64,000 nt of DNA from Spinacia oleracea (lineage: Eukaryota > Streptophyta > Magnoliopsida > Caryophyllales > Amaranthaceae): assembly GCF_020520425.1 (NCBI RefSeq), contig NC_079491.1:31921449-31985448 (forward strand), given 5' to 3'. This document shows positions 1 to 64,000 of the stretch, one piece after another; within the stretch, counting starts at the first letter, position 1, and each line of letters opens with the position of its first letter. The translations under genes were made by a program, and so were the position numbers. The notes beneath the pieces are model-generated. The model did not search any database, was not told the DNA's origin, and was given only the letters and a program-made list of their open reading frames with translations.

Positions 1-400
1 TCTGTTTAAGATTTGCGGCTGAAAATCTTGCAGGTTACATTTTTTGTTTTTTTCTGCTTCTCCTACATGTTCTCTTGATTTGTTCCCTTTCTTCATCGTT
101 ATGCATGCCACTATGCCAGTGTGTGTCTTGGGGTAGGTTGTTGGACACTTGGACAGCCTATCTTATGAGATACGGAGTAAAATGGAACTGTAAAAGTTGG
201 AATTTTTTTTTATAGAAAATATAATGTTTCCATTTGTAGTTGAGAGTTTGGTTACTTTTCGATCTGATGGTTACAACGATGGCCCTTTTCTGTAACTCAG
301 TAAATGTAATACCTCGGTTGGTTTATTTGCAACCTCTGTTAAGACACTGTGCTATTTGTTTGGACAATTTCTGATATTTTGTTTTTTCATTGGTATGTAG

Positions 401-588
401 CTGTTATGCGCTCTGATGGCTTTGAGTATCTTAAAGAGCACTGCCCTTCATTGCAGTCAGAGCTCTTGAAAACAGTTGCTGGTTGTGAGGATGATTGCAG
501 TAGCGCAGGTGGAAAGTCACGTAGTGTGTGGGCCCAACTCTCTGATGGTGGTGATACTAATGAAAGAAGGGTTAGGCCAAGGACTTGA
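401..588 (+). CDS. Last exon of a MATH-BTB (BPM-like) protein, partial
   Basis: The exon opens after an AG acceptor (tatgtag) and runs to TGA at 586-588. It encodes the C-terminal tail of a BPM-type protein: VMRSDGFEYLKEHC, then PSLQSELLKTVAGCE, and the end SVWAQLSDGGDTNERRVRPRT. From family knowledge, BPM proteins are substrate adaptors of CUL3 ubiquitin ligases, and this tail follows the BTB/BACK region. The MATH and BTB domains would lie upstream of the window. The ATG at 349 is in the intron and is not the start. Family assignment rests on recognising the conserved tail. Confidence 0.7.
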
Positions 589-1094
589 TACTATTACTTA
601 TTGTATTGTACCAGTACTTCCTGCAATGAAGTACATATCAGAAGAAAGGGCGGTCAGGCAATAGAGAGAGGACAGTAACTTAACACCGCCATTGTTGTGC
701 TGGTGTAATTGTTGTGAAGTGTGTTAACCTATGTACAAGTGGTTTAGCCTTCAAGTTGTTCAATTAACGCTTAGGGTGTTTTTGGCACCCAAGTTTGTTG
801 ATCAGTATGAAGTGCAAAATGTTCATGCAGAATGTCCATGTAAATCACTTCATTTTTCCTTAAAATTGCAATATTTGTCCAAGGGCTCCCTCTCACAAAC
901 ACCCCCATATGAAGGGAATAAAAAATTATCATTAGTAAATCTCCTTACTGACATTAGTAAGGATTATTATTATTAACCCTACATAACATATTCTAATCTA
1001 CATCTCTAATTCAGACAGTCCTCTTAAGTGTCTCCTCACATGTTATGAAATGTTTAAAGCTTGTTGATTGTACATAAAGTTGATTATCTTTTTG
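589..1094 (+). other. 3' UTR and spacer after the BPM-like gene
   Basis: No coding signal is visible. The first few hundred bases after the stop are probably 3' UTR. The rest is AT-rich spacer up to a LINE fragment. Confidence 0.4.
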
Positions 1095-1519
1095 GTAGGT
1101 TTTGGTGGGCTAATTCTGGTGAAAGGGGTATCCATTGGGTAAAGAAGGATACTATCAATTGTCGAAAGTCATTGGGGAGGCTACACCCTCGTTTGGTTCA
1201 TCTTCTCAATGATGCTCTTTTATTCAAATAGGCTATGCGGCTTCATCATAAGCATGATATTTGGGTTTCTAAATTCATCTTTAGTCCTCATGAGTCATGG
1301 CTTTTGTATTTGTAAGAATATGGGTAGAAACATTGCTATCAAGTTTCAAAGGTTTTGCTTGGAAGATTGAAAAAGGGACGAACATTCTGGCTACTAGTAT
1401 GGCGTGGGTTAATGGAAATATTCCAGAGGTCAAGTCTAACCAAATTTTAGCAGACTCTGGAGGGTCATAAGTTAAAGATTTGATCGAGACCAATGGTATT
1501 CACTGCAACTTAGATATAA
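1095..1519 (+). pseudogene. LINE reverse-transcriptase fragment (decayed)
   Basis: Translation near 1099-1220 gives FWWANSGERGIHWVKK and a following leucine-rich stretch ending LLNDALLFK. This matches the block after the RT palm in plant L1-type LINEs (W.....IHW followed by GGLG-type and N.ALL motifs). Later pieces such as VLLGRLKKGRTFWLLV are in another frame, and stops interrupt it, so it is a dead 5'- and 3'-truncated copy. It ends where the Helitron end begins at 1520. Confidence 0.5.
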
Positions 1520-2829
1520 CTAGTATTGATGCCCGTGCTATGCACGAATTTGTCAATTTCCGTACATCTTTGTCTTATTATGTCATCGTATATAAGTAGG
1601 TGTTTTATAAATTATACGTATAATAGAAAATTAAATAGGTCCCTTTTCAAGTTGGAATATAAATGTGTTCTTAATATTTAAAATGTTTATGCATAAGGCA
1701 CCATAGACTTTGCATATACATATACTTTGTATAAGTATAGACTCCCTTTGTTCTTATTTTTTTTCTATTCTATTTAGTCCATCCTTTAAAGATTGCTTCA
1801 TTTTCGTATATTTTTTATTAAATTTACCCAATTGACCCATTTACTTTGCTTTCAGTTTCCTTTAATATAAAAGGAACTATTAATGTAATAATTAATTAAT
1901 TCTATTCATTACAACTAAAATACATTTTCTCTCTCCATCTATTTCTCTCTTGTTGGGTTCTCTTTGTAAAAGTTTGACATGGTATACTACGAAGTATATA
2001 TCAATTTGACTATTCTATCATTTTTTTTGTTTGACTATTTTATGCACTCCCTATGGTATTATGGTATTTTGTATTTGAGAAAATTCACTATGTGTAATTC
2101 TATCTTATTATTTTAAAGGGGATAATTGTATCTTAAATTTATCTGTTATTATCCCTGGTCGAGTACTTATTAAATTTATCTTTTTTTATTTTAAATATCT
2201 GAAATATATTATTTACATATTTGATGACGTGAAAATATATTAGTTAATCGTACTATTAGAAATTAATAAATTAAGTATTACTCCGTAGTAGTAAATAACA
2301 CGAAAGTATCTTTCATAAATGACCCTCAATTTACCTACTTTTGTTGCCCTAATAAAGGTAAATTAAGTTCCCTATTTATTTGATCTTCAATATAAATTTT
2401 TAACTATAATTAAAAATAATATTTGTAAAACTATAGGGTAATATTTAATTATTTATTGAAAAAAGTCTAATAAAATAAATAAAATTAAAATTACCAATTT
2501 GGAAAACAAAAAATAACTTGAAGAAGGACGAATGTCTGGCTAAGTAACGGCATCCTTGACGATGATGTTACAATTACAAAAAAAAAAAAAAAAAAGTGAA
2601 ACCAATTACTAATTCATCGTTATTATCAATTGCTTAATTTCTCCATCTTACTTTGATTCATGTCTTTGATTACATTGCCGCGGGATGATCTATCCTCCAT
2701 CTCAGAATGTTGGCTATTTTTATTATGAAATGTCGATTGTATTATGTTTTATCTTGTAATATTTTTTTTATCATATTGTTCAATTTTACTGTTTTAATAG
2801 TATGCTTTAACACAAATTCTTATTTACAA

Positions 2830-3117
2830 TGGTTGTACAATAAATATTGTACACCAAAGTAAAAGTTAACTCAAAATGTCTAAAAGTTAAACTTATATAT
2901 GTAAAAGTTATCCAATTTTTATTGATAAATTTTTTCATTTTAATAAAAATTGTTTCTTCAAAATCACTAATAATTTATAAAATTAATCATTTAACTCTTT
3001 AAAATGTTTATCTATCTACATTTTTTTACTAATATAAAAGTTAATCAAAACTAGGTTAAAGTTACAAAAAAATAGGTAAAAGTTATCTTGGTGTACAATA
3101 AATTTATTGTACACCTA
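2830..3117. mobile_element. MITE with TTGTACAATAAAT ends
   Basis: The left end reads GTTGTACAATAAATATTGTA and the right end, reverse-complemented, reads GGTGTACAATAAATTTATTG. Both then continue with CACCAA and AAAGTTA-type sequence, giving inverted repeats of about 40 bp around a non-coding core. It sits inside the Helitron. No clear target duplication was found. Confidence 0.5.
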
Positions 3118-3741
3118 GTGCGCGCAAGACCTTTTGATGCTTTAATTATTGTTGGTTTCAGAGAATGTTGGATGGATTATTGAGAAAATTGTTTGGCAAT
3201 CTGGGCAGAATTGAGTTATTTTTTGTGGGTTAGGTTTTCAATATTGCATCGTTGACTTGACAATCTGAAATTAGGGCTTTTACATACATAGCACCCTTTA
3301 GATGATGTGCATGTTAGAGTTGTTTCTGATTTAGCTCGATGCATGTGTCGATTATGGCCTGTTGCATGGGTGGGTTTCAGAGGGCAAGCTTTATCTTAGA
3401 GATTTCACAGAAATTGGAGGTTTATGAATAAGATAAAATAAATTGAGGCGAACCATGGGAGCATAGCACTTGAATTCATACTTAATTGTCAGTTCCCGTC
3501 AAAAAAAAAAAATTTGTCAGTTATTAAGAGCACTTGTAACCTTAAAGTCCTTACCATTTATTTTGAAGTAGGAAAACCATTTGAATTCAAGAACAAATTC
3601 CTCTTTTACTTTAGTCAAACACTTTCTCATGCTTTCTTTTCCTTTAATAGCTGATTTTGGAACATGTTTCAGGGGCATGTGGTTGGCAACTATAAGCTGG
3701 AAATCAATTCGATTCCCAATCCTATAATGTGTTATTATGTA

Positions 3742-4064
3742 CTCCCTCCGTCCCTTAATATTCGCACCGGTTTGACCGGTGCGGAGTTTAAGACATTTGA
3801 ATTAACTTATTAATTTAATGGGTGTTAGTTGATAGTGGGGTATTTTTTAATATAGTTATGGAAAATGTGTAAGAGGTGGGGAGTGGTGAGTGGGGGTGTG
3901 AATTTTTAAATGATTTTTTGTAGGGAATAGGGGTGTAGGTGGGGTTAGTAAGTAAGTGTGAGAAATAAAATAATATTAATATAATTTCCATTTATAGAAA
4001 CGGTGCAAGTATTAAGGGACGACCCGAAAAGGAAAGCGGTGCAAGTATTAAGGGACGGAGGGAG
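3742..4064. mobile_element. Stowaway-type MITE
   Basis: Ends are CTCCCTCCGTCCCTTAATA and its inverse TATTAAGGGACGGAGGGAG, flanked by TA on both sides (3740-3741 and 4065-4066). This is the Tc1/mariner-derived Stowaway pattern. An internal palindrome ACCGGTTTGACCGGT follows the left end. A close relative lies at 32,891-33,215. Confidence 0.85.
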
Positions 4065-4497
4065 TATGTGTTATTATGTATGTTGGGATTTTTGTGCGTG
4101 AGTTTTTGTGTATTCCATCAAAAGCTTATATACGAAGTATATAAAAAAAAAGTAGAAGAGAAGTAGGATAAATTTTAGTTGGAATCTATCTTTATCATAT
4201 CTCCAATGAATATTTAATCATGGCAAGACTCTAATATTATTTATTTAATTAATTAGTAAGTTCACTATAAGTGATGACGTGGAAATCCTACGTGGCGCTC
4301 CGAAAATTCTTGAAAAAACTCCCCTTTATATATATATATATTATATTCGACAAGGATTTGAGTGTAAGGATGCTAATGAGATCTCACAAATCTCTATTAC
4401 ATAAGTGAAGAGGGGAGGAGCATTTCGGTAATCACACGTCTGGTGTCCCTCTTGAAATAGTCCATTATACCCTTGGTAAATGAAAAACAATTTTTTA

Positions 4498-4755
4498 GGG
4501 TAAAATTGCTAAAAGGGACCTTTTATAGTCCAAATTTTGCGAAAAATGACCTTAATTTTTTATTTTATTTTTGTAAAAACACACCTAAATGAAAAAATTA
4601 TTTGCGAAAGACAAAAAAAAAGAATATTCAGGCATTGACTCTCCAAAACCTGCGTTGACTCTCACGTGCTCCCTGTTTTCTCTAAATGCACCCCTTTTTC
4701 CCTCCAAAAGTGTGAGTATATAACCCACTTTCAAAACCTAAAAAAAAAAAAATCT
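4498..4755 (+). repeat. Left terminal inverted repeat of the MULE
   Basis: It matches the reverse complement of about 10,575-10,799 block by block. Shared pieces include TGTAAAAACACACCTAAATG, TTGACTCTCACGTGCTCCCT and ATGCACCCCTTTTTCCCTCC. Confidence 0.75.
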
Positions 4756-5527
4756 GGCAAAACCCTTCACCTCCTGCAGCGCCATCAATGAAGCTTCCAT
4801 CAATGAAGCGTCATCAATGAAGGACGAAAAAATAGACCAATAAGCACAGTAAGTCATCATCAATGGTCCAACTACTTATATTCAATGTTTTTTTTTTCTC
4901 ATTTTTGGCAAAAAATTATGACTCTTTTTTCCCTTTTTGGCGAAATATTATGTACCTTCTGCTAATCTTTGCTCCTGCTGTACTTCTATGGCTAATAATG
5001 AAAAGGGAAAGGCGTCATCATCAAGGAAAAGGAAGAGGAAGGAGACAAGAGTCAACAACTACCTAAATTACAGAGTAATACACAAAGATAGGTAAATTAC
5101 CATTTTTAAACCTTGATTTTACTGTAAAAATTAGGGCTTAGTTTACTAATTAATTGGGATTAGTGAAACACGTGTATTTGTTAAATTCTGGCAATATTAC
5201 TTAGTGTTCCTAAAAAATCGATTATAATACTGATTAGGGTTTATTGTTGATAATTGAATAAATTGATGCTTTATGTGGTTGTTTATGTGTGGTTATTACG
5301 GATGATTAATTACGAATAGATATGTAATGGTGGGAAATTTGGTCTTAATTAATATGGTTGCTTAATTTGGATATTTTGACACATTTTGCCAAATTGTTGA
5401 ATTTGTAATGTTGAATTATTTGTTGTTGGCATATCTGTGATGAAATTGAAAATTGAATGTAGTGTGTCGTTGTATGTGCATCAAGTTTAACGGTAGGATT
5501 AACGTAGAACAAAGTTGGTATAAATTG

Positions 5528-8500
5528 ATGGAGCCCGTCACTATTAGGTTGTTCCATGGGGGTCAGTTTATATCTAGAAATAACAAAACTACGTATGAGA
5601 GGGGGGAAATCCTAAGGTTGGTATGTCACTCAAAACAAATGTGGAGGAAATTTGCTACTTTGAATTTGTAGATTGGATTAGGAGGGAATTGAGATACGAA
5701 GAAGTAGGTCAGATATGGTTTAAGAAGCGAGGGTGTAGTTTACATGGGAATGGAAGGAAAGCGATCAAGAGTGATGTTGAGATTCCCGAGTTTTTGAGTG
5801 CACCCGAGAAGGATGGGTCGTACCAATTGTATGTGACACATGTTGAGAAGGAGTATGATGATCGTAGTCGTTTTCCCACATATGTGAAGTGGTATAGTGA
5901 TAGTGGAACCCAATCAAGTGGTGGAGGGAGAAATTATGTGAGTGGTGACACATCAAGGGGGGGCCCACACATTAATCTAGTCAGCAGTACAGTCAGCAGC
6001 TCAAGTCAAAACCCTAATTCTGGTCAACACTCTACACATAGCCACACTATAAATAACTTTCCTCCACACACAAATCAGTCCAAAATACTCCCACCTTTCA
6101 TTCTGCCCCCCCCCCCCCACTGTCCTGCTTCCATCCACACTACTCAAATTTCCCCCACTGTTAGAGAAAGCAGTGAGACAAAAAATCCGAACAGTGTCCC
6201 TTTTTAAGAGAACACTTACTGAAAAGGAGGCATTGCTGAAACACAAATCAGCTGGGGGTGAGGGAAGAGCTGCTGTGGGTGAGGAAAGAGTTGCTGAGGG
6301 TGATCAGATTTCAACTAGGGGTGAGGGAGCCAAGGAGATATCTATTGATAATGAGCTGATAGCTGAAACAGGTGAGCAGAGATCCAGAACAGCTGAGTGT
6401 GAGGGGAGAGCCGCAGGAACTGAGGGGAGAGCTGCTGAGGGTGAAACATGTGAAGAGAATTATTGAGGGTGAATCTGAAAATGACAGTGATGTCTTGCTG
6501 AGTGAGGGTGATCGACTATGAAGATGAGAGTGATGATGATTTGTTCCATAGATATGTGGACCATGAGATAACTGAGGGGGTTGAAAGGAGTTTAGTAGGT
6601 CTGCATCAAGCATCATCAGGTGAAGATAGGGAAGAAAAGGAAGGAAGGGAAGAAGATGAAGATTGTATTGAGGGTGAGTTAGACATTGGGGATGATGATG
6701 AACTTAATGACACTGATAATGAGGTTGTTAGTATAGTAGGATCAGATGACGAAGGACCTGATTACCCTTGTTTCAATCCCAGTGTTGATTTCAAAAGTCC
6801 AATTGAGTTGTTTAAGGGGTTGAAGTTTCCATCAAACACTGTTTTGAGGAAGGCAATTAGGCACAATGCCATCCAGAAAGGCTATAACTACTATTATTTG
6901 CACAACAAGAAGAATAGAGTGTCTGTGTATTGTGCAAACAGATGTGGGTGTCCTGTGAAGGGAGGTAGGTCAGTGGAGTGTGTGTGTAAAAAGAAGAGGA
7001 AGTGCATATTTGAAATACATAGCAGAAAACTAAAGGGAGAGGAAAGTTGGCAAATAAAGAGTATTAGGCCAACACATATTTGTGGGTGGCAGTTTGACAA
7101 CCCAAAGGTTACCTCAAAGTACCTAGCCGAGAGATACTTAGAGGATTGGAGGGATGAACCTAACACAAAAATAAAGGCATTCATAAGACGAGCAAGGGGG
7201 GAAGTGAAATATGAAATTGGGTATTACAAAGCTTACTATAGCAGATCTTTAGCTATGAAAATGATCTTTGGGGATGCTAGTTTAGAGTACAAAAGGGTAT
7301 GGGACTATGCAACATCTATTAGGAAGTACAACCCGCGAAGTACAGTTGTGGTAAAGGTACAAGGCATAGAAAACCCACCTCCACTATTTCAGAGGTTGTA
7401 TGTGTGTTTGCAGGCTTGCAAAGAGGGGTTTATGGCTGGCTGCAGGCCATTAATAGGGGTTGATGGGGCACATTTGAGGGGAGCATACCCAGGTATATTG
7501 CTAACTGCAGTTGGGAAGGATGGTTACAACAACATCTTCCCTGTGGCATGGGCTGTAGTGGAGACTGAAAATGCTGAAACATGGAGCTGATTCTTGGAGC
7601 TTTTGAGAGCTGACATCATCTCTGTGGCTGACTCTGTTACTTGGGTTCATGAGAAGGAAGATGTGACCTACATGTCTGACTGACAGAAGGTACTATCCTC
7701 CCCCTAAGCTTTCCATTACTTATTGTTTCAAATTGTTTTATGTTATGTTATTGTGTAGTTATTTGGACATATTTGTTATTTTTTTAACTTGATCGTGTCC
7801 GATCTCAAACCCGAGTATATAATTCTCAAAATTGGACATATTTGTCATTTTTTAACTTGATCGTGTCCGATATCAAACCCGAGTATATAATTCTCAAAAT
7901 TGGACCTATTTGTTATTTTTTAACTTGATCGTGTCCGATCTCAAGCCCGAGTATATAATTCTCAAACATGGACATATTTGTCATTTTTTAACTTGATCAT
8001 GTCCGATCTCAAACCCGAGTATATAATTCTCAAATTTGGACCTATTTGTTATTTTTTAACTTGATCGTGTCCGATCTCAAACCCGAGTATATAATTTTCA
8101 AACATGGACATCTTTGTAATTTTTTAACTTGATCTTTGTGATCTCCGTATCTGACTATCCAATGCATTCATGGTTGTCTGGTGTGCAGGGTTTGCTTGAT
8201 GCTTTCAGAGCAGTCATGCCAAATGCAGAGACCAGATACTGTTGTAGGCATATCTGGACTAACTTCAAAGGCAAGTTTCCTGGTGTAGTGTACAAAGAAC
8301 ATTTCTGAAAGGCAGCTAGAGCTTCCACAAAGGTATTCTTACTCTATACTTGCTTTCCTGATGTAATGTGGTCTGTCTGTCTGTATACAGCTTGATCTAA
8401 CACATACATATATTGTTGCCAGCATCATTTCAACACTCACATGGCAGCTACAAAAGAATTGAATGTTGATGCATTTAAGTACTTGGCTGACATCAACACA

Positions 8501-9331
8501 ACTCACTGGTCTAGACATGGGTGTAGCACTGCTTCTAAGTCAGGAATGCTATTAAACAATTGTTGTGAGAGTTTTAATAATGTGTTGAGGGAGGCAAGGG
8601 AAAAACCAATACTACAACTGATGGAGTGGGTTAGGAGGTATGTCATGGAGAGATTCAATTCAAAAAGGGAGGGACTGAAGGGATTTAAGGGTGTTATTAT
8701 GCCGTCTGTTGTTAAGATGGTTCAATAGGGTCTTAAGCAAGTGCATAACATGAGAATCCGACAAGCTGACTTACATGAGTTCTAGGTGGACCATGACCAG
8801 GACACATTTGTTGTCAACTTAGAAACTAAAGTATGTGGATGCTACAGATGGAGTCTAATGGGAATTCCTTGCTGGCATGCATTGGCATGTATTCAAACAA
8901 AGAGGCTCAACTACGAAGACTTCATCTACCCTGCCTATCATGTTCAAACTTATGCCAAGTCTTATGCCCCACCATTCAAATGTATGCCTGGTCAGAACCA
9001 ATGGGATCAAACACCTTACCCAGGTCCATTGCCTCCACCTTACAGAAAAATGCCAGGCAGGCCAAGCAAACACAAGAGGCATAAGGCAACTGGAGAGGAT
9101 GAAGACAAGCAGCCTGTTAAGAGAGCAAAGAGGCAAAAAAAGTGCAGCAGGTGTGGTGGACTTGGACACTACAAACCTAAGTGTCATATGCCTGCACCAC
9201 CTGGTGAAACAGTGGCAGCTTCAACCCCTGCTGGTCATACTGTTGGTGGTCAGACTGCAGCTCAAGAAGCTTCTGTGGTTCAATCCTCCCAAGGTGCTTC
9301 TCAACTTAACCCAAGTCAACAAAAAGAATAG
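5528..9331 (+). pseudogene. MuDR-type transposase, broken
   Basis: Order of parts: a PB1-like N-terminus (MEPVTIRLFHGGQF) from 5528; a Gly/Glu/Ala-rich linker; a MuDR DNA-binding region with ...CPVKGGRSVECVCKKK at 6800-7100; the MULE DDE core with GVDGAHLRGAYPGIL near 7460; a SWIM zinc finger (CGCYRWSLMGIPCWH) near 8835; and a CCHC knuckle (CSRCGGLGHYKPKC) near 9150. Frameshifts lie near 5617, 6110-6200 and 6470-6500. In-frame stops are at 7588 (after ETWS), 7681 (after MSD), 8306 (after HF), 8726 and 8783. Introns run about 7690-8188 and 8332-8422. The protein would have cut and joined the TIRs. It cannot be made from this copy. Confidence 0.85.
7761..8135. repeat. Intronic minisatellite, about 69-bp unit
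   Basis: About five copies of a unit of about 69 bp occur head to tail inside the first transposase intron. Each contains TTTTTAACTTGATCGTGTCC and CCCGAGTATATAATTCTCAA with few differences between copies. Confidence 0.85.
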
Positions 9332-9956
9332 ATTAGGTTGTTAGTCAGTTGGAATACTGGTTTTTGATAGTTTGTAAGTTAAATGAATACAATTGCTGCT
9401 TGCTTGTCTCTTGCTCTTATTTTGGTCATGAAACTGAAGTCAACTTTGATATGCTAAAGTCAACATTAGTCATTTTGACTACTTTTGTAAAATTATGTCA
9501 ATTTCACCTCTTATATAAGTGTGTTTCTCTCCAATTTGTCATCTTAGATAAGTCCGTTTCATTTTGGTCACGAAACAAAGTACCTTAAACACGACACAAT
9601 ATATTCAAATCGACGGCTGCCAAAATAAACATCACCTTAACTAAAGCATCAACAAAATACGGGAAGATTCATACCAACAAAACAAATTAGTTTTAAATTT
9701 TTACGAGTCCGATTAATTTTGGCAAAATAAACGAGGCAAACTTTCCATTCATTCTTAACCACAATGGTTTGATTACAACAACAAATGCGTTAAACCTAAA
9801 GGCATTACAATGAAGAATTAAACCAAGCCTAGATTCTTAATTGCCTAACATATCGATAATAAGTTCATCCTACCATCTACCCAAATAGCTTGATTACAGT
9901 AAAACTAAAAATCACAGACACAATTACACACACACAAATCATCCCCATTAGCTTAT
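9332..9956. other. Spacer between convergent MULE genes
   Basis: AT-rich, with no coding signal. It probably holds the 3' ends of the transposase (plus) and GRF (minus) transcripts. Confidence 0.4.
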
Positions 9957-10325
9957 TCAATTCTGACCCAAGACAGGCTTGTCAGACCCCAAAACACCCA
10001 TCATCATGCCCTTGTTCTTCTTCAATCTGTCAACCTCTTCGACTAGCCTAATCTTCTCTTGTTCAATGCAAGCAAACCGGTTCCTCAAAATTGCAAGATC
10101 AGTGGACAACCTATGTTTTTCAGCAACTAGCACATTAGTAACATCCCTTTGCCATTCAACAATATCTTCATCAAGCCAATCAAATTTGTTGCACCCCCTT
10201 TTCCCAGTTTCAGGATTGTAGAATTTGCAAGCAATGAACTTTCTCCCGGGGTTTTCATGAGTCCAAGCAGTCCTCTTTGCTACAGGAAACCCACACCCAC
10301 ATTTCACTTCCTTCCATCCAGCCAT
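9957..10325 (-). CDS. GRF-type zinc-finger protein carried by the MULE
   Basis: An uninterrupted 122-residue ORF. Residues 1-55 form a GRF zinc finger: CGCG at about 9-12, then NPGRKFIAC, then a final Cys in KRGCNKFDWLDED. From family knowledge, the GRF fold binds single-stranded nucleic acid. Residues 56-115 are predicted coiled coil (heptad-like LAILRNRFACIEQEK, LVEEVDRLKK). It lies inside the MULE, convergent with the transposase and starting near the right TIR, which may hold its promoter. Intactness next to a dead transposase could mean selection, or just short length. Its role in transposition is unknown to me. Confidence 0.75.
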   Translation of the reverse strand: MAGWKEVKCGCGFPVAKRTAWTHENPGRKFIACKFYNPETGKRGCNKFDWLDEDIVEWQRDVTNVLVAEKHRLSTDLAILRNRFACIEQEKIRLVEEVDRLKKNKGMMMGVLGSDKPVLGQN

Positions 10326-10574
10326 AATTACTGCAACAAGTAATCAACAACATCTGATTCAGTTGATTTACAAAATTTGGGAAAAAACCCTAAATTTTCG
10401 ATAATTCAAATTCCACAAAATTAGAAGGAATTCTTACCAGATAATTCGTGCCCAGACTCGAATTTTGATGGAGATGCTTGCAATGATTCGTTATTCAACT
10501 TAATTTGAAGAGAGGTTGGAATTTTTTTCGAGTGTGGGGTGGGGGGGATGAAGAAGAACAGAGGAGGGAGATAT

Positions 10575-10799
10575 GATGAACGAATATTTTTTTTAGGTTG
10601 AGTGGTATATAGGTTGATTTTTTGGAGGGAAAAAGGGGTGCATTTAGAGAAAACAGGGAGCACGTGAGAGTCAACGCCGGATTTGAAGACTCAATGCCAG
10701 AATATTATTTTTTTTTTGTCTTTTGCAAATAATTTTTTCATTTAGGTGTGTTTTTACAATTTTTTTTTAAAAGGTCCTTTCCCTTTTAGCAATTTTGCC
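10575..10799 (-). repeat. Right terminal inverted repeat of the MULE
   Basis: Inverse of 4498-4755. It also lies directly upstream of the GRF ORF, so it may supply that gene's promoter and 5' leader. Confidence 0.75.
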
Positions 10800-11142
10800 T
10801 AATAAAAGTACTCATTTTCCTATTTCTTTAATGTTTTCTCTCTCCTTACTTTATTCTTTAAATATATTTACTCTTACACACAATCATTACTCAAATCCCA
10901 ATACAAACCAAGATTCTATTTTTCTTAAAACCATCATATTTCCCAAAAGTAACCAACATTAAGGAACAGAGAAAGTATTGTGTTTCTCCATTAGGGACTG
11001 ATAGTACAATAGCCAGTTAATTATACATTACAACGAGCCATGAATAAACAAGCAACACAATTGACATAAAAAAAATTAGAACCGTGAGCTATTGACCTAT
11101 TTTGACTTTTTGAGCTTTGTTTGTCATCAATCGTAGGTATAC
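10800..11142. other. Intergenic spacer
   Basis: AT-rich. No gene, element end or RNA signal seen. Confidence 0.4.
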
Positions 11143-11612
11143 TTAGGGGTGAGCACAACAGGGTACCCTGTTGAAATTCCAGGAATCGGAACCGGAACCT
11201 GTTGGTACCCTGTAATTTTGAAAATTTAAGTAAAATATTTATATTTTATTGAAAAACTATCTACTTTATGGTTTGGGCTTTGATTGTTTTATAGTTTGGG
11301 CTTAAGTTGCAATTCTATATTTATATTTTCTAAAAATTAGCTTGGATTGTTTTATATTTTGGGCACATAAAGCATTTTCATATGGCCCAGTTCCTTATTT
11401 TGGGTACTCCACGTTAAAATTAGTGTGTACAGGGTACCCAACAGGGTACCCGTTCTAAAAATTTGTTACCCGGAACCGGAACCTGTTGCAACAGGTTCCC
11501 AAATTTGTTACCCGGAACCAAACATGCACAACAGATTTCGGTTCCGGAACCGCAGGTTTCTAACCGATTCCGATTCCGATTCAGAGTACCCTGATTTTTT
11601 GCTCACCCCTAG
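11143..11612. mobile_element. Small TIR element with AGGGGTGAGCA ends
   Basis: Ends read AGGGGTGAGCA and TGCTCACCCCT. Just inside are degenerate repeats of GGTACCCTGTTG and GGAACCGGAACCTGTT. The termini resemble hAT-type MITEs, but no 8-bp target duplication is evident. The right half is part of the inverted repeat described next. Confidence 0.5.
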
Positions 11613-12103
11613 TCCGTATACTCATCATGTCCCCTCTTTAATTTGTTTTGAATATATGGAGTAGAACATTATATTCTCATAACCGTACATCGCACATGAT
11701 AAAATACTACGAAGTATACGGGCTAAAAACAACTTCTAGTTTTTTCGATTCATTTCTAGCCCGTATACTTCGTAGTATTTTATCATGTGTGATGTACGGT
11801 TATGAGAATATAATGTTCTACTCCACATATTCAAAGCTTGTGCGATGTACGGTTATGAGAATATAATGTTCTACTCCATATATTCAAAGCAAATTAAAGA
11901 GGGGACATGATGAGTATACGAACTAGGGGTGAGCAAAAAATCAGGGTACTCTGAATCGGAATCGGAATCTGTTAGGAACCTGCGGTTCCGGAACCGGAAT
12001 CTGTTGTGCAGGTTTCGGTTCCGAGTACCAAATTTGGGAACCTGCTGCAACAGGTTCCGGTTCCGGGTAACAAATTTTTAGAACGGGTACCCTGTTGGGT
12101 TTT
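11432..12103. repeat. Long inverted repeat, about 310-bp arms, about 25-nt loop
   Basis: Left arm about 11,432-11,735 and right arm about 11,760-12,103 are near-perfect inverses. Shared blocks include GTATACTTCGTAGTATTTTA, TGTACGGTTATGAGAATATA and GGTTCCGGTTCCGGGTAACA. The right arm has an extra direct copy of a piece of about 60 bp (11,778-11,830 and 11,840-11,890). The right arm stops abruptly where the LINE starts. Confidence 0.85.
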
Positions 12104-12606
12104 TTGAGGTTTTTCGACCTTGGTCGGCTACTTGCACTATTTCAATGGATTATAGATTATCTAACTTTGGCCATGATCATTTGTGGATTCTTGACTGCCA
12201 TTATGTAAAGTTCTGGTGTTGGCACTCGTCTAAGGATTTTTTATCCTTATCAGAATCAGATATATACCTTCATTTCTTACCTTCCACACTCCTGCTTCGA
12301 CATCAACATACATGGTAAATGCAAGAATAGAAGTTGCTCTTTACCTCAATATTTTAAATATTTATGTAATTTGATTTGCTTTCCTTGTTGGCTATGTAAT
12401 CAACTGGACTGGACCTTGTCACGATACAAGAATTTTATTCTTTTTTGGAACCGGGTCTTAAGATCCGCATTGAAACTGTCTAAGGACTTATGTCCTTCTT
12501 GGAATCGGATTTTTATATCCGCATATGAATTGCCTAAGGATTTCATTCCTTATCAGAATCGGAATTTTAAATCCGAATTGTGCATATATCTTTTTATCAC
12601 AGTTTC

Positions 12607-14500
12607 CATATGAAAGTCTGCTCGTGGAATATTCAAGGTGGTAAACGTGACCAAGCTATAGCTGAACTTGTAAATTTAAAGCTTCAATTTAAACCAGACA
12701 TTTGCTTCATTCTAGAAACTATGACCAGCAATACAAATAGTAAAACAATTGTAAAAGCACTCAATTTCCAAAAGCATCTTATAATCGATCCTTCCAATCA
12801 TTGTGGTGGAATGTGGATCCTTTGGAATGAAGATAATATTAAGATAACTAGCAACACGCTTACTGATAGATGTGCGCATCTAACGGTCTTTCACAAACCA
12901 ACTAGAAACACTTTCTTAGTCACGGGCACCTATTGTCTAGCAAAAGAAATAGATAAAGATGTTTTTTGGGATGTACTTAAAGTTTTTTACGACAATATGC
13001 CACTCCCTTGGCTTTTAATAGGGGACTTTAATGAACTCCTCTCACCCGAGGATAAATTCGGTGGAAATCCAATTTCCTCACAACAATGTCATCGACTTCC
13101 TATCTTCCTGTCCAACCACAATGCATGTGATGTACCATGTCTACAAAGAGCATACTCTTGGAAATCCAACAGAGATGAATATCTCCTAGAACGTGTAGAT
13201 AGAGAAATCATTGACCACCAGTTTTCAAGCTTATTTCCTGATAGTTTTGTCACATATGGCATCTTTTCAATATCAGACCACGCCCCAGTTTTCTTCGACA
13301 CCAAAACTCCCTCCAACCATCAAAATCGGCTTTATAGATTCCTGAATCTATGGACCCTTGATAGTGATTCTCATGCAATCGTTAAGAAATTTTGGAATAC
13401 TAGAAGAACCGGCTCTCGCTTCTTTAGAATTAAAGAAAAGCTTTCCATTATTAAAACAAAACTCCGTGAATGGGCTCGAATGGAAACAACTTTCTTAAAT
13501 TACAGAATAATATGACTTCAGACAAAACTTCTCAATCAACCTTATAACCCAATTCTTCGTGACCATTTACTCCGTATGGTGAAACAAAGAGAAAAATTAC
13601 TTTTATTTGGTCAAAGTACTTGGAAGAAATTCTACAAAAAACAATGGCTCACCCAAGGAGATAGAAATACACATTTTTTCCACCAAAGAGTCAAAAATCA
13701 ATGTGCGAGAAACACAATCTATAGGCTTCAAAATGACTTAGGTCAATGGGACACTAATCCAACTACATTGTCTAATTCATTACTCGACGCTTTCAAAAAT
13801 CAATTCACTTCTTCGTCACCCCAGGGAGGATTTTTTTATTTGTCTTTCCTCCCTACCTTCGTGTCTCAACAAGATCAAGAAAATTTACTCCTTCCCTTCA
13901 CTGACGAAGAAATTAAAGACGCCTTCTTTGATATGAACCCACTCAAATCCCCAGGTTCTAATGGGTTCGGACCCAAAATTTTCCAAGCCTATTGGCCCAT
14001 AGTTGGTCAAGAAGTTACCACAGCAGTTAAAAGTTTCTTCTACCATGGAAAACTTCCGCATGCTCTTAACCACACTATCATTGCTTTAATTCCGAAAAAT
14101 GATAATCCGGAAAATCCAAACCATTTCAGACCAATTAGTCTTTGGAACACCCTTTATAAGGCCATATCCAAACTCTTGGTTAATAGATTACGCCCTATTC
14201 TCCAAGAACATATTAGCCCCTTTCAAAATGCTTTCACTCCCGAACGTTCCATACACGACAATCTACTAATAGTACAAGAAATTCTAAATACCTTCCAAAA
14301 ATCCAAATCTAAAATTGGTTGGTGTGCCCTTAAATTAGACATGGAAAAGGCTTATGGTAGGATAGAATGAGATTTTTTGTGGTCAACCCTTACCGCCTTT
14401 GGTTTTCCAAACCAATGGATCCAGTGGGTAAAGGCATGTGTCACTACAGTCTCCTACTCGCTCAAAATAAACGGATCAACTACAGAACATTTTACCCCTT
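12607..14500 (+). pseudogene. LINE ORF2, 5' part: endonuclease and start of RT
   Basis: Starts MKVCSWNIQGGKRDQAI. APE-type endonuclease motifs follow: PDICFILET (catalytic Glu), LLIGDFNELLSPEDKFGG, and ISDHAPVF near the end of the domain. After a stop at 13,513-13,515 the frame continues with WLTQGDRNTHFFHQR and the RT fingers: NPLKSPGSNGFGPKIFQ, ALIPKNDNP and HFRPISLWNTLYK. A second stop lies at 14,368 (after YGRIE). Both stops end the ORF prematurely, so the copy is dead. It would have nicked target DNA and reverse-transcribed its own RNA. Confidence 0.85.
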
Positions 14501-14509
14501 CACTAGTAG

Positions 14510-14975
14510 AAAAAACCCTTGTTGCAGCGGGCTTTTAGACCCCTGTTGCAGCGTACATTGTATGCTGCAACTGGGGGGCCTGCAACAAGTATTGACTTGT
14601 TGCAGCGTACAATGTACGCTGCGAAAAGTACTTTTTTGCAGCGTACATTTGCATGTACGCTGCAACAAGTGTGTAAAATTAGGCAAAAATCAAGACTTGT
14701 TGCAGCGTACAAAATGATGTACGCTGCAACAGACTGGTTTGTTGCAGCGGGCTTTTATTTGTACGCTGCAACAAACCAGTCTGTTGCAGCGTACAAATAA
14801 AAGCCCGCTGCAACAAACCAGTCTGTTGCAGCGTACAAATAAAAGCCCGCTGCAACAAACCAGTCTGTTGCAGCGTACATCATTTTGTACGCTGCAACAA
14901 GTCTTGATTTTTGCCTAATTTTACACACTTGTTGCAGCGAACAAGTATATGCCCCCTGCAACAAAGCTGTGCTTT
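14510..14975. repeat. Left subterminal array of the CACTA element
   Basis: Many direct and inverted copies of TTGCAGCGTACA and GCAGCGGGCTTTT, several arranged as perfect palindromes (for example GCAGCGTACAATGTACGCTGC). In CACTA elements such arrays bind the TNPA-type protein. That role here is by analogy. Confidence 0.85.
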
Positions 14976-16502
14976 TGGCGGGAAAATTTTAGTTTTATTT
15001 ATCTATACCTAGGGTGTCTTACACCAAATATAGGAACCTGTCAACAACAATAAATAAAATATCGCAACCTGTAGATCAACAAATATAAAAAATAATAACT
15101 GGTGTTTTGTATACATATATATATATCCCAAAACCAAAGTGCACGTACTACATTCAAATATACGTTCCAATTTCAATGTACGCATACATTTTAATGTAAA
15201 CGATTGTTCTATAACAACTAAACCACCTCGATCAAGCGCGCTCAAGCCAATAGTAAATACTTGCGGGTAAAACACTTATCCCGTTGCTCACGAACCACAT
15301 CAATTTCCTCACTAGTATAGGCGCATTCCTCGGAGTGTAGACCTTTACAAAAACAGAAATTTCAACTAAGCATTAGATTAAATTCAAATTAAATATCACA
15401 CTTTAACATTCAAGCAACTAATAACAATGTCCTAATAGCTATTACAAATAGTGCTTTGAAGTGGTATAGTTAAGAAGAAAAACCTTTATTTAGCAGTGCG
15501 TCATTTCAGAAACATAGATGATTTGTTCAACTCCGAAATAAAGCAGTACTTGAGCAGCATCACAAACAAGCTTCTCCTTGCCCCTCTTAAAATCATCAAA
15601 ACATCAGTTCTTCTCCAGGCACAGGAAAAGTGCTAGGCACAGAAACGAATGCTTGCCTTCCATGCTGCATAGAAGTTAATACATTTGGTGATCTACATAC
15701 ATGGAGCGAATATGTTATTCAAACAACCATTAAGAGGGTGATCCCTCTCTTCCTGTCACTTCTTAGGTATAAGGGATATTCATATATGTGGATCTCAACA
15801 GCTTCACAAAACATTTGATAGCAAACCTGTTTATAAGATTGAAATTTGGGTCCTATTTTCTGAACAAAATAAGTTACAGACTTACAGGTTGTTATAACTC
15901 TTTATAAATACTTAATTCTTGAATTGTCATGTTCCCACAACTCCACCCTAACTAGTGATAAATCCAAACTAATGAGCCACAGAAAACATATACAGATACC
16001 TATCACCTATACCCAAGCTAGTTAACATTGTTAAAAACTACTATAAAGTACACAATGTCTATCGAAGCTTCTAATCCTCGCAACGATCACTTGTCAACTA
16101 ATGATGCAATGTTGGGAAATCAAAAGCTTTGTGGAAGAAGTGACTCAAATAAAGCAAATAGAAGTGGTTCGAGTAAGAATTGGATGATGAGTTGGACCAA
16201 ATCTACATGTGTGTGTGTGTGTGTGGGAGTGGGGGGGGTGGGGTGGGCGGGGAGGGGGGGGGGGGTGAGACCCTGATGGCATTATGACTGGGGTGTAGTT
16301 TTCTGGGTCAGTTTTCCCTGCCCAGCAAGAGCATACAAGTTTAGTTTACTGATACAAAACCCTTTCTTCAAACAAAATAAACATACAATGGAATACCTTT
16401 ACGAAAAGTGCTTGCCTACCATACCTCTATAAAACAATTGCCTAGCTCCTAGTATTTAAAAGTGAATCCAAAAGCACAAAATAACCAAGGCCTGAAGTAA
16501 AC
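14976..16502. other. CACTA core without recognised genes
   Basis: No transposase or host exon was recognised. Short ORFs here look random. Confidence 0.4.
16208..16266 (+). repeat. GT-repeat followed by G-rich tract
   Basis: A (TG)n run passes into a very G-rich tract of about 40 bases with several runs of four or more G. Confidence 0.8.
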
Positions 16503-16640
16503 TCAACCAAGTCCAAACCTTTCAGTAGTATCCAATTTGGATCTTAAATCAGCTATTTCAGCCTCAGCAACAGAGAGACGCCGTTGGCAAGCCGCCTCAG
16601 CTTCATTAGCAGCTTTTATCCTCAGCTTCAACTAGTTTAG
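16503..16640 (-). pseudogene. Captured last exon, coiled-coil tail of the B3 gene (probable)
   Basis: The minus strand reads ANEAEAACQRRLSVAEAEIA, then DLRSKLDTTERFGLG and TGA at 16,503-16,505. It is Ala/Glu-rich with a heptad pattern typical of a coiled coil. One base seems out of frame near the exon start, after LVEAEDK. It lies downstream of the B3 exon on the same strand, so it is probably the end of the same captured gene. That link is inference. Confidence 0.45.
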
Positions 16641-18320
16641 TGATTTGATTCTAGAAGAGGTAGACTGTGGACAGATACAAGAAGATAGAATAGATCACAT
16701 AGTAAGTAGAGGCACGGGAAGATATGTCAGACTACATTTACACAAACAAAGAGTTGGAGAAGTGAATTTATCACAACAGAACTAGAGTACAGAGGAATAT
16801 CAAATCAACAGTTGTCTGATTTTTTTTAACTTTAACAGGAAAAAAAACAGTGGAACGGTTTTATCCATGAAATTCCTTTTAACATAAAAGTTTGTGGCAT
16901 GAGCCTTAGATGTGCGTAAATAGATTGAAATTAGTATGTCCACCCTCCTCTCATCTCAAACAAAACCCATAAAGGCAAGAGTCCGCAAGACAAATTCTGG
17001 GCTTGGCTTGTAACTGAGTCCCTGGCCATCACTCTGGTTCTTCTCTAACTTACACTGAACACCAATTATACTTTTTCCAAAAAAGACTTGCTCCATCATC
17101 TGCATCTCTTACATAGTCAAGCGCATTTTTCAATCTCAAAACTGGACTCATTTCAGCTTTTAGTTACAGGGGATGAGGGTCTAAAACTCAAGTCTCTCAA
17201 AGGAAAAAACCCGTCAATTTATCAGAGAATATAGGAGACAGCAGCACAAGTATCTAAACCAAAAAGAAAGTGATTGCTAGATACCAGGAAACGTTGTATT
17301 CATCTGGGTCTCTACGGTACGCACAATACCAAGCTGCTCAACGTAGTTTCCTAGGACTATCAATGCTCTAGTGGAAGCAATTATAATTTTATAATTCCGG
17401 TCACCAATACACCATTGTAACATACTACTAGAAAGACCTATCCTAGAGGTAGCTTCTCGGCATATATTGCATAAGTACTACATAGGAGAGTTGGAAGTGT
17501 GGAACCACTGATCAGAGAGTGATTTGAACCCCTCTCGAACATGAAACTGCAGTTCATCTAATACAGTATATAAATAATCAATATCCAGTTTGCAGTGAAT
17601 CAGTGATCACTACAAGACCTTGAAAAACTGAAAATAATAATACTAGCCAGACTATGGGACTAGTATTATGAAAGCTGAAACTTTGGAAAGGCATAAATAC
17701 GACAATACCTCAAACGCTAAATCAAAGTGCAGCTAGCTGAAAGGTGGTTCAGATGTTTATGCTAAGACATGTGTTTGGGACGGATAAAAATTAGGAATTG
17801 AAAAGACTTTTCGCTCAATCAACAACCCTCGATGTTGTCAGTTACGCTTAAGTTAGGAATGCATATTCACTCAAAGTTAAGAATAAAAGTTGCGTTGGAT
17901 TGCTTGGCCACTATTTTCAAGCTTCGGTCTACCCCTTAACAACAATATGCTAACATCCACATCTATAACCCACTGCACGAAATCATTTGTATTCATATAA
18001 TTACTTGAAAGTGGAATAGAACTATTAGATGACCATAAAGAATTCTGCAAGGAATAAAAAATGACAGATAATAGTAAGCCTGGCCTAGCTGAAACATATC
18101 AATTTTTGTTTTAACGTATCAAAGTATGGCTGATTTCAAAATATAAACTTGATCAATTGAATTCCCCCGAAGTAAAGCAGAATCCTAACATTTACCCTTA
18201 TCCTTATATCAGTCAGTCCATGAACAATAACATATACTAGTATTAAAGAACACTTCAATGTGCAGGACCAAGAAGAAAATAAATGCAAACTAAAGATAAC
18301 AAAGTTTTATCAAAAACTAC

Positions 18321-18545
18321 CTTAAATTTGGCAGGTTCAACTAGTTGAAAAACAACAGTATCTCCTTCCAATTTCAGAACTATGGCAAACCTTTTCCACC
18401 CACCACTGAGTCCACGATATTGAGGCAGATAATTGTCTTCGTATTGTTCTCCAGTATCTGTCTCGAGTATTATAACAGTACGGTTTTTTACTGGTATATG
18501 CGCCCTTCAAAAGGGTGGAGGAAGTCTCTGTGACTCCACCAAATG
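18321..18545 (-). pseudogene. Captured B3-domain exon in the CACTA element
   Basis: On the minus strand: HIPVKNRTVIILETDTGEQY, then YLPQYRGLSGGWKRFAIVLK, then LEGDTVVFQLVEPAKFK, ending at a GT donor (18,320-18,319). This is the C-terminal half of a plant B3 DNA-binding domain of the At3g19184/Os06g0194400 type (GLSGGW and GD.VVFQL.EP.KFK). A 1-nt frameshift at the GGG near 18,504 and no visible N-terminal half mark it as a fragment. It differs from the resident B3-like gene at 22.7-26 kb. Confidence 0.7.
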
Positions 18546-19134
18546 AACCAAGTAAGAAAACACCTCAAAATAAGCATATTAATTTCATCAGAATAATATA
18601 TAGTTTGTCACATTTGGCTAATGAAAAGGCCTAAAACATGAAACATGAAATTACTTAAATTGGATTGCTTTAGATTCAAAAAAGGACTGACATTCAAGAA
18701 TGGAGGGAGTAGTTTTTCACATTTGCCTAATGAAAGAGCCTAAAACATGATTTGAGGTACTAACCAAGATGAAACCACCAGAAACATTCGATTTTACATC
18801 ACTTTTACGGTAGTCGGATGTTCAACATTTATCTTTGAGTGAATTTTTCTAGCATGAACAGAATTATATTTCCTTAATCAGGGATTATTACAATATTTTT
18901 CTCATCAAGAAAATCAAATTAATTGATATATCTCTGTTTAAATTACATACGAAGATCAAGATTCAAGAATTTGCAAAATTTCATCATTTAAAACAAAAGA
19001 AATCATAACCCACCCGAGATAAACGTATGTATTTTCTCCTAATCTTGTCAGCCAACAATTTCTTTGGCTTTCTCTGCAAAAATGAAAAATGAACAAACCC
19101 TAATTTTGAAAACGAAAATAAAAAGGGACAGGGG

Positions 19135-19455
19135 AGAAAGTTACTTGCCGCAGCGAGGATTGACGGAGAACAGGGTTCGCGAACCGGCCGAGCAAAGAAG
19201 CTTAGTTTTCCGAGCAGGGAATCACTTCGCCGGTTGTTTTTTCGAGCAGGGAATACCTTTTGCGGGGGTTTTTCGAGCAGGGAACCACCGGTGAGAGGTG
19301 AGGAAATTAAATAGACTCTTGCTAGAGTACCACCGGCGACGGGCGAGACCACGCGGCGACGACCACTGGTGAGAACCACCGGCGAGACGCAGGGTAAGCC
19401 GAGAGAAGAAGAAGGGAGTAATGAGAGTGGGATATTCGCTGCGAAATTGGTCATG
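19135..19455. other. GC-rich CACTA segment, possible captured 5' region
   Basis: Markedly GC-richer than its surroundings, with CCACCGGCGA-type repeats. Being upstream of the B3 exon on the minus strand, it could be the captured promoter or 5' UTR. ORFs on both strands here are not convincing. Confidence 0.3.
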
Positions 19456-19509
19456 AGGTTTGAGGTAGAAATGTTTGGTCTGAGTTAAAGTTGCAGCGAA
19501 AAAAATTAC

Positions 19510-19735
19510 AAATATGTTATTGCAGGGGGCTTTTACCATGTACGCTGCAAAATAAAAGGTCTATTGCAGGGGGCTTTTACTGTGTACGCTGCAAAAATCT
19601 CTTTTGCAGGGGGCAATTAATTTGTACGCTGCAACAACCCTTTAAAGGGTTTGACCCGCGTTGACCGACTGGTTGTTGAAGCGTATTAATACTTGTACGC
19701 TGCAACAAGGGGGTTGCAACAGGGGTTTTTTCTAC
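19510..19735. repeat. Right subterminal array of the CACTA element
   Basis: Copies of TTGCAGGGGGCTTTTAC and TGTACGCTGCAA mirror the left array, but more sparsely. Confidence 0.8.
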
Positions 19736-19740
19736 TAGTG

Positions 19741-21840
19741 CTTCCAGAGGTATTCGTCAAGGAGATCCGTTATCTCCCTACCTATTCATTTTATGCATGG
19801 AAGTTTTTATAATCATGTTAACTAATAATAGTACAAACCCAAAGAAAGGTATAGGCATCTGCTTAGCCCCCCACGCTCAAAAAGTTATGTGTCTACTTTT
19901 TGCAGATGATAGCTTAATATTCGTTAAAGCTACATCCTCTTCCTGTAACCTACTCAAAACAATTATCAACGAATTTTGCTCATCTCAGGGCAATTAGTCA
20001 ATTTTCATAAATCCGCAATTGTTTTCTCCAAACAGATTCAAACCCATAGAAGAGATAGTATAGCTAGCTCTTTTGCTATGACCAAATCTATGTCTCTAGG
20101 TAGATATTTAGGTGCATACTTCTCTTGGTATAAACCAACAAAAGCTGATTACAACAACATAATGCTTAAGAATGAAACTAGAATTAACTCATGGCATGCA
20201 AATTACCTCTCCAAAGCAGGAAGAGCCATCCTCATCCAAAGTAATCTCGAGGCTTTACCAGCATATGTATGTTCTTCCTTTCTCCTCCCACAAAAAAATA
20301 TGTACTCAACTTGATGCGGTTCATAGACATTTCTTTTGGAAATTAACAAACAGCAAATTCTTCTTACACACCTGCCTGGAATAAAATTTGTCAACCCAAA
20401 AGTCAAGGGGGTTTGGGCCTGCGTAGAACCAGGCCTCTAAACCGTTCTTTTCTTGCTAAACTAGGTTGGAAAATCCTTCGAAAATAGCCTTTGGGTCTCT
20501 ATTATTAAAAAAAATATCTTCAGAACACTTCCTTCTTTCTTTATAAGCCTAAGCAAAAAGACTCGCTAATTTGGCATAGTATTTTAAATCAAAGAGAAAT
20601 CTTGAGAAAAGGGATTCGTTGGAAAATTGGCAACAGTAAGTCTATTAATTTCTGGCTTGACAATTGGGCCATTCAGGATAATCTCATGAATTATTGTGAT
20701 CGTACCATAGAAACTATTGATTGCAATCTACTAGTCTCAGATTTCATTCTCCCATCCAGTGAATGGAATTTGCCTAAACTATCAACCACCTTACCTCCAA
20801 AGATGGTTCTAAAAATTCAAGGTCTTCCAATACCCTTAAATGATATGGAGGACACCCCGATATGGGGTGCTACTTCTTCAGGAAACTTCTCAGTCAAATC
20901 AGCAACTTGGATTGCCCATGATATCCAAGAAAACTCTCAGAAATGGGAATTTCATTTGATTTGGAAACTTGATATCCCTCCAAAGCTTGCAATATTTTCG
21001 TAGCAAATTTGTCACAAAAGCATCCCGGTTAGAGATATTTTACATAAGAGAAATATTCTTCCTTTTAACGTTTGCCCACTTAGTGAAACTTACATAGAAA
21101 CAGTTAACCATCTTTTCCTTCAATGCCCATCTTCTAAGAAAATTTGGGATCTCAATCTCACTAAAAGTTGGTTGAATTTTGCCATCACTCAACACGTTTT
21201 CTTTGATACTATTCAGTATCTAAGAAAATTTTGGTCTCTGGAAGGAAAGAAATGATTGCATTTTCAATAGTGCAATTTTCAATTATTACCGAGTGTTTTT
21301 TAAGGCTAACTCGACTTTTCATGAATGGCAATTTAGATTGCAAATTGATCATCAGCTACTCAAGGGTACCCCTCTCACTTCACACACTCACACAACTACA
21401 CTTCCTCCTCCTCCGGTGATGGTTCATTGGTATCCCCCTCCATTGGATACCTTCAAACTTAACTTTGATGGTTCTTGTAAATCTTCTTCAGCAGCAGCAG
21501 GAATCATTATCAGAGACAACATTGGTCAAACTATTATGGCCAATACCTACAATCTTGGTCATTTTCAAGCCTTTATGGCCTTAGCTAGTGCTCTTCACAA
21601 AGGTATCCAAGAAGCCAAGCGACTCAATATCAGAAGACTATACATTGAAGGTGACAACCTTTTCATCATCAACTCAGTTAAAGGAATATGGTCAACTCCA
21701 TGGAAGCTTCACAACATCATGACATAAAAAGTCTCCTCCTCACTTTCGACATATGGGAAATCAAGCATATTTTCAGAGAAGCAAATAGATCAGCCGACTG
21801 AATTGCAAATGTTGGACATCTTATTAGTGACAAAATATTT
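19741..21840 (+). pseudogene. LINE ORF2, 3' part: RT palm, zf-RVT, RNase H
   Basis: Resumes with RGIRQGDPLSPYLFILCMEV and the RT active site LLFADDSLIFVKA. Then come LVNFHKSAIVFSK, LGRYLGAYFSWYK, SKAGRAILIQSNLEALPAY, GIRWKIGNSKSINFWLDNW and the zinc-binding zf-RVT block (CPLSETYIETVNHLFLQCP). A plant-type RNase H domain starts KLNFDGSCKSS and has LYIEGDN. Frameshifts near 19,990 and 20,300, and stops near 20,480, 21,001 and 21,253, inactivate it. The Glu expected in the second RNase H motif appears to be missing (FQAFMALASAL). Confidence 0.85.
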
Positions 21841-21935
21841 ATAGACTCTTGTAATAGCCCGCAATTACTTTATATTATTAGCAGTGATTACTATTCTTAC
21901 CTTTTAATTTTTTTTTTTTTTTTTTTTTTTTATGA

Positions 21936-22757
21936 TACTCCGTACTTCATGGATAATGCCATTGATTGCTCTTTCACTTACAATTGCTCTTTCTACTTGC
22001 CCAAACAAAATAAAAAAAATCAGCAGTAAGTAAGAGCATCAAGCATCTCTATTCCAAAAATACCACACAAAAGAATCAAATTTATGGCACACAGTGGTGC
22101 AAATAAATCCTTTTTCAATCTCACTCCTCCAAAATGGTTTCCAAATAAGGGTTTTTGAGATGCAGCATGCAAAAATTATGATCCATAAAAGCTTCTATGA
22201 ACAAGACGCCAGTCAATCGACATGAAATTCAGTTCAAATGATCTGCAGGTAAACCTCTGATATATAACCTACTCGAACCACATAAACCCTTTTTAGGGTT
22301 CATGTTCATGTGATTAACCTGCAATTTCCTGCTTTTACACAGGGATTTTTTTTTTTGTCCTTTCAACCAAGATCTGCCCATTTTTCTGAGGTAATTTCAT
22401 CTGATCATCACCTCTTCATCTAATTCTTTTTTGTAGATATGAATTTCATACCAATTGCAATTCAATCTGTAAAAACTTGAATGATTCCGACCTCATATTT
22501 GGGATAGGCTCAAAATATTATCCAAACTAGAAATTCATGCTATTAATTCCCAGAAAACATGAAAAACAACATAATTAAAGCAGAGATTGTGTGTTTATGT
22601 TGCCCAGACTGCGATAATTGTTTGTGTTTCTTTTTCGTCGGAGGTTTATGAATCTCGAGGACATAAACTTGAAAAGAGCTCTTAATCATATAAACGCAGG
22701 CATCTTGTTGTATTTGGTAGTTTAAGAGCTTGGAGCTTCTTCCTTTTTAATGATTGC
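21936..22757. other. Spacer downstream of the B3-like gene
   Basis: No gene recognised. It probably includes the 3' UTR of the minus-strand B3-like gene. Confidence 0.4.
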
Positions 22758-25700
22758 TCAGATAGCAGCGGTGGTGCTGGTCTCACCCTTATGAACCATT
22801 GCTTCCTTAGATTCACCTACAAGTTTGAGAAAATTTTAGTTTTAATAAGATGTTGTAGGTTAAAGTAAACACAACTTCACAAAGAGAATCACATTGTGAA
22901 AAGGAACATTTTCTGAAAGAACTTGAACAATCTAAGGCTCCGCCCCTCCATTGTGGTTTGACGGAAAACATTTTCCACCGAAATGGCTTTCTGTGATGTA
23001 TTAAAATTAATTTTCCTTTGTTTGGTTCCTTGATAAAATAGTTATTGAGAAAAAGAAATGGGGTAATGGAAGGGAGGAGGGAGTTTGTGTGTGTGTTGGA
23101 TGGTAGGAATAGAGAGGAAAATGTGGCATTTGACTCCTGAAATCACTGTTTTCCATTATTTTACAAACCAAACTAAGTTATTTTAACTAAACACACTCTT
23201 AATATTTCAACTCAAAGGATTGTTGGAACTAATGAGACATTTTTTTTAAAAAAAGTGATCATTTTGCCAAATTGATTGAGTGAGAGCAAACAAAATGGCA
23301 AGTTATTAGAAATTTAATAATGGGGGAAATTGTTAACTTTTTTTTCTTCTTCTCGAAGTCGGATACCCATGTCAAGCAAGGGTATGTGAGAAAGTCTCAG
23401 AAGTTACCTATTTAATGAGAGGATTCCTTATTTTGGTCCTAAACAAAGGTGAGTATTTACACTCATGCTTGTTGTCGAGGACCTAACAAGGTTATTTTAA
23501 GTGAAATGAAGAGTTCAAGCGACATAGACTGGCAGTGTTTGATATTTACAGAGGTATTTTGGTGAAAGAATTAAATGATAATTCATCTTTAAAATATTGC
23601 CAGGCTGTACACGTGAATTATGAGCGTATTTTGCAAAAGTTACTAGATATGATACAAGATCATGTTTTCCTATCCGAAGCATATTATGACACAAGGGTGA
23701 ACTAGCATTTCTTTGAGTAGAAAATAACATGATCCTCATCTACATGTGGCCTATGGCTACGTGACAATCCAATTGCCCATAAACAGCGGGAGTTGCTGCT
23801 CTTCACAAATTCTAGCGGTTGATTTCTTATAGAAAACACATAATTGTAAGCAATGTTAGCTACTGATGTATAGTTACAATGGTAGGACTGAAAACATTTT
23901 CAACTGAAACCATGGAAAATGCATGGAAGATTAATCTTCCTTTGTTTGGTTCCTTAATAGAGAAGAGGAAAAATGGGAATGGAAGGGAGGAGATAAAAGG
24001 GAGGAGAGACTAGAGAGAGTTAAGGTAAGGAATAGAGACGAAAATATGGCATTCCACTGTTTTACAAACCAAATGAAACCATTTTGTTAGACAAGATTTC
24101 CTCCATACCGAACACACTCTAAATATATGGGTTCACAACTAAAAGGGTATGGAACGAGACAATTATCATCAATTCATCATGCCAAACCCATTGATTGAGA
24201 TCAAGCAGAATGCTTTTTTAGAAATTTAACAACGGGGAATATTGTTAACCGTTTTGTTACTCATGTGCCAAGTTAGGGTCTGTGTGCAAGTATAAAAAAT
24301 TACTTGTTTTATGAAAAAATCCTTATTGTGATCCAAAACAGCAATGAAGTATTTATACCCATGCTAGCATAGCATGTCGAGGATCTATTGTGGTTATTTG
24401 AAGTGAAACGAAGAGTTCTAGTAGCATAGACTGGCAATGTGAGATTCTCTATTAAAGGTATCTTTGCGAAAGGATTAAATTATGCTTCATCTTTATTTTA
24501 TCGTTGGAGTCAATTGTTTTTTAGAAGACGTTACGTGAATTACAAGCATATTTTGCAAAAGGTCTTAGATATGATACAAGATCATGTTTTCCTATTTGTA
24601 GTATTGAAGTTAAATTAATGGTGAACTAACATTTCCCTCAGCAGATAAAAATCTCTGCACTCCTCTTTACTTACAAGTGAAATATGCAAATTATTTACGT
24701 AGACCAACGTATTGGTCTGTTTTCCTGTATGCACTACTGACGTAGAATGATGGACAAAAGGTTTTCTCAATAGCCAGAAGACAAGTGTTTCTATACTTTA
24801 ACTTAGGCATGCAAGCGACATGGGTTATGCATAAAAGTCTGGGTAATAAATGGTAACAAGAGAAATCAAGTACGAAGTATTTTGGAAGCCGTTCCATGTA
24901 AATTCCAGAGCAGACTTACCGATGTCTTTCCTCCTTTTTGCTGGACGTTCATCTGTGTTTTCGTTTATTTGTTCATCTTTCTCTTCTTGCTCACTGTTTT
25001 GTTCATCGTTCTTTGCCATCCTTGGAGAATCCCCGCCATCTGCAAAAATATGTTTTTTCACCACATTATACATATACTCGACATAGATGGGAAGATAGAA
25101 ACTCTCTTTGTTCCTTAATAAATCTTACATCTTCCGATTTTAGATCCAGACCACTCACCCACCCACTTTTCCTGATCTCCTTAAATTTCTGGGTAAAAAG
25201 GATATGTTAACTTTGTTTTGGGGCGGAGGTCAAATGATGAAATAAACATTTAAGTATATAACATATAACACTTATTTTCTCAATTTCTCTTTTCTTTTTT
25301 TTCCGTTCTAGTTTTCATTTTCATCTCAGTAAACAGTGAGTTGTTGCTCTGATGTGCACAAAATAAAAAAACTGAATCATATAGCATATGCCTAAACATC
25401 ACTTAATCTGTACTACGTCTATGCTCTTCCGGACTAAACATATCAATTATAATGTAGAAAATGTACAGTTTTAAGAGATGTATGGATTCTTCTATGGATG
25501 TTATAAAAATCAAATGTTAATAATCTTTTCAGTTGTCTAAATTTAAAGTTTGGACTAAAATCTAGTGAGAGAGAACCATCTCCAGTTAGATAGATCTAAT
25601 TAAGCATACCTAACAGAACTTCAGGTGTAACAATGAAGTGTAGTTTTTGATTCATCCATCCAAATCTCATCTCCTGACCTTCCCTGAGTTCCCTTGTCTG

Positions 25701-25982
25701 ACGGACATGACCCCAACTAATGATTGAATAGCGATGGTCACGATCAACCATTGTCAGAAAATGCTCCAAGCAGTTTTCATCATCGACAACCCATATGTGT
25801 GCTCTCCCGTCTCCTTCTCTCAGCCTTTGTTTCAAGTTTTCTGGCATGTTCGGAACAATAAATTGCTGTGTCGCGTGCCTTGGCAAAACTAGTTGGGATG
25901 TGCTCATATCCGACTTTGTGAGAACTTTGATAACTGGATAGTGATCGAGCGGTGCACAATTCAAATCAAAAGCATTTGGCAT
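22758..25982 (-). CDS. B3-like domain protein, three exons
   Basis: Exons on the minus strand: 25,982-25,610, 25,039-24,920 and 22,816-22,758. All introns start GT and end AG, and the phases agree (1, then 1), giving 183 codons. Residues 15-120 look like a divergent B3 DNA-binding domain of the small REM/At2g31720 type: VIKVLTKSDMSTSQLVLPRH at the start, then PENLKQRLREGDGRAHIWVV and ISWGHVRQTRELREGQEMRF. The second exon gives an acidic then basic tail (EQEEKDEQINENTDERPAKR), possibly a nuclear signal, and the last ends GETSTTAAI. A TATA-like box lies about 55-65 bp upstream. The 2.1-kb second intron holds a large duplication. Other small exons could exist in it. Presumed to be a nuclear transcription factor; the targets are unknown. 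Confidence 0.65.
22953..24640. repeat. Tandem direct duplication in the B3-gene intron
   Basis: Unit A (about 22,953-23,760) and unit B (about 23,886-24,640) share, in the same order, TTCCTTTGTTTGGTTCCTT, ATAGACTGGCA and GATATGATACAAGATCATGT. They have diverged by many substitutions and small gaps. Confidence 0.7.
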
Positions 25983-26034
25983 GGTGAGCAGGCTTGGAAA
26001 AGCAGGAAGAGAGATTTATGAACGATTAATTTAC

Positions 26035-26048
26035 GGTTTTATATTTGG
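26035..26048 (-). promoter_or_regulatory. TATA-like box of the B3-like gene
   Basis: The minus strand reads CCAAATATAAAACC about 53-66 bp upstream of the ATG at 25,982. Position and sequence fit a core promoter; no direct evidence. Confidence 0.4.
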
Positions 26049-26434
26049 CTATTCAACTAGACAGAAAACATTTACCATACAGCTGCATTATTGTTGTGCC
26101 TTGGTATTTATTAAAACTTTCAATATTTTCCATATCTCATTGTTTGGCATGAAATGTGCTCTTGATTTGGTCTAATTTGTTACCTTTTTGGAATATTTAC
26201 CTCACCAACAATCATCTTTGTGTTAAAAAAAACATTTTTCTATTCCGTGCAAAATTAAGTTTTTCTTGGTGTGGAGCGTCAAAAAGTAGTGAATGTTTGA
26301 CATGTATCATGTTAATAATTTCAGTTTTTAAGTTTCTTGAAAAATATTCCAGTGCATTCTAATATTTTTTGCTTTTCACTTGAGTGTACCGAGAAAAAAA
26401 ACTTAACTCGAAAATAAGTAGGAGAACTGCTTCT

Positions 26435-27318
26435 AGATCTCATGAAGTAATGAAAATCATAAGAGTTGGACTGTCTCAAGTCTTTTATCCGTGCTCTAGT
26501 GGCCAAAGTTTATGTACTAACGGTAACATTAGTTCTTTTGAAAATGGGGGTACTGTGAGTCAAGCGGACTTCTATGGTCAATCTTTACGTAGAGGGGTAA
26601 CTTTCTAAGGAATATTTGGGATGACCATATGATAAATGAGGTAACTTTGAGTCGTTAACTGTTTTACTGTGTAACTGTCTTCCCTAGCATTCACAGTTTT
26701 CTAAATATAACTTGATACAGAGTATTTATGAATATATGTTAGAACTCAAACGGATGAAGTGTTATTTTGATGATTGAATGATTGAAACAAAGTAATAATT
26801 GTGAACTGCAGGGCTATAATATCTAGTGAAGGTACGGTGCATGGAAGTTGTTTTTCGCTGCAGAAGACATGAGAAGGCTCATCTTATGCTGACTAATGTT
26901 TGTAAGAATTCTCAGCTGATCGGATTCAGTTGGCACGTATCAAACTCCTATAAGTTAAAACTAGCTGTTGCGTACTAAAAGCATATGATATACTTGTACC
27001 AGGCTATGATAATGTACCATCTACTTTGCTCCTGTCTCTAGGATTACTACATCTGAAACTTCTGATATTCTGCAATCTCAGACTTCAGGGAGAAAGTTCT
27101 TATCCCTTCTTTTTCCCTCAATCTTTGCTACTTTGATTTATAAGTTGTAATGTTCATGTATTGTACTCCCTAGCTTTTATCTTTACATAATAAATTGTGA
27201 AGATTATGTTAATTTATTACAGGGAATAGAGTTCTTGACAGTGCTGGAGACTTGGATAAATCAGAGTTAGCTAAGTGCACTCGATTTGTTGTATCTTCCA
27301 TTATTAAGCAGTTGTAAT
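26435..27318 (+). other. Possible remnant exons of an unrecognised gene
   Basis: Three stretches look coding by composition. The first (26,435-26,600) has SGQSLCTNGNISSFENGG. The second is near 27,043, after CTCTAG (ITTSETSDILQSQTSGRKF). The third is 27,221-27,318, after TTACAG, and reads VLDSAGDLDKSELAKC then TRFVVSSIIKQL and a stop. No domain is recognised and no continuous model could be built. It may be a degraded gene or an unknown gene's 3' end. Confidence 0.25.
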
Positions 27319-28107
27319 AGGGAAACCGAGGGACACAAGTGTTCTTTTGTAGTGACAAAAGTGTACCACGAATTATATGTACGTTGTCGTTCAGTTTACT
27401 TAAATTCTTGAATATGTTTCAGGGTCTGGTAATTTGATAAAATAGATTTTGGTTTCAGACTCGGTTGTAAAGAAGTAAAAACAGGTGCATTTTGTTTGAC
27501 TGTGGTAATTTTTTTTGGGATGACAAGGTTCTATCCAAAGAGTGTTCTGAGCTTGTGACTCAGCACTCCTCCAGATCAGAAAGATATTCAGAATCTGTTT
27601 TCCTATTTTGTGTGATTGTGTTTCCTTAATTGTTAATCCTATAGAATTTTTGGTTCTGAAATGTGAAAATGAACTAAATCTGTTTGATCTTATTATCCAT
27701 CCGATATCTTACCGTGGGAAAGAGTTGAAGGAAATTTTGTTGAAAAACATAATAATTTTTAAATGGAACTGGTCCACACTAAATTTATGCCAATTCACAC
27801 GACGCATTATTATTAACTGGAGGGACAAATTAGAAAGTGTTAATCTATTGAAAGATTTGGTTAGTTGATTGCACTTCAGTGAACATCAAAGATTGACTTA
27901 TTATTAGACATCAACTTCATTTAACGTCAGCCAATTTACTAATTAATGTTTTTGAGTCGGATTTTTAAAATATTCAAGGTTGAAATCATAAATTCTCACA
28001 GCGAGTTGGGGATGGTTATGCTCAGCAAGTCAGCCGTTAGCGTTACTTCTGTTTTATAGTTTTAGTACAAATACAAGTAATATAAGAGGTTTCTGATTTA
28101 TCATCAG

Positions 28108-28179
28108 GCCCCTATAGCTCAGTGGTAGAGCGTCAGTCTTGTAAACTGAAGGTCTGTAGTTCGATCCTGCATGGGGGCA
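28108..28179 (+). tRNA. tRNA-Thr (anticodon TGT)
   Basis: A 72-nt cloverleaf: acceptor GCCCCTA pairs with TGGGGGC (one G-T pair); D arm GCTC-AGTGGTA-GAGC; anticodon stem TCAGT/ACTGA around CTTGTAA, so anticodon TGT; T arm TGTAG-TTCGATC-CTGCA; discriminator A. A T-run at 28,180-28,184 can stop Pol III. No intron. It reads ACA codons and looks nuclear rather than plastid in type. Confidence 0.92.
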
Positions 28180-28223
28180 TTTTTCCAACCTATTTTTGGT
28201 GTAATGTACCTAAAGTTCCTAAT

Positions 28224-28394
28224 TTTTTTTTTTTTGGTATTAGCACCCGGTTTTCCTTAGGGCTAATCCGAATTCGGGTCGAGTTTTGGGTGGATATGTT
28301 CCAGTCCCTTCCCAATTGTTGTTACGGGGGATCAAATACGGGTCATCCCTACTAAGTTCAGCCTCAATCACCACTGAACCAACAACCAATTGAT
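28224..28394 (-). mobile_element. tRNA-derived SINE with 11-bp TSD
   Basis: Flanked by the direct repeat AAGTTCCTAAT at 28,213-28,223 and 28,395-28,405. On the minus strand it begins with an A-box-like TTGGTTCAGTGGTGATTG, has a B-box-like ATTTGATCCCCC, and ends GGGTGCTAATACC plus an A-run. This resembles tRNA-headed SINEs of Amaranthaceae. Short, non-coding, mobilised by LINE enzymes. Confidence 0.85.
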
Positions 28395-28499
28395 AAGTTC
28401 CTAATCTTTTATCATTTACCAAACTTCCTTCCTTCATCGTTTCATGTCTTTCGAAAGAAAGATGGAAATTTTCGGTCTTAATAGTCACTCAATAACATA

Positions 28500-28755
28500 C
28501 TTCCCCCGTTCCACAATAGATGCATCATTTCTCATTTGCGGACTATTTATCAATAAACTTTGAAACCTTTCTTTCACTGTTGTGTAAGAAAAAACATAGG
28601 CATGTGAGATCTTTTTAAATTCGTATTAATGCAAGGATTCCAAATATCAATTTTTTATAATTTTTACTTATACGCATTTAGAGATATTAATGTTCAAATA
28701 AGCGCGTTGTATACGTGCAATGAGAAATGATGCATCTATTGTGGATCAGAGGAAG
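28500..28755. mobile_element. Stowaway-type MITE
   Basis: Ends CTTCCCCCGTTCCACAATAG and ATTGTGGATCAGAGGAAG form inverted repeats that extend into ATGCATCATTTCTCAT. TA flanks are at 28,498-28,499 and 28,756-28,757. Confidence 0.8.
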
Positions 28756-28854
28756 TAATACATTACCACGTAATACGGAGTATTCTACTACTCTACTACG
28801 CACTTCAATCTAGGAACCAATACAAAATAACTATGGAGTAGTTATTGTTAAATA

Positions 28855-29218
28855 CTCTCTGAGTCCCTTCGTCTCTTTTTGTTCTTTACGCTTTTCTTTT
28901 TGGGTATCCCAAAATATTTTTTATATTTCCATTTATATTATTACATAAATGCCTTAATATTCTATCAAAATTTGTGTCACACTGTCACGTGATTATTTTA
29001 ACCAATTAAATTCATCGGGTCATTTAATATCTCACACTTTTACATTGGGACATTAAATCTTTCTCAATTTTTCAATATCAGAATTTTGATAAAAGTGAAA
29101 ACATTATAAATAATCGTAATTTGTCTTGTTTAAATAAAAGGAATCTCAATGCACATTAACTAGTTGTTAAAATGCGTGCATAATACCAAACGTAAAGAAC
29201 CAAAAGAGACGAAGGGAG
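28855..29218. mobile_element. Stowaway-type MITE
   Basis: Ends CTCTCTGAGTCCCTTCGTCT and AGAGACGAAGGGAG are inverted repeats continuing into TTTTTGGTTCTTTACG-type sequence. TA flanks are at 28,853-28,854 and 29,219-29,220. Confidence 0.8.
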
Positions 29219-30325
29219 TATCATTTACAATCTAATATACATATATAAAGGAGGCATATTTGCTGAAAGATTAGAGCGCCACCTAGGATTACTAATGGTT
29301 TCGGCCAATAAAAAATAAGATTTCTAATTTCTTTTTGAATTTAAAAAATCAAGTGCCACCGTAGATAATTAATTAGGTGCCACGTAGATATTTTAATTAA
29401 TTAATTATTAATATATACAACTCCATCGAAAATCAAACACTCTAATAATTAAAAAATAATCGTTTTCCACGTAGATAATTAATTAGGTGCCACATGATAT
29501 TTTAATTACTTAATTAATTACTAATATATACAACTCCATCTAAAATCAAACACTCTAATAATTAAAAAATAAATCTAAAATAAAATTCATCCAAAATCAA
29601 ACAATAATCTAAAATAAAATAAATAAAATTCAATTTAAAATCAAACATTAATCCAATATTAGAGCGCCACGTATAAAAATCTAATGGCTTTGGCCAATGG
29701 AGAAATATTAGAGCGCCACCTAGGATTACTAATGGTTTCGGCCAATGAAAAATAATATTTTCTAATTTCTTTTTGAATTTAAAAAATCAAGTGACACGTA
29801 GATAATTAATTAGGTGCCACGTAGATATTTTAATTAATTAATTACTAATATATACAACTCCATCGAAAATCAAACACTCTAATAATTAAAAAATAATCTA
29901 TTTCCACGTAGATAATTAATTAGGTGCCACGTAGATATTTTAATTAATTAATTACTAATATATACAAATCTGTCTAAAATCAAACACTCTAATAATTAAA
30001 AAATAAATCTAAAATAAAATTCATCCAAAATCAAACAATAATCTAAAATAAAATAAATAAAATTTAATTTAAAATCAAACATTAATCCAATATTAGAGCC
30101 CACATAGAAAAATCTAATGGTTTCGGCCAATGAAAAATAAGATTTCAAAATTAATTTTGAATTAAAAAAGTCGAGTGCCACGTAAAGAAATGATTAACTT
30201 TCACATAGATATTTTTTATTAATTATTTATTAATATTATGCATATACAATTTTATCCAAAAACAAACACTTTCATAATAAAAAAAAATCTAAAATGAAAT
30301 TCAATGCAAAATCAAAAACTAATCT

Positions 30326-30333
<8 letters not shown>

Positions 30334-30393
<60 letters not shown>
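30334..30393. repeat. (TA)n microsatellite
   Basis: About 30 uninterrupted TA units just inside a Helitron-like 5' end, where other copies have a short ATATATA. Confidence 0.95.
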
Positions 30394-30399
<6 letters not shown>

Positions 30400-30935
30400 G
30401 GCATATTTGCTGAAACATTAGAGCGCCACCTAAGATTACTAATGGTTTCGACCAATGAAAAATAAGATTTCTAATTTATTTTTGAATTAAAAAAATCGAG
30501 TGCCACATAGATAATTAATTAGGTGCCACGTACTCCGTAGATATTTAAATTAATTAATTAATTACTAATATGTACAATTCCATCCAAAATCAAACGCTCT
30601 AATAATTAAAATATAAATCTAAAATAAAATTCATCCAAAATAAAATACTAATCTAAAATAAAATTCAATCGAAAATCAAACATTAATCCAATATTAGAGC
30701 GCCACGTAGGAAATCTAATGGTTTAAGCCAAAGAAAATTAAGACTTCAAAATTATTTTTGAATTAAAAAGTCGAATGCCACGTAGATAAATAATTAGGTG
30801 CCACGTAAATATTTTTATTAACGAATTATTAATATTTCTTATATACAATTTCATCCAAAATCAAACACTATAGTAATTAAAAAATAAATCTAAAATGAAA
30901 TTAATTCCAAAATAAAAAATACAAATATAATCTAA

Positions 30936-31544
30936 TCTAATACATATATAAAGGAGGCATATTTGCTGAACTATTAGAGCGCCACCTAGGATTACTAATG
31001 GTTTCGGCCAATGAAAAATAAGATTTCTAATTTATTTTTGAATTAAAAAAATCGAGTGCCACGTAGATAATTAATTAGGTGCCACGTAGATATTTAAATT
31101 AATTAATTAATTACTAATATACTCCATACAATTCCATTCAAAATCAAACGCTCTAATAATTAAAAATAAATCTAAAACAAAATTCAATCCGAAATCAAAC
31201 ATTAATCCAATATTAGAGCGTCACGTAGGAAATCTAACGGTTTCAGCCAATGAAAAATAAGACTTCAAAATTAGTTTTGAATTAAAAAGTTGAATGCCAC
31301 GTAGATAAATAATTAGGTACCGCATAAATATTTTTAATAAATAATTATTAATATTTCTTATATACAATTTCATCCAAAATCAAACACTAGAATAATTAAA
31401 AAATAAATTTAAATTGAAATTCAATCCAAAATAAAAAAAATCAATTTAATCTAATATATAAAATATAACAGTTGATATATGTAGGAGTTTTATTTTAACG
31501 TAACAATTTAATAGAAATCGTGCATCGCACGGGCTAAAATCTAG
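30936..31544 (+). mobile_element. Innermost Helitron-like copy
   Basis: Runs from TCTAATACATATATAAAGG to the perfect hairpin and CTAG at 31,541-31,544, preceded by A and followed by T. It is the best-defined single non-autonomous unit of the array, about 0.6 kb. Confidence 0.6.
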
Positions 31545-31982
31545 TATATAAAATATAGCAGTTGATATATTTAGGAGTTTTATTTTAACGTAACAATTTA
31601 ATAAAAATCGTGCATTGTACGAGCTAAAATCTAGTAATTAATAAAAAAAACCAAGTCTAAAATGAGAACGGATTATTAGTTTGGGCCCTTCCGTAATCAA
31701 AATTGGATGGTCAAGATGATTCCGTGTTATTAATAGAATTTTCATAAATCAAATAGCTAAAGTAAATGAAAATTATTTAGAAGTAAAGAGCACGAAACCA
31801 ATTTAATAATTTGCATAGTTAAAAAATGGCATTAATGACGCGGAAATGATGTAGGCCATCCGATTTTGATATCTAAGATTCTAAGAGTCCATTTTAATTC
31901 TCAGTTCTCATTTTAGATTATGGTTCTTCCCTGATCATGAATTCATGCTTAACATATAAACGTATGAAATTATTATATCGGC

Positions 31983-32207
31983 AACTTTTGTGTAATACCG
32001 TCTTATCGGAAAGACCACTTTGATTGCTTAACTAATTGGTTTCATTGTGTAACTAATTAATTTTAGTGCTTAAATAATCATTTTCAGTGCTTAACTAATT
32101 AGTTTGGGTGCTTAACTAATTAGTGTCAGTGCTTAACTAATTGATATCATTGCTTAATTTATATGACACCAAGGCGGTCTTTCATGTAAGACCGCCTTAT
32201 ATAAAAG
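31983..32207. mobile_element. MITE with AAGACCGCCTT ends and internal TTAGTTAAGCACT repeats
   Basis: Ends are inverted (ACTTTTGTGTAATACCGTCT on the left; reversed right ACTTTTATATAAGGCGGTCT). The core is a row of about six units of 21-24 bp like GTGCTTAACTAATTAGTTT. The same family occurs in the other orientation at 35,553-35,776. Confidence 0.7.
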
Positions 32208-32223
32208 TTTGTATTATTATATA

Positions 32224-32481
32224 CTTCCTTCGTTCATTTTTACTCGGAATGTTTGTCACTTTCACGGATGCCAATGCACAACTTTGATCAATAATATTCT
32301 TTAATTCTCTTTGCAAAAATTATAAAAAGTTAATATTTTGAAAATACATACTAAGACGAATCTAACAAGATCTCACGTGACTATGTTTTAACTTACGTAT
32401 AAATCACCAAAAATAGTCAAAGTATAATATGTGAATAGTGTAGAAATCACAAACGTTACGAGTATTAAAATTCGGAGGAAG
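32224..32481. mobile_element. Stowaway-type MITE
   Basis: Ends CTTCCTTCGTTCATTTTTAC and AAATTCGGAGGAAG are imperfect inverted repeats. TA flanks are at 32,222-32,223 and 32,482-32,483. Confidence 0.65.
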
Positions 32482-32890
32482 TACATACTATATACGTACA
32501 CCACTTAATATGTCCATCTAGCTAGATCATGATCTTGTTTTACATATTACGGAGTAAATAATTTAACAATAAAATTAAATTAAATAACATACTCCGTACT
32601 ACATGTCCATTTTCGATGGAGCCAAAGGTTCACGTATTTTTTTGGCTGTGGGATGTAATGGACTAAATCAAAATGACTCTTAAACCTCTTCGCTTCCTTT
32701 TCATGAAATATAAGATGGTCGTACCGTTATCGCTTTTGGATCAATTGGAAGCAACCTCTTTGCAACTGCAGGTGTAAGGTTGCGTACACCCGACCCCTCC
32801 TTACCTCGCTTGTTGGGGGAGCCTATTTGAGGCAATGGGGGTAATGATAATGAATGAATGTACTCTGTATTACATAAGACAAACAAAATA

Positions 32891-33215
32891 CTCCCTCTGT
32901 CCCTTAATACTTGCACCGGTTTGACCGGTGCGGAGTTTAAGACATTTGAATTGACTTATTAATTTAATGGGTGTTAGTTGATAGCGGAGTATTTTTTTAA
33001 TATAGTTAGTGGAGAATGTGTAAGGGGTGGGGAGTGGTAAGAGGGGGTTGGATTTTTAAATGAGTTTTTGTAGGGAGTAGGGGTGTAGGTGGGGGTAGTA
33101 GCTAAGTGTGAGAAATAATATAATATTGGTAAATATTTCCATTTATATAAGCGGTGCAAGTATTAAGGGACGACCCGAAAAGGAAAGCGGTACGAGTATT
33201 AAGGGACGGAGGGAG
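32891..33215. mobile_element. Stowaway-type MITE, sister of the 3.7-kb copy
   Basis: Ends CTCCCTCTGTCCCTTAATAC and ATTAAGGGACGGAGGGAG, with TA flanks at 32,889-32,890 and 33,216-33,217. Nearly collinear with 3742-4064, including ACCGGTTTGACCGGTGCGGA. Confidence 0.85.
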
Positions 33216-33253
33216 TAATACTAATGTTATCATCACACATGCCTTCTTTTTTT

Positions 33254-33375
33254 AGCCACGACTCCACCAGGGCAATGCAAATTGTAAAGGGAAAGGGGGA
33301 TTCGAATACGCGACCTGTTATATACAGACCCTCAATATTAACCGCTAAGTCTAACACCTCATATGTACCACCTAT
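33254..33375 (-). mobile_element. Possible tRNA-derived SINE
   Basis: The minus strand has an A-box-like GACTTAGCGGTTAAT, a B-box-like GTATTCGAATCCC and a TAAAAAAAG tail. No clear target duplication. It differs from the SINE at 28.2 kb. Confidence 0.4.
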
Positions 33376-33648
33376 GACGATTAATTAGTTGTACGGAGTA
33401 TTACTTAACCTATTGTTGTTGGTAGTAGCTACTTAAATTTCTGATAAAATCCTAACCTTTGAACCAAATCCAACCATTTGCAATGAGCAAAAAGATTTTG
33501 TTATCCATATCACTATCACACAAGCAAAAAGCAGCAATAAATGGTTGCCACTTGCCACAAGCAAAAAGCTCCCTATCCAAATATGTTAGCCACATAAGAT
33601 AAAAGAAAATAAAATGAATTGATAGAAAAGAATACTCCGAAAATAATA

Positions 33649-34302
33649 ATGGAAGCAATTGTTGGTAAATCTCTCTGTTATGCAAAGATTTGTAAGCCCG
33701 AAAGAAGTTGTTGTTCTCCTTCAAGTTCAATATCACCAACAATTTTACAATGTAAAGTTTCAATGTTTGGTTATGAATCTGGTCGAAAAGTGGAATGTAT
33801 GAGAATGATAAAGCCATTAATATTATTCCCAGATCATGAAAGGAATAACAAGGTTGGAGTTGTATATGCTTCTTCTGAAGGTGAAGCTTCCCCTGCTAGT
33901 AATGTTGTTCAAGGCTGGCTTCTTGAACCTGTTGGTCAGTACTTTTTTATTCTTTATACTCACTTCGGTCTGGAATAAGTTGTCGCATTGTCTTAACTCC
34001 GAACCTCTCATTCTTTAATTACTCCCTCTATCCCTTAATACTCGCACCGTTTTGACTTTTTGCACTATTCACATAATTCATTTTGACCCTAATTTATGTC
34101 TAATATATGAAAATAAATGTTAGTACATAATATATTGTTGGCTTAATCTTAATATATATTTTCAAAATATTAATATTTTATAAGTTTTTACAATATGTAG
34201 TTAAAGATATTACTGGTTAAAGTTGTGCATTGGCAAGCGTGTCCAGTCAAAACGATGCAAATATTAAGGGACGGAGGGAAGTACTTACTTACTCCATACG
34301 TA

Positions 34303-34339
<37 letters not shown>

Positions 34340-35395
34340 GTGTAATTGTGTATGTTTTCATTGTTTTGTAGGAGATGGAGACTGGAAGCACATAGGTTTT
34401 AAGGTTGCAATGCCAGGTGCATATGAAATTTTATCTGTAAGTTGATTACTTTTTGGTTTTCTTAATCTATGAAATTGATGTTTATATACTTGGCACCCCA
34501 AGTCCTAAAAAAGCAAACATTAAAAAAAAGGTTTATATATAGTTCCGGAAATATCGCACCATTTGTTTTTTACATTGTTCATACTACGACTTTGACAATT
34601 TTTTGTGATTTGTACGTAACGAAATTTTTGTCATGTGGGGTTATTTTAGATTCATATCGATGTATATTTTCTAAATATTAATTTTTTATAATTTTTAATT
34701 GCACACAATTTGAGATATTAAGAGTCAAAGTAATGTTTAAATAAGTAAAAGTCAACCATGGTGCGATATTTCCGGAACAGATGAAGTATATATTTATGGG
34801 TGTGAATTGAGCAGAGTGATGAAATGGTTATCGGGAGACAAGCTGGGAAAGCAGATATAGTCATCCCTGTTGCCACAGGTACGTATAAGATAATAGATAT
34901 AAGTCTCCCATTAATTAATTAATAAGAATATTTTATTTTTGGTAAATTTGGTTGTGATATGGAATGAAGAAATAAAAAGATAGTAATGGAAAATAATAAA
35001 ATTGGTTGTGCAGTTTCAGGGATGCATGCTAGAATTCAGAACAAACAAGGGAGTTTATTAATCAGTGACTTAGATAGCACAAATGGGACTTACATCAATG
35101 AAACAAGAGTAGTACCCGGTACCAAGGCCGTTGTACCCCCCGGAAGCTTACTCACATTTGGTAATCCAATATAATCTTATAATCTTATATCCATCTATTT
35201 CAATGTCCCTAGTTAATATCAACTAATTAATGTAACTTACAATCAAAATCAACTATTGTTAAAACATTTTTGGCAGGGGACAACCATCTTGCAATATTTC
35301 GGGTTTCGAAGATTGAGAAAACTGTAAGCAATGAACCAGAAGAATCTCAAGAGAAAACAGAAATTGAAACCACAGAGGTGGCTCCTCAACCTTAA
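33649..35395 (+). CDS. FHA-domain protein, probably plastid-targeted, five exons
   Basis: Exons 33,649-33,934, 34,372-34,436, 34,815-34,878, 35,014-35,160 and 35,277-35,395. All introns are GT-AG and the phases agree, giving 226 residues. The Ser/Cys-rich N-terminus (ERSCCSPSSSISPTILQC) looks like a transit peptide. The FHA domain spans about residues 95-190: WLLEPVGDGDWKHIG, MVIGRQAGKADIVIP (Gly-Arg of the phosphate-binding loop), VSGMHARIQ (Ser and His), LDSTNGTYIN (Asn) and GSLLTFGDNHLAIFRV. The tail is acidic (EPEESQEKTEIETTEVAPQP). From family knowledge, FHA domains bind phosphothreonine; this resembles the At2g21530 type. Introns 1 and 2 carry MITEs. Function beyond phosphopeptide binding is unknown. 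Confidence 0.85.
34022..34281. mobile_element. Stowaway-type MITE in FHA-gene intron 1
   Basis: Ends CTCCCTCTATCCCTTAATAC and ATTAAGGGACGGAGGGAAG, with TA flanks at 34,020-34,021 and 34,282-34,283. It shares its ends with the 3.7-kb and 32.9-kb copies but has a different core. Confidence 0.8.
34301..34342 (+). repeat. (TATGTG)n microsatellite in FHA-gene intron 1
   Basis: About seven units of TATGTG lie about 30-70 bp upstream of the exon 2 acceptor. Length changes here could affect splicing. Confidence 0.9.
34541..34787. mobile_element. MITE in FHA-gene intron 2
   Basis: Ends AGTTCCGGAAATATCGCACC and GGTGCGATATTTCCGGAACA are inverted. The left end lacks the last few bases seen on the right (GATGAAG before TATA). 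Probably a decayed Stowaway-type copy. Confidence 0.65.
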
Positions 35396-35552
35396 AACTG
35401 CATAACAAATGATTCCCTGCTACTCCACTTTGCATTTCGGAATTTTGTTATCAAATTTCTTACATGTACCCGCATAATAAGCTCACCCGTAATGGCTGCT
35501 ATATCTCTTCTACATTTTTTTATATAATAAAATACGGTATTGACAAACTTTT

Positions 35553-35776
35553 ATGTAGGGCGGTCTTACACGAAAGACTACCTTGGTGTCATATAAGTTA
35601 AAGAATAAAATCAATTAGTTAAGCACTGCAACTAATTAGTTAAGCACTAAAACCAATTAGTTAAACAATGAAACTAATAAGTTAACAACTAAAACTAATT
35701 AGTTAAGAAATTAAACCAATTAGTTAAGCACTCAAAATGATCTTTCCGGTAAGGCGGTCTTACACAAAAATTACCG
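35553..35776. mobile_element. MITE with AAGACCGCCTT ends, just downstream of the FHA gene
   Basis: Inverse-oriented relative of 31,983-32,207: ends AACTTTTATGTAGGGCGGTC and reversed AATTTTTGTGTAAGACCGCC, with an internal row of AATTAGTTAAGCACT units. Confidence 0.7.
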
Positions 35777-36311
35777 GTATTTTTTTAAAAAATTCTCATA
35801 CCTCTATCAAATTGTTAAAGAATACTCATAGTAATTATTAATATCATCCTAAGGTAAAATATTCCAATGCAAAATTCAAAGTTAAGCCTCCCATCAATAA
35901 CTTTCCCAAGTCAAATGTCAAATTTAATTACTTGTATTATGTACAGAGTACTTTGTAATACTTATTTCTTTATATTTGAATCTTTATTATCCAGCATAGT
36001 CAATCTTTGAACTCCACCGTCAAAAAAAAAAGCAAAAAAAATCTTTGAACTTATCAAGGGGTACTATATACGTCAAAAACATAGGAGGCGTGCCAAAAAA
36101 TGTTGGTATTCATCCAAATCTATGATACATGAGTGTATTTAAAAGTTAGACCGTCAATGTGTTACAAATTTATAAAAATGTTGTCCGAATTTATAAAAAG
36201 ATTATTCGAAATGTAGGTTCGATCAGACTATTTAGTCCGGGCTTCATGTCAAAAATAAAGCCCATAAAATCCATGTTCTTTGGGCTTGATTTGAAATTCC
36301 GCAAATTTTTG

Positions 36312-37934
36312 GCTATACCCGGGTACAGCCAAAGCTGGCTGTACCCCCATCCAAAACGATGTCGTTTTGTGTTGTTTAAAATGAACATTAATATACTGGT
36401 ACAAAAATGAACATTTACTATTTCGAAAATGAACATTTATTTATTTATTTGGAATGAACATTTACTATTTTGGAAATGAACATTTATTTATTTATTTGGA
36501 AATAAACTACAAAAATGAGCATTTACTATTTCGGAAATGAACATTTATTTATTTATTTGGAATGAACATTTACTATTTTGGATATGAACATTTATGTATT
36601 TATTTGGAAATAAACAATATAGGCGCTTGTAAAAACATAAAAGACCAATGAAGTGAACAATTTCATTATGAACATTAACCATATATTTATTGTGAACAAA
36701 CAAATAAACAAGAAAGAACAAATAATTCAACAAAAAAGAACAAACAATATAAAAAAGAACATAAAATTCCAGAAAAAAGAACAACTAAAACAACAATTAT
36801 GAACAATTTTATGATGAATTTTAAAACCAACATGAAAGAACAAACAATAAAACAAGAAAGAACAAATACCGGTACAAAAATGAACATTTACTATTTCGAA
36901 AATGAACGTTTATTTATTTATTTGGAATGAACATTTACTATTTTGGAAATGAACATTTATTTATTTATTTGGAAATACACTACAAAAATGAGCATTTACT
37001 ATTTCGGAAATGAACATTTACTATTTCGGAAAAGAATATTTATTTATTTATTTGTAATGAACATTTACTATTTTGGAAATGAACATTTATTTATTTATTT
37101 AGAAATAAACAATATAGGCGCTTGTAAAAACATAAAAGACCAATGAAGTGAACAATTTCATTATGAACATTAACCATATATTTATTGTGAACAAACAAAT
37201 AATTCAACAAAAAAGAACAAACAATATAAAAAAGAACATAAAATTTCAGAAAAAAGAACAAACAATACAACAATTATGAACAATTTTATGATGAATTTTA
37301 AAGCCAACATGAAAGAACAAACAATACAACAAGAAAGAACAAACAATAAAGCAAATAATTATTATGAACAAACAAATAAACAAGAAAGAACAAATAATTC
37401 AACAAAAAGAACAAACAATATAAAAAAGAACATAAAATTCCAGAAAAAAGAACAAACAATACAACAATTATGAACAATTTTATGATGAATTTTAAAGCCA
37501 GCATGAAAGAACAAACAATACAACAATAAGTTTGATGAATGAATTTAAAAAACAACAAGAAATAGCAAACAGTACAACAAGAAAGAACAAACAATACAAA
37601 AAGAAAGAATAAAAGATTAATGAAGAATTTAATTATGAACATTAACCATATGATTATTATAAACAAACAAATAAACAAGAAAGAACAAACAATATAAAAA
37701 AGAACATAAAATTCCAGAAGAAATAACAAAAAATACAACAATTATGAAAATTTGATGATAAATTTAAAAAACAACATGAAAGAACAAACAATACAACAAG
37801 AAAGAACAATCAGTACAATAAGAATGAACAAATAGTACAATAAAAAAGAACAAACAGTCGACAAGAATGAACAAACAATATGAGCGCGTCGTTTTTGGGG
37901 GGTATAGCCAGAGCTGGCTGTACCCGGGTACAGC
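36312..37934. mobile_element. TIR element filled with GAACA-rich tandem repeats
   Basis: Ends are inverted over about 45 bp: left GCTATACCCGGGTACAGCC then CTGGCTGTACCCCCATCC; reversed right GCTGTACCCGGGTACAGCC then CTGGCTATACCCCCC. The core (about 36,380-37,900) repeats units such as ATGAACATTTACTATTTTGG and AAGAACAAACAATACAACAA, in blocks of about 0.3-0.5 kb. No transposase. ORFs here are low-complexity artefacts. Superfamily not assigned; no TSD found. Confidence 0.65.
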
Positions 37935-38027
37935 AGTCAGCAATTATTGAAATTCATACCAAGATGAATTGGATACATTGGCCCAAAATTGTGCCAAGCC
38001 TCACCAAACTTTTTTTTTACTAACTCT

Positions 38028-38469
38028 TGAATAGTCATATCCTACTATGATTATCCTAATACTTAAGTGTTTGGATTTTCCTAAAAGACTAAGAATTTAG
38101 GATAAACTTAAATCATAAATCTAAGGGTTTTAGTAATCCTAATTCTAGTAGGATATGACTATTATATTCTCCTATAAATATGTGATACATGATCATAAAT
38201 TTGCACACAACTTGAATTCAACAAATTCAATATTATTGCCTATCACTTATAGTGAGTTCCCGAGTGCATACACATGTGATGTGGACTATCTATGAAAAAG
38301 GGCGACATTTGGAGCTCCATACTTGTTCTTGTTCGGTTCAGAAAGCAGCTAGGAAAGGCACGCATCACATACTATGTATACTAAATTATGCTAATTGATT
38401 ATGTGACAATTAATTTGGATTCTGGCTATTTATGGTTTTTCCGCATGTCAATTAGATTGTTCATAACAT
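38028..38469 (+). repeat. 5' LTR of the first copia element
   Basis: Begins TGAATAGTCATATCC and ends TTCATAACA just before the primer site. The first about 130 bp is bounded by the inverse pair AGTCATATCCTACTA and TAGTAGGATATGACT. Confidence 0.55.
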
Positions 38470-38845
38470 AATAGTGGTATCACGAGCCTCTAATTAATTT
38501 CTTAACCAATTACGTTAACATGGATTAAATTTTATAAATTTGCAAAGAATTGAAGGGGTGAATTAATTTGGTGTAATTAATGGCAAATTCATGCGATTAT
38601 TTAATTATATGTTCACATGATTTCGGCAATTTTGTCAATATTGATCGAAATCTTATGTTTTTATATTATATTCCGCATGTAAAAGGCGTTTTAAAATGCT
38701 CAAATTCGAAGCCTAACTATGAATTTTTTGAGGTTTTAGTTTTTTGGGATGCAAAATTTGTAATTTTTATGATGTACCTAGTTTTTGTTTAAATATGGTC
38801 CGCGTACCATCAATTTGTTGTAATTAGTTTATTTATTGCAAGTCC

Positions 38846-39151
38846 TATTTGATGAAAATGGTGCTTCCCATGGTGAAATTCAAGAACAGAGTTTCCAATC
38901 CATTTTCAAGACGGAGTTTGAAGTTGAAGCTTCAAGATGAAGTCGGGTCATACTAGATCAGTGATCACAATTAATCTTATGCATGTTTTAAGATATTTAT
39001 TGTTTTAAATACGTCTTGATATTATGCATGAGATTGTGGCTCAATTATGTTCCATGACTAAGGATTTTTGTTCACTTGAATCTAACCAACATAGTAAAAG
39101 CCTTATGTTCCAAAGTGCAAAATTGAGTTAAAAGGTGTCATTCCAAATAAC
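38846..39151 (+). repeat. Direct repeat, copy 1 (about 300 bp)
   Basis: Nearly identical to 40,084-40,382, from TATTTGATGAAAATGGTGC to GTGTCATTCCAAATAAC. Copy 1 has a small extra piece (AGTGATC) absent from copy 2. Confidence 0.85.
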
Positions 39152-40083
39152 TGAAGGAAATATGTGCTTCACCCAAGGTGCATTAAGTCTAAGGAAATAT
39201 GTTCAGATTAATTGCGAACAATTAATTCAGTGAGATCAAGTGATCGGAACAACTAGCTGGAGCAATGCTTCCGATCAGTGAGTTCTAATGGAAATTAAAC
39301 TCACAGCTTACTCTTGACTGAACCTACAAGGTCACACCAATGACACTTAACAGATCACCGGATTAAATGAATCGGAAATTCATTTAATAGCTTTTCGGGA
39401 ATTAGTTGGAAAACGTATTATACGATACGACCTTGCATCGGAATCGTATATCGTATCGCGAATATTCGTAAGCTAGGCGAAACGAATAATATGCATGACT
39501 ATGGTATTTTTTGTTCTTTATGTTTAATATTTTGCACGCGATTTAATTACTAATTAATGTGTATTGAGATTTCTCAATTTTTTGTGTGTTTAAACATGGC
39601 AAATTACATTTTTTTTAATGTTTTTACTTTTATAAAAAAATCCAACATTAGGAAAATGAAAAAGATTTAATGCCCCAATGGAAAATTGTGAGAGATTAAA
39701 TGCTATAATGAATTTAATTGATTAAAATAATCCTAAGACATAAATTTTAATAGAATATTAAAGTATTTATGTGATAATATATAAAAAAAATTCTCAATGT
39801 AAAAAGTTAAATAGGAGACCCAATAAGTAAAGAAAAAAAAGGGAAGTAGGGACTAGGGAATACCTTTGAGTAAATGTCGTAATCTATGGAAAACCAAGCC
39901 CAAAATTAGCACTTTCAAAGCTACCTAAATGTATCAGTGTATCTGTGTATGTCCTTTATTTTTTTCGACGGAGTAATGTATTAGCCCTAACTTTTGAAAC
40001 AGCACAAGCGTGTACCAAAAACTAGGAGTAACATGTATTGTAGATTTGTAATTGTAGGCTATCTAGTAACATGTAACGTGTCA

Positions 40084-40382
40084 TATTTGATGAAAATGGT
40101 GCGTCCCATGGTGAAATTCAAGAACGGAGTTTCCAATTCATTTTCAAGACGGATTTTAAAGTTGAAGCTTCAAGATGAAGTCGGGCCATACTAGATCACA
40201 ATTAATCTTATGCATGTTTTAAGATATTTATTGCTTTGAATACGTCTTGATATTATGCATGAGATTGTGGCTCAATTATGTTGCATGACTAAGGATTTTT
40301 GTTCACTTAAATCTAACCAACATAGTAAAAGCCTTATGTTCCAAAGTGCAAAATTGAGTTAAAAGGTGTCATTCCAAATAAC
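40084..40382 (+). repeat. Direct repeat, copy 2 (about 300 bp)
   Basis: See 38,846-39,151. The 0.9 kb between the copies has no coding signal and looks like inserted or rearranged sequence in the copia leader. Confidence 0.85.
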
Positions 40383-40849
40383 ACTTATTCTCACCTTTAA
40401 ATCAACTAGTACTCCGTAATAGTTTTCCGCCATAGCGAGGTGTTACTTTTTGATTTCAAAGGGGTAAGGTACTCATTAGTTATGAGTACTTGTTGATTTT
40501 GGTTGAGCTCAACGATATAAGTAAGGAGTCCTTTTATGTTGGGCAAATGTGATAGGTTTTCCTAATAAAGTTCTTAGATGTACCTATCAATCAAGAGTAG
40601 TTTATAGACTATTAGCAACATATTTGCTTACCTAAATTACTTTAGAATTAAGTCAAATACATAATGTGCTTAATTCTTTAATGATTTTGAGGATCTTGGA
40701 TTCATTTTATTCACACCTGACGAAACACATAAACTTGAATAAAATGCTTAATAAATTTTGAGTTATGCATGTTTGCTAGAATTTAAATTTATCAAGAGCA
40801 TGTATGATTGGTTATTATTTGTTTATTCTTTTAAATTGTAGTTTTAATT

Positions 40850-42205
40850 ATGACAAACAACAATTTATTGAACATTCGATCAATTCTCGATAAGGAGAAG
40901 TTGAACGGGAAAAACTTCCTTGACTGGCAAAGGAACTTGTAAATAGTTCTTATACAGGAAGGAAAGGAGTATGTCCTAAATGAGGCGATGTCCGAAGCCG
41001 CTAACGACGGGGTCACTAAGACTGCCCTCAATCGTTGGATTGAAGCCAACAAGGATGTGAAATGTCTAATGCTTGCTACTATGGGTGCAGATCTACATAA
41101 AACGTTCATCAACTCAGGTGCTTTCACAATCATCAGTGAGTTGAAGAACATGTTCCAAGATCTGGCTAGAGTCGAAAGATTCGAGACCCATAGGGAAATT
41201 CTTGACACCAAACTCAAGAAGGGCGATCCCGTAAGTCCACATGTTCTCAAGATGATTTAATTAATTGAGAACATGAGTAGGCTGGATCAACAATTCTCTC
41301 AAGAAATGGCTGGAGACACCATCCTCCATTCTCTTCATAGCGGGTATGATCAGTTCAAACTGAACTACAACATGAATAGTCTGGACAATTAAAACGCTCA
41401 CGAGCTTCACAGTATGCTTAAAACCGCTGAATAGACGATCAGAAGTGATAAGCAAGATATGCTTATGGTGCGTGGGGGAAAGTTCAAGAAATTTGGTAAG
41501 AAGAGGAATGCTAAGAAAGGTGGCAAGAAAGTCAGCCCATCTAAGCAAAGTGGCAGCACCAATTCTGAAAAGAAGAAAGCTAGCCAACCCACATCTGAAT
41601 CTGAATACTTCTACTGTAAGAAGAAGGAGCATTGGAAGAGGGATTGCTTGAAGCATAAGGAAGATCAGAAGAACGGATCTGTCGTTCCATCTTCAGGTAT
41701 TTTCATTATAGACTGTAAACTTTCTTTTTCAACTTCTTGGGTATTAGATACAGGTTGTGACTCACACTTATTCTCCAACCACATGGACTAAGAAGAAGTA
41801 GAAAGCTAAGAAAGGGAGAAGTCGACCTACGAGTGGAAAATAGAGCAAGGATTGCTGCCTTAGCTGTAGGCACTTATTATTTTACGTCGCCCTCCGGGCT
41901 AGTTTTGGAACTGGAAGAATGTTTTCATGCTCCAAGTATTACTAAAAACATCATTTTTGTTTCTTGCTAGGATGTTAAGGGATTTAATTTTGAAATAAAA
42001 GACAATAGTTGCTCGTTTTTTTTAAAGAGATGTTTTATGGATCTGCTACATTAGTCAATGGACTTATGTGCTAGATCACGACAAACAAGTTTATAACACA
42101 AATAATAAAAAGGCCAAAAAAAATGATTCATATCTCACTTATCTGTGGCATTGTCGATTAGACCGTATTAACATGAAACACATGGAAAAGCTTCAGAAAG
42201 AAGTA
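40850..42205 (+). pseudogene. copia gag-protease-integrase start, broken
   Basis: Starts MTNNNLLNIRSILDKEKLNG, a typical copia Gag N-terminus, followed by the UBN2-type domain (LDTKLKKGDPVSPHVLKMI). The zinc knuckle reads YFYCKKKEHWKRDC, with the first Cys replaced by Tyr. The protease site SWVLDTGCDSHLF is at about 41,735. A GAG-pre-integrase piece (YLWHCRLDRINMKHMEKLQK) is at about 42,140. Several stops (after RNL, after LKMI, and others) inactivate it. Confidence 0.85.
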
Positions 42206-42303
42206 AATATTATTAATAATTCTTAATTAATAATTAATAATTAATAACTAAATAATAAATAACTAAATGATTAATAATTAATAATTCGTAATTAATTACT
42301 AAA

Positions 42304-42459
42304 TGTTATAAATATATTGTATTGTGGATGCCCATTATACCCTTGACATCCTTATCCTATATAATGTACGTATGTGTACATATTATGTTAATGAGAATAA
42401 GATCATAACCGTCAGAATCTCTCTTCCCCTCTCTCCCTTTTCTCCCTAATTTCATAACA
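42304..42459 (+). repeat. Short LTR of the second copia element
   Basis: Begins TGTTATAAATATATTG and ends TTTCATAACA, followed by ACGTTATCAGCACC, the usual primer-site region of this copia type. About 156 bp, which is short for a copia LTR. Confidence 0.55.
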
Positions 42460-44220
42460 CGTTATCAGCACCAACCCTAACCAACTGAGTAATTGAGAAA
42501 TATTGGCAACCCGAAAATCGTTATTAAGGTATGTGTTTAATTGAATTTTGTTGCCGACAATCGTTATTAAGGTATGTGTTTAATTGAATTTGGGTATGAA
42601 ATTCTTGAAATACTTTGCCATGTTTGGACACATGTTATTTTAATATGCTCCAATTTTATTTTATGTCATGTTTTATGTGACGGTTTGATTTTCCTTTTAA
42701 TTTTATCTGTTTGATCAATCGTCGGTTTCTCCCCAAGATTATATCAGTGTTATTTTAATTGGTAATCAATGTTTTTCATGGTAAAAGAATATTTCAATGA
42801 TGATATACATTGTATAATGGTTTCTCATGTTGGGTCTGTTATTTCTCACTCCGTACAAGGTAATTATTTTGTCAAAGATATGTTCATGATAATAGGACTA
42901 ATATAATGTTATAGGCCCTGTTCGGCAAAACTAGCGGTAGCGGGTAGCTTTTAGCGGTTAAGTAGCGGGTAGCGATCAGAGTAGCGGGTAGCGGTCAACG
43001 AGTAGCGGGTAGAGGTTAGCTGTCAAGGTAGCGGTTGATAGTATGAGTGTTTGGCAAAAGTAGCGGTTGAAGTTACAAAAAATAATAAAAATAATATATT
43101 TACTTCAAAAATGAAAAAAATTCTATTCATTAACGTGATTAGTTTTAGGTAACCATGCTCAAATATCAAAGTAATGTAAGAAAGACTTCATACACATAAA
43201 AGTAAAATACTTACATTGTTTCTCTTAATAAATAAATAACGTCAAATCGATCTTGTTAAATATAGTTTAAAATAATTAAAAGTTTCTTTTAGCTTTTCAT
43301 AAATCATCAGCAATACGGTCACGGATAACCTTCATTTTAGTACAACTCTCTCCATTTTTCCCACTTGAAACGACATGAACATCAGGAAGCTCGAATGAGG
43401 GTATAAAATTTGGATAATCCTCTAACACTCGAAAAAGGGGATCATTTGGAGAATTTATTCTAATGTAGTTATGTAGTGCAAATGTAGCAACCATAATTTG
43501 TATTTGCGTCTCAATACTAAATTGTGGCATTTTAGTAAGTATCTTCCACCTCTGCTTCAAAACTTCGAAAGATCTCTCGATGCAACTTCGAAGAGACGAG
43601 TGCCATCTATTAAAAGTTTCTCGGTCATTTTTTGGAGGCACATACTCAAATTGTGACTTGTGATACCTTATTTTTGGATATGGTAGTAGATAACCTTTTC
43701 GATCTGGATACCTTTTATCAGCCAAGTAATACTGTAGACACCTACTTTTGTCCCCATTCCCGAAAGGGAAGGTTCAATGATGAAAATATAAATCTCCACT
43801 TGACAACGCATCTCCTATAAAATAACGAATCTCAATTCCCCTTTTCATTTCACCCGAAACCTGCTATTTATAGAAACCTGCTATTTATAACTATTTATGG
43901 AAACCTGCTAAAAATAGCAACTGCTGTAATCGGTAATTGTTAAAAGTGGCAAGTCATAAAAGATAGAAACCTGTCTGAATTAGGTGTTGCACTCCAACAT
44001 AAATCCTAAATGAGATAGAAATTGCGAATGAATCCTATTCCTAATATGATTCGAAAGTAAGAGTCACGTATTAATTAAAATCCTAACGAGCCTAGAGTTC
44101 GTAACGGGCCCAGACGCATCCCGTCACAAGGTTAATACGCACTAAAAGACTCAATTAAATCTCAAATACTCCGGATTCTAGGAATCCGAATCTGACTAAG
44201 AAAAAAGGCCCAGATCCTAT

Positions 44221-44279
44221 TTTCAACGCCTGGTTCTGGGCGCCGAAATCTTCGGCGCCCAGGCCTGGGCGCTGAAAAT
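44221..44279. repeat. GC double-palindrome module 1 (5' LTR, U3)
   Basis: Two back-to-back dyads: AACGCCTGGTTCTGGGCGCC, then TTCGGCGCCCAGGCCTGGGC with GCTGAAAA. The module ends 73 bp upstream of the LTR TATA box. Confidence 0.9.
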
Positions 44280-44352
44280 ACCTGGTACGTGTTTTTTCCT
44301 AATTCCTCGTGGATTAGAGTTCTACAATTCTATCTTTCCACGAACTCTTTTC

Positions 44353-44360
44353 TATAAATA
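44353..44360 (+). promoter_or_regulatory. LTR TATA box
   Basis: TATAAATA within TCTATAAATAGGGCC; the matching site in the 3' LTR is at 54,755-54,762. Confidence 0.75.
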
Positions 44361-45221
44361 GGGCCTTAAGTTCGACGTGAAAAGGACACACAACACACAA
44401 TTATTATTCTGAGTATTGACTCTAAACCCCTAAGCCTAAGCCTCACGCTGCAAAACTGATCACGCGTTCTATCGCAATCGATCCATAAATCGAACAGAAC
44501 GTATCCTGTCCCATAATTTGAGATTCGTTAAATAAAAGGAGAAATAGCAAAGTCAAAGTGGTTAGTTTTCTGAGAAACGTGACGCACCTCTCAAGGGTGC
44601 GTCGTAATGTGTCCCTTTTCCATGGTTTAATTGCTTTCCTCGCCCTTTTATGAACTGTTAAACTAACTAAAATCTGATTGTTCGATCACGCTTAATAAAT
44701 ATGATATTTTTGGGAAAATGGATTATCATGCTAGGTCCCTTAAAACAATCTAAATCAGATAATCGCGCTCAATCTAGTACTATATGTTGCATATTATTAA
44801 AATCAAATCAGATTAGTTTAATAGTTAACGCATGTCCCTTCAATTATTTATGCTGAGCTAGTAAGGATATCCTGCCTCTGGAGTTATCGAAGAGAGAGTA
44901 CTCCTCTCGGTAGTTACAGTCCCCCGAACCCTCAATCTCTACCCTGCGGGTGTACGTTGAGCGATCCCCACCACCAGGGATCACAAGGGAACCTACGGCC
45001 GTCGTGGTCAAACATAATTGCACTCCCTTTATGTCACGATAACCGGGTTTTGTCAGTTTTTCTCATTGTCGTTAAAAACTGAATGGCGACTCTTATATTA
45101 CTAGTCAATTGGGTGTAAACTCACAGGAAATCCAATTACACTTGATTTGACAAAAAGAAGCGTCACACCCACGAGGGGCGAGGTCACGCATTAGCCTCGT
45201 GCTTTTTCGACCCCCTCACAG

Positions 45222-45239
45222 TGGCGACTCCACTGGGGA
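45222..45239 (+). promoter_or_regulatory. Primer-binding site
   Basis: TGGCGACTCCACTGGGGA starts two bases after the LTR end. It is of the Ogre/Tat type, usually matched to a tRNA-Arg; the tRNA identity is from family knowledge. Confidence 0.75.
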
Positions 45240-46018
45240 TAGTGAAGGAGATACTCGTGCTTGTAGGTAATCAAAATAGCCGAAGGGTGAAACGATCCTA
45301 CCCCGCGTTTATTTCCCCATCAAGTTGGGACGACCTGAAAATCAGCATATTAATGTGAACGGACAGAACTGCATAACGAATCTTGGCTCCCTTGGTGTTT
45401 CATCTCGGGAGTCGGGACTAAGGATACCCATCGCCAACCGGGGGGTGCATACGCTTCGAATGTTGTCCACTCGGCACTTTCGCTAGTAGTACACCCGTGC
45501 CAAACCCAATCGTTCGCTCATTAGGTCCCTCTCGCCTGCATGCCCCCTTGGCTTGCACTTGCGGGTTGGCCTCTTGAGCAAAATTCGTCTGTTGAAGACA
45601 CTACCTCGACCGGGGCATGTGTTGGATCTACGATAGAAGCGGTACCAAGCCAGGCGCAAATAACTACCCATTGAAGCCTATCATAAACTACATGACATAT
45701 TATTATTGCCTCATGATGGAATGTTAGTTATGTGTAGCGAAATATATGATTGTGTGTGACAAACTATCCTAGAAAAACCAACGACCTTAAAAAACTGCCC
45801 AAACATTCATAAACCAATTTGCCAAAGAGTTATACCGAAATACGTGTTCCGCAAACCCGAACGATCGCCACAAAAATAAGCGACGCTCGGGATGGCCTGA
45901 AAAGAATCCCACAAACGCTGCACGACGCGTAAAGGACGTTATTAGGAAAGCACGCAAAATCGAAGTCGCATAAACAAAAGTAGACGCGAACAGAAAACGA
46001 GAATCAGCCAGGGACGTA

Positions 46019-46075
46019 TTTTCAACGCCCCTGGCTGGGCGCCAGAATTTCTCACGCCCTACGCTGGGCGCTGAT
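46019..46075. repeat. GC double-palindrome module 2 (leader, upstream of gag)
   Basis: CAACGCCCCTGGCTGGGCGC then CACGCCCTACGCTGGGCGCT; the second dyad has decayed. It lies 0.55 kb before the gag start. Confidence 0.8.
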
Positions 46076-46619
46076 GTTGCTGCTTGGCCTTATGGTCAGG
46101 CGCAGCAGCCTCGGTGCCCGCGCAAAAGGAAAATACGTAGCAAAAAAACCGTTCGTAAAAAGAATTGCTACGAGGGCGTAAGAAAAGCACTCGATTCTAA
46201 AAAGCGACTCATAAAAAATAAATAACTCTTTGTGTCGTTGTTAGGCCTCCTACGACGACAATGCTCGGCACCAAAACCGAACATGCTAATAATTATGAAT
46301 GCCACACGGGCAAGTGTTTCGAAAATCCAAAGAATGACCAAAGAAAGAACTAAAAGTGTACCAACAAAAGAAAGAGTGAAAAACCAATAGAGAGAGTCGA
46401 AGTCTAGACTAAGTAATACTTGTAACTTTGGGACCTAAACTTTAGCTTATCTTATGCATAGGACTGGTCCTGCCACTTGGTGCCGATCAGGAAATCAACG
46501 GTTAGTGCGCCTCAAAGATACATCGCCAACACCAGGTTTAGTGACTCCAAGCTCCGTGCGTCATCCCTCATTTCAAGGATCTCCGCTTCCCCAATTAACC
46601 TCGATTCGCACCCTCAAAC

Positions 46620-47411
46620 ATGTCCATCGAAGAATTGCAAGAGCAGATGGCTCAAATGACCCGACTCATGGGCCAACTGAAAATGGAAAACGAAGCCTTA
46701 GCGGCTGCACAAGCCAAAAACGACCTCGATAAAGAGAAGAGGATTGAAAAAATGGTCCTACAGCAAACCATGGGGAGCAAGTACTTCTCCCTCGATCCTG
46801 AACCTTTTCCTGGCAAACTACCAGAAAAGTTTAGTTCATCTGACTTACCAAAGTTTAAAGCCACGGACAATCCCCGTGATCATCTATTGAGCTTTGTGAA
46901 TTCCATGAACTTGAAAGGCGTGGACAAGTCCATGTATTTACCTGCCTTTCCTTTGTCCTTGGAACCTGTGCCGCTCAAATGGTACTATCACCAGGACCCT
47001 AAGCTCTTCCCCACTTGGGAAGACTTTGTCAATGTCTTCATCAAGCAATACTCGTCGAACATGGATTTTCAAGTCACCATGCGCGAGCTGGAAGTTCTCT
47101 TCCAAAAGAAAAATGAGGGTTTCACAACCTACTTTGCTAGATGGAGGGATCAGGCGGCCCAGCTAATCAATAGGCCTCCCGAAACAGAATTGGTCCAAAA
47201 ATTCATTGACAGCCTGGACCCGGCCTACAGACAGCACCTTAGGTACCTGGGACTTGACACTTTCAAAAGAGTTTATGATGTGGGAATAAAGATCGAGGAT
47301 GATCTCGCAAAAACAATACAAAGTAAACCCGCATACAAAAGCAATACCTACAACAGGAGCAACACATCCCAAGCCCAAGAAGTCCATGCCGTAGAGGAGA
47401 ATCCCGCCTGA
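46620..47411 (+). pseudogene. Ogre/Tat gag, capsid part
   Basis: 263 codons from MSIEELQEQMAQMTRLM, with an N-terminal coiled coil (about residues 1-45). The Retrotrans_gag capsid-like domain follows: FKATDNPRDHLLSFVNSM, FPLSLEPVPLKWYYH, FPTWEDFVNVFIKQY, NEGFTTYFARWRDQAAQL and LVQKFIDSLDPAYRQHLRYL. It normally forms the particle. The frame stops at 47,409, while the downstream homologous region continues in other frames. Gag is thus shortened by a frameshift, though the capsid part is intact. Confidence 0.85.
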
Positions 47412-48350
47412 AGAAGCCCTGGAAGATGGGTCCGAGACCGAAAGTTTGCCCACTCGGGTCGACTTTGGTACAAGCCTTTGAAAGACTAACCAATCAAGGA
47501 AAGTTGAGACCTATAGGCCCCACCCGTGACCCTCCTGTCAAGGGCAAATATTGGGTTGAAGGTACTTACTGCAAATTCCATCAAGGAAATGGGCATGACA
47601 CTGAGCTGGAATCTAAAACATACGATCCAGGACATGATAGAGGATGACGTGATACCTCTCCCTAACGTTGGAAAACCCAACAACAACAAGAGCCCACTCG
47701 GCTCTTGTCACATCTCTCTCGACCAACCAGAGAACTTCGACCCCACGGTGTATATTACACCTCAAGGTGCACCACTCATTGTGGTCCCTATGGATCGAAT
47801 CGAGAGGGAAGTGTGCGGTGTGTGGGATGATGATGCTGAAGATATTTACCTATCTCAAGTGTCGGGCGAGGACCTCTTTACTGAAACTTGGCCCGGGCAT
47901 GCTCTCATTGACACCACCCCTCAGGAGCCCGAGGTCGACAACCTCACCCGATCTGGAAGAATATACCAACTGGATATTCGCCCACCTCCTACGGACGATA
48001 TCCCAGTTAGGCAAACTCCTGAGAATGGACGGCACACCACCGTCGCAGAAGTCATTGAAAATCCTCTCTTGAAACAACTAAAAAGAACCAAGGTCGAGAT
48101 TACCATCTGGGATCTCATGTGTACTTCAAAGGAACATTGCGAAAAGCTTATTCGCTCACTCGACCTCATCTCAGTACCTACAGATATCACACCTGACTCA
48201 CTGGTTATCCATGTCACGAGACATGCCGGAGAAAAGGCCATAGTTTTCACTGACAAAGACTTGCCCAAAGAGGGGGGGTGCTCACAACAAAGCCCTTTAT
48301 CTAGTGGTTGGATGCAAAGGACAAAACATCCCCCTAGCGCTCGTAGATAA
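47412..48350 (+). pseudogene. Ogre/Tat gag C-terminus and linker, frameshifted
   Basis: Pieces in two frames: FERLTNQGKLRPIGPTRDPP and a zinc-knuckle-like YCKFHQGNGHDTE in frame 2, then KHTIQDMIEDDVIPLPNVG in frame 3. The change lies near 47,610, where a Cys of the knuckle is lost. The rest, to TDKDLPKEGG, is an open linker ahead of the protease. Confidence 0.7.
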
Positions 48351-48642
48351 CGGTTCGGCGGTCAATGTTTGCCCATTGCGAACCGCCCATTGCTTGGGGC
48401 TAGGAAACGATGACTTCCAAACCTCCACGCAAGGGGTACGAGCTTATGATAACTCCCGAAGGCCTGTGTTGGGAAAAATCAACCTTACCATACAAACCGG
48501 GCCTGTGGCACGCACCACGGAGTTTCAAATAATTGACATCAAGCCCACTTTCAACCTCCTCTTGGGGCGACCTTGGCTCCATGACTTAGGAGGTGTGGCT
48601 TCTACCTTGCACCAAATGGTTAAATTAACCATAACGGGGTAA
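48280..48642 (+). pseudogene. Ogre/Tat aspartic protease, frameshifted entry
   Basis: Reads ALYLVVGCKGQNIPLALVDN, GSAVNVCPLRTAHCLGL, then FNLLLGRPWLHDLGGVASTL. The active-site triad is D-N-G rather than D-S/T-G. The upstream frame meets this one at a run of seven G (about 48,271-48,277), a likely indel. The LLGRPWLH motif is typical of Tat-lineage proteases. Confidence 0.75.
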
Positions 48643-48683
48643 TACTAGAAATCCGCGCCCCTCCTCTCGACGTCAGTTGTACT

Positions 48684-49418
48684 ATGGTTGGAACGGCCGG
48701 AACTGCAGACGACCTTTACGGGTTTCAAATGGAAGAAACAATCCAGTTCATCGAAGATTACGATCCAGCATTCCTAGACCCGCATGCATCCCGAGTCATC
48801 CCTAGAATGCTGTTAGCTCAAGGTTATTTCCCTGGAACCCCATTGGGCATAAGGAAGAAGGAATGCGCATTCCATCCTTTACCCAAAAAATCTACTCACT
48901 TTGGCTTAGGCTATGAACAAACGGAGGAAGATATTGCTGACCGCCTGTCTAGGCTACGCCTTAACAAGGCCAAACAAACCACCCTCCTTCCCCCATATCA
49001 AAGAACCCTTAACGGGATGTTCGTTCGGGAAGGAGAAGGACACCCATGCTGTGATTTCCCTGAACCCTTCGTTCAGGATGGCTTGCTAAAACCAGGATTT
49101 GAAATCTTCTATGACTGCCACACCTTGGATGAGGCACCCCACCTCACCAAGACTAAAACAGCTGAAATATTGGACGACCAGGCTCTATGGACATTGTTTA
49201 ACGAATCGAGGCCTATGGAGGACGAGACTGTGACGACTACCCTAGCTTTACAAGATGAAGGTTTCGATCCAACCCGGTTAATCGCTCCTGCATCAACACT
49301 AGAAGAGATCGAGAACGGATGGGTGAAGACATATCAGTGGGTCAATGCAAAAGGAATAGAATTCAAGATGAGTACCGGTGAAGGACCAAAGTTTTACGAG
49401 ACTAAACCCAAGGCTTGA
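48684..49418 (+). pseudogene. Region between protease and RT with G-patch-like motif
   Basis: 244 codons open from a Met at 48,684. It contains RMLLAQGYFPGTPLGIRKKE, like the G-patch-type segment found before RT in Ogre/Tat polyproteins, and ends FKMSTGEGPKFYETKPKA. It would normally lead into RT, but the sequence ends in a stop and non-coding DNA. It has no clear start of its own and lies in a different frame from the protease. Confidence 0.6.
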
Positions 49419-50757
49419 GCCACATAGAGCACCGTAGTAAAAAGCGCCTAGTAGTTCTTTAGATTGGTAGAAAAATAATAAAGACTTTAGATGGTCCTAA
49501 GACCCCTTAGAATATAGGTCAAGTTTGTTTCAGTGTGTTTTCCTTACTTTCCAAATTAATAAAGGCGTAATATTTCCCCTAAAAATTTATTCTAACACTA
49601 AGCAAACACTAAATGTACTTGCAAAAATACAAAAATAAAGAGGCGGCCCACTCTAGGCCCAACAAACGAGGCCCATTCGGTCTTGAAATAATGCCATGGG
49701 AACCAGTTCCCGAAAACCCACAAAATAAACCGCACCATCCCGTTCATATCCCCAAAACCTAAAAAGTCAACCAGTGTCATCATAAAAGTCAATCCATGCA
49801 ACCCAAAGAAATCAAAGGAAATCAAAATCCAAAACAATGCAAATGTTACCAAAAAAAAAAACAGATTCATAAAACATAATTCCATCATACCCTGAACCCA
49901 CCCAAAAGCCTACACAAAGATTTTCATATCTTCCTTACCCTAACTCCATTTTTAAAGCCGTTTCGAGTCACGGATAGAAAAAAATAATCCGGACAAAAAT
50001 GCATCTCACGCTAACACTCAAAAAAGCCTCCGAAATAGCGTCAAAATCAATTTTTATACAAAAAAAGGGCATAACACTAAAACGAAAAAAAGAAATAAAT
50101 GCAAGAACACGTGAAGAAAAACGTCAAAAATGACCGCCAGAAATCATTTTCAGCGCCCAGGGCTGGGCGCCGAAATCTTTGACGCCCCAGCCTGGGCGTT
50201 GAAACTCTCTGCCTGCCTAAATTTTTTAGAAGTGCTCGTCATTTTATCCACACATAACGGAAAAATAACGAACACTTGGGGGGTACAACACGTATCCAAA
50301 TAGGCTCACCAAAAAATATAGCCATACAAGAAGTAGTCGAATTTCATTTTTTACGCGACTTACGGCAAACAAAAAACGGCAGACGAAAATAATGATAATA
50401 CTTCACTCATTTGACCGGTTAAGTAATATGCTACCACCTCAGGGCATATCTATTAAATTCTGGCATCCTAGAACTTATTCTAGCTAGAACTACGCGCGAC
50501 CTGATTCTGACAAGATACGTAGGCAATCCTTACCAAGGATTCGGTCCAATAAAAAAAACAAACATACATAAATTGTGCAAAAAGTGTTAGACATATAAAA
50601 ATATAAAAAAAAAGGAGGAGAAACAAAAAATGAAAATGAAAAATAAAATACGCCTTTATTGAAAAATAATAAGAAGGAAAACAAAGTGCTAAGAAATGAA
50701 AAAAAACAAACACAACTGAAATAAATGAAGGGCGCCTACACCCTAGCAAGAACTACA
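49419..50757. other. Spacer between sense gag region and antisense gene
   Basis: No RT/RNase H/integrase motif on either strand. Contains GC module 3 at 50,148. Short T-rich ORFs near 50,480-50,750 are not convincing. Confidence 0.5.
50148..50204. repeat. GC double-palindrome module 3 (between convergent genes)
   Basis: CAGCGCCCAGGGCTGGGCGC, then GACGCCCCAGCCTGGGCGTT. The first dyad is perfect. It lies 0.55 kb beyond the antisense stop. Confidence 0.9.
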
Positions 50758-52568
50758 CTACTCTAGTTCTTCCGGATCATCAAATAAAGTCTTGTAGAGG
50801 GCAATGTTCGCAGGATCCACCCCCACAGTCTTTTGCGCTGCCCCAATATCAATCTCCATAAGAACCGGCTCCTGGACACTAACTTCCAAAGATGCCAAGG
50901 CTTCAGAAACATTCTCAGTTATAGCCCGCTCAGCCTCAAGGGCACAGACAATGGTGGGAGAAGGATTATTATCATCAACTAGACTAGTCACTGTTTCTAC
51001 AAGCGGCTGAGCCTTCCTAACCCATACATTGTTCCGGCGACGATCTCCGCGAGAGCTTGCATTTCTTTTAACAACAGCAGGCCCCTTCATTTTAGGCATC
51101 TTTTTAGGCCTGAAACTAGAACGGGGAGGAACTTCCTTTCGCTTTCGATCAGGACGAGCTTTCACAGTCTTAATACCATGAGTACGAGGTTTGGCAGAAT
51201 CAGGACCCTCATACTTAACACGAATACGAGGTATCAAAAGCTCAGCCGACTCCCCATTTCGAGCCTCGGTCCTCACAGCTTTATCATCGGAGCTCATCCA
51301 CAACTTGTAGTTTTCAGAAAGACCCACAAAGCCATTTGTAGCTACGGCCCAACGCGGGAGACCATCATAATACTTAGCCCATGCTAGAACTCGTGCTTGT
51401 GAAAAGGCCGCTACCTTAGGTGGTACCGTATCAGAAAAGGGGATAGTCTGCCTTAAACCGTATTGACGCATGACTCGGTAAGGGAAAATATAAATGGGCC
51501 GAGATAGCCCCAACAAAGAAACATAAACCGATACATCAGATGCCCCCGTCATAGTAGTCAAACCCCACCATGGTACCACCCACTTAATAGAACAAATGCC
51601 ATAAGTAAAAAAGGAGGCCCATTCGGCCTCGTCCTGGCCTTGGTGCAAGTATTTTCGTACCCAAGGCTATAGGGCGATAATGTTTAGGATCGGCAGGAGC
51701 TTCCAAGAGTCTAAGCCGTTCCACGAGCCAAATCTGCAAAAAACGGGTACGATCAAAAAATAATAATAAAAAGAAAACGGTTCATGGGGCGCAGTTTCAA
51801 CGCCCAGGACCAGGCGCCGAAAATTCCAGCGCCCATCCCTGGGCGCTGAAACTCAGCCCCAAGACAGGACGAATAAAAAATGTGTATGCAAAAAAATTTG
51901 TACGTGCGCAAGAAAAAAATCGATTACCTGCAGTAATAGGGGCTTCCCTTAAAATATTCAGATTTGGCATCCTTCTTCAGCTCATCCGCACTCAGCAAAG
52001 TCTCGGCAACAACCAACGGCATAATAGAATAGCAACTTTCCATCTGACTAATCAAGGGGATCAACCTTATGTCACCGAACTCACCATTGTTATTCGACAG
52101 CAAATAATGATTCAACAAGCAAAATACAAGGGCTCGAATATTCAATTTCTGTTCGGTCATATTCTTACTAGGCCTAAAGTGGTGTTTCACAAGTTTTGCC
52201 AAATTAACCTCATCACCTACAACAACTTCAGCAAGCATGTTAGCATCTAGTCCTAGAAAAGCCCCTATGGTTGTTTTACTCTCTTCAATAGTGCCAGGAG
52301 TGGCAGGGGTAGCATTAGTAGGATAACCAAGGATCGCAGCAAATTCATCTGGCAAAGGACATATTTCGTTGCCCCGAAAGACAAAAACATGATGATCGGA
52401 ATCCCAAAAGCTTAGGGCTGCGTGCAGAAAATTATAGTCAATGTTAATTTGTTGTAAGCCTAAAAGTGCCTCTAAGTGGTATTCTTTCAACAAAGCCTTT
52501 TCTGTAGGATTAAGGGCCCGTAGCCAACGCCTGACAGCCCGTTGGAGTGAGAAAGTGGGAATCGACAT
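50758..52568 (-). pseudogene. Antisense plant-mobile-domain-like (DUF7745-type) gene, two exons
   Basis: Exon 1 is 52,568-51,928: MSIPTFSLQRAVRRWLRALN, then ALSFWDSDHHVFVFRGNEIC and PLPDEFAAILGYP, and ends at a GT donor. The intron (51,927-51,734) contains GC module 4. Exon 2, from 51,733, gives IWLVERLRLLEAP, then in another frame VRKYLHQGQDEAEWASFF, IKWVVPWWGLTTMTG and YIFPYRVMRQYGLRQT, and a basic tail (RPDRKRKEVPPRSSFRPKKM). The pattern matches the plant mobile domain found in many plant transposons. A 1-nt shift near 51,680 seems to break this copy. Both ORF halves are otherwise long and open. The function is unknown. Confidence 0.6.
51795..51851. repeat. GC double-palindrome module 4 (antisense-gene intron)
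   Basis: CAACGCCCAGGACCAGGCGC, then CAGCGCCCATCCCTGGGCGC with TGAAA. Lies wholly within the intron of the antisense gene. Confidence 0.9.
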
Positions 52569-52648
52569 GACAAAATCAAGGAGTAATTAAAACACAGCAA
52601 AGAAAGAAGGAAATTGAGAGTGATGGAAAATAGGGACGTATCTAGCCT

Positions 52649-52658
52649 CTATATATAG
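52649..52658 (-). promoter_or_regulatory. TATA box of the antisense gene
   Basis: CTATATATAG, about 80 bp upstream of the antisense ATG at 52,568, leaving room for a 5' leader of about 50 nt. GC module 5 starts 80 bp further upstream. Confidence 0.6.
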
Positions 52659-52738
52659 TTGAACGCATCAAGTGACATCCTGATCCCATTCGGAAACGCG
52701 TTAAGAAATCCGAAAGTCAAAATTCGCCAGGAAAGGAC

Positions 52739-52796
52739 TTTCAGCGCCCAAAGCTGGGCGCCGAAATATTTAACGCCCAGCCTTGGGCGCCGAAAA
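52739..52796. repeat. GC double-palindrome module 5 (antisense promoter)
   Basis: CAGCGCCCAAAGCTGGGCGC, then AACGCCCAGCCTTGGGCGCC. Its distance to the antisense TATA box (80 bp) is close to the 73-74 bp seen in the LTRs. Confidence 0.9.
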
Positions 52797-52799
52797 TGC

Positions 52800-53719
52800 A
52801 GCCCAAGGCCCAGATTTCACAAAACGCGGAGCAGGAAAAGACTAAAAACCGTGTTGCTAGACACGAGGCCCTATGTACAATTAAGATCAAGCCCAAAAGC
52901 ACCTTTAAGCTCCCAATTAGCAAAAATGAATGGTAAAACTTGGTCGAAACTTAGACTTGTCTCACGAAACATATATGTACACTTTTCAAAACAAATATAA
53001 AAAATATCAAGGTCATTCTTCGAAACACCAAAAAATGTTGTTAAGTCGTTGGTTTCTCAAATAAAAAATGTTTGTCTGTCAAAGGATTAAATCGGGCCAA
53101 GCTAAACCGAATGATATTAAACTTTGTCACCCGAAGACTGAAGTCGCACCCCATGACTTCGCCAAAGTAGCACATCACTATGAAAGGTCGCTCGCACATA
53201 CGAGCTCGACCCCAAACATGATTAAAAGACGTTATGAAGTATGCGAAAAATGACCACCAAAGCCCGAGTGCTTGGGGGCTCGCGAAAAGTATACTCCAAC
53301 AGAGAGCGCGCAATCCAAATCACATTCCCGGGCTGCGCTATACGCCGTCCCATGTTTGGATGATCTCAAAAGAACAGGTTCGACCTCAGAAAAGGGTCGT
53401 CATTGACATTTGTACATGGTCCTCTGATCAAAGACCAAGTAGTGGCAAAAATCGAGCCATAAAGACTAGCTCAAAACCACGAAAGCAGACGGTCACAAGA
53501 CAAAGGTCCGTCTGAACACGTTGTCAGCCCACGTTCAGGTTACAACTAAATTCGAGCATCCCTCGGAAGAATTCGCTCTTGCAAGAATGAACAAAAGAAA
53601 TTCTCAAAAAAAGGAAATCACAATGAACAAAAAATAGAGACTTGCCCACCTCAATCAGGCAAAGATCGCGCCGCGAACCACACAAGTTCCAAATCAAGGA
53701 AAAAACGAATTCAGGGATG
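52800..53719. other. Untranslated 3' region of the Ogre/Tat-like element
   Basis: No convincing ORF on either strand. Moderately GC-rich compared with the flanks. Confidence 0.5.
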
Positions 53720-54120
53720 TCCACCCTTAGCGGACGGGGCTCGCCCACCTTCAGCGGGCGGGTTCTGCGTCACTAGCCGGGCAGGTCCTCAGTTTTCAAA
53801 AAATGAAATTTTCAAAGTTCAAATAAAACAGGCTCGCCATCTTCAGCCGGCGGGGTCTACGTCACAAGCCGCGTAGGTCCTTATTTTCAAATTTCGAAAA
53901 CAAGATTCGTCCACTTTTTCGGACGGGGTGTCCACCCTTAGCGGACAGCTTCGCCATCTTTAGCCGGCGGGGTCTACGTCACAAGTCGCGTAGGTCCTTA
54001 TTTTCAAATTTCAAAAACAAGATACGTCCACTTTTTCGGACGGGGCGTCCACCCTTAGCGGACAGTCTCGCCATCTTTAGCCGGCGGGGTCTACGTCACA
54101 AGCCGCGTAGGTCCTTAGTC
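53720..54120 (+). repeat. 117-bp tandem repeats before the 3' LTR
   Basis: TCGCCATCTTCAGCCGGCGG-type units start at 53,834, 53,951 and 54,068 (spacing exactly 117 bp), with a more divergent partial unit from 53,741. Each unit has GTCTACGTCACAAGCCGCG. Tandem repeats near the 3' LTR are typical of Tat-lineage elements. Confidence 0.9.
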
Positions 54121-54130
54121 GCTGCTCAGT

Positions 54131-54146
54131 CAAAGTGGGGGCTAAC
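54131..54146 (+). promoter_or_regulatory. Polypurine tract
   Basis: CAAAGTGGGGGCTAAC directly before the 3' LTR; the purine core is AAAGTGGGGG. Primes plus-strand synthesis. Confidence 0.65.
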
Positions 54147-55622
54147 TGTAGACACCTACTTTTGTCCCCATTCCCGAAAGGGAAGGTTCGATGATGAAAA
54201 CATAAATCTCCACTTGACAACGCATCTCCTATAAAATAACGAATCTCAATTCCCCTTTTCATTTCACTCGACACCTGCTATTTATAGAAACCTGCTATTT
54301 ATGGAAACCTGCTAAAAATAGTGACTGTCGTAATCGGTAATTGTTAAAAGTGGCAAGTCATAAAAGATAGAAACCTGTCAGAATTAGGTGTTGCACTCCA
54401 ACATAAATCCTAAATGAGATAGAAATCGAACGAATCCTATTCCTAATATGATTCGAAAGTAAGAGTCACGTATTAATTAAAATCCTAACGAGCCTAGAGT
54501 TCGTAACGGGCCCAGACGCATCCCGTCACAAGGTTAATACGCACTAAAAGACTCAATTAAATCTCAAATACTCCGGATTCTAGGAATCCGAATCTGACTA
54601 AGAAAAACGTCCCAAATCCTATTTTCAACGCCTGGTTCTGGGCGCCGAAATCTTCGGCGCCCAGGCCCGGGCGCTGAAAATACCTGGTACGTGTTTTTTC
54701 CTAATTCCTCGTGGATTAGAGTTCTACAATTCTATCTTTCTACGAACTCTTTTCTATAAATAGGGCCTTAAGTTCGACATGAAAAGGACACACAACACAC
54801 AATTATTATTCTGAGTATTGACTCTAAACCCCTAAGCCTAAGCCTCACGCTGCAAAACTGATCACGCGTTCTGTCGCAATCGATCCATAAATCGAACATA
54901 ACGTATCCCGTCCCATAATTTGAGATTCGTTAAATAAAAGGAGAAATAGCAAAGTCAAAGTGATTAGTTTTCTGAGAACCGTGACGCACCTCTCAAGGGT
55001 GCGTCGTAATGTGTCCCTTTTCCATGGTTTAATTGCTTTCCTCGCCCTTTTATGAACTGTTAAACTAACTAAAATCTGATTGTTCGATCACGCTTAATAA
55101 ATATGATATTTTTGGGAAAATGGATTATCATGCTAGGTCCCTTAAAACAATCTAAATTAGATAATCGCGCTCGATCTAGTACTATATGTTGCATATTATT
55201 AAAATCAACTCAGATTAGTTTAATAGTTAACGCATGTCCCTTCAATTATTTATGCTGAGCTAGTAAGGATATCCTGCCTCTGGAGTTATCGAAGAGCGAG
55301 TACTCCTCTCGGTAGTTACAGTCCCCCGAACCCTCAATCTCTACCCTGCGGGTGTACGTTGAGCGATCCCCACCACCAGGGATCACAAGGGAACCTACGG
55401 CCGTCGTGGTCAAACATAATTGCACTCCCTTTATGTCACGATAACCGGGTTTTGTCAGTTTTTCTCATTGTCGTTAAAAACTGAATGGCGACTCCTATAT
55501 TACTAGTCAATTGGGTGTAAACTCACAGGAAATCCAATTACACTTGATTTGACAAAAAGAAGCGTCACACCCACGAGGGGCGAGGTCACGCATTAGCCTC
55601 GTGTTTTTTCGACCCCCTCACA
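54147..55622 (+). repeat. 3' LTR, Ogre/Tat-like element
   Basis: 1,476 bp, collinear with the 5' LTR. It lacks 12 bp near 54,300 that the 5' copy has. TATA box at 54,755. Confidence 0.9.
54623..54680. repeat. GC double-palindrome module 6 (3' LTR)
   Basis: Same as module 1 apart from one base (GGCCCGGGCG instead of GGCCTGGGCG), a change that makes the inner dyad a perfect palindrome. Ends 74 bp upstream of the TATA box. Confidence 0.9.
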
Positions 55623-56720
55623 AATACTTACCTATCAAATATCAAATTAGATTATATCAAAAAAAATTAATCATATATACAAAAAATAAAATGCCTTAAA
55701 TAAATCATTCTAATTCTACTTTACTGAAGGAATAAAAGTGGTGTACATACCTTCGGGTGGTTTAGGAAAATTCAATTCTAGAGATCCGATTGCATGATGA
55801 AATACACGAGTATCATGTGCTGAACCTTCCCAACCCGCTGCTACAAACGTGAAACACATATCAAAATCACAGGCAGCCAAAACATTAAACGTAGGCAGTC
55901 CTTTTCTTCCTCTATAAGGCATTTGTAGGGGCTCGGGTATGCATGCTGCTACATGTGTACCATCAATACATCCAACACAGTCCTGAAACACATTATAATT
56001 TTTTAAGGTATAAATAAAGTTATTCACATTACAATAATATTAGTAATACAATATTACCTTGAAAAAAGGCATATATCTTGTATCTGTGGATATTTTAGCT
56101 GGGACACCTGTGAAATTGGGATCATATGGCCTTATAATATCATGTGCAAGACCCTTGACCTTTCAAGAAGAAATCGAACTGAGAACTTCATGAATTGCCC
56201 TACTAATAGTATCACCAAAACGTTGAAAACGCTCACCAAGAACCCTATTTGAGACGCCTTGGGCAAGTGCATATAAAAGTATGGCAACTTTCTCGTGTAT
56301 AGACATCTTACCACTAGCTTTTAATCCATATTTCGATGATAAGTCCTTACATAATTAATCTCAAAAATAACGGTGGCTCCATTCTAAATGGATTGACACA
56401 TCGAATAGGATGACCAGTCAACACTTCTTGTACCCACATTTCTCCCGCTAGAATCGAAGTCATGCATGGTTCCTTGTAAATGTATTTATAATAATATATA
56501 GACATCAAAGACATTGTATATGCGATTGCAATCAAAATTTTACGTTGGCTTTCGTCATCAACATCCATATTATATTATAACTAAAATTGTTATAAGTGAC
56601 ATATAAAAGAGACGCCCTTTAAAAAATAAAATGGAGAAACAAAATTAAAGTATTTCATAATAACAATCAATTTGTACTAATATCCATTCAAACAAATAAA
56701 ACATTGATCCAATAATTACT

Positions 56721-57875
56721 CTACTTATCTTTATTGCCATGCAAGTACTCTAACCACTTAGCTCTACTTTCATCGCTCTCCATACTAAAATAAACCTCCC
56801 TTTTAGTTGTATCTTCAATGATAGTAGTAGCATAAAACCACAACTCACTATGTTTCTCCAAGCAATGATTATCCACCATTCGACTAATGATCTGCATCGC
56901 TGCAGAAATTGTGGACATGGATGAAGGCATGTTAGCATTAGGTGTACTACCTTGACTCATTTGCTTAATACATTCTGTCATTTCACTAATTCCTTTAGAC
57001 AACATTGCAGATTCACCTGATTGTCTTCTTGAACGCTTCATTTGGACACTATTTTGCTTTGTTGGAAGTTGCTTTTGTATCTTTTTAGAAGCACACATGT
57101 CATTTGCGGCCTCACGAGTCACGCGTGCTTGTGAACTACCTCCCAAAGTAGAATTACTTGCTTGTTCCACAAAACTCTCATAAAATATCTCTTCATTCAA
57201 CAAAGCAGCAGTAAATTGGTTACTTGGAAAATAGGTTTCACCTCCATGATTTTCTGTATTCTCTTCCTCCGTATTTCCATTGTCTATAGTAAGGTCTTCA
57301 AGGTGATCCATTGATGGTACATAAACATTTTCTCCTGTGGCATAAGAATCTCCAAACAAGTTTTCCCATTTCTCTTCAAGTTCCATGTTGATATCCTTTA
57401 GTCGGAACTTTTTATACTCTGGATTCTCCTACAATATTATAAAAATATTTAAAACATAAAGATTTAAGATACTTCTTAAGTAATTATTTTCTACATTTAT
57501 TAAATTAATTTTATAACTAAAATATATTATTCAAAAGTAAAAATTACACACCTTAATTTTTCTTTGCCACCACTCATTTGAAGCATCAATTTTTCCTGAA
57601 TATGGATCCCATCCTAAACCAGTTTCTGATAACTTTAAAGATTTCCAATTACGCCAATCTTTCCTCATTGCATCATATTTGTTCTTGCAACAATTCGGGT
57701 TACTAAGCTCACGACCAACCTTTTTTTGGACATCCATTTGAATGTCCTTCCACTTGAAAAATTGTGCCTTGCCATTATCCTTAATAAATGCAAGACAAAC
57801 TTCACATAAGATGATTGTATCCTCGTCACTCCACTTAAAGACCTCTCTGTTTCCCTCTTTGTTACTCGAAGCCAT
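56721..57875 (-). CDS. Harbinger Myb/SANT-like DNA-binding protein
   Basis: Two exons, 57,875-57,552 and 57,428-56,721, both phase 0, with a GT-AG intron; 343 residues. The N-terminal Myb/SANT-like trihelix domain (about residues 12-105) has FKWSDEDTIILCEVCLAF, WKDIQMDVQKKVGREL, CCKNKYDAMRKDWRNWK and a final WWQRKIK. A Ser/Met-rich middle and the C-terminal REVYFSMESDESRAKWLEYL follow. In PIF elements this partner binds the ends and helps the transposase enter the nucleus. The ORF is intact while the neighbouring transposase is not. Start: first ATG, directly before the domain. Confidence 0.85.
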
Positions 57876-59230
57876 CTAACACAACCACAAGCATACCACA
57901 ACTAGTTTCTACTTGTTTGACTAAATTATGCAAGCTTGATAGCATATTAGAGAATGGGAAGCTCAACAAAATACCAAAATAAATTCACAGAACCGACTGA
58001 AGCACATGAACAATGGAACTAGTTGGGACGATCAATAAATTATCGTGTTTCCATCCAAGTATAAAGAACTAATTAACATATATGATGAATTGGGTTAACA
58101 TCGATATTAGCTTACTTATATTATAATAACAACATTTAACCAATGTCTTACAACAATGTAACTCATCAGGAATCAGTTATTAATATATGCTATTTTCTTA
58201 ATACATAGCTTGCGATTCAAGACTGAATTTTGTAATAATATACATTGCTTATTGATATAGCCGTAGTGAGATTTGGATGATACAATAATATAGGTTTCTT
58301 ATTGCTCTAGCCGTAGTGAAATTTGGATGATATGATTGCTAGAGTCAACCAGTGGCTTAAAGTTAATTAATTGGGTAGCAAATAAGGCCGGTTGAAACAC
58401 AAATTAAAGACATACGAAGTTTTTATCATGTTTCAATACACTCAATACACGACAAGATCAACAACAACCATAAAAATATTCAATGCCTTAAAATTGTACG
58501 TTAATCATGATTACTGTCAAATATTATTCAAATGTGTGATTCTTATTATTGATAAACAAAGTATTTATAGTACATGAATCTAAGAAACCAATTCCTACTC
58601 AAACTATAATTAGTAACAATTCTAATCCTAACGTAATACTAGTCCTTTGTCAGTTTGTCCAACAGCAAAAATTCTATGTATTGTATTCTAATTCTATATT
58701 GTAACAAATACACGGAAAATCTACAACAATCATAAGACCATTCAACGAATCAATCAGCAAAAAGAAGTAAACATGAATGTAGTATATCTTAAAACCCTAG
58801 AAAAAACCCTAAAATTTTCAACATATATCGCAACGGCTAGAAAATTAATACGTACAATAGACAATATAATCAAATTAATTTATATGGACGAAGAGAAAAG
58901 AGAGGAGAGAAGACATACCTGAAGAGGAGATCGGAGAGATTGATGATAGAAGAATTTTAATGGAGATGGGGAGTTGTAGAGGAGAAGGAGGATTTCGGAG
59001 GAGATGAAGCGGCGTGATGTACGTGGGTAGGATGACAATAATTATAACTCTACTAATTAGAATGAAACGTTAATATTTCTAACGTTTGACAAAAGCTACT
59101 CAAACTCTACCTCTACCTCTAACCTCTACCAAAAACACTACCTTGCCAAACACTCACATTTTTTTCAAATAGTGTTTTGACCTAGTCTAAACACTACCCG
59201 CTACTCCAAAAGTTGTTGCCGAACAGGGCC
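57876..59230. other. Harbinger subterminal region without genes
   Basis: Probably the promoter and 5' UTR of the Myb-like gene (a GA-rich stretch at 58,890-59,010 may be a leader exon), then the right TIR. Nothing else seen. Confidence 0.4.
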
Positions 59231-59754
59231 ATAGGCTTATAGCGTTAATTATTTACGCAAACGGTTTTGGCCGCAATTGCGATCAGTTAGTTACTCTGTA
59301 TCAGATTCATAGCAAGTTACTAATTGTTATTGAATTTACAATTCATAGAATTTGACGGTTACTGTTGAGATTTGTCATGGTTTGGATTTTTTTTCCTTTC
59401 ACCCTTTTTGGTTAATTAATTATAATCCCAAATGTGTTAATGTTTGTTGAGGACTATACGTTTCCTAAATGTTTATATGCAATTAGAACTCATTTTTTGT
59501 CATAGTGGATTTCTAAATAATTTAAGAACTAGTCTAAGAAATAGGATTTTGGTCGTATGCAATTAGAAGTATTTAATTATTATTATTTTCAATCGGTGAG
59601 GCTGTAAATGATCAAGCCTTGATTTATAATATTATTATCTTGTTTAACGACTTATTCGGATCTTACAAGTTTGAATTTACGGCCTTTGGTGAAGAATTTT
59701 TTATTTATTTATCATGGTTGTTAGATGTTGAAAAATACCTACATGTAAAATATA

Positions 59755-60107
59755 GGAAAATTTGGTAATATTAATCCAACTTTTGGCCAATTTTCTTTTA
59801 TTAAGCCCACCTACGACATATTTTTTAATAATCCCACCTTTACTACCCAACGACTTTTATTGGGCCCAATACGTCATAAACCTATTGTAGGCGGTAATAT
59901 GTCCCTACGTGGCAGTACTCTCTCTCGTAATATTCAGTCATCATCATCAATTCATCACCATCTCGATGACTTTTTCACCGATTACTGGTCACTTAAGCCT
60001 AATAAAAGTCGTTTGGTAGTAAAGGTGGGATTATTAAAAAATATGTCGTAGGTGGGATTAATAAAAGAAAACCGGCCAAAGGTTGGATTAATATTACCAA
60101 ATTATCC
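59755..60107. mobile_element. Mutator-type MITE with 9-bp TSD
   Basis: Flanked by TAAAATATA at 59,746-59,754 and 60,108-60,116. Ends GGAAAATTTGGTAATATTAA and reversed GGATAATTTGGTAATATTAA continue as inverted repeats for about 105 bp (for example CCCACCTACGACATATTTTT). The long TIR and 9-bp duplication fit a non-autonomous MULE. Lies in the copia leader. Confidence 0.9.
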
Positions 60108-60119
60108 TAAAATATATTG

Positions 60120-61340
60120 GTGAAACAAAAGTGAATTGGAAATTAAGAAACGTGTCAATATAAGGACACAACCATGTCTTTTTTTTATATATATGACGGT
60201 TAAAGACCTACAAGTTATTTGGAGTAATCTAAAGGAAAGATACGTATGGCCACCACAAAATTGTGATAAAGAGTATTATTACCAAAAGCTCGTTATGAGT
60301 GGTTTCATTATAATTACATGCTTTTAGTTTATGAGTGAATATACTCAATTACATTCAGAATTATTTCTCGATTGAAATTAATGTGGAGAGAAAATTACTG
60401 ATGCAGATATGTTAGAAAAAACATACTCCACTTTTCATGCAAAAAATGTTGTCCTGCAGACACAATATTGAGAAAAAGGTTTTAAGAAATATTCTGAATA
60501 GATATCTTATTTTCTTGTGACTGAGCAAAATAACGAGTTGTTGATAACAATTCATGAAGCACGCCCTACGGCTCAACTCCATTCCCTGAAGCGAATGTGA
60601 TGTCCCATAATGGGAAGGAATCAAAGAATAAAAACCATGCCAGCAGCAATGGTCGTGGCAAAGGCGTGGCCTTGGGCGTGGGCGTGGTTTTTGGTGGATA
60701 TGGTAGAGGTCGTGGAGGTTATTACAAAAACTAACATTCCCACCAGAAGTGGGATCGCAAAGATGGTAAAAGTGAGAAAGATAAAAGTAACATTGTGACT
60801 AGTGTATGTTATAGTTGAGGAAAAGTTCATTGGTCACGTGTATGTCGCGCACCAAAATATCTTGTTGACCTTTATCAACAATCATTGAAAAAGAAATGAA
60901 ATAATGTTGAAACCAATCATGTATTTGAAGATGGCGAAGGTGATTTTAATTCTGGTAATGCAACTCACTTAGAAGTTGCAGATTTCTTTACTTCCCCTGA
61001 AGGGAATAATTAAGCTTTTAATAAAATGTGTTGTATTTGATATAATATTGTAGTAGTCTAACTATGACATTATGTGTTAATATTACGAACTTTGTGATCG
61101 TACGATGACTTTGTGTTTTGTATGCTTTATAGATATTGTATTATTTTGGGCGCTTTTATAATCCAGGTACTTTATAATAAATAATGAAGAATTATATCTT
61201 GCTGATAGTGCAACTACTCATACTATACTTAATAATAAGAAATAATGTTCTCAATTGATGATGAGAAGACTAGTGTTAGTACTATATCGGGTAGTACAAA
61301 TATTATAGAAGGCTCCAGAAGAGAAAATATATTGTTGCCT
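60120..61340 (+). pseudogene. Decayed copia gag and protease
   Basis: Pieces: VKDLQVIWSNLKERY near 60,197; a Gly/Arg-rich stretch near 60,640-60,720; a knuckle CYS*GKVHWSRVC whose second Cys is a stop; APKYLVDLYQQSLKK near 60,850; NATHLEVADFFTSPEG near 60,960; a protease trace LYLADSATTHTIL near 61,195. Many stops and frameshifts. The family is the copia type with a GRGRG-rich nucleocapsid. Confidence 0.75.
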
Positions 61341-63795
61341 ATGGGAACTAAATTTGAGAATACATCATGAAGATATATGTTTAGTGGGTAGGTACAACTG
61401 CTCACACAATAGTTAAGAATACAATATATGCAAGGATCATGGAAGATAGCTTTTAAGTTTACAAAATAGTGGTATATGGATTAAAATGATACATTGATGT
61501 TAAATGTGGTACAGGTTTTTGTTCATAAATCATTGACTCTTTTTATGAACACGAGTATGAATGATCTTGATATCATCCTGGAGATGAAGAAAGATAAATA
61601 TGTTTTTGAAATTGATATGTACCACAATTACATTGAATACTCCTGAAGAGTATAAGCTATCTTTCCATAAGTTTTGTTAAATTGTCTTGCTATTACAAAT
61701 GGGACACTAGTTTGTGTAGTTATATCACAACACAATATGTTCAAACTATAGTATTCTATAATTACAGTTATCACTTTAAGAAGATAACCAGCAGTTATCG
61801 AATGAAATATTTTATATGATATTATATATGTATGATGTGATAATTTAGGCCATCCGGGTTTATGAACACCCGTCATGAGAGTTTATTGTTAAATAAAAGT
61901 TTATGTGCTGACACTCCCTCACATGTTGTATATATATTAAAAGGCAAGACATATTGATGAGGTTGAGTTGTATTTCAATCGAATGTCGATTGAGAAAATA
62001 AATACATGAGATATTAATGACTTTGAAAACTTGTATAATGATATGATAGGTGACTTGAAGTTCACCATGATAGTAAGTGACCCGAAGTTCACCAAAAATG
62101 ATAGTAAGTGACTTGAAGATCACCAAGAAGTTTACAAGTGTTTTGTGATTGATTTAAGAATAATAAATCTCTTGATTGGGGCAATCATACGTCAGCACGA
62201 AATGAGAAAATATGAAGAAAAAAAATACAACTGCACAATGCATCTACTCCCCATGATTAATGTTGATCTCCAGAAGAGAATGAAAATATGAAAAAATTTA
62301 TTAAAATACACGTTGAATAGTGTATTATTAGTTGGTGAAGGATTTTATGCCCCATAATATATTAAAAAAAATTCCCAACTTAGGGGGAGACGAGCAAGAA
62401 TAAGTTGGCAAAATTAAAATATAATAAATTGATCCCCATATGAGTAAGTGTACATGCCAACTTTATGTCTTCAAAATATGTTTGGACATAAATATATATG
62501 ACTTAATTATGTTAGTTTTACATGTCTAGAGACCTAAAGGTATATGATAGTCATAGTGCTCGATGTTACATATAGTAAGTGTTGAGAAGTATATCTTGCC
62601 AATATTTATTTAAATCTCTACACCTGAAGTGTAGATTATATATATGGTTCCAACATAGTGATTAGTTACAAAATTATTTATATGAAAAGGGCAAGATAAT
62701 GCAGTTGATGATATTATTGAAAATAAAGAAAACACTAATATATAGTGTATGAAATACCCTTGAAGTGGTATAGATATCTGAACTATAATAGATGGCCCGT
62801 GTGAAAAGATGAATGGTACCTATTGAATAATTATTCAGATATCATTGATGAATAGCATGCAAAGTATATGTTGAAGAATTTTGATGATACCGGTATATGA
62901 TGGAACCGAAATATAATGCATATGCGAGAAATAATGGATTGAATAGGGGATTGTAAACTAATGTCTATTTCGATGTAGACATCATTATAATGATCAAATG
63001 AGCTCATGGACCTGAAGTCCAACAAGATATGGATTTGAAATATCCACATTGCACAATGTTTTGCATTTTGAGTCTTACATTCATATACATGTGTAGTTAA
63101 TATGTAAATGCATCATTCATCATACATTTAGTTTGTTTTGTGTTTTATCATGATTGATTTTCATTTATCTAGTTATATATGTTTCAAAACTATTATGATG
63201 TCGTATATGAATACGCATCCAAAGAATGGTAAGACAGTTTTGCAACTTTATGAATATTATAAGAGGAGTTTCTTACTCCAATGGGCGAATAATTACGATA
63301 GAAGTATATATATAATGTTGATTTAATAACATGTTATGAATCATGCAAATAAGAAAAGTTCCTGAAGAACTTATACATGATGTTCTTAAACATCTAGCCC
63401 TTTAAGTTTTACATATGAATGTCATAACATTGATCAAATATTATCTAAACTCTTGAAGATTATTTTTGAACTGTCGTCTCAACCAGTAGTTTGAGTACTT
63501 GAGAATTATGAAATATACATATTAGTTTATTCACTGAAGAATTCTTGTACAAATATGAGTTGATTCATAACATAAGATAAGAGTATGTAATTTCCTTACA
63601 ACGAGTTTTATTTCATAGTGCAGGAGAACCATAAATAACAGTATTAGTTATATCATACCTACTAGTTGGATGATGATATTGTTAACTATAATGTATTGCC
63701 ATAAAAGTATGACTAAAGAAATTTTGGTCAAGATTCTTGATTACTACTACTTATGACCTCCAGGAGAAGGTTTATATATGTCCAATATGAAAGGA
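61341..63795 (+). other. Highly decayed copia interior
   Basis: Only short traces such as DNLGHPG (61,841) can be matched to a copia integrase. The rest is AT-rich with no readable gene. Confidence 0.4.
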
Positions 63796-64000
63796 TGTAG
63801 ACACCTACTTTTGTCCCCATTCCCGAAAGGGAAGGTTCGATGATGAGAACATAAATCTCCACTTGACAACGCATCTCCTATAAAATAACGAATCTCAATC
63901 ACCATTTTCATTTCACCCGAAACCTGCTATTCATGGAAACCTGCTAAAAATAGTAACTGCCGTAATGGGTAGTTGTTAAAAGTGGCAAGTCATAAAAGAT
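63796..64000 (+). repeat. Start of another Ogre/Tat-like LTR
   Basis: Begins TGTAGACACCTACTTTTGTC and follows 43,733 and 54,147 base for base with few changes until the window ends. It is a separate insertion (full element or solo LTR) that continues beyond the window. Confidence 0.9.

Follow-up and report, generated by a model that had tools for sequence, protein, structure and literature searches.

A GC-rich double dyad with steady arms points to a shared DNA-binding site in a very abundant spinach retrotransposon family

In a very abundant retrotransposon family of spinach (Spinacia oleracea), a short double-dyad module is repeated within single elements, and its arms are steadier than the surrounding DNA, which, as far as sequence comparison can tell, points to a DNA-binding site common to different members. 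On balance, we consider the module to be probably a sequence-specific, protein-bound cis-regulatory double dyad working as double-stranded DNA, rather than a conserved hairpin. The window analyzed is a 64,000-nucleotide stretch of contig NC_079491.1, to which all coordinates refer.

The window element is composed of long terminal repeats (LTRs), a 5-bp target duplication, and a gag region. Self-BLAST and inspection of the flanks place the 5' LTR at 43733..45220 and the 3' LTR at 54147..55622 (both plus strand, 97.4% identity), with the target duplication AATAC preceding the former and following the latter. The plus strand carries a gag open reading frame (ORF) (46599..47411, stop to stop; PF03732, E 6.7e-8), a weak aspartyl-protease-like ORF (48244..48642; PF13650, E 0.0078, under the curated cut-off), and a third sense ORF without a Pfam hit (48624..49418), whose C-terminal part matches the region immediately preceding the reverse transcriptase (RT) in two pol-type copies. 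An antisense gene is represented on the minus strand by the ORFs of exon 1 (51924..52586) and exon 2 (50758..51666). Exon 1 matches DUF7745 above the curated cut-off (26.9 bits versus 26) and the plant mobile domain (PF10536) below it (17.2 bits versus 34.9). A 117-bp tandem repeat of 2.5 copies (53828..54117, plus strand) lies before the 3' LTR.

All six modules reported in the first-pass annotation are present, the second one starting at 46020 instead of 46019. Each is 57 bases long and consists of two tandem dyads of about 28 bp in a 29-bp register. On the plus strand, they are found in the 5' LTR (module 1, 44221..44277), in the leader upstream of gag (module 2, 46020..46076), in the gap separating the last sense ORF from the antisense gene's 3' end (module 3, 50148..50204), in the putative intron between the two antisense ORFs (module 4, 51795..51851), upstream of the antisense gene (module 5, 52739..52795), and in the 3' LTR as the copy of module 1 (module 6, 54623..54679). 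A 57-position sequence model (R1) matches exactly these six sites in the window, with E values from 8.7e-19 (best) to 4e-16 (worst), and a search at E up to 10 found no seventh module and none outside the element; R1 was built from 13 modules including five of the window (the 54623 copy was left out), so these five match by construction. The six share one orientation, the plus strand scoring ahead of the minus strand by about 10 to 16.5 bits. The dyad pattern GCGCCN5CTGGGCGC, with two mismatches at most, gives 18 matches in the window, all within the element, while shuffles expect 0.03. The invariant columns centre on CGCC and GGCG, and CGG occurs in some arms only. The CpG observed/expected ratio is 0.88-1.27 in the modules, 1.12-1.39 in the surrounding 200 bp, 0.92 in the element, and 0.61 in the window left of the element. 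In agreement with the first reading of this DNA, which placed the modules outside the sense ORFs and antisense exons, none of the six overlaps the gag, protease-like, third sense, or antisense exon ORFs. Because modules 1 and 6 are copies of one another, five are independent, and, by our own estimate for an element that is about two-thirds non-coding, such a placement would arise by chance about 1 time in 10 and is weak evidence when taken alone.

Across the 894-Mb genome, the strict module pattern, in which 16 bases are fixed, gives 16,626 perfect matches, and its reversed control gives none. We examined 50 matches, taken from the initial 4 Mb of a single contig, and 50/50 lie within this retrotransposon family; the possibility that the module is an independent mini-transposon was rejected for this sample. 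The module is common to gag-only, pol-only, and ORF-less elements. No gag was seen in the two pol-type copies, and in the copies L039 and L041, RT and RNase H come before the integrase, which is the gypsy order. The coding parts of the other copies examined contain no modules, and neither modules within ORFs of other members nor a loss of arm conservation, the two outcomes named beforehand as speaking against the module, was found in the fetched copies. Outside the genome, searches of viral_contigs by protein and by pattern yielded no relatives; in a literature text search with short module strings, only CAGCGCCCAG matched among the matches listed, none of them relevant by title.

For the comparison of arms with their surroundings, copies were collected by their flanks (48 for the LTR position, 17 for the leader, 16 for the 50148-type, 7 for the intron, and 10 for the 52739-type) and CpG-matched flank sites were resampled 5000 times. 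Pooled over the five positions, pi is 0.032 in the outer arms, 0.084 in the flanks, and 0.120 in the centres. At four of the five positions, the outer arms are clearly less variable than the matched flank sites, flank values as low as the arms being reached in 44 (LTR), 228 (leader), 4 (50148-type), and 146 (intron) of the 5000 resamplings; at the 52739-type position, the difference is not significant (1259/5000). Relatedness among the copies and dependence between sites of the same module mean that none of these counts is a clean probability. In a smaller first set, the intron position was without arm constraint (arm 0.041, flank 0.037), and the constraint at the leader and 52739-type positions was weak. 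Over 13 representatives of positions and lineages, identity is 0.82 in the arms, 0.56 in the centres, and 0.37 and 0.30 in the flanks, which are unrelated to one another at the five positions; leaving out the 16 columns by which modules at other loci were located lowers the arm value to 0.72. The proposal that selection keeps the dyad at non-coding sites is thereby supported. Its companion, that arms are kept while loops differ, holds between positions, and among copies of one position in three of five only: the centres exceed the flanks clearly at the leader (31/5000) and 52739-type (30/5000) positions, whereas the excess in the LTR lacks significance (648/5000), and at the 50148-type and intron positions the centres are less variable than the flanks.

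These values also bear on a neutral origin, in which a 29-bp unit was duplicated early via slippage or template switching and the modules were inherited as by-products. Such duplication does happen, as seen from the third half-unit borne by L039 and L041 and from the two modules of L030, 73 bp apart, and the first half-units look alike across positions by eye, indicating that the two half-units spread together as one unit. However, under neutrality, arms and flanks should decay alike between lineages, where decay is in fact unequal, and the CpG-rich arms would be expected to decay faster, not slower, making this origin highly improbable. Equal decay is seen only after insertion: between the LTRs of single elements (seven pairs), the arms changed at 5/315 sites and the flanks at 58/3995, a comparison based on five arm changes in all. 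The arms are thus no mutational cold spots, and since they change as fast as the flanks after insertion, the constraint acts in the transposing lineages.

A second possibility is that the module functions as a folded RNA or single-stranded DNA hairpin with a stem of about 25 bp, serving packaging, dimerization, or stability or acting as a small-RNA source for host silencing, the latter having a proposed precedent in Sirevirus palindromes. The window modules beat dinucleotide shuffles (z -2.7 to -9.7 on the plus strand, n=6; -5.3 to -10.9 on the minus strand, n=5), and so do eight modules from other copies on both strands (z -3.0 to -9.6). Standard pairs are found in 87-88% of cells on the minus strand and 79-80% on the plus strand, compared with at most 50% after a shift of the partners by 1 to 3 columns; the minus strand is the more stable one in 10/13 modules, and sense RNA would contain five of the six modules. 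A small-RNA excess at the palindromic clusters of maize Sireviruses, cited in the available text of PMC10760457, would fit as well. Nevertheless, dyad symmetry of any origin gives low free energy, and the covariation is not above that of shuffles for two structures on both strands, the score being reached by 450 and 255 of 500 shuffles (plus) and by 201 and 310 of 500 (minus). The pairing of the centre is at chance level (0.53 between halves, null 0.52), the leader module folds weakly on the plus strand (z -2.7 as RNA and -2.3 as DNA), and modules 1 and 5 stand ahead of their neighbouring promoters. Furthermore, the invariant A5 does not pair with position 24 in 11/13 modules, suggesting that base identity rather than pairing is kept. 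The first-pass annotation had hinted at selection on pairing and suggested the covariation of arm bases as its test, which lent no support. Given low free energies without covariation, the conserved hairpin was rejected as the selected form, and a functional hairpin of any of these kinds seems unlikely.

The spacing between modules and promoters was counted as the bases between the module end and the first base of TATAWAW. It is 75 in both window LTRs, with TATAAAT at 44353..44359 (plus strand) following module 1, and 81 at the antisense gene, which has TATATAT at 52651..52657 (minus strand) in front of it, next to module 5. In a scan of 14 sources, 16/16 LTR modules stand before TATAAAT, at 75 bp (14) or 76 bp (2), and 6/6 modules of the 52739-type are 81 bp from TATATAT. 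The fixed distance from two promoters described earlier is therefore real, with 73-74 to be corrected to 75 and 80 to 81, whereas the idea of a module at every functional junction was too wide. No TATAWAW lies within 160 bp of the leader and intron modules of the window or of the upstream module of pol-type copies, and the 50148 module has one 89 bp away on the minus side. The initial reading as a cis-regulatory dyad thus gains from the arm constraint at non-coding sites, while the TATA spacing belongs to the LTR and the antisense gene of the gag-type element.

In the preferred double-stranded DNA reading, the tandem dyads TTTCRRCGCCC-n6-GGGCGCYGAAA would form four half-sites near GGGCGYYGAAA, to be bound sequence-specifically by a dimeric or tetrameric protein. 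The LTR module, placed ahead of the TATA box, would serve to drive or license sense transcription, and the modules upstream of and within the antisense gene would play the same role for that gene. The remaining modules would raise the site density along the element, so that one factor would mark the whole element as active chromatin. As gag-only, pol-only, and ORF-less elements bear the same sites, one factor could serve the whole set and turn its members on together. DNA suits these placements better than RNA, because modules 1 and 5 each precede the TATA box next to them and module 4 is intronic. Here, we infer the binding of a protein, activation and not repression, and a supplier that would be either the host or the antisense gene of the element. 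Two counterpoints may be added, namely, that five of six modules would occur in sense RNA, too, and that most internal modules have no TATA box nearby. To our knowledge, no plant transcription factor site fits the half-site exactly; compared with the E2F site, the half-site GGCGCYGAAA is presumably one base too long.

The antisense gene as supplier is a special case of the DNA-site explanation, in which its DUF7745/plant mobile domain protein would bind the modules and shield the family from silencing in trans, by analogy with VANC21. Among the coding parts tested, exon 1 is the best conserved (pN/pS 0.17, versus 0.44 for exon 2, each over six copies, and 0.46 for gag), exon 2 contains a very basic stretch (pI 9.5), and in the pol-type copy L042, an antisense ORF matches the plant mobile domain above its cut-off (47.3 bits versus 34.9). 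The sites are also kept in ORF-less elements, as expected of a trans-acting factor. However, although the two element types have similar modules, their antisense proteins are only very distantly related (21% over 82 residues). In addition, Pfam gives nothing for the antisense ORF of the second pol-type copy (L039:8284-8868), and a PDB search at E up to 1 found no relative for the L042 protein; we hold this case to be rather improbable. The DOWN motif CATGCAGTTT, linked to plant mobile domain proteins in the available text of PMC9899485, was rejected as a counterpart of the module, showing no resemblance. A wider scheme, which we rate as quite improbable, is a split consortium of gag-only, pol-only, and ORF-less elements with a common LTR, leader, and modules, in which the antisense plant mobile domain protein would bind the double dyads of every partner and keep all of them expressed and unsilenced. 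We found no self-recognition system of such a kind described for an LTR retrotransposon in the literature searched; if true, the consortium switch would supply an ancestral DNA target for plant mobile domains.

The closest known systems appear to be the palindromic repeated motifs of Sireviruses and, by analogy, the VANC21 sites. VANDAL elements are Mutator-like DNA transposons, and VANDAL21 is not a retrotransposon, unlike the module carrier with its LTRs, 5-bp target duplication, and gag. In the parts of PMC5735166 available, the VANC21 sites likewise represent a short motif that is specific to the family and found in introns, between genes, and in terminal non-coding stretches, which favours an antisense-encoded binder, and their copies are gained and lost through local tandem duplication. 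Their motif has 9 bp (YAGTATTAY) in dense arrays and a proven binding protein, whereas the module is a 57-base double dyad with a putative binder (PMC5735166). The Sirevirus motifs, as covered by the available text of PMC2829016, resemble the modules in being palindromic, mostly GC-rich, and repeated within one element, in their placement ahead of the TATA box within the LTR and ahead of an additional gene, and in being kept while the remaining non-coding DNA diverges; the Osr9 motif TTTTCGGACWTRTCCGAAAA has TTTCGG/CCGAAA ends in common with some module arms. In contrast, Sireviruses are Ty1/copia elements with 8 to 32 short motifs in each element and a CGG-CCG core, while here we find a gypsy-type gag, a partner with RT before integrase, one fixed pair of dyads of about 28 bp per position, the invariant core CGCC/GGCG, and sites common to three kinds of element (PMC2829016). 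The LTR placement upstream of the TATA box is shared, but with one pair per LTR and no cluster.

Retand gypsy elements, in the available description (PMC11963269), also carry antisense ORFs, and often tandem repeats, in a long stretch preceding the 3' LTR, and they similarly lack gag/pol parts, some clusters being without GAG and one without RH and INT. Their antisense protein, for which a regulatory, DNA-binding role was suggested, is TRP28, whereas the two antisense exon ORFs gave no TRP28 match in Pfam at E up to 1 and show DUF7745/plant mobile domain instead. The LTRs are about 1,490 bp long here versus 315-1,194 bp in Retand, and that description, as available, contains no comparable module. 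The wheat pair RLG_Cereba/RLG_Quinta is alike in that a non-autonomous element supplies GAG and shares the LTR and other signals with its partner; Cereba is described as supplying all proteins, while the two pol-type copies here are without gag (PMC11302176, available text).

With the strict site occurring more than 16,000 times in the genome, a protein binding the module could affect the expression or silencing of a large genome share. The site is kept in elements that apparently divide gag and pol between them and may therefore give a handle on the co-expression of partners. The module would also offer a defined DNA target for asking whether plant mobile domain proteins borne by retrotransposons bind DNA, a question that extends to their relatives encoded by the Arabidopsis host genome (PMC9899485).

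The modules in the window belong to an LTR retrotransposon (43733-55622) whose LTRs, of about 1,490 bp, are 97.4% identical and which is bounded by a 5-bp target duplication, AATAC. The sense strand carries three ORFs, of which one is gag (PF03732) and another is weakly protease-like; a Pfam scan of the three shows no reverse transcriptase or integrase. The antisense strand holds two exon-like ORFs with Pfam similarity to DUF7745 and, below threshold, to the plant mobile domain; putative splice sites were read from the sequence. The 3' LTR is preceded by a 117-bp tandem repeat, and a PIF/Harbinger-like transposase gene (DDE_Tnp_4 in Pfam) is present in two pieces, one on either side of the retrotransposon (43297-43773 and 55716-56039, both minus strand). 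At 29265-31636 and 36378-37880 there are dense, AT-rich arrays of tandem repeats in which several periods are nested. A second family copy starts at the right end of the window (63796-64000) and runs on into locus L051; it is without an ORF of 180 aa and has its own modules.

The six 57-bp modules start at 44221 and 54623 (LTRs), 46020 (leader), 50148, 51795 (putative intron) and 52739 (upstream of the antisense gene), all pointing the same way with respect to the sense strand. Each is composed of two dyads in a 29-bp register. In the majority consensus of 13 representatives of positions and lineages, the first dyad reads TTTCAACGCCC-n6-GGGCGCCGAAA and the second reads TTTnACGCCC-n6-GGGCGCTGAAA. 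Some similarity extends about 14 bp further upstream, with a CCAG stretch in many modules. A sequence model built from 13 modules, including five of the window's six, recovered exactly these six in the window and none other at E values up to 10. In the 894 Mb of genome searched, which includes six contigs that measure between 115 and 189 Mb, the pattern GGGCGCCGAAAN7CGCCC, with 16 fixed bases, is matched exactly at 8,430 sites in the forward and 8,196 in the reverse direction, 16,626 altogether, and the reversed control pattern at 0. Family-matching flanks surround all 50 of the 16,626 matches that we examined, namely the first 30 along contig C1 and 20 chosen for non-LTR spacer letters among 100 listed, all within the first 4 Mb of C1. 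At one locus, two modules with LTR-type flanks stand 73 bp apart (L030:1484-1613), representing a local duplication.

Scanning 14 sources, we found that LTR modules end 75 bp (14 of 16) or 76 bp (2 of 16) before TATAAAT; an additional LTR module at locus L049, which has a deletion, was missed by this spacing scan. The modules of the 52739 type lie 81 bp from TATATAT in six of six copies. The leader modules of the 14 sources have no TATAWAW within 160 bp, whereas three of five copies of the 50148 type have it at a distance of 89-92 bp; of the intron modules, three have a TATAWAW at 29 bp and the other three lack it. Promoters are therefore one among several kinds of module site.

Between positions, identity is 0.821 in the arms (0.724 once the 16 module-finding columns are left out), 0.556 in the centres, and 0.372 and 0.299 in the flanks. 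For comparison within positions, copies were gathered by their flanks and not by the module. In a first set of loci, picked by LTR similarity or as neighbours, pi for arm, centre and flank was 0.018, 0.103 and 0.036 in the LTR (n=30), 0.047, 0.173 and 0.070 in the leader (n=11), 0.018, 0.000 and 0.061 in the 50148 type (n=5), 0.041, 0.033 and 0.037 in the intron (n=5), and 0.020, 0.028 and 0.031 in the 52739 type (n=6). A larger set was restricted to the outer arms, because it adds loci chosen by the pattern, which leaves the outer arms untouched. Here, outer arm, centre and flank gave 0.036, 0.149 and 0.099 (LTR, n=48), 0.042, 0.222 and 0.092 (leader, n=17), 0.028, 0.042 and 0.120 (50148 type, n=16), 0.000, 0.024 and 0.049 (intron, n=7), 0.053, 0.161 and 0.061 (52739 type, n=10), and 0.032, 0.120 and 0.084 when pooled. 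When flank sites of the larger set were resampled with CpG matching (5000 draws per position), the low arm value was reached in 44 (LTR), 228 (leader), 4 (50148 type), 146 (intron) and 1259 (52739 type) draws. For the centres, whose values are high, the corresponding counts were 648, 31, 4707, 4127 and 30. Four of the five positions thus show clear arm constraint, and two show fast centres. The two LTRs of an element differ in 5 of 315 arm and spacer columns, 3 of 84 centre columns and 58 of 3995 flank columns, summed over seven pairs presumed to be single elements from their shared strand and suitable distance (target duplication checked for the window only; L045/L046 left out). Together with the constraint between copies, this indicates that the arms mutate normally after insertion and are held in transposing lineages. 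The evidence for selection on the arms is good but not final, the counts being small and the copies related.

As expected of any dyad, the modules form good folds, the weakest being that of the leader module on the plus strand. Covariation, however, is no better than in shuffles, of which, on the plus strand, 450 of 500 reached the observed score for the two-hairpin structure and 255 of 500 for the single long hairpin; on the minus strand the counts were 201 and 310 of 500. The centres have no pairing beyond chance, between or within halves. Position 5 is always A and is unpaired with position 24 in 11 of 13 modules. Departures of the arms from the dyad occupy 74 of 572 cells, 41 of the 74 being C>T or G>A, the direction that deamination would favour. 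Standard pairing amounts to 87-88% on the minus strand versus 79-80% on the plus strand (13 modules), which is explained only in part by A-C mismatches turning into G-U there, and the minus-strand fold is the more stable in 10 of 13. The retained base identity points to putative recognition of the module as double-stranded DNA.

Among known systems the module comes closest to the palindromic repeated motif that Sireviruses carry, which is likewise located upstream of the TATA box and upstream of an extra gene (PMC2829016). The module is not a Sirevirus one on two counts, the element type and the core. By analogy, the closest working model is provided by the VANC21 sites (PMC5735166). Sirevirus palindromes and small RNAs were the subject of 2016 work, as cited in PMC10760457. 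The literature searched, with few subscription papers and partial texts, yielded no description of this module.

Antisense exon 1 shows the strongest constraint among the coding parts tested, with a pN/pS of 0.17 (114 silent and 69 replacement differences in total across the pairwise comparisons of six copies; gapped and stop codons are skipped in all such counts). The ratio is 0.44 for antisense exon 2 (six copies), which includes a strongly basic stretch, and 0.46, or 0.49 with other ends, for gag (five copies). The third sense ORF (48624-49418) reaches 1.09 (five copies) and, unlike gag and the antisense exons, has few silent differences; its frame may not be the one translated here. The antisense gene product is a fair candidate for a putative trans-acting factor, but the antisense proteins of gag-type and pol-type elements share only a distant likeness, and plant mobile domains are not established as DNA binders (PMC9899485, PMC7156037).

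Elements with an LTR and leader nearly the same as those of the window differ in their interiors. The pol-type loci L039/L040 and L041/L042 encode reverse transcriptase, RNase H and integrase in a part whose start lies close to a short stretch matching the window's third ORF at its end; tblastn found no gag match in them. Pol gave no match worth mention in the comparisons made with five gag-type copies (window, L043, L052, L053 and L056). An antisense ORF in L042 matches the plant mobile domain (47.3 bits, cut-off 34.9), and one in L039 has no Pfam match. L045, L049 and L051 are without an ORF of 180 residues. Among the parts listed (without L048-L050), pol-type and ORF-less elements have modules in the LTR, the leader and at least two internal places, which in L041/L042 directly follow the pol ORF and flank the antisense ORF at its 5' side; the gag, pol and antisense-exon stretches of L039-L058 contain no model match, again for the parts listed without L048-L050. 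The array directly after the pol ORF is a triplet of half-units and not a pair (L039:6794-6879 and L041:8179-8264). In the gene copy at L047, exon 2 has a stop-to-stop frame that continues through the intron, hence across its module. A first look at the genome gave 8,861 gag and 13,163 reverse transcriptase candidates, and in the 145 and 148 of these that were scored, the longest open frame that recurs has about 995 aa around gag and 1,309 aa around reverse transcriptase. The genes of the family seem to be split between elements with gag and protease but no pol and elements with reverse transcriptase, RNase H and integrase but no gag, the LTR and leader being common to both; a third kind is without a 180-aa ORF.
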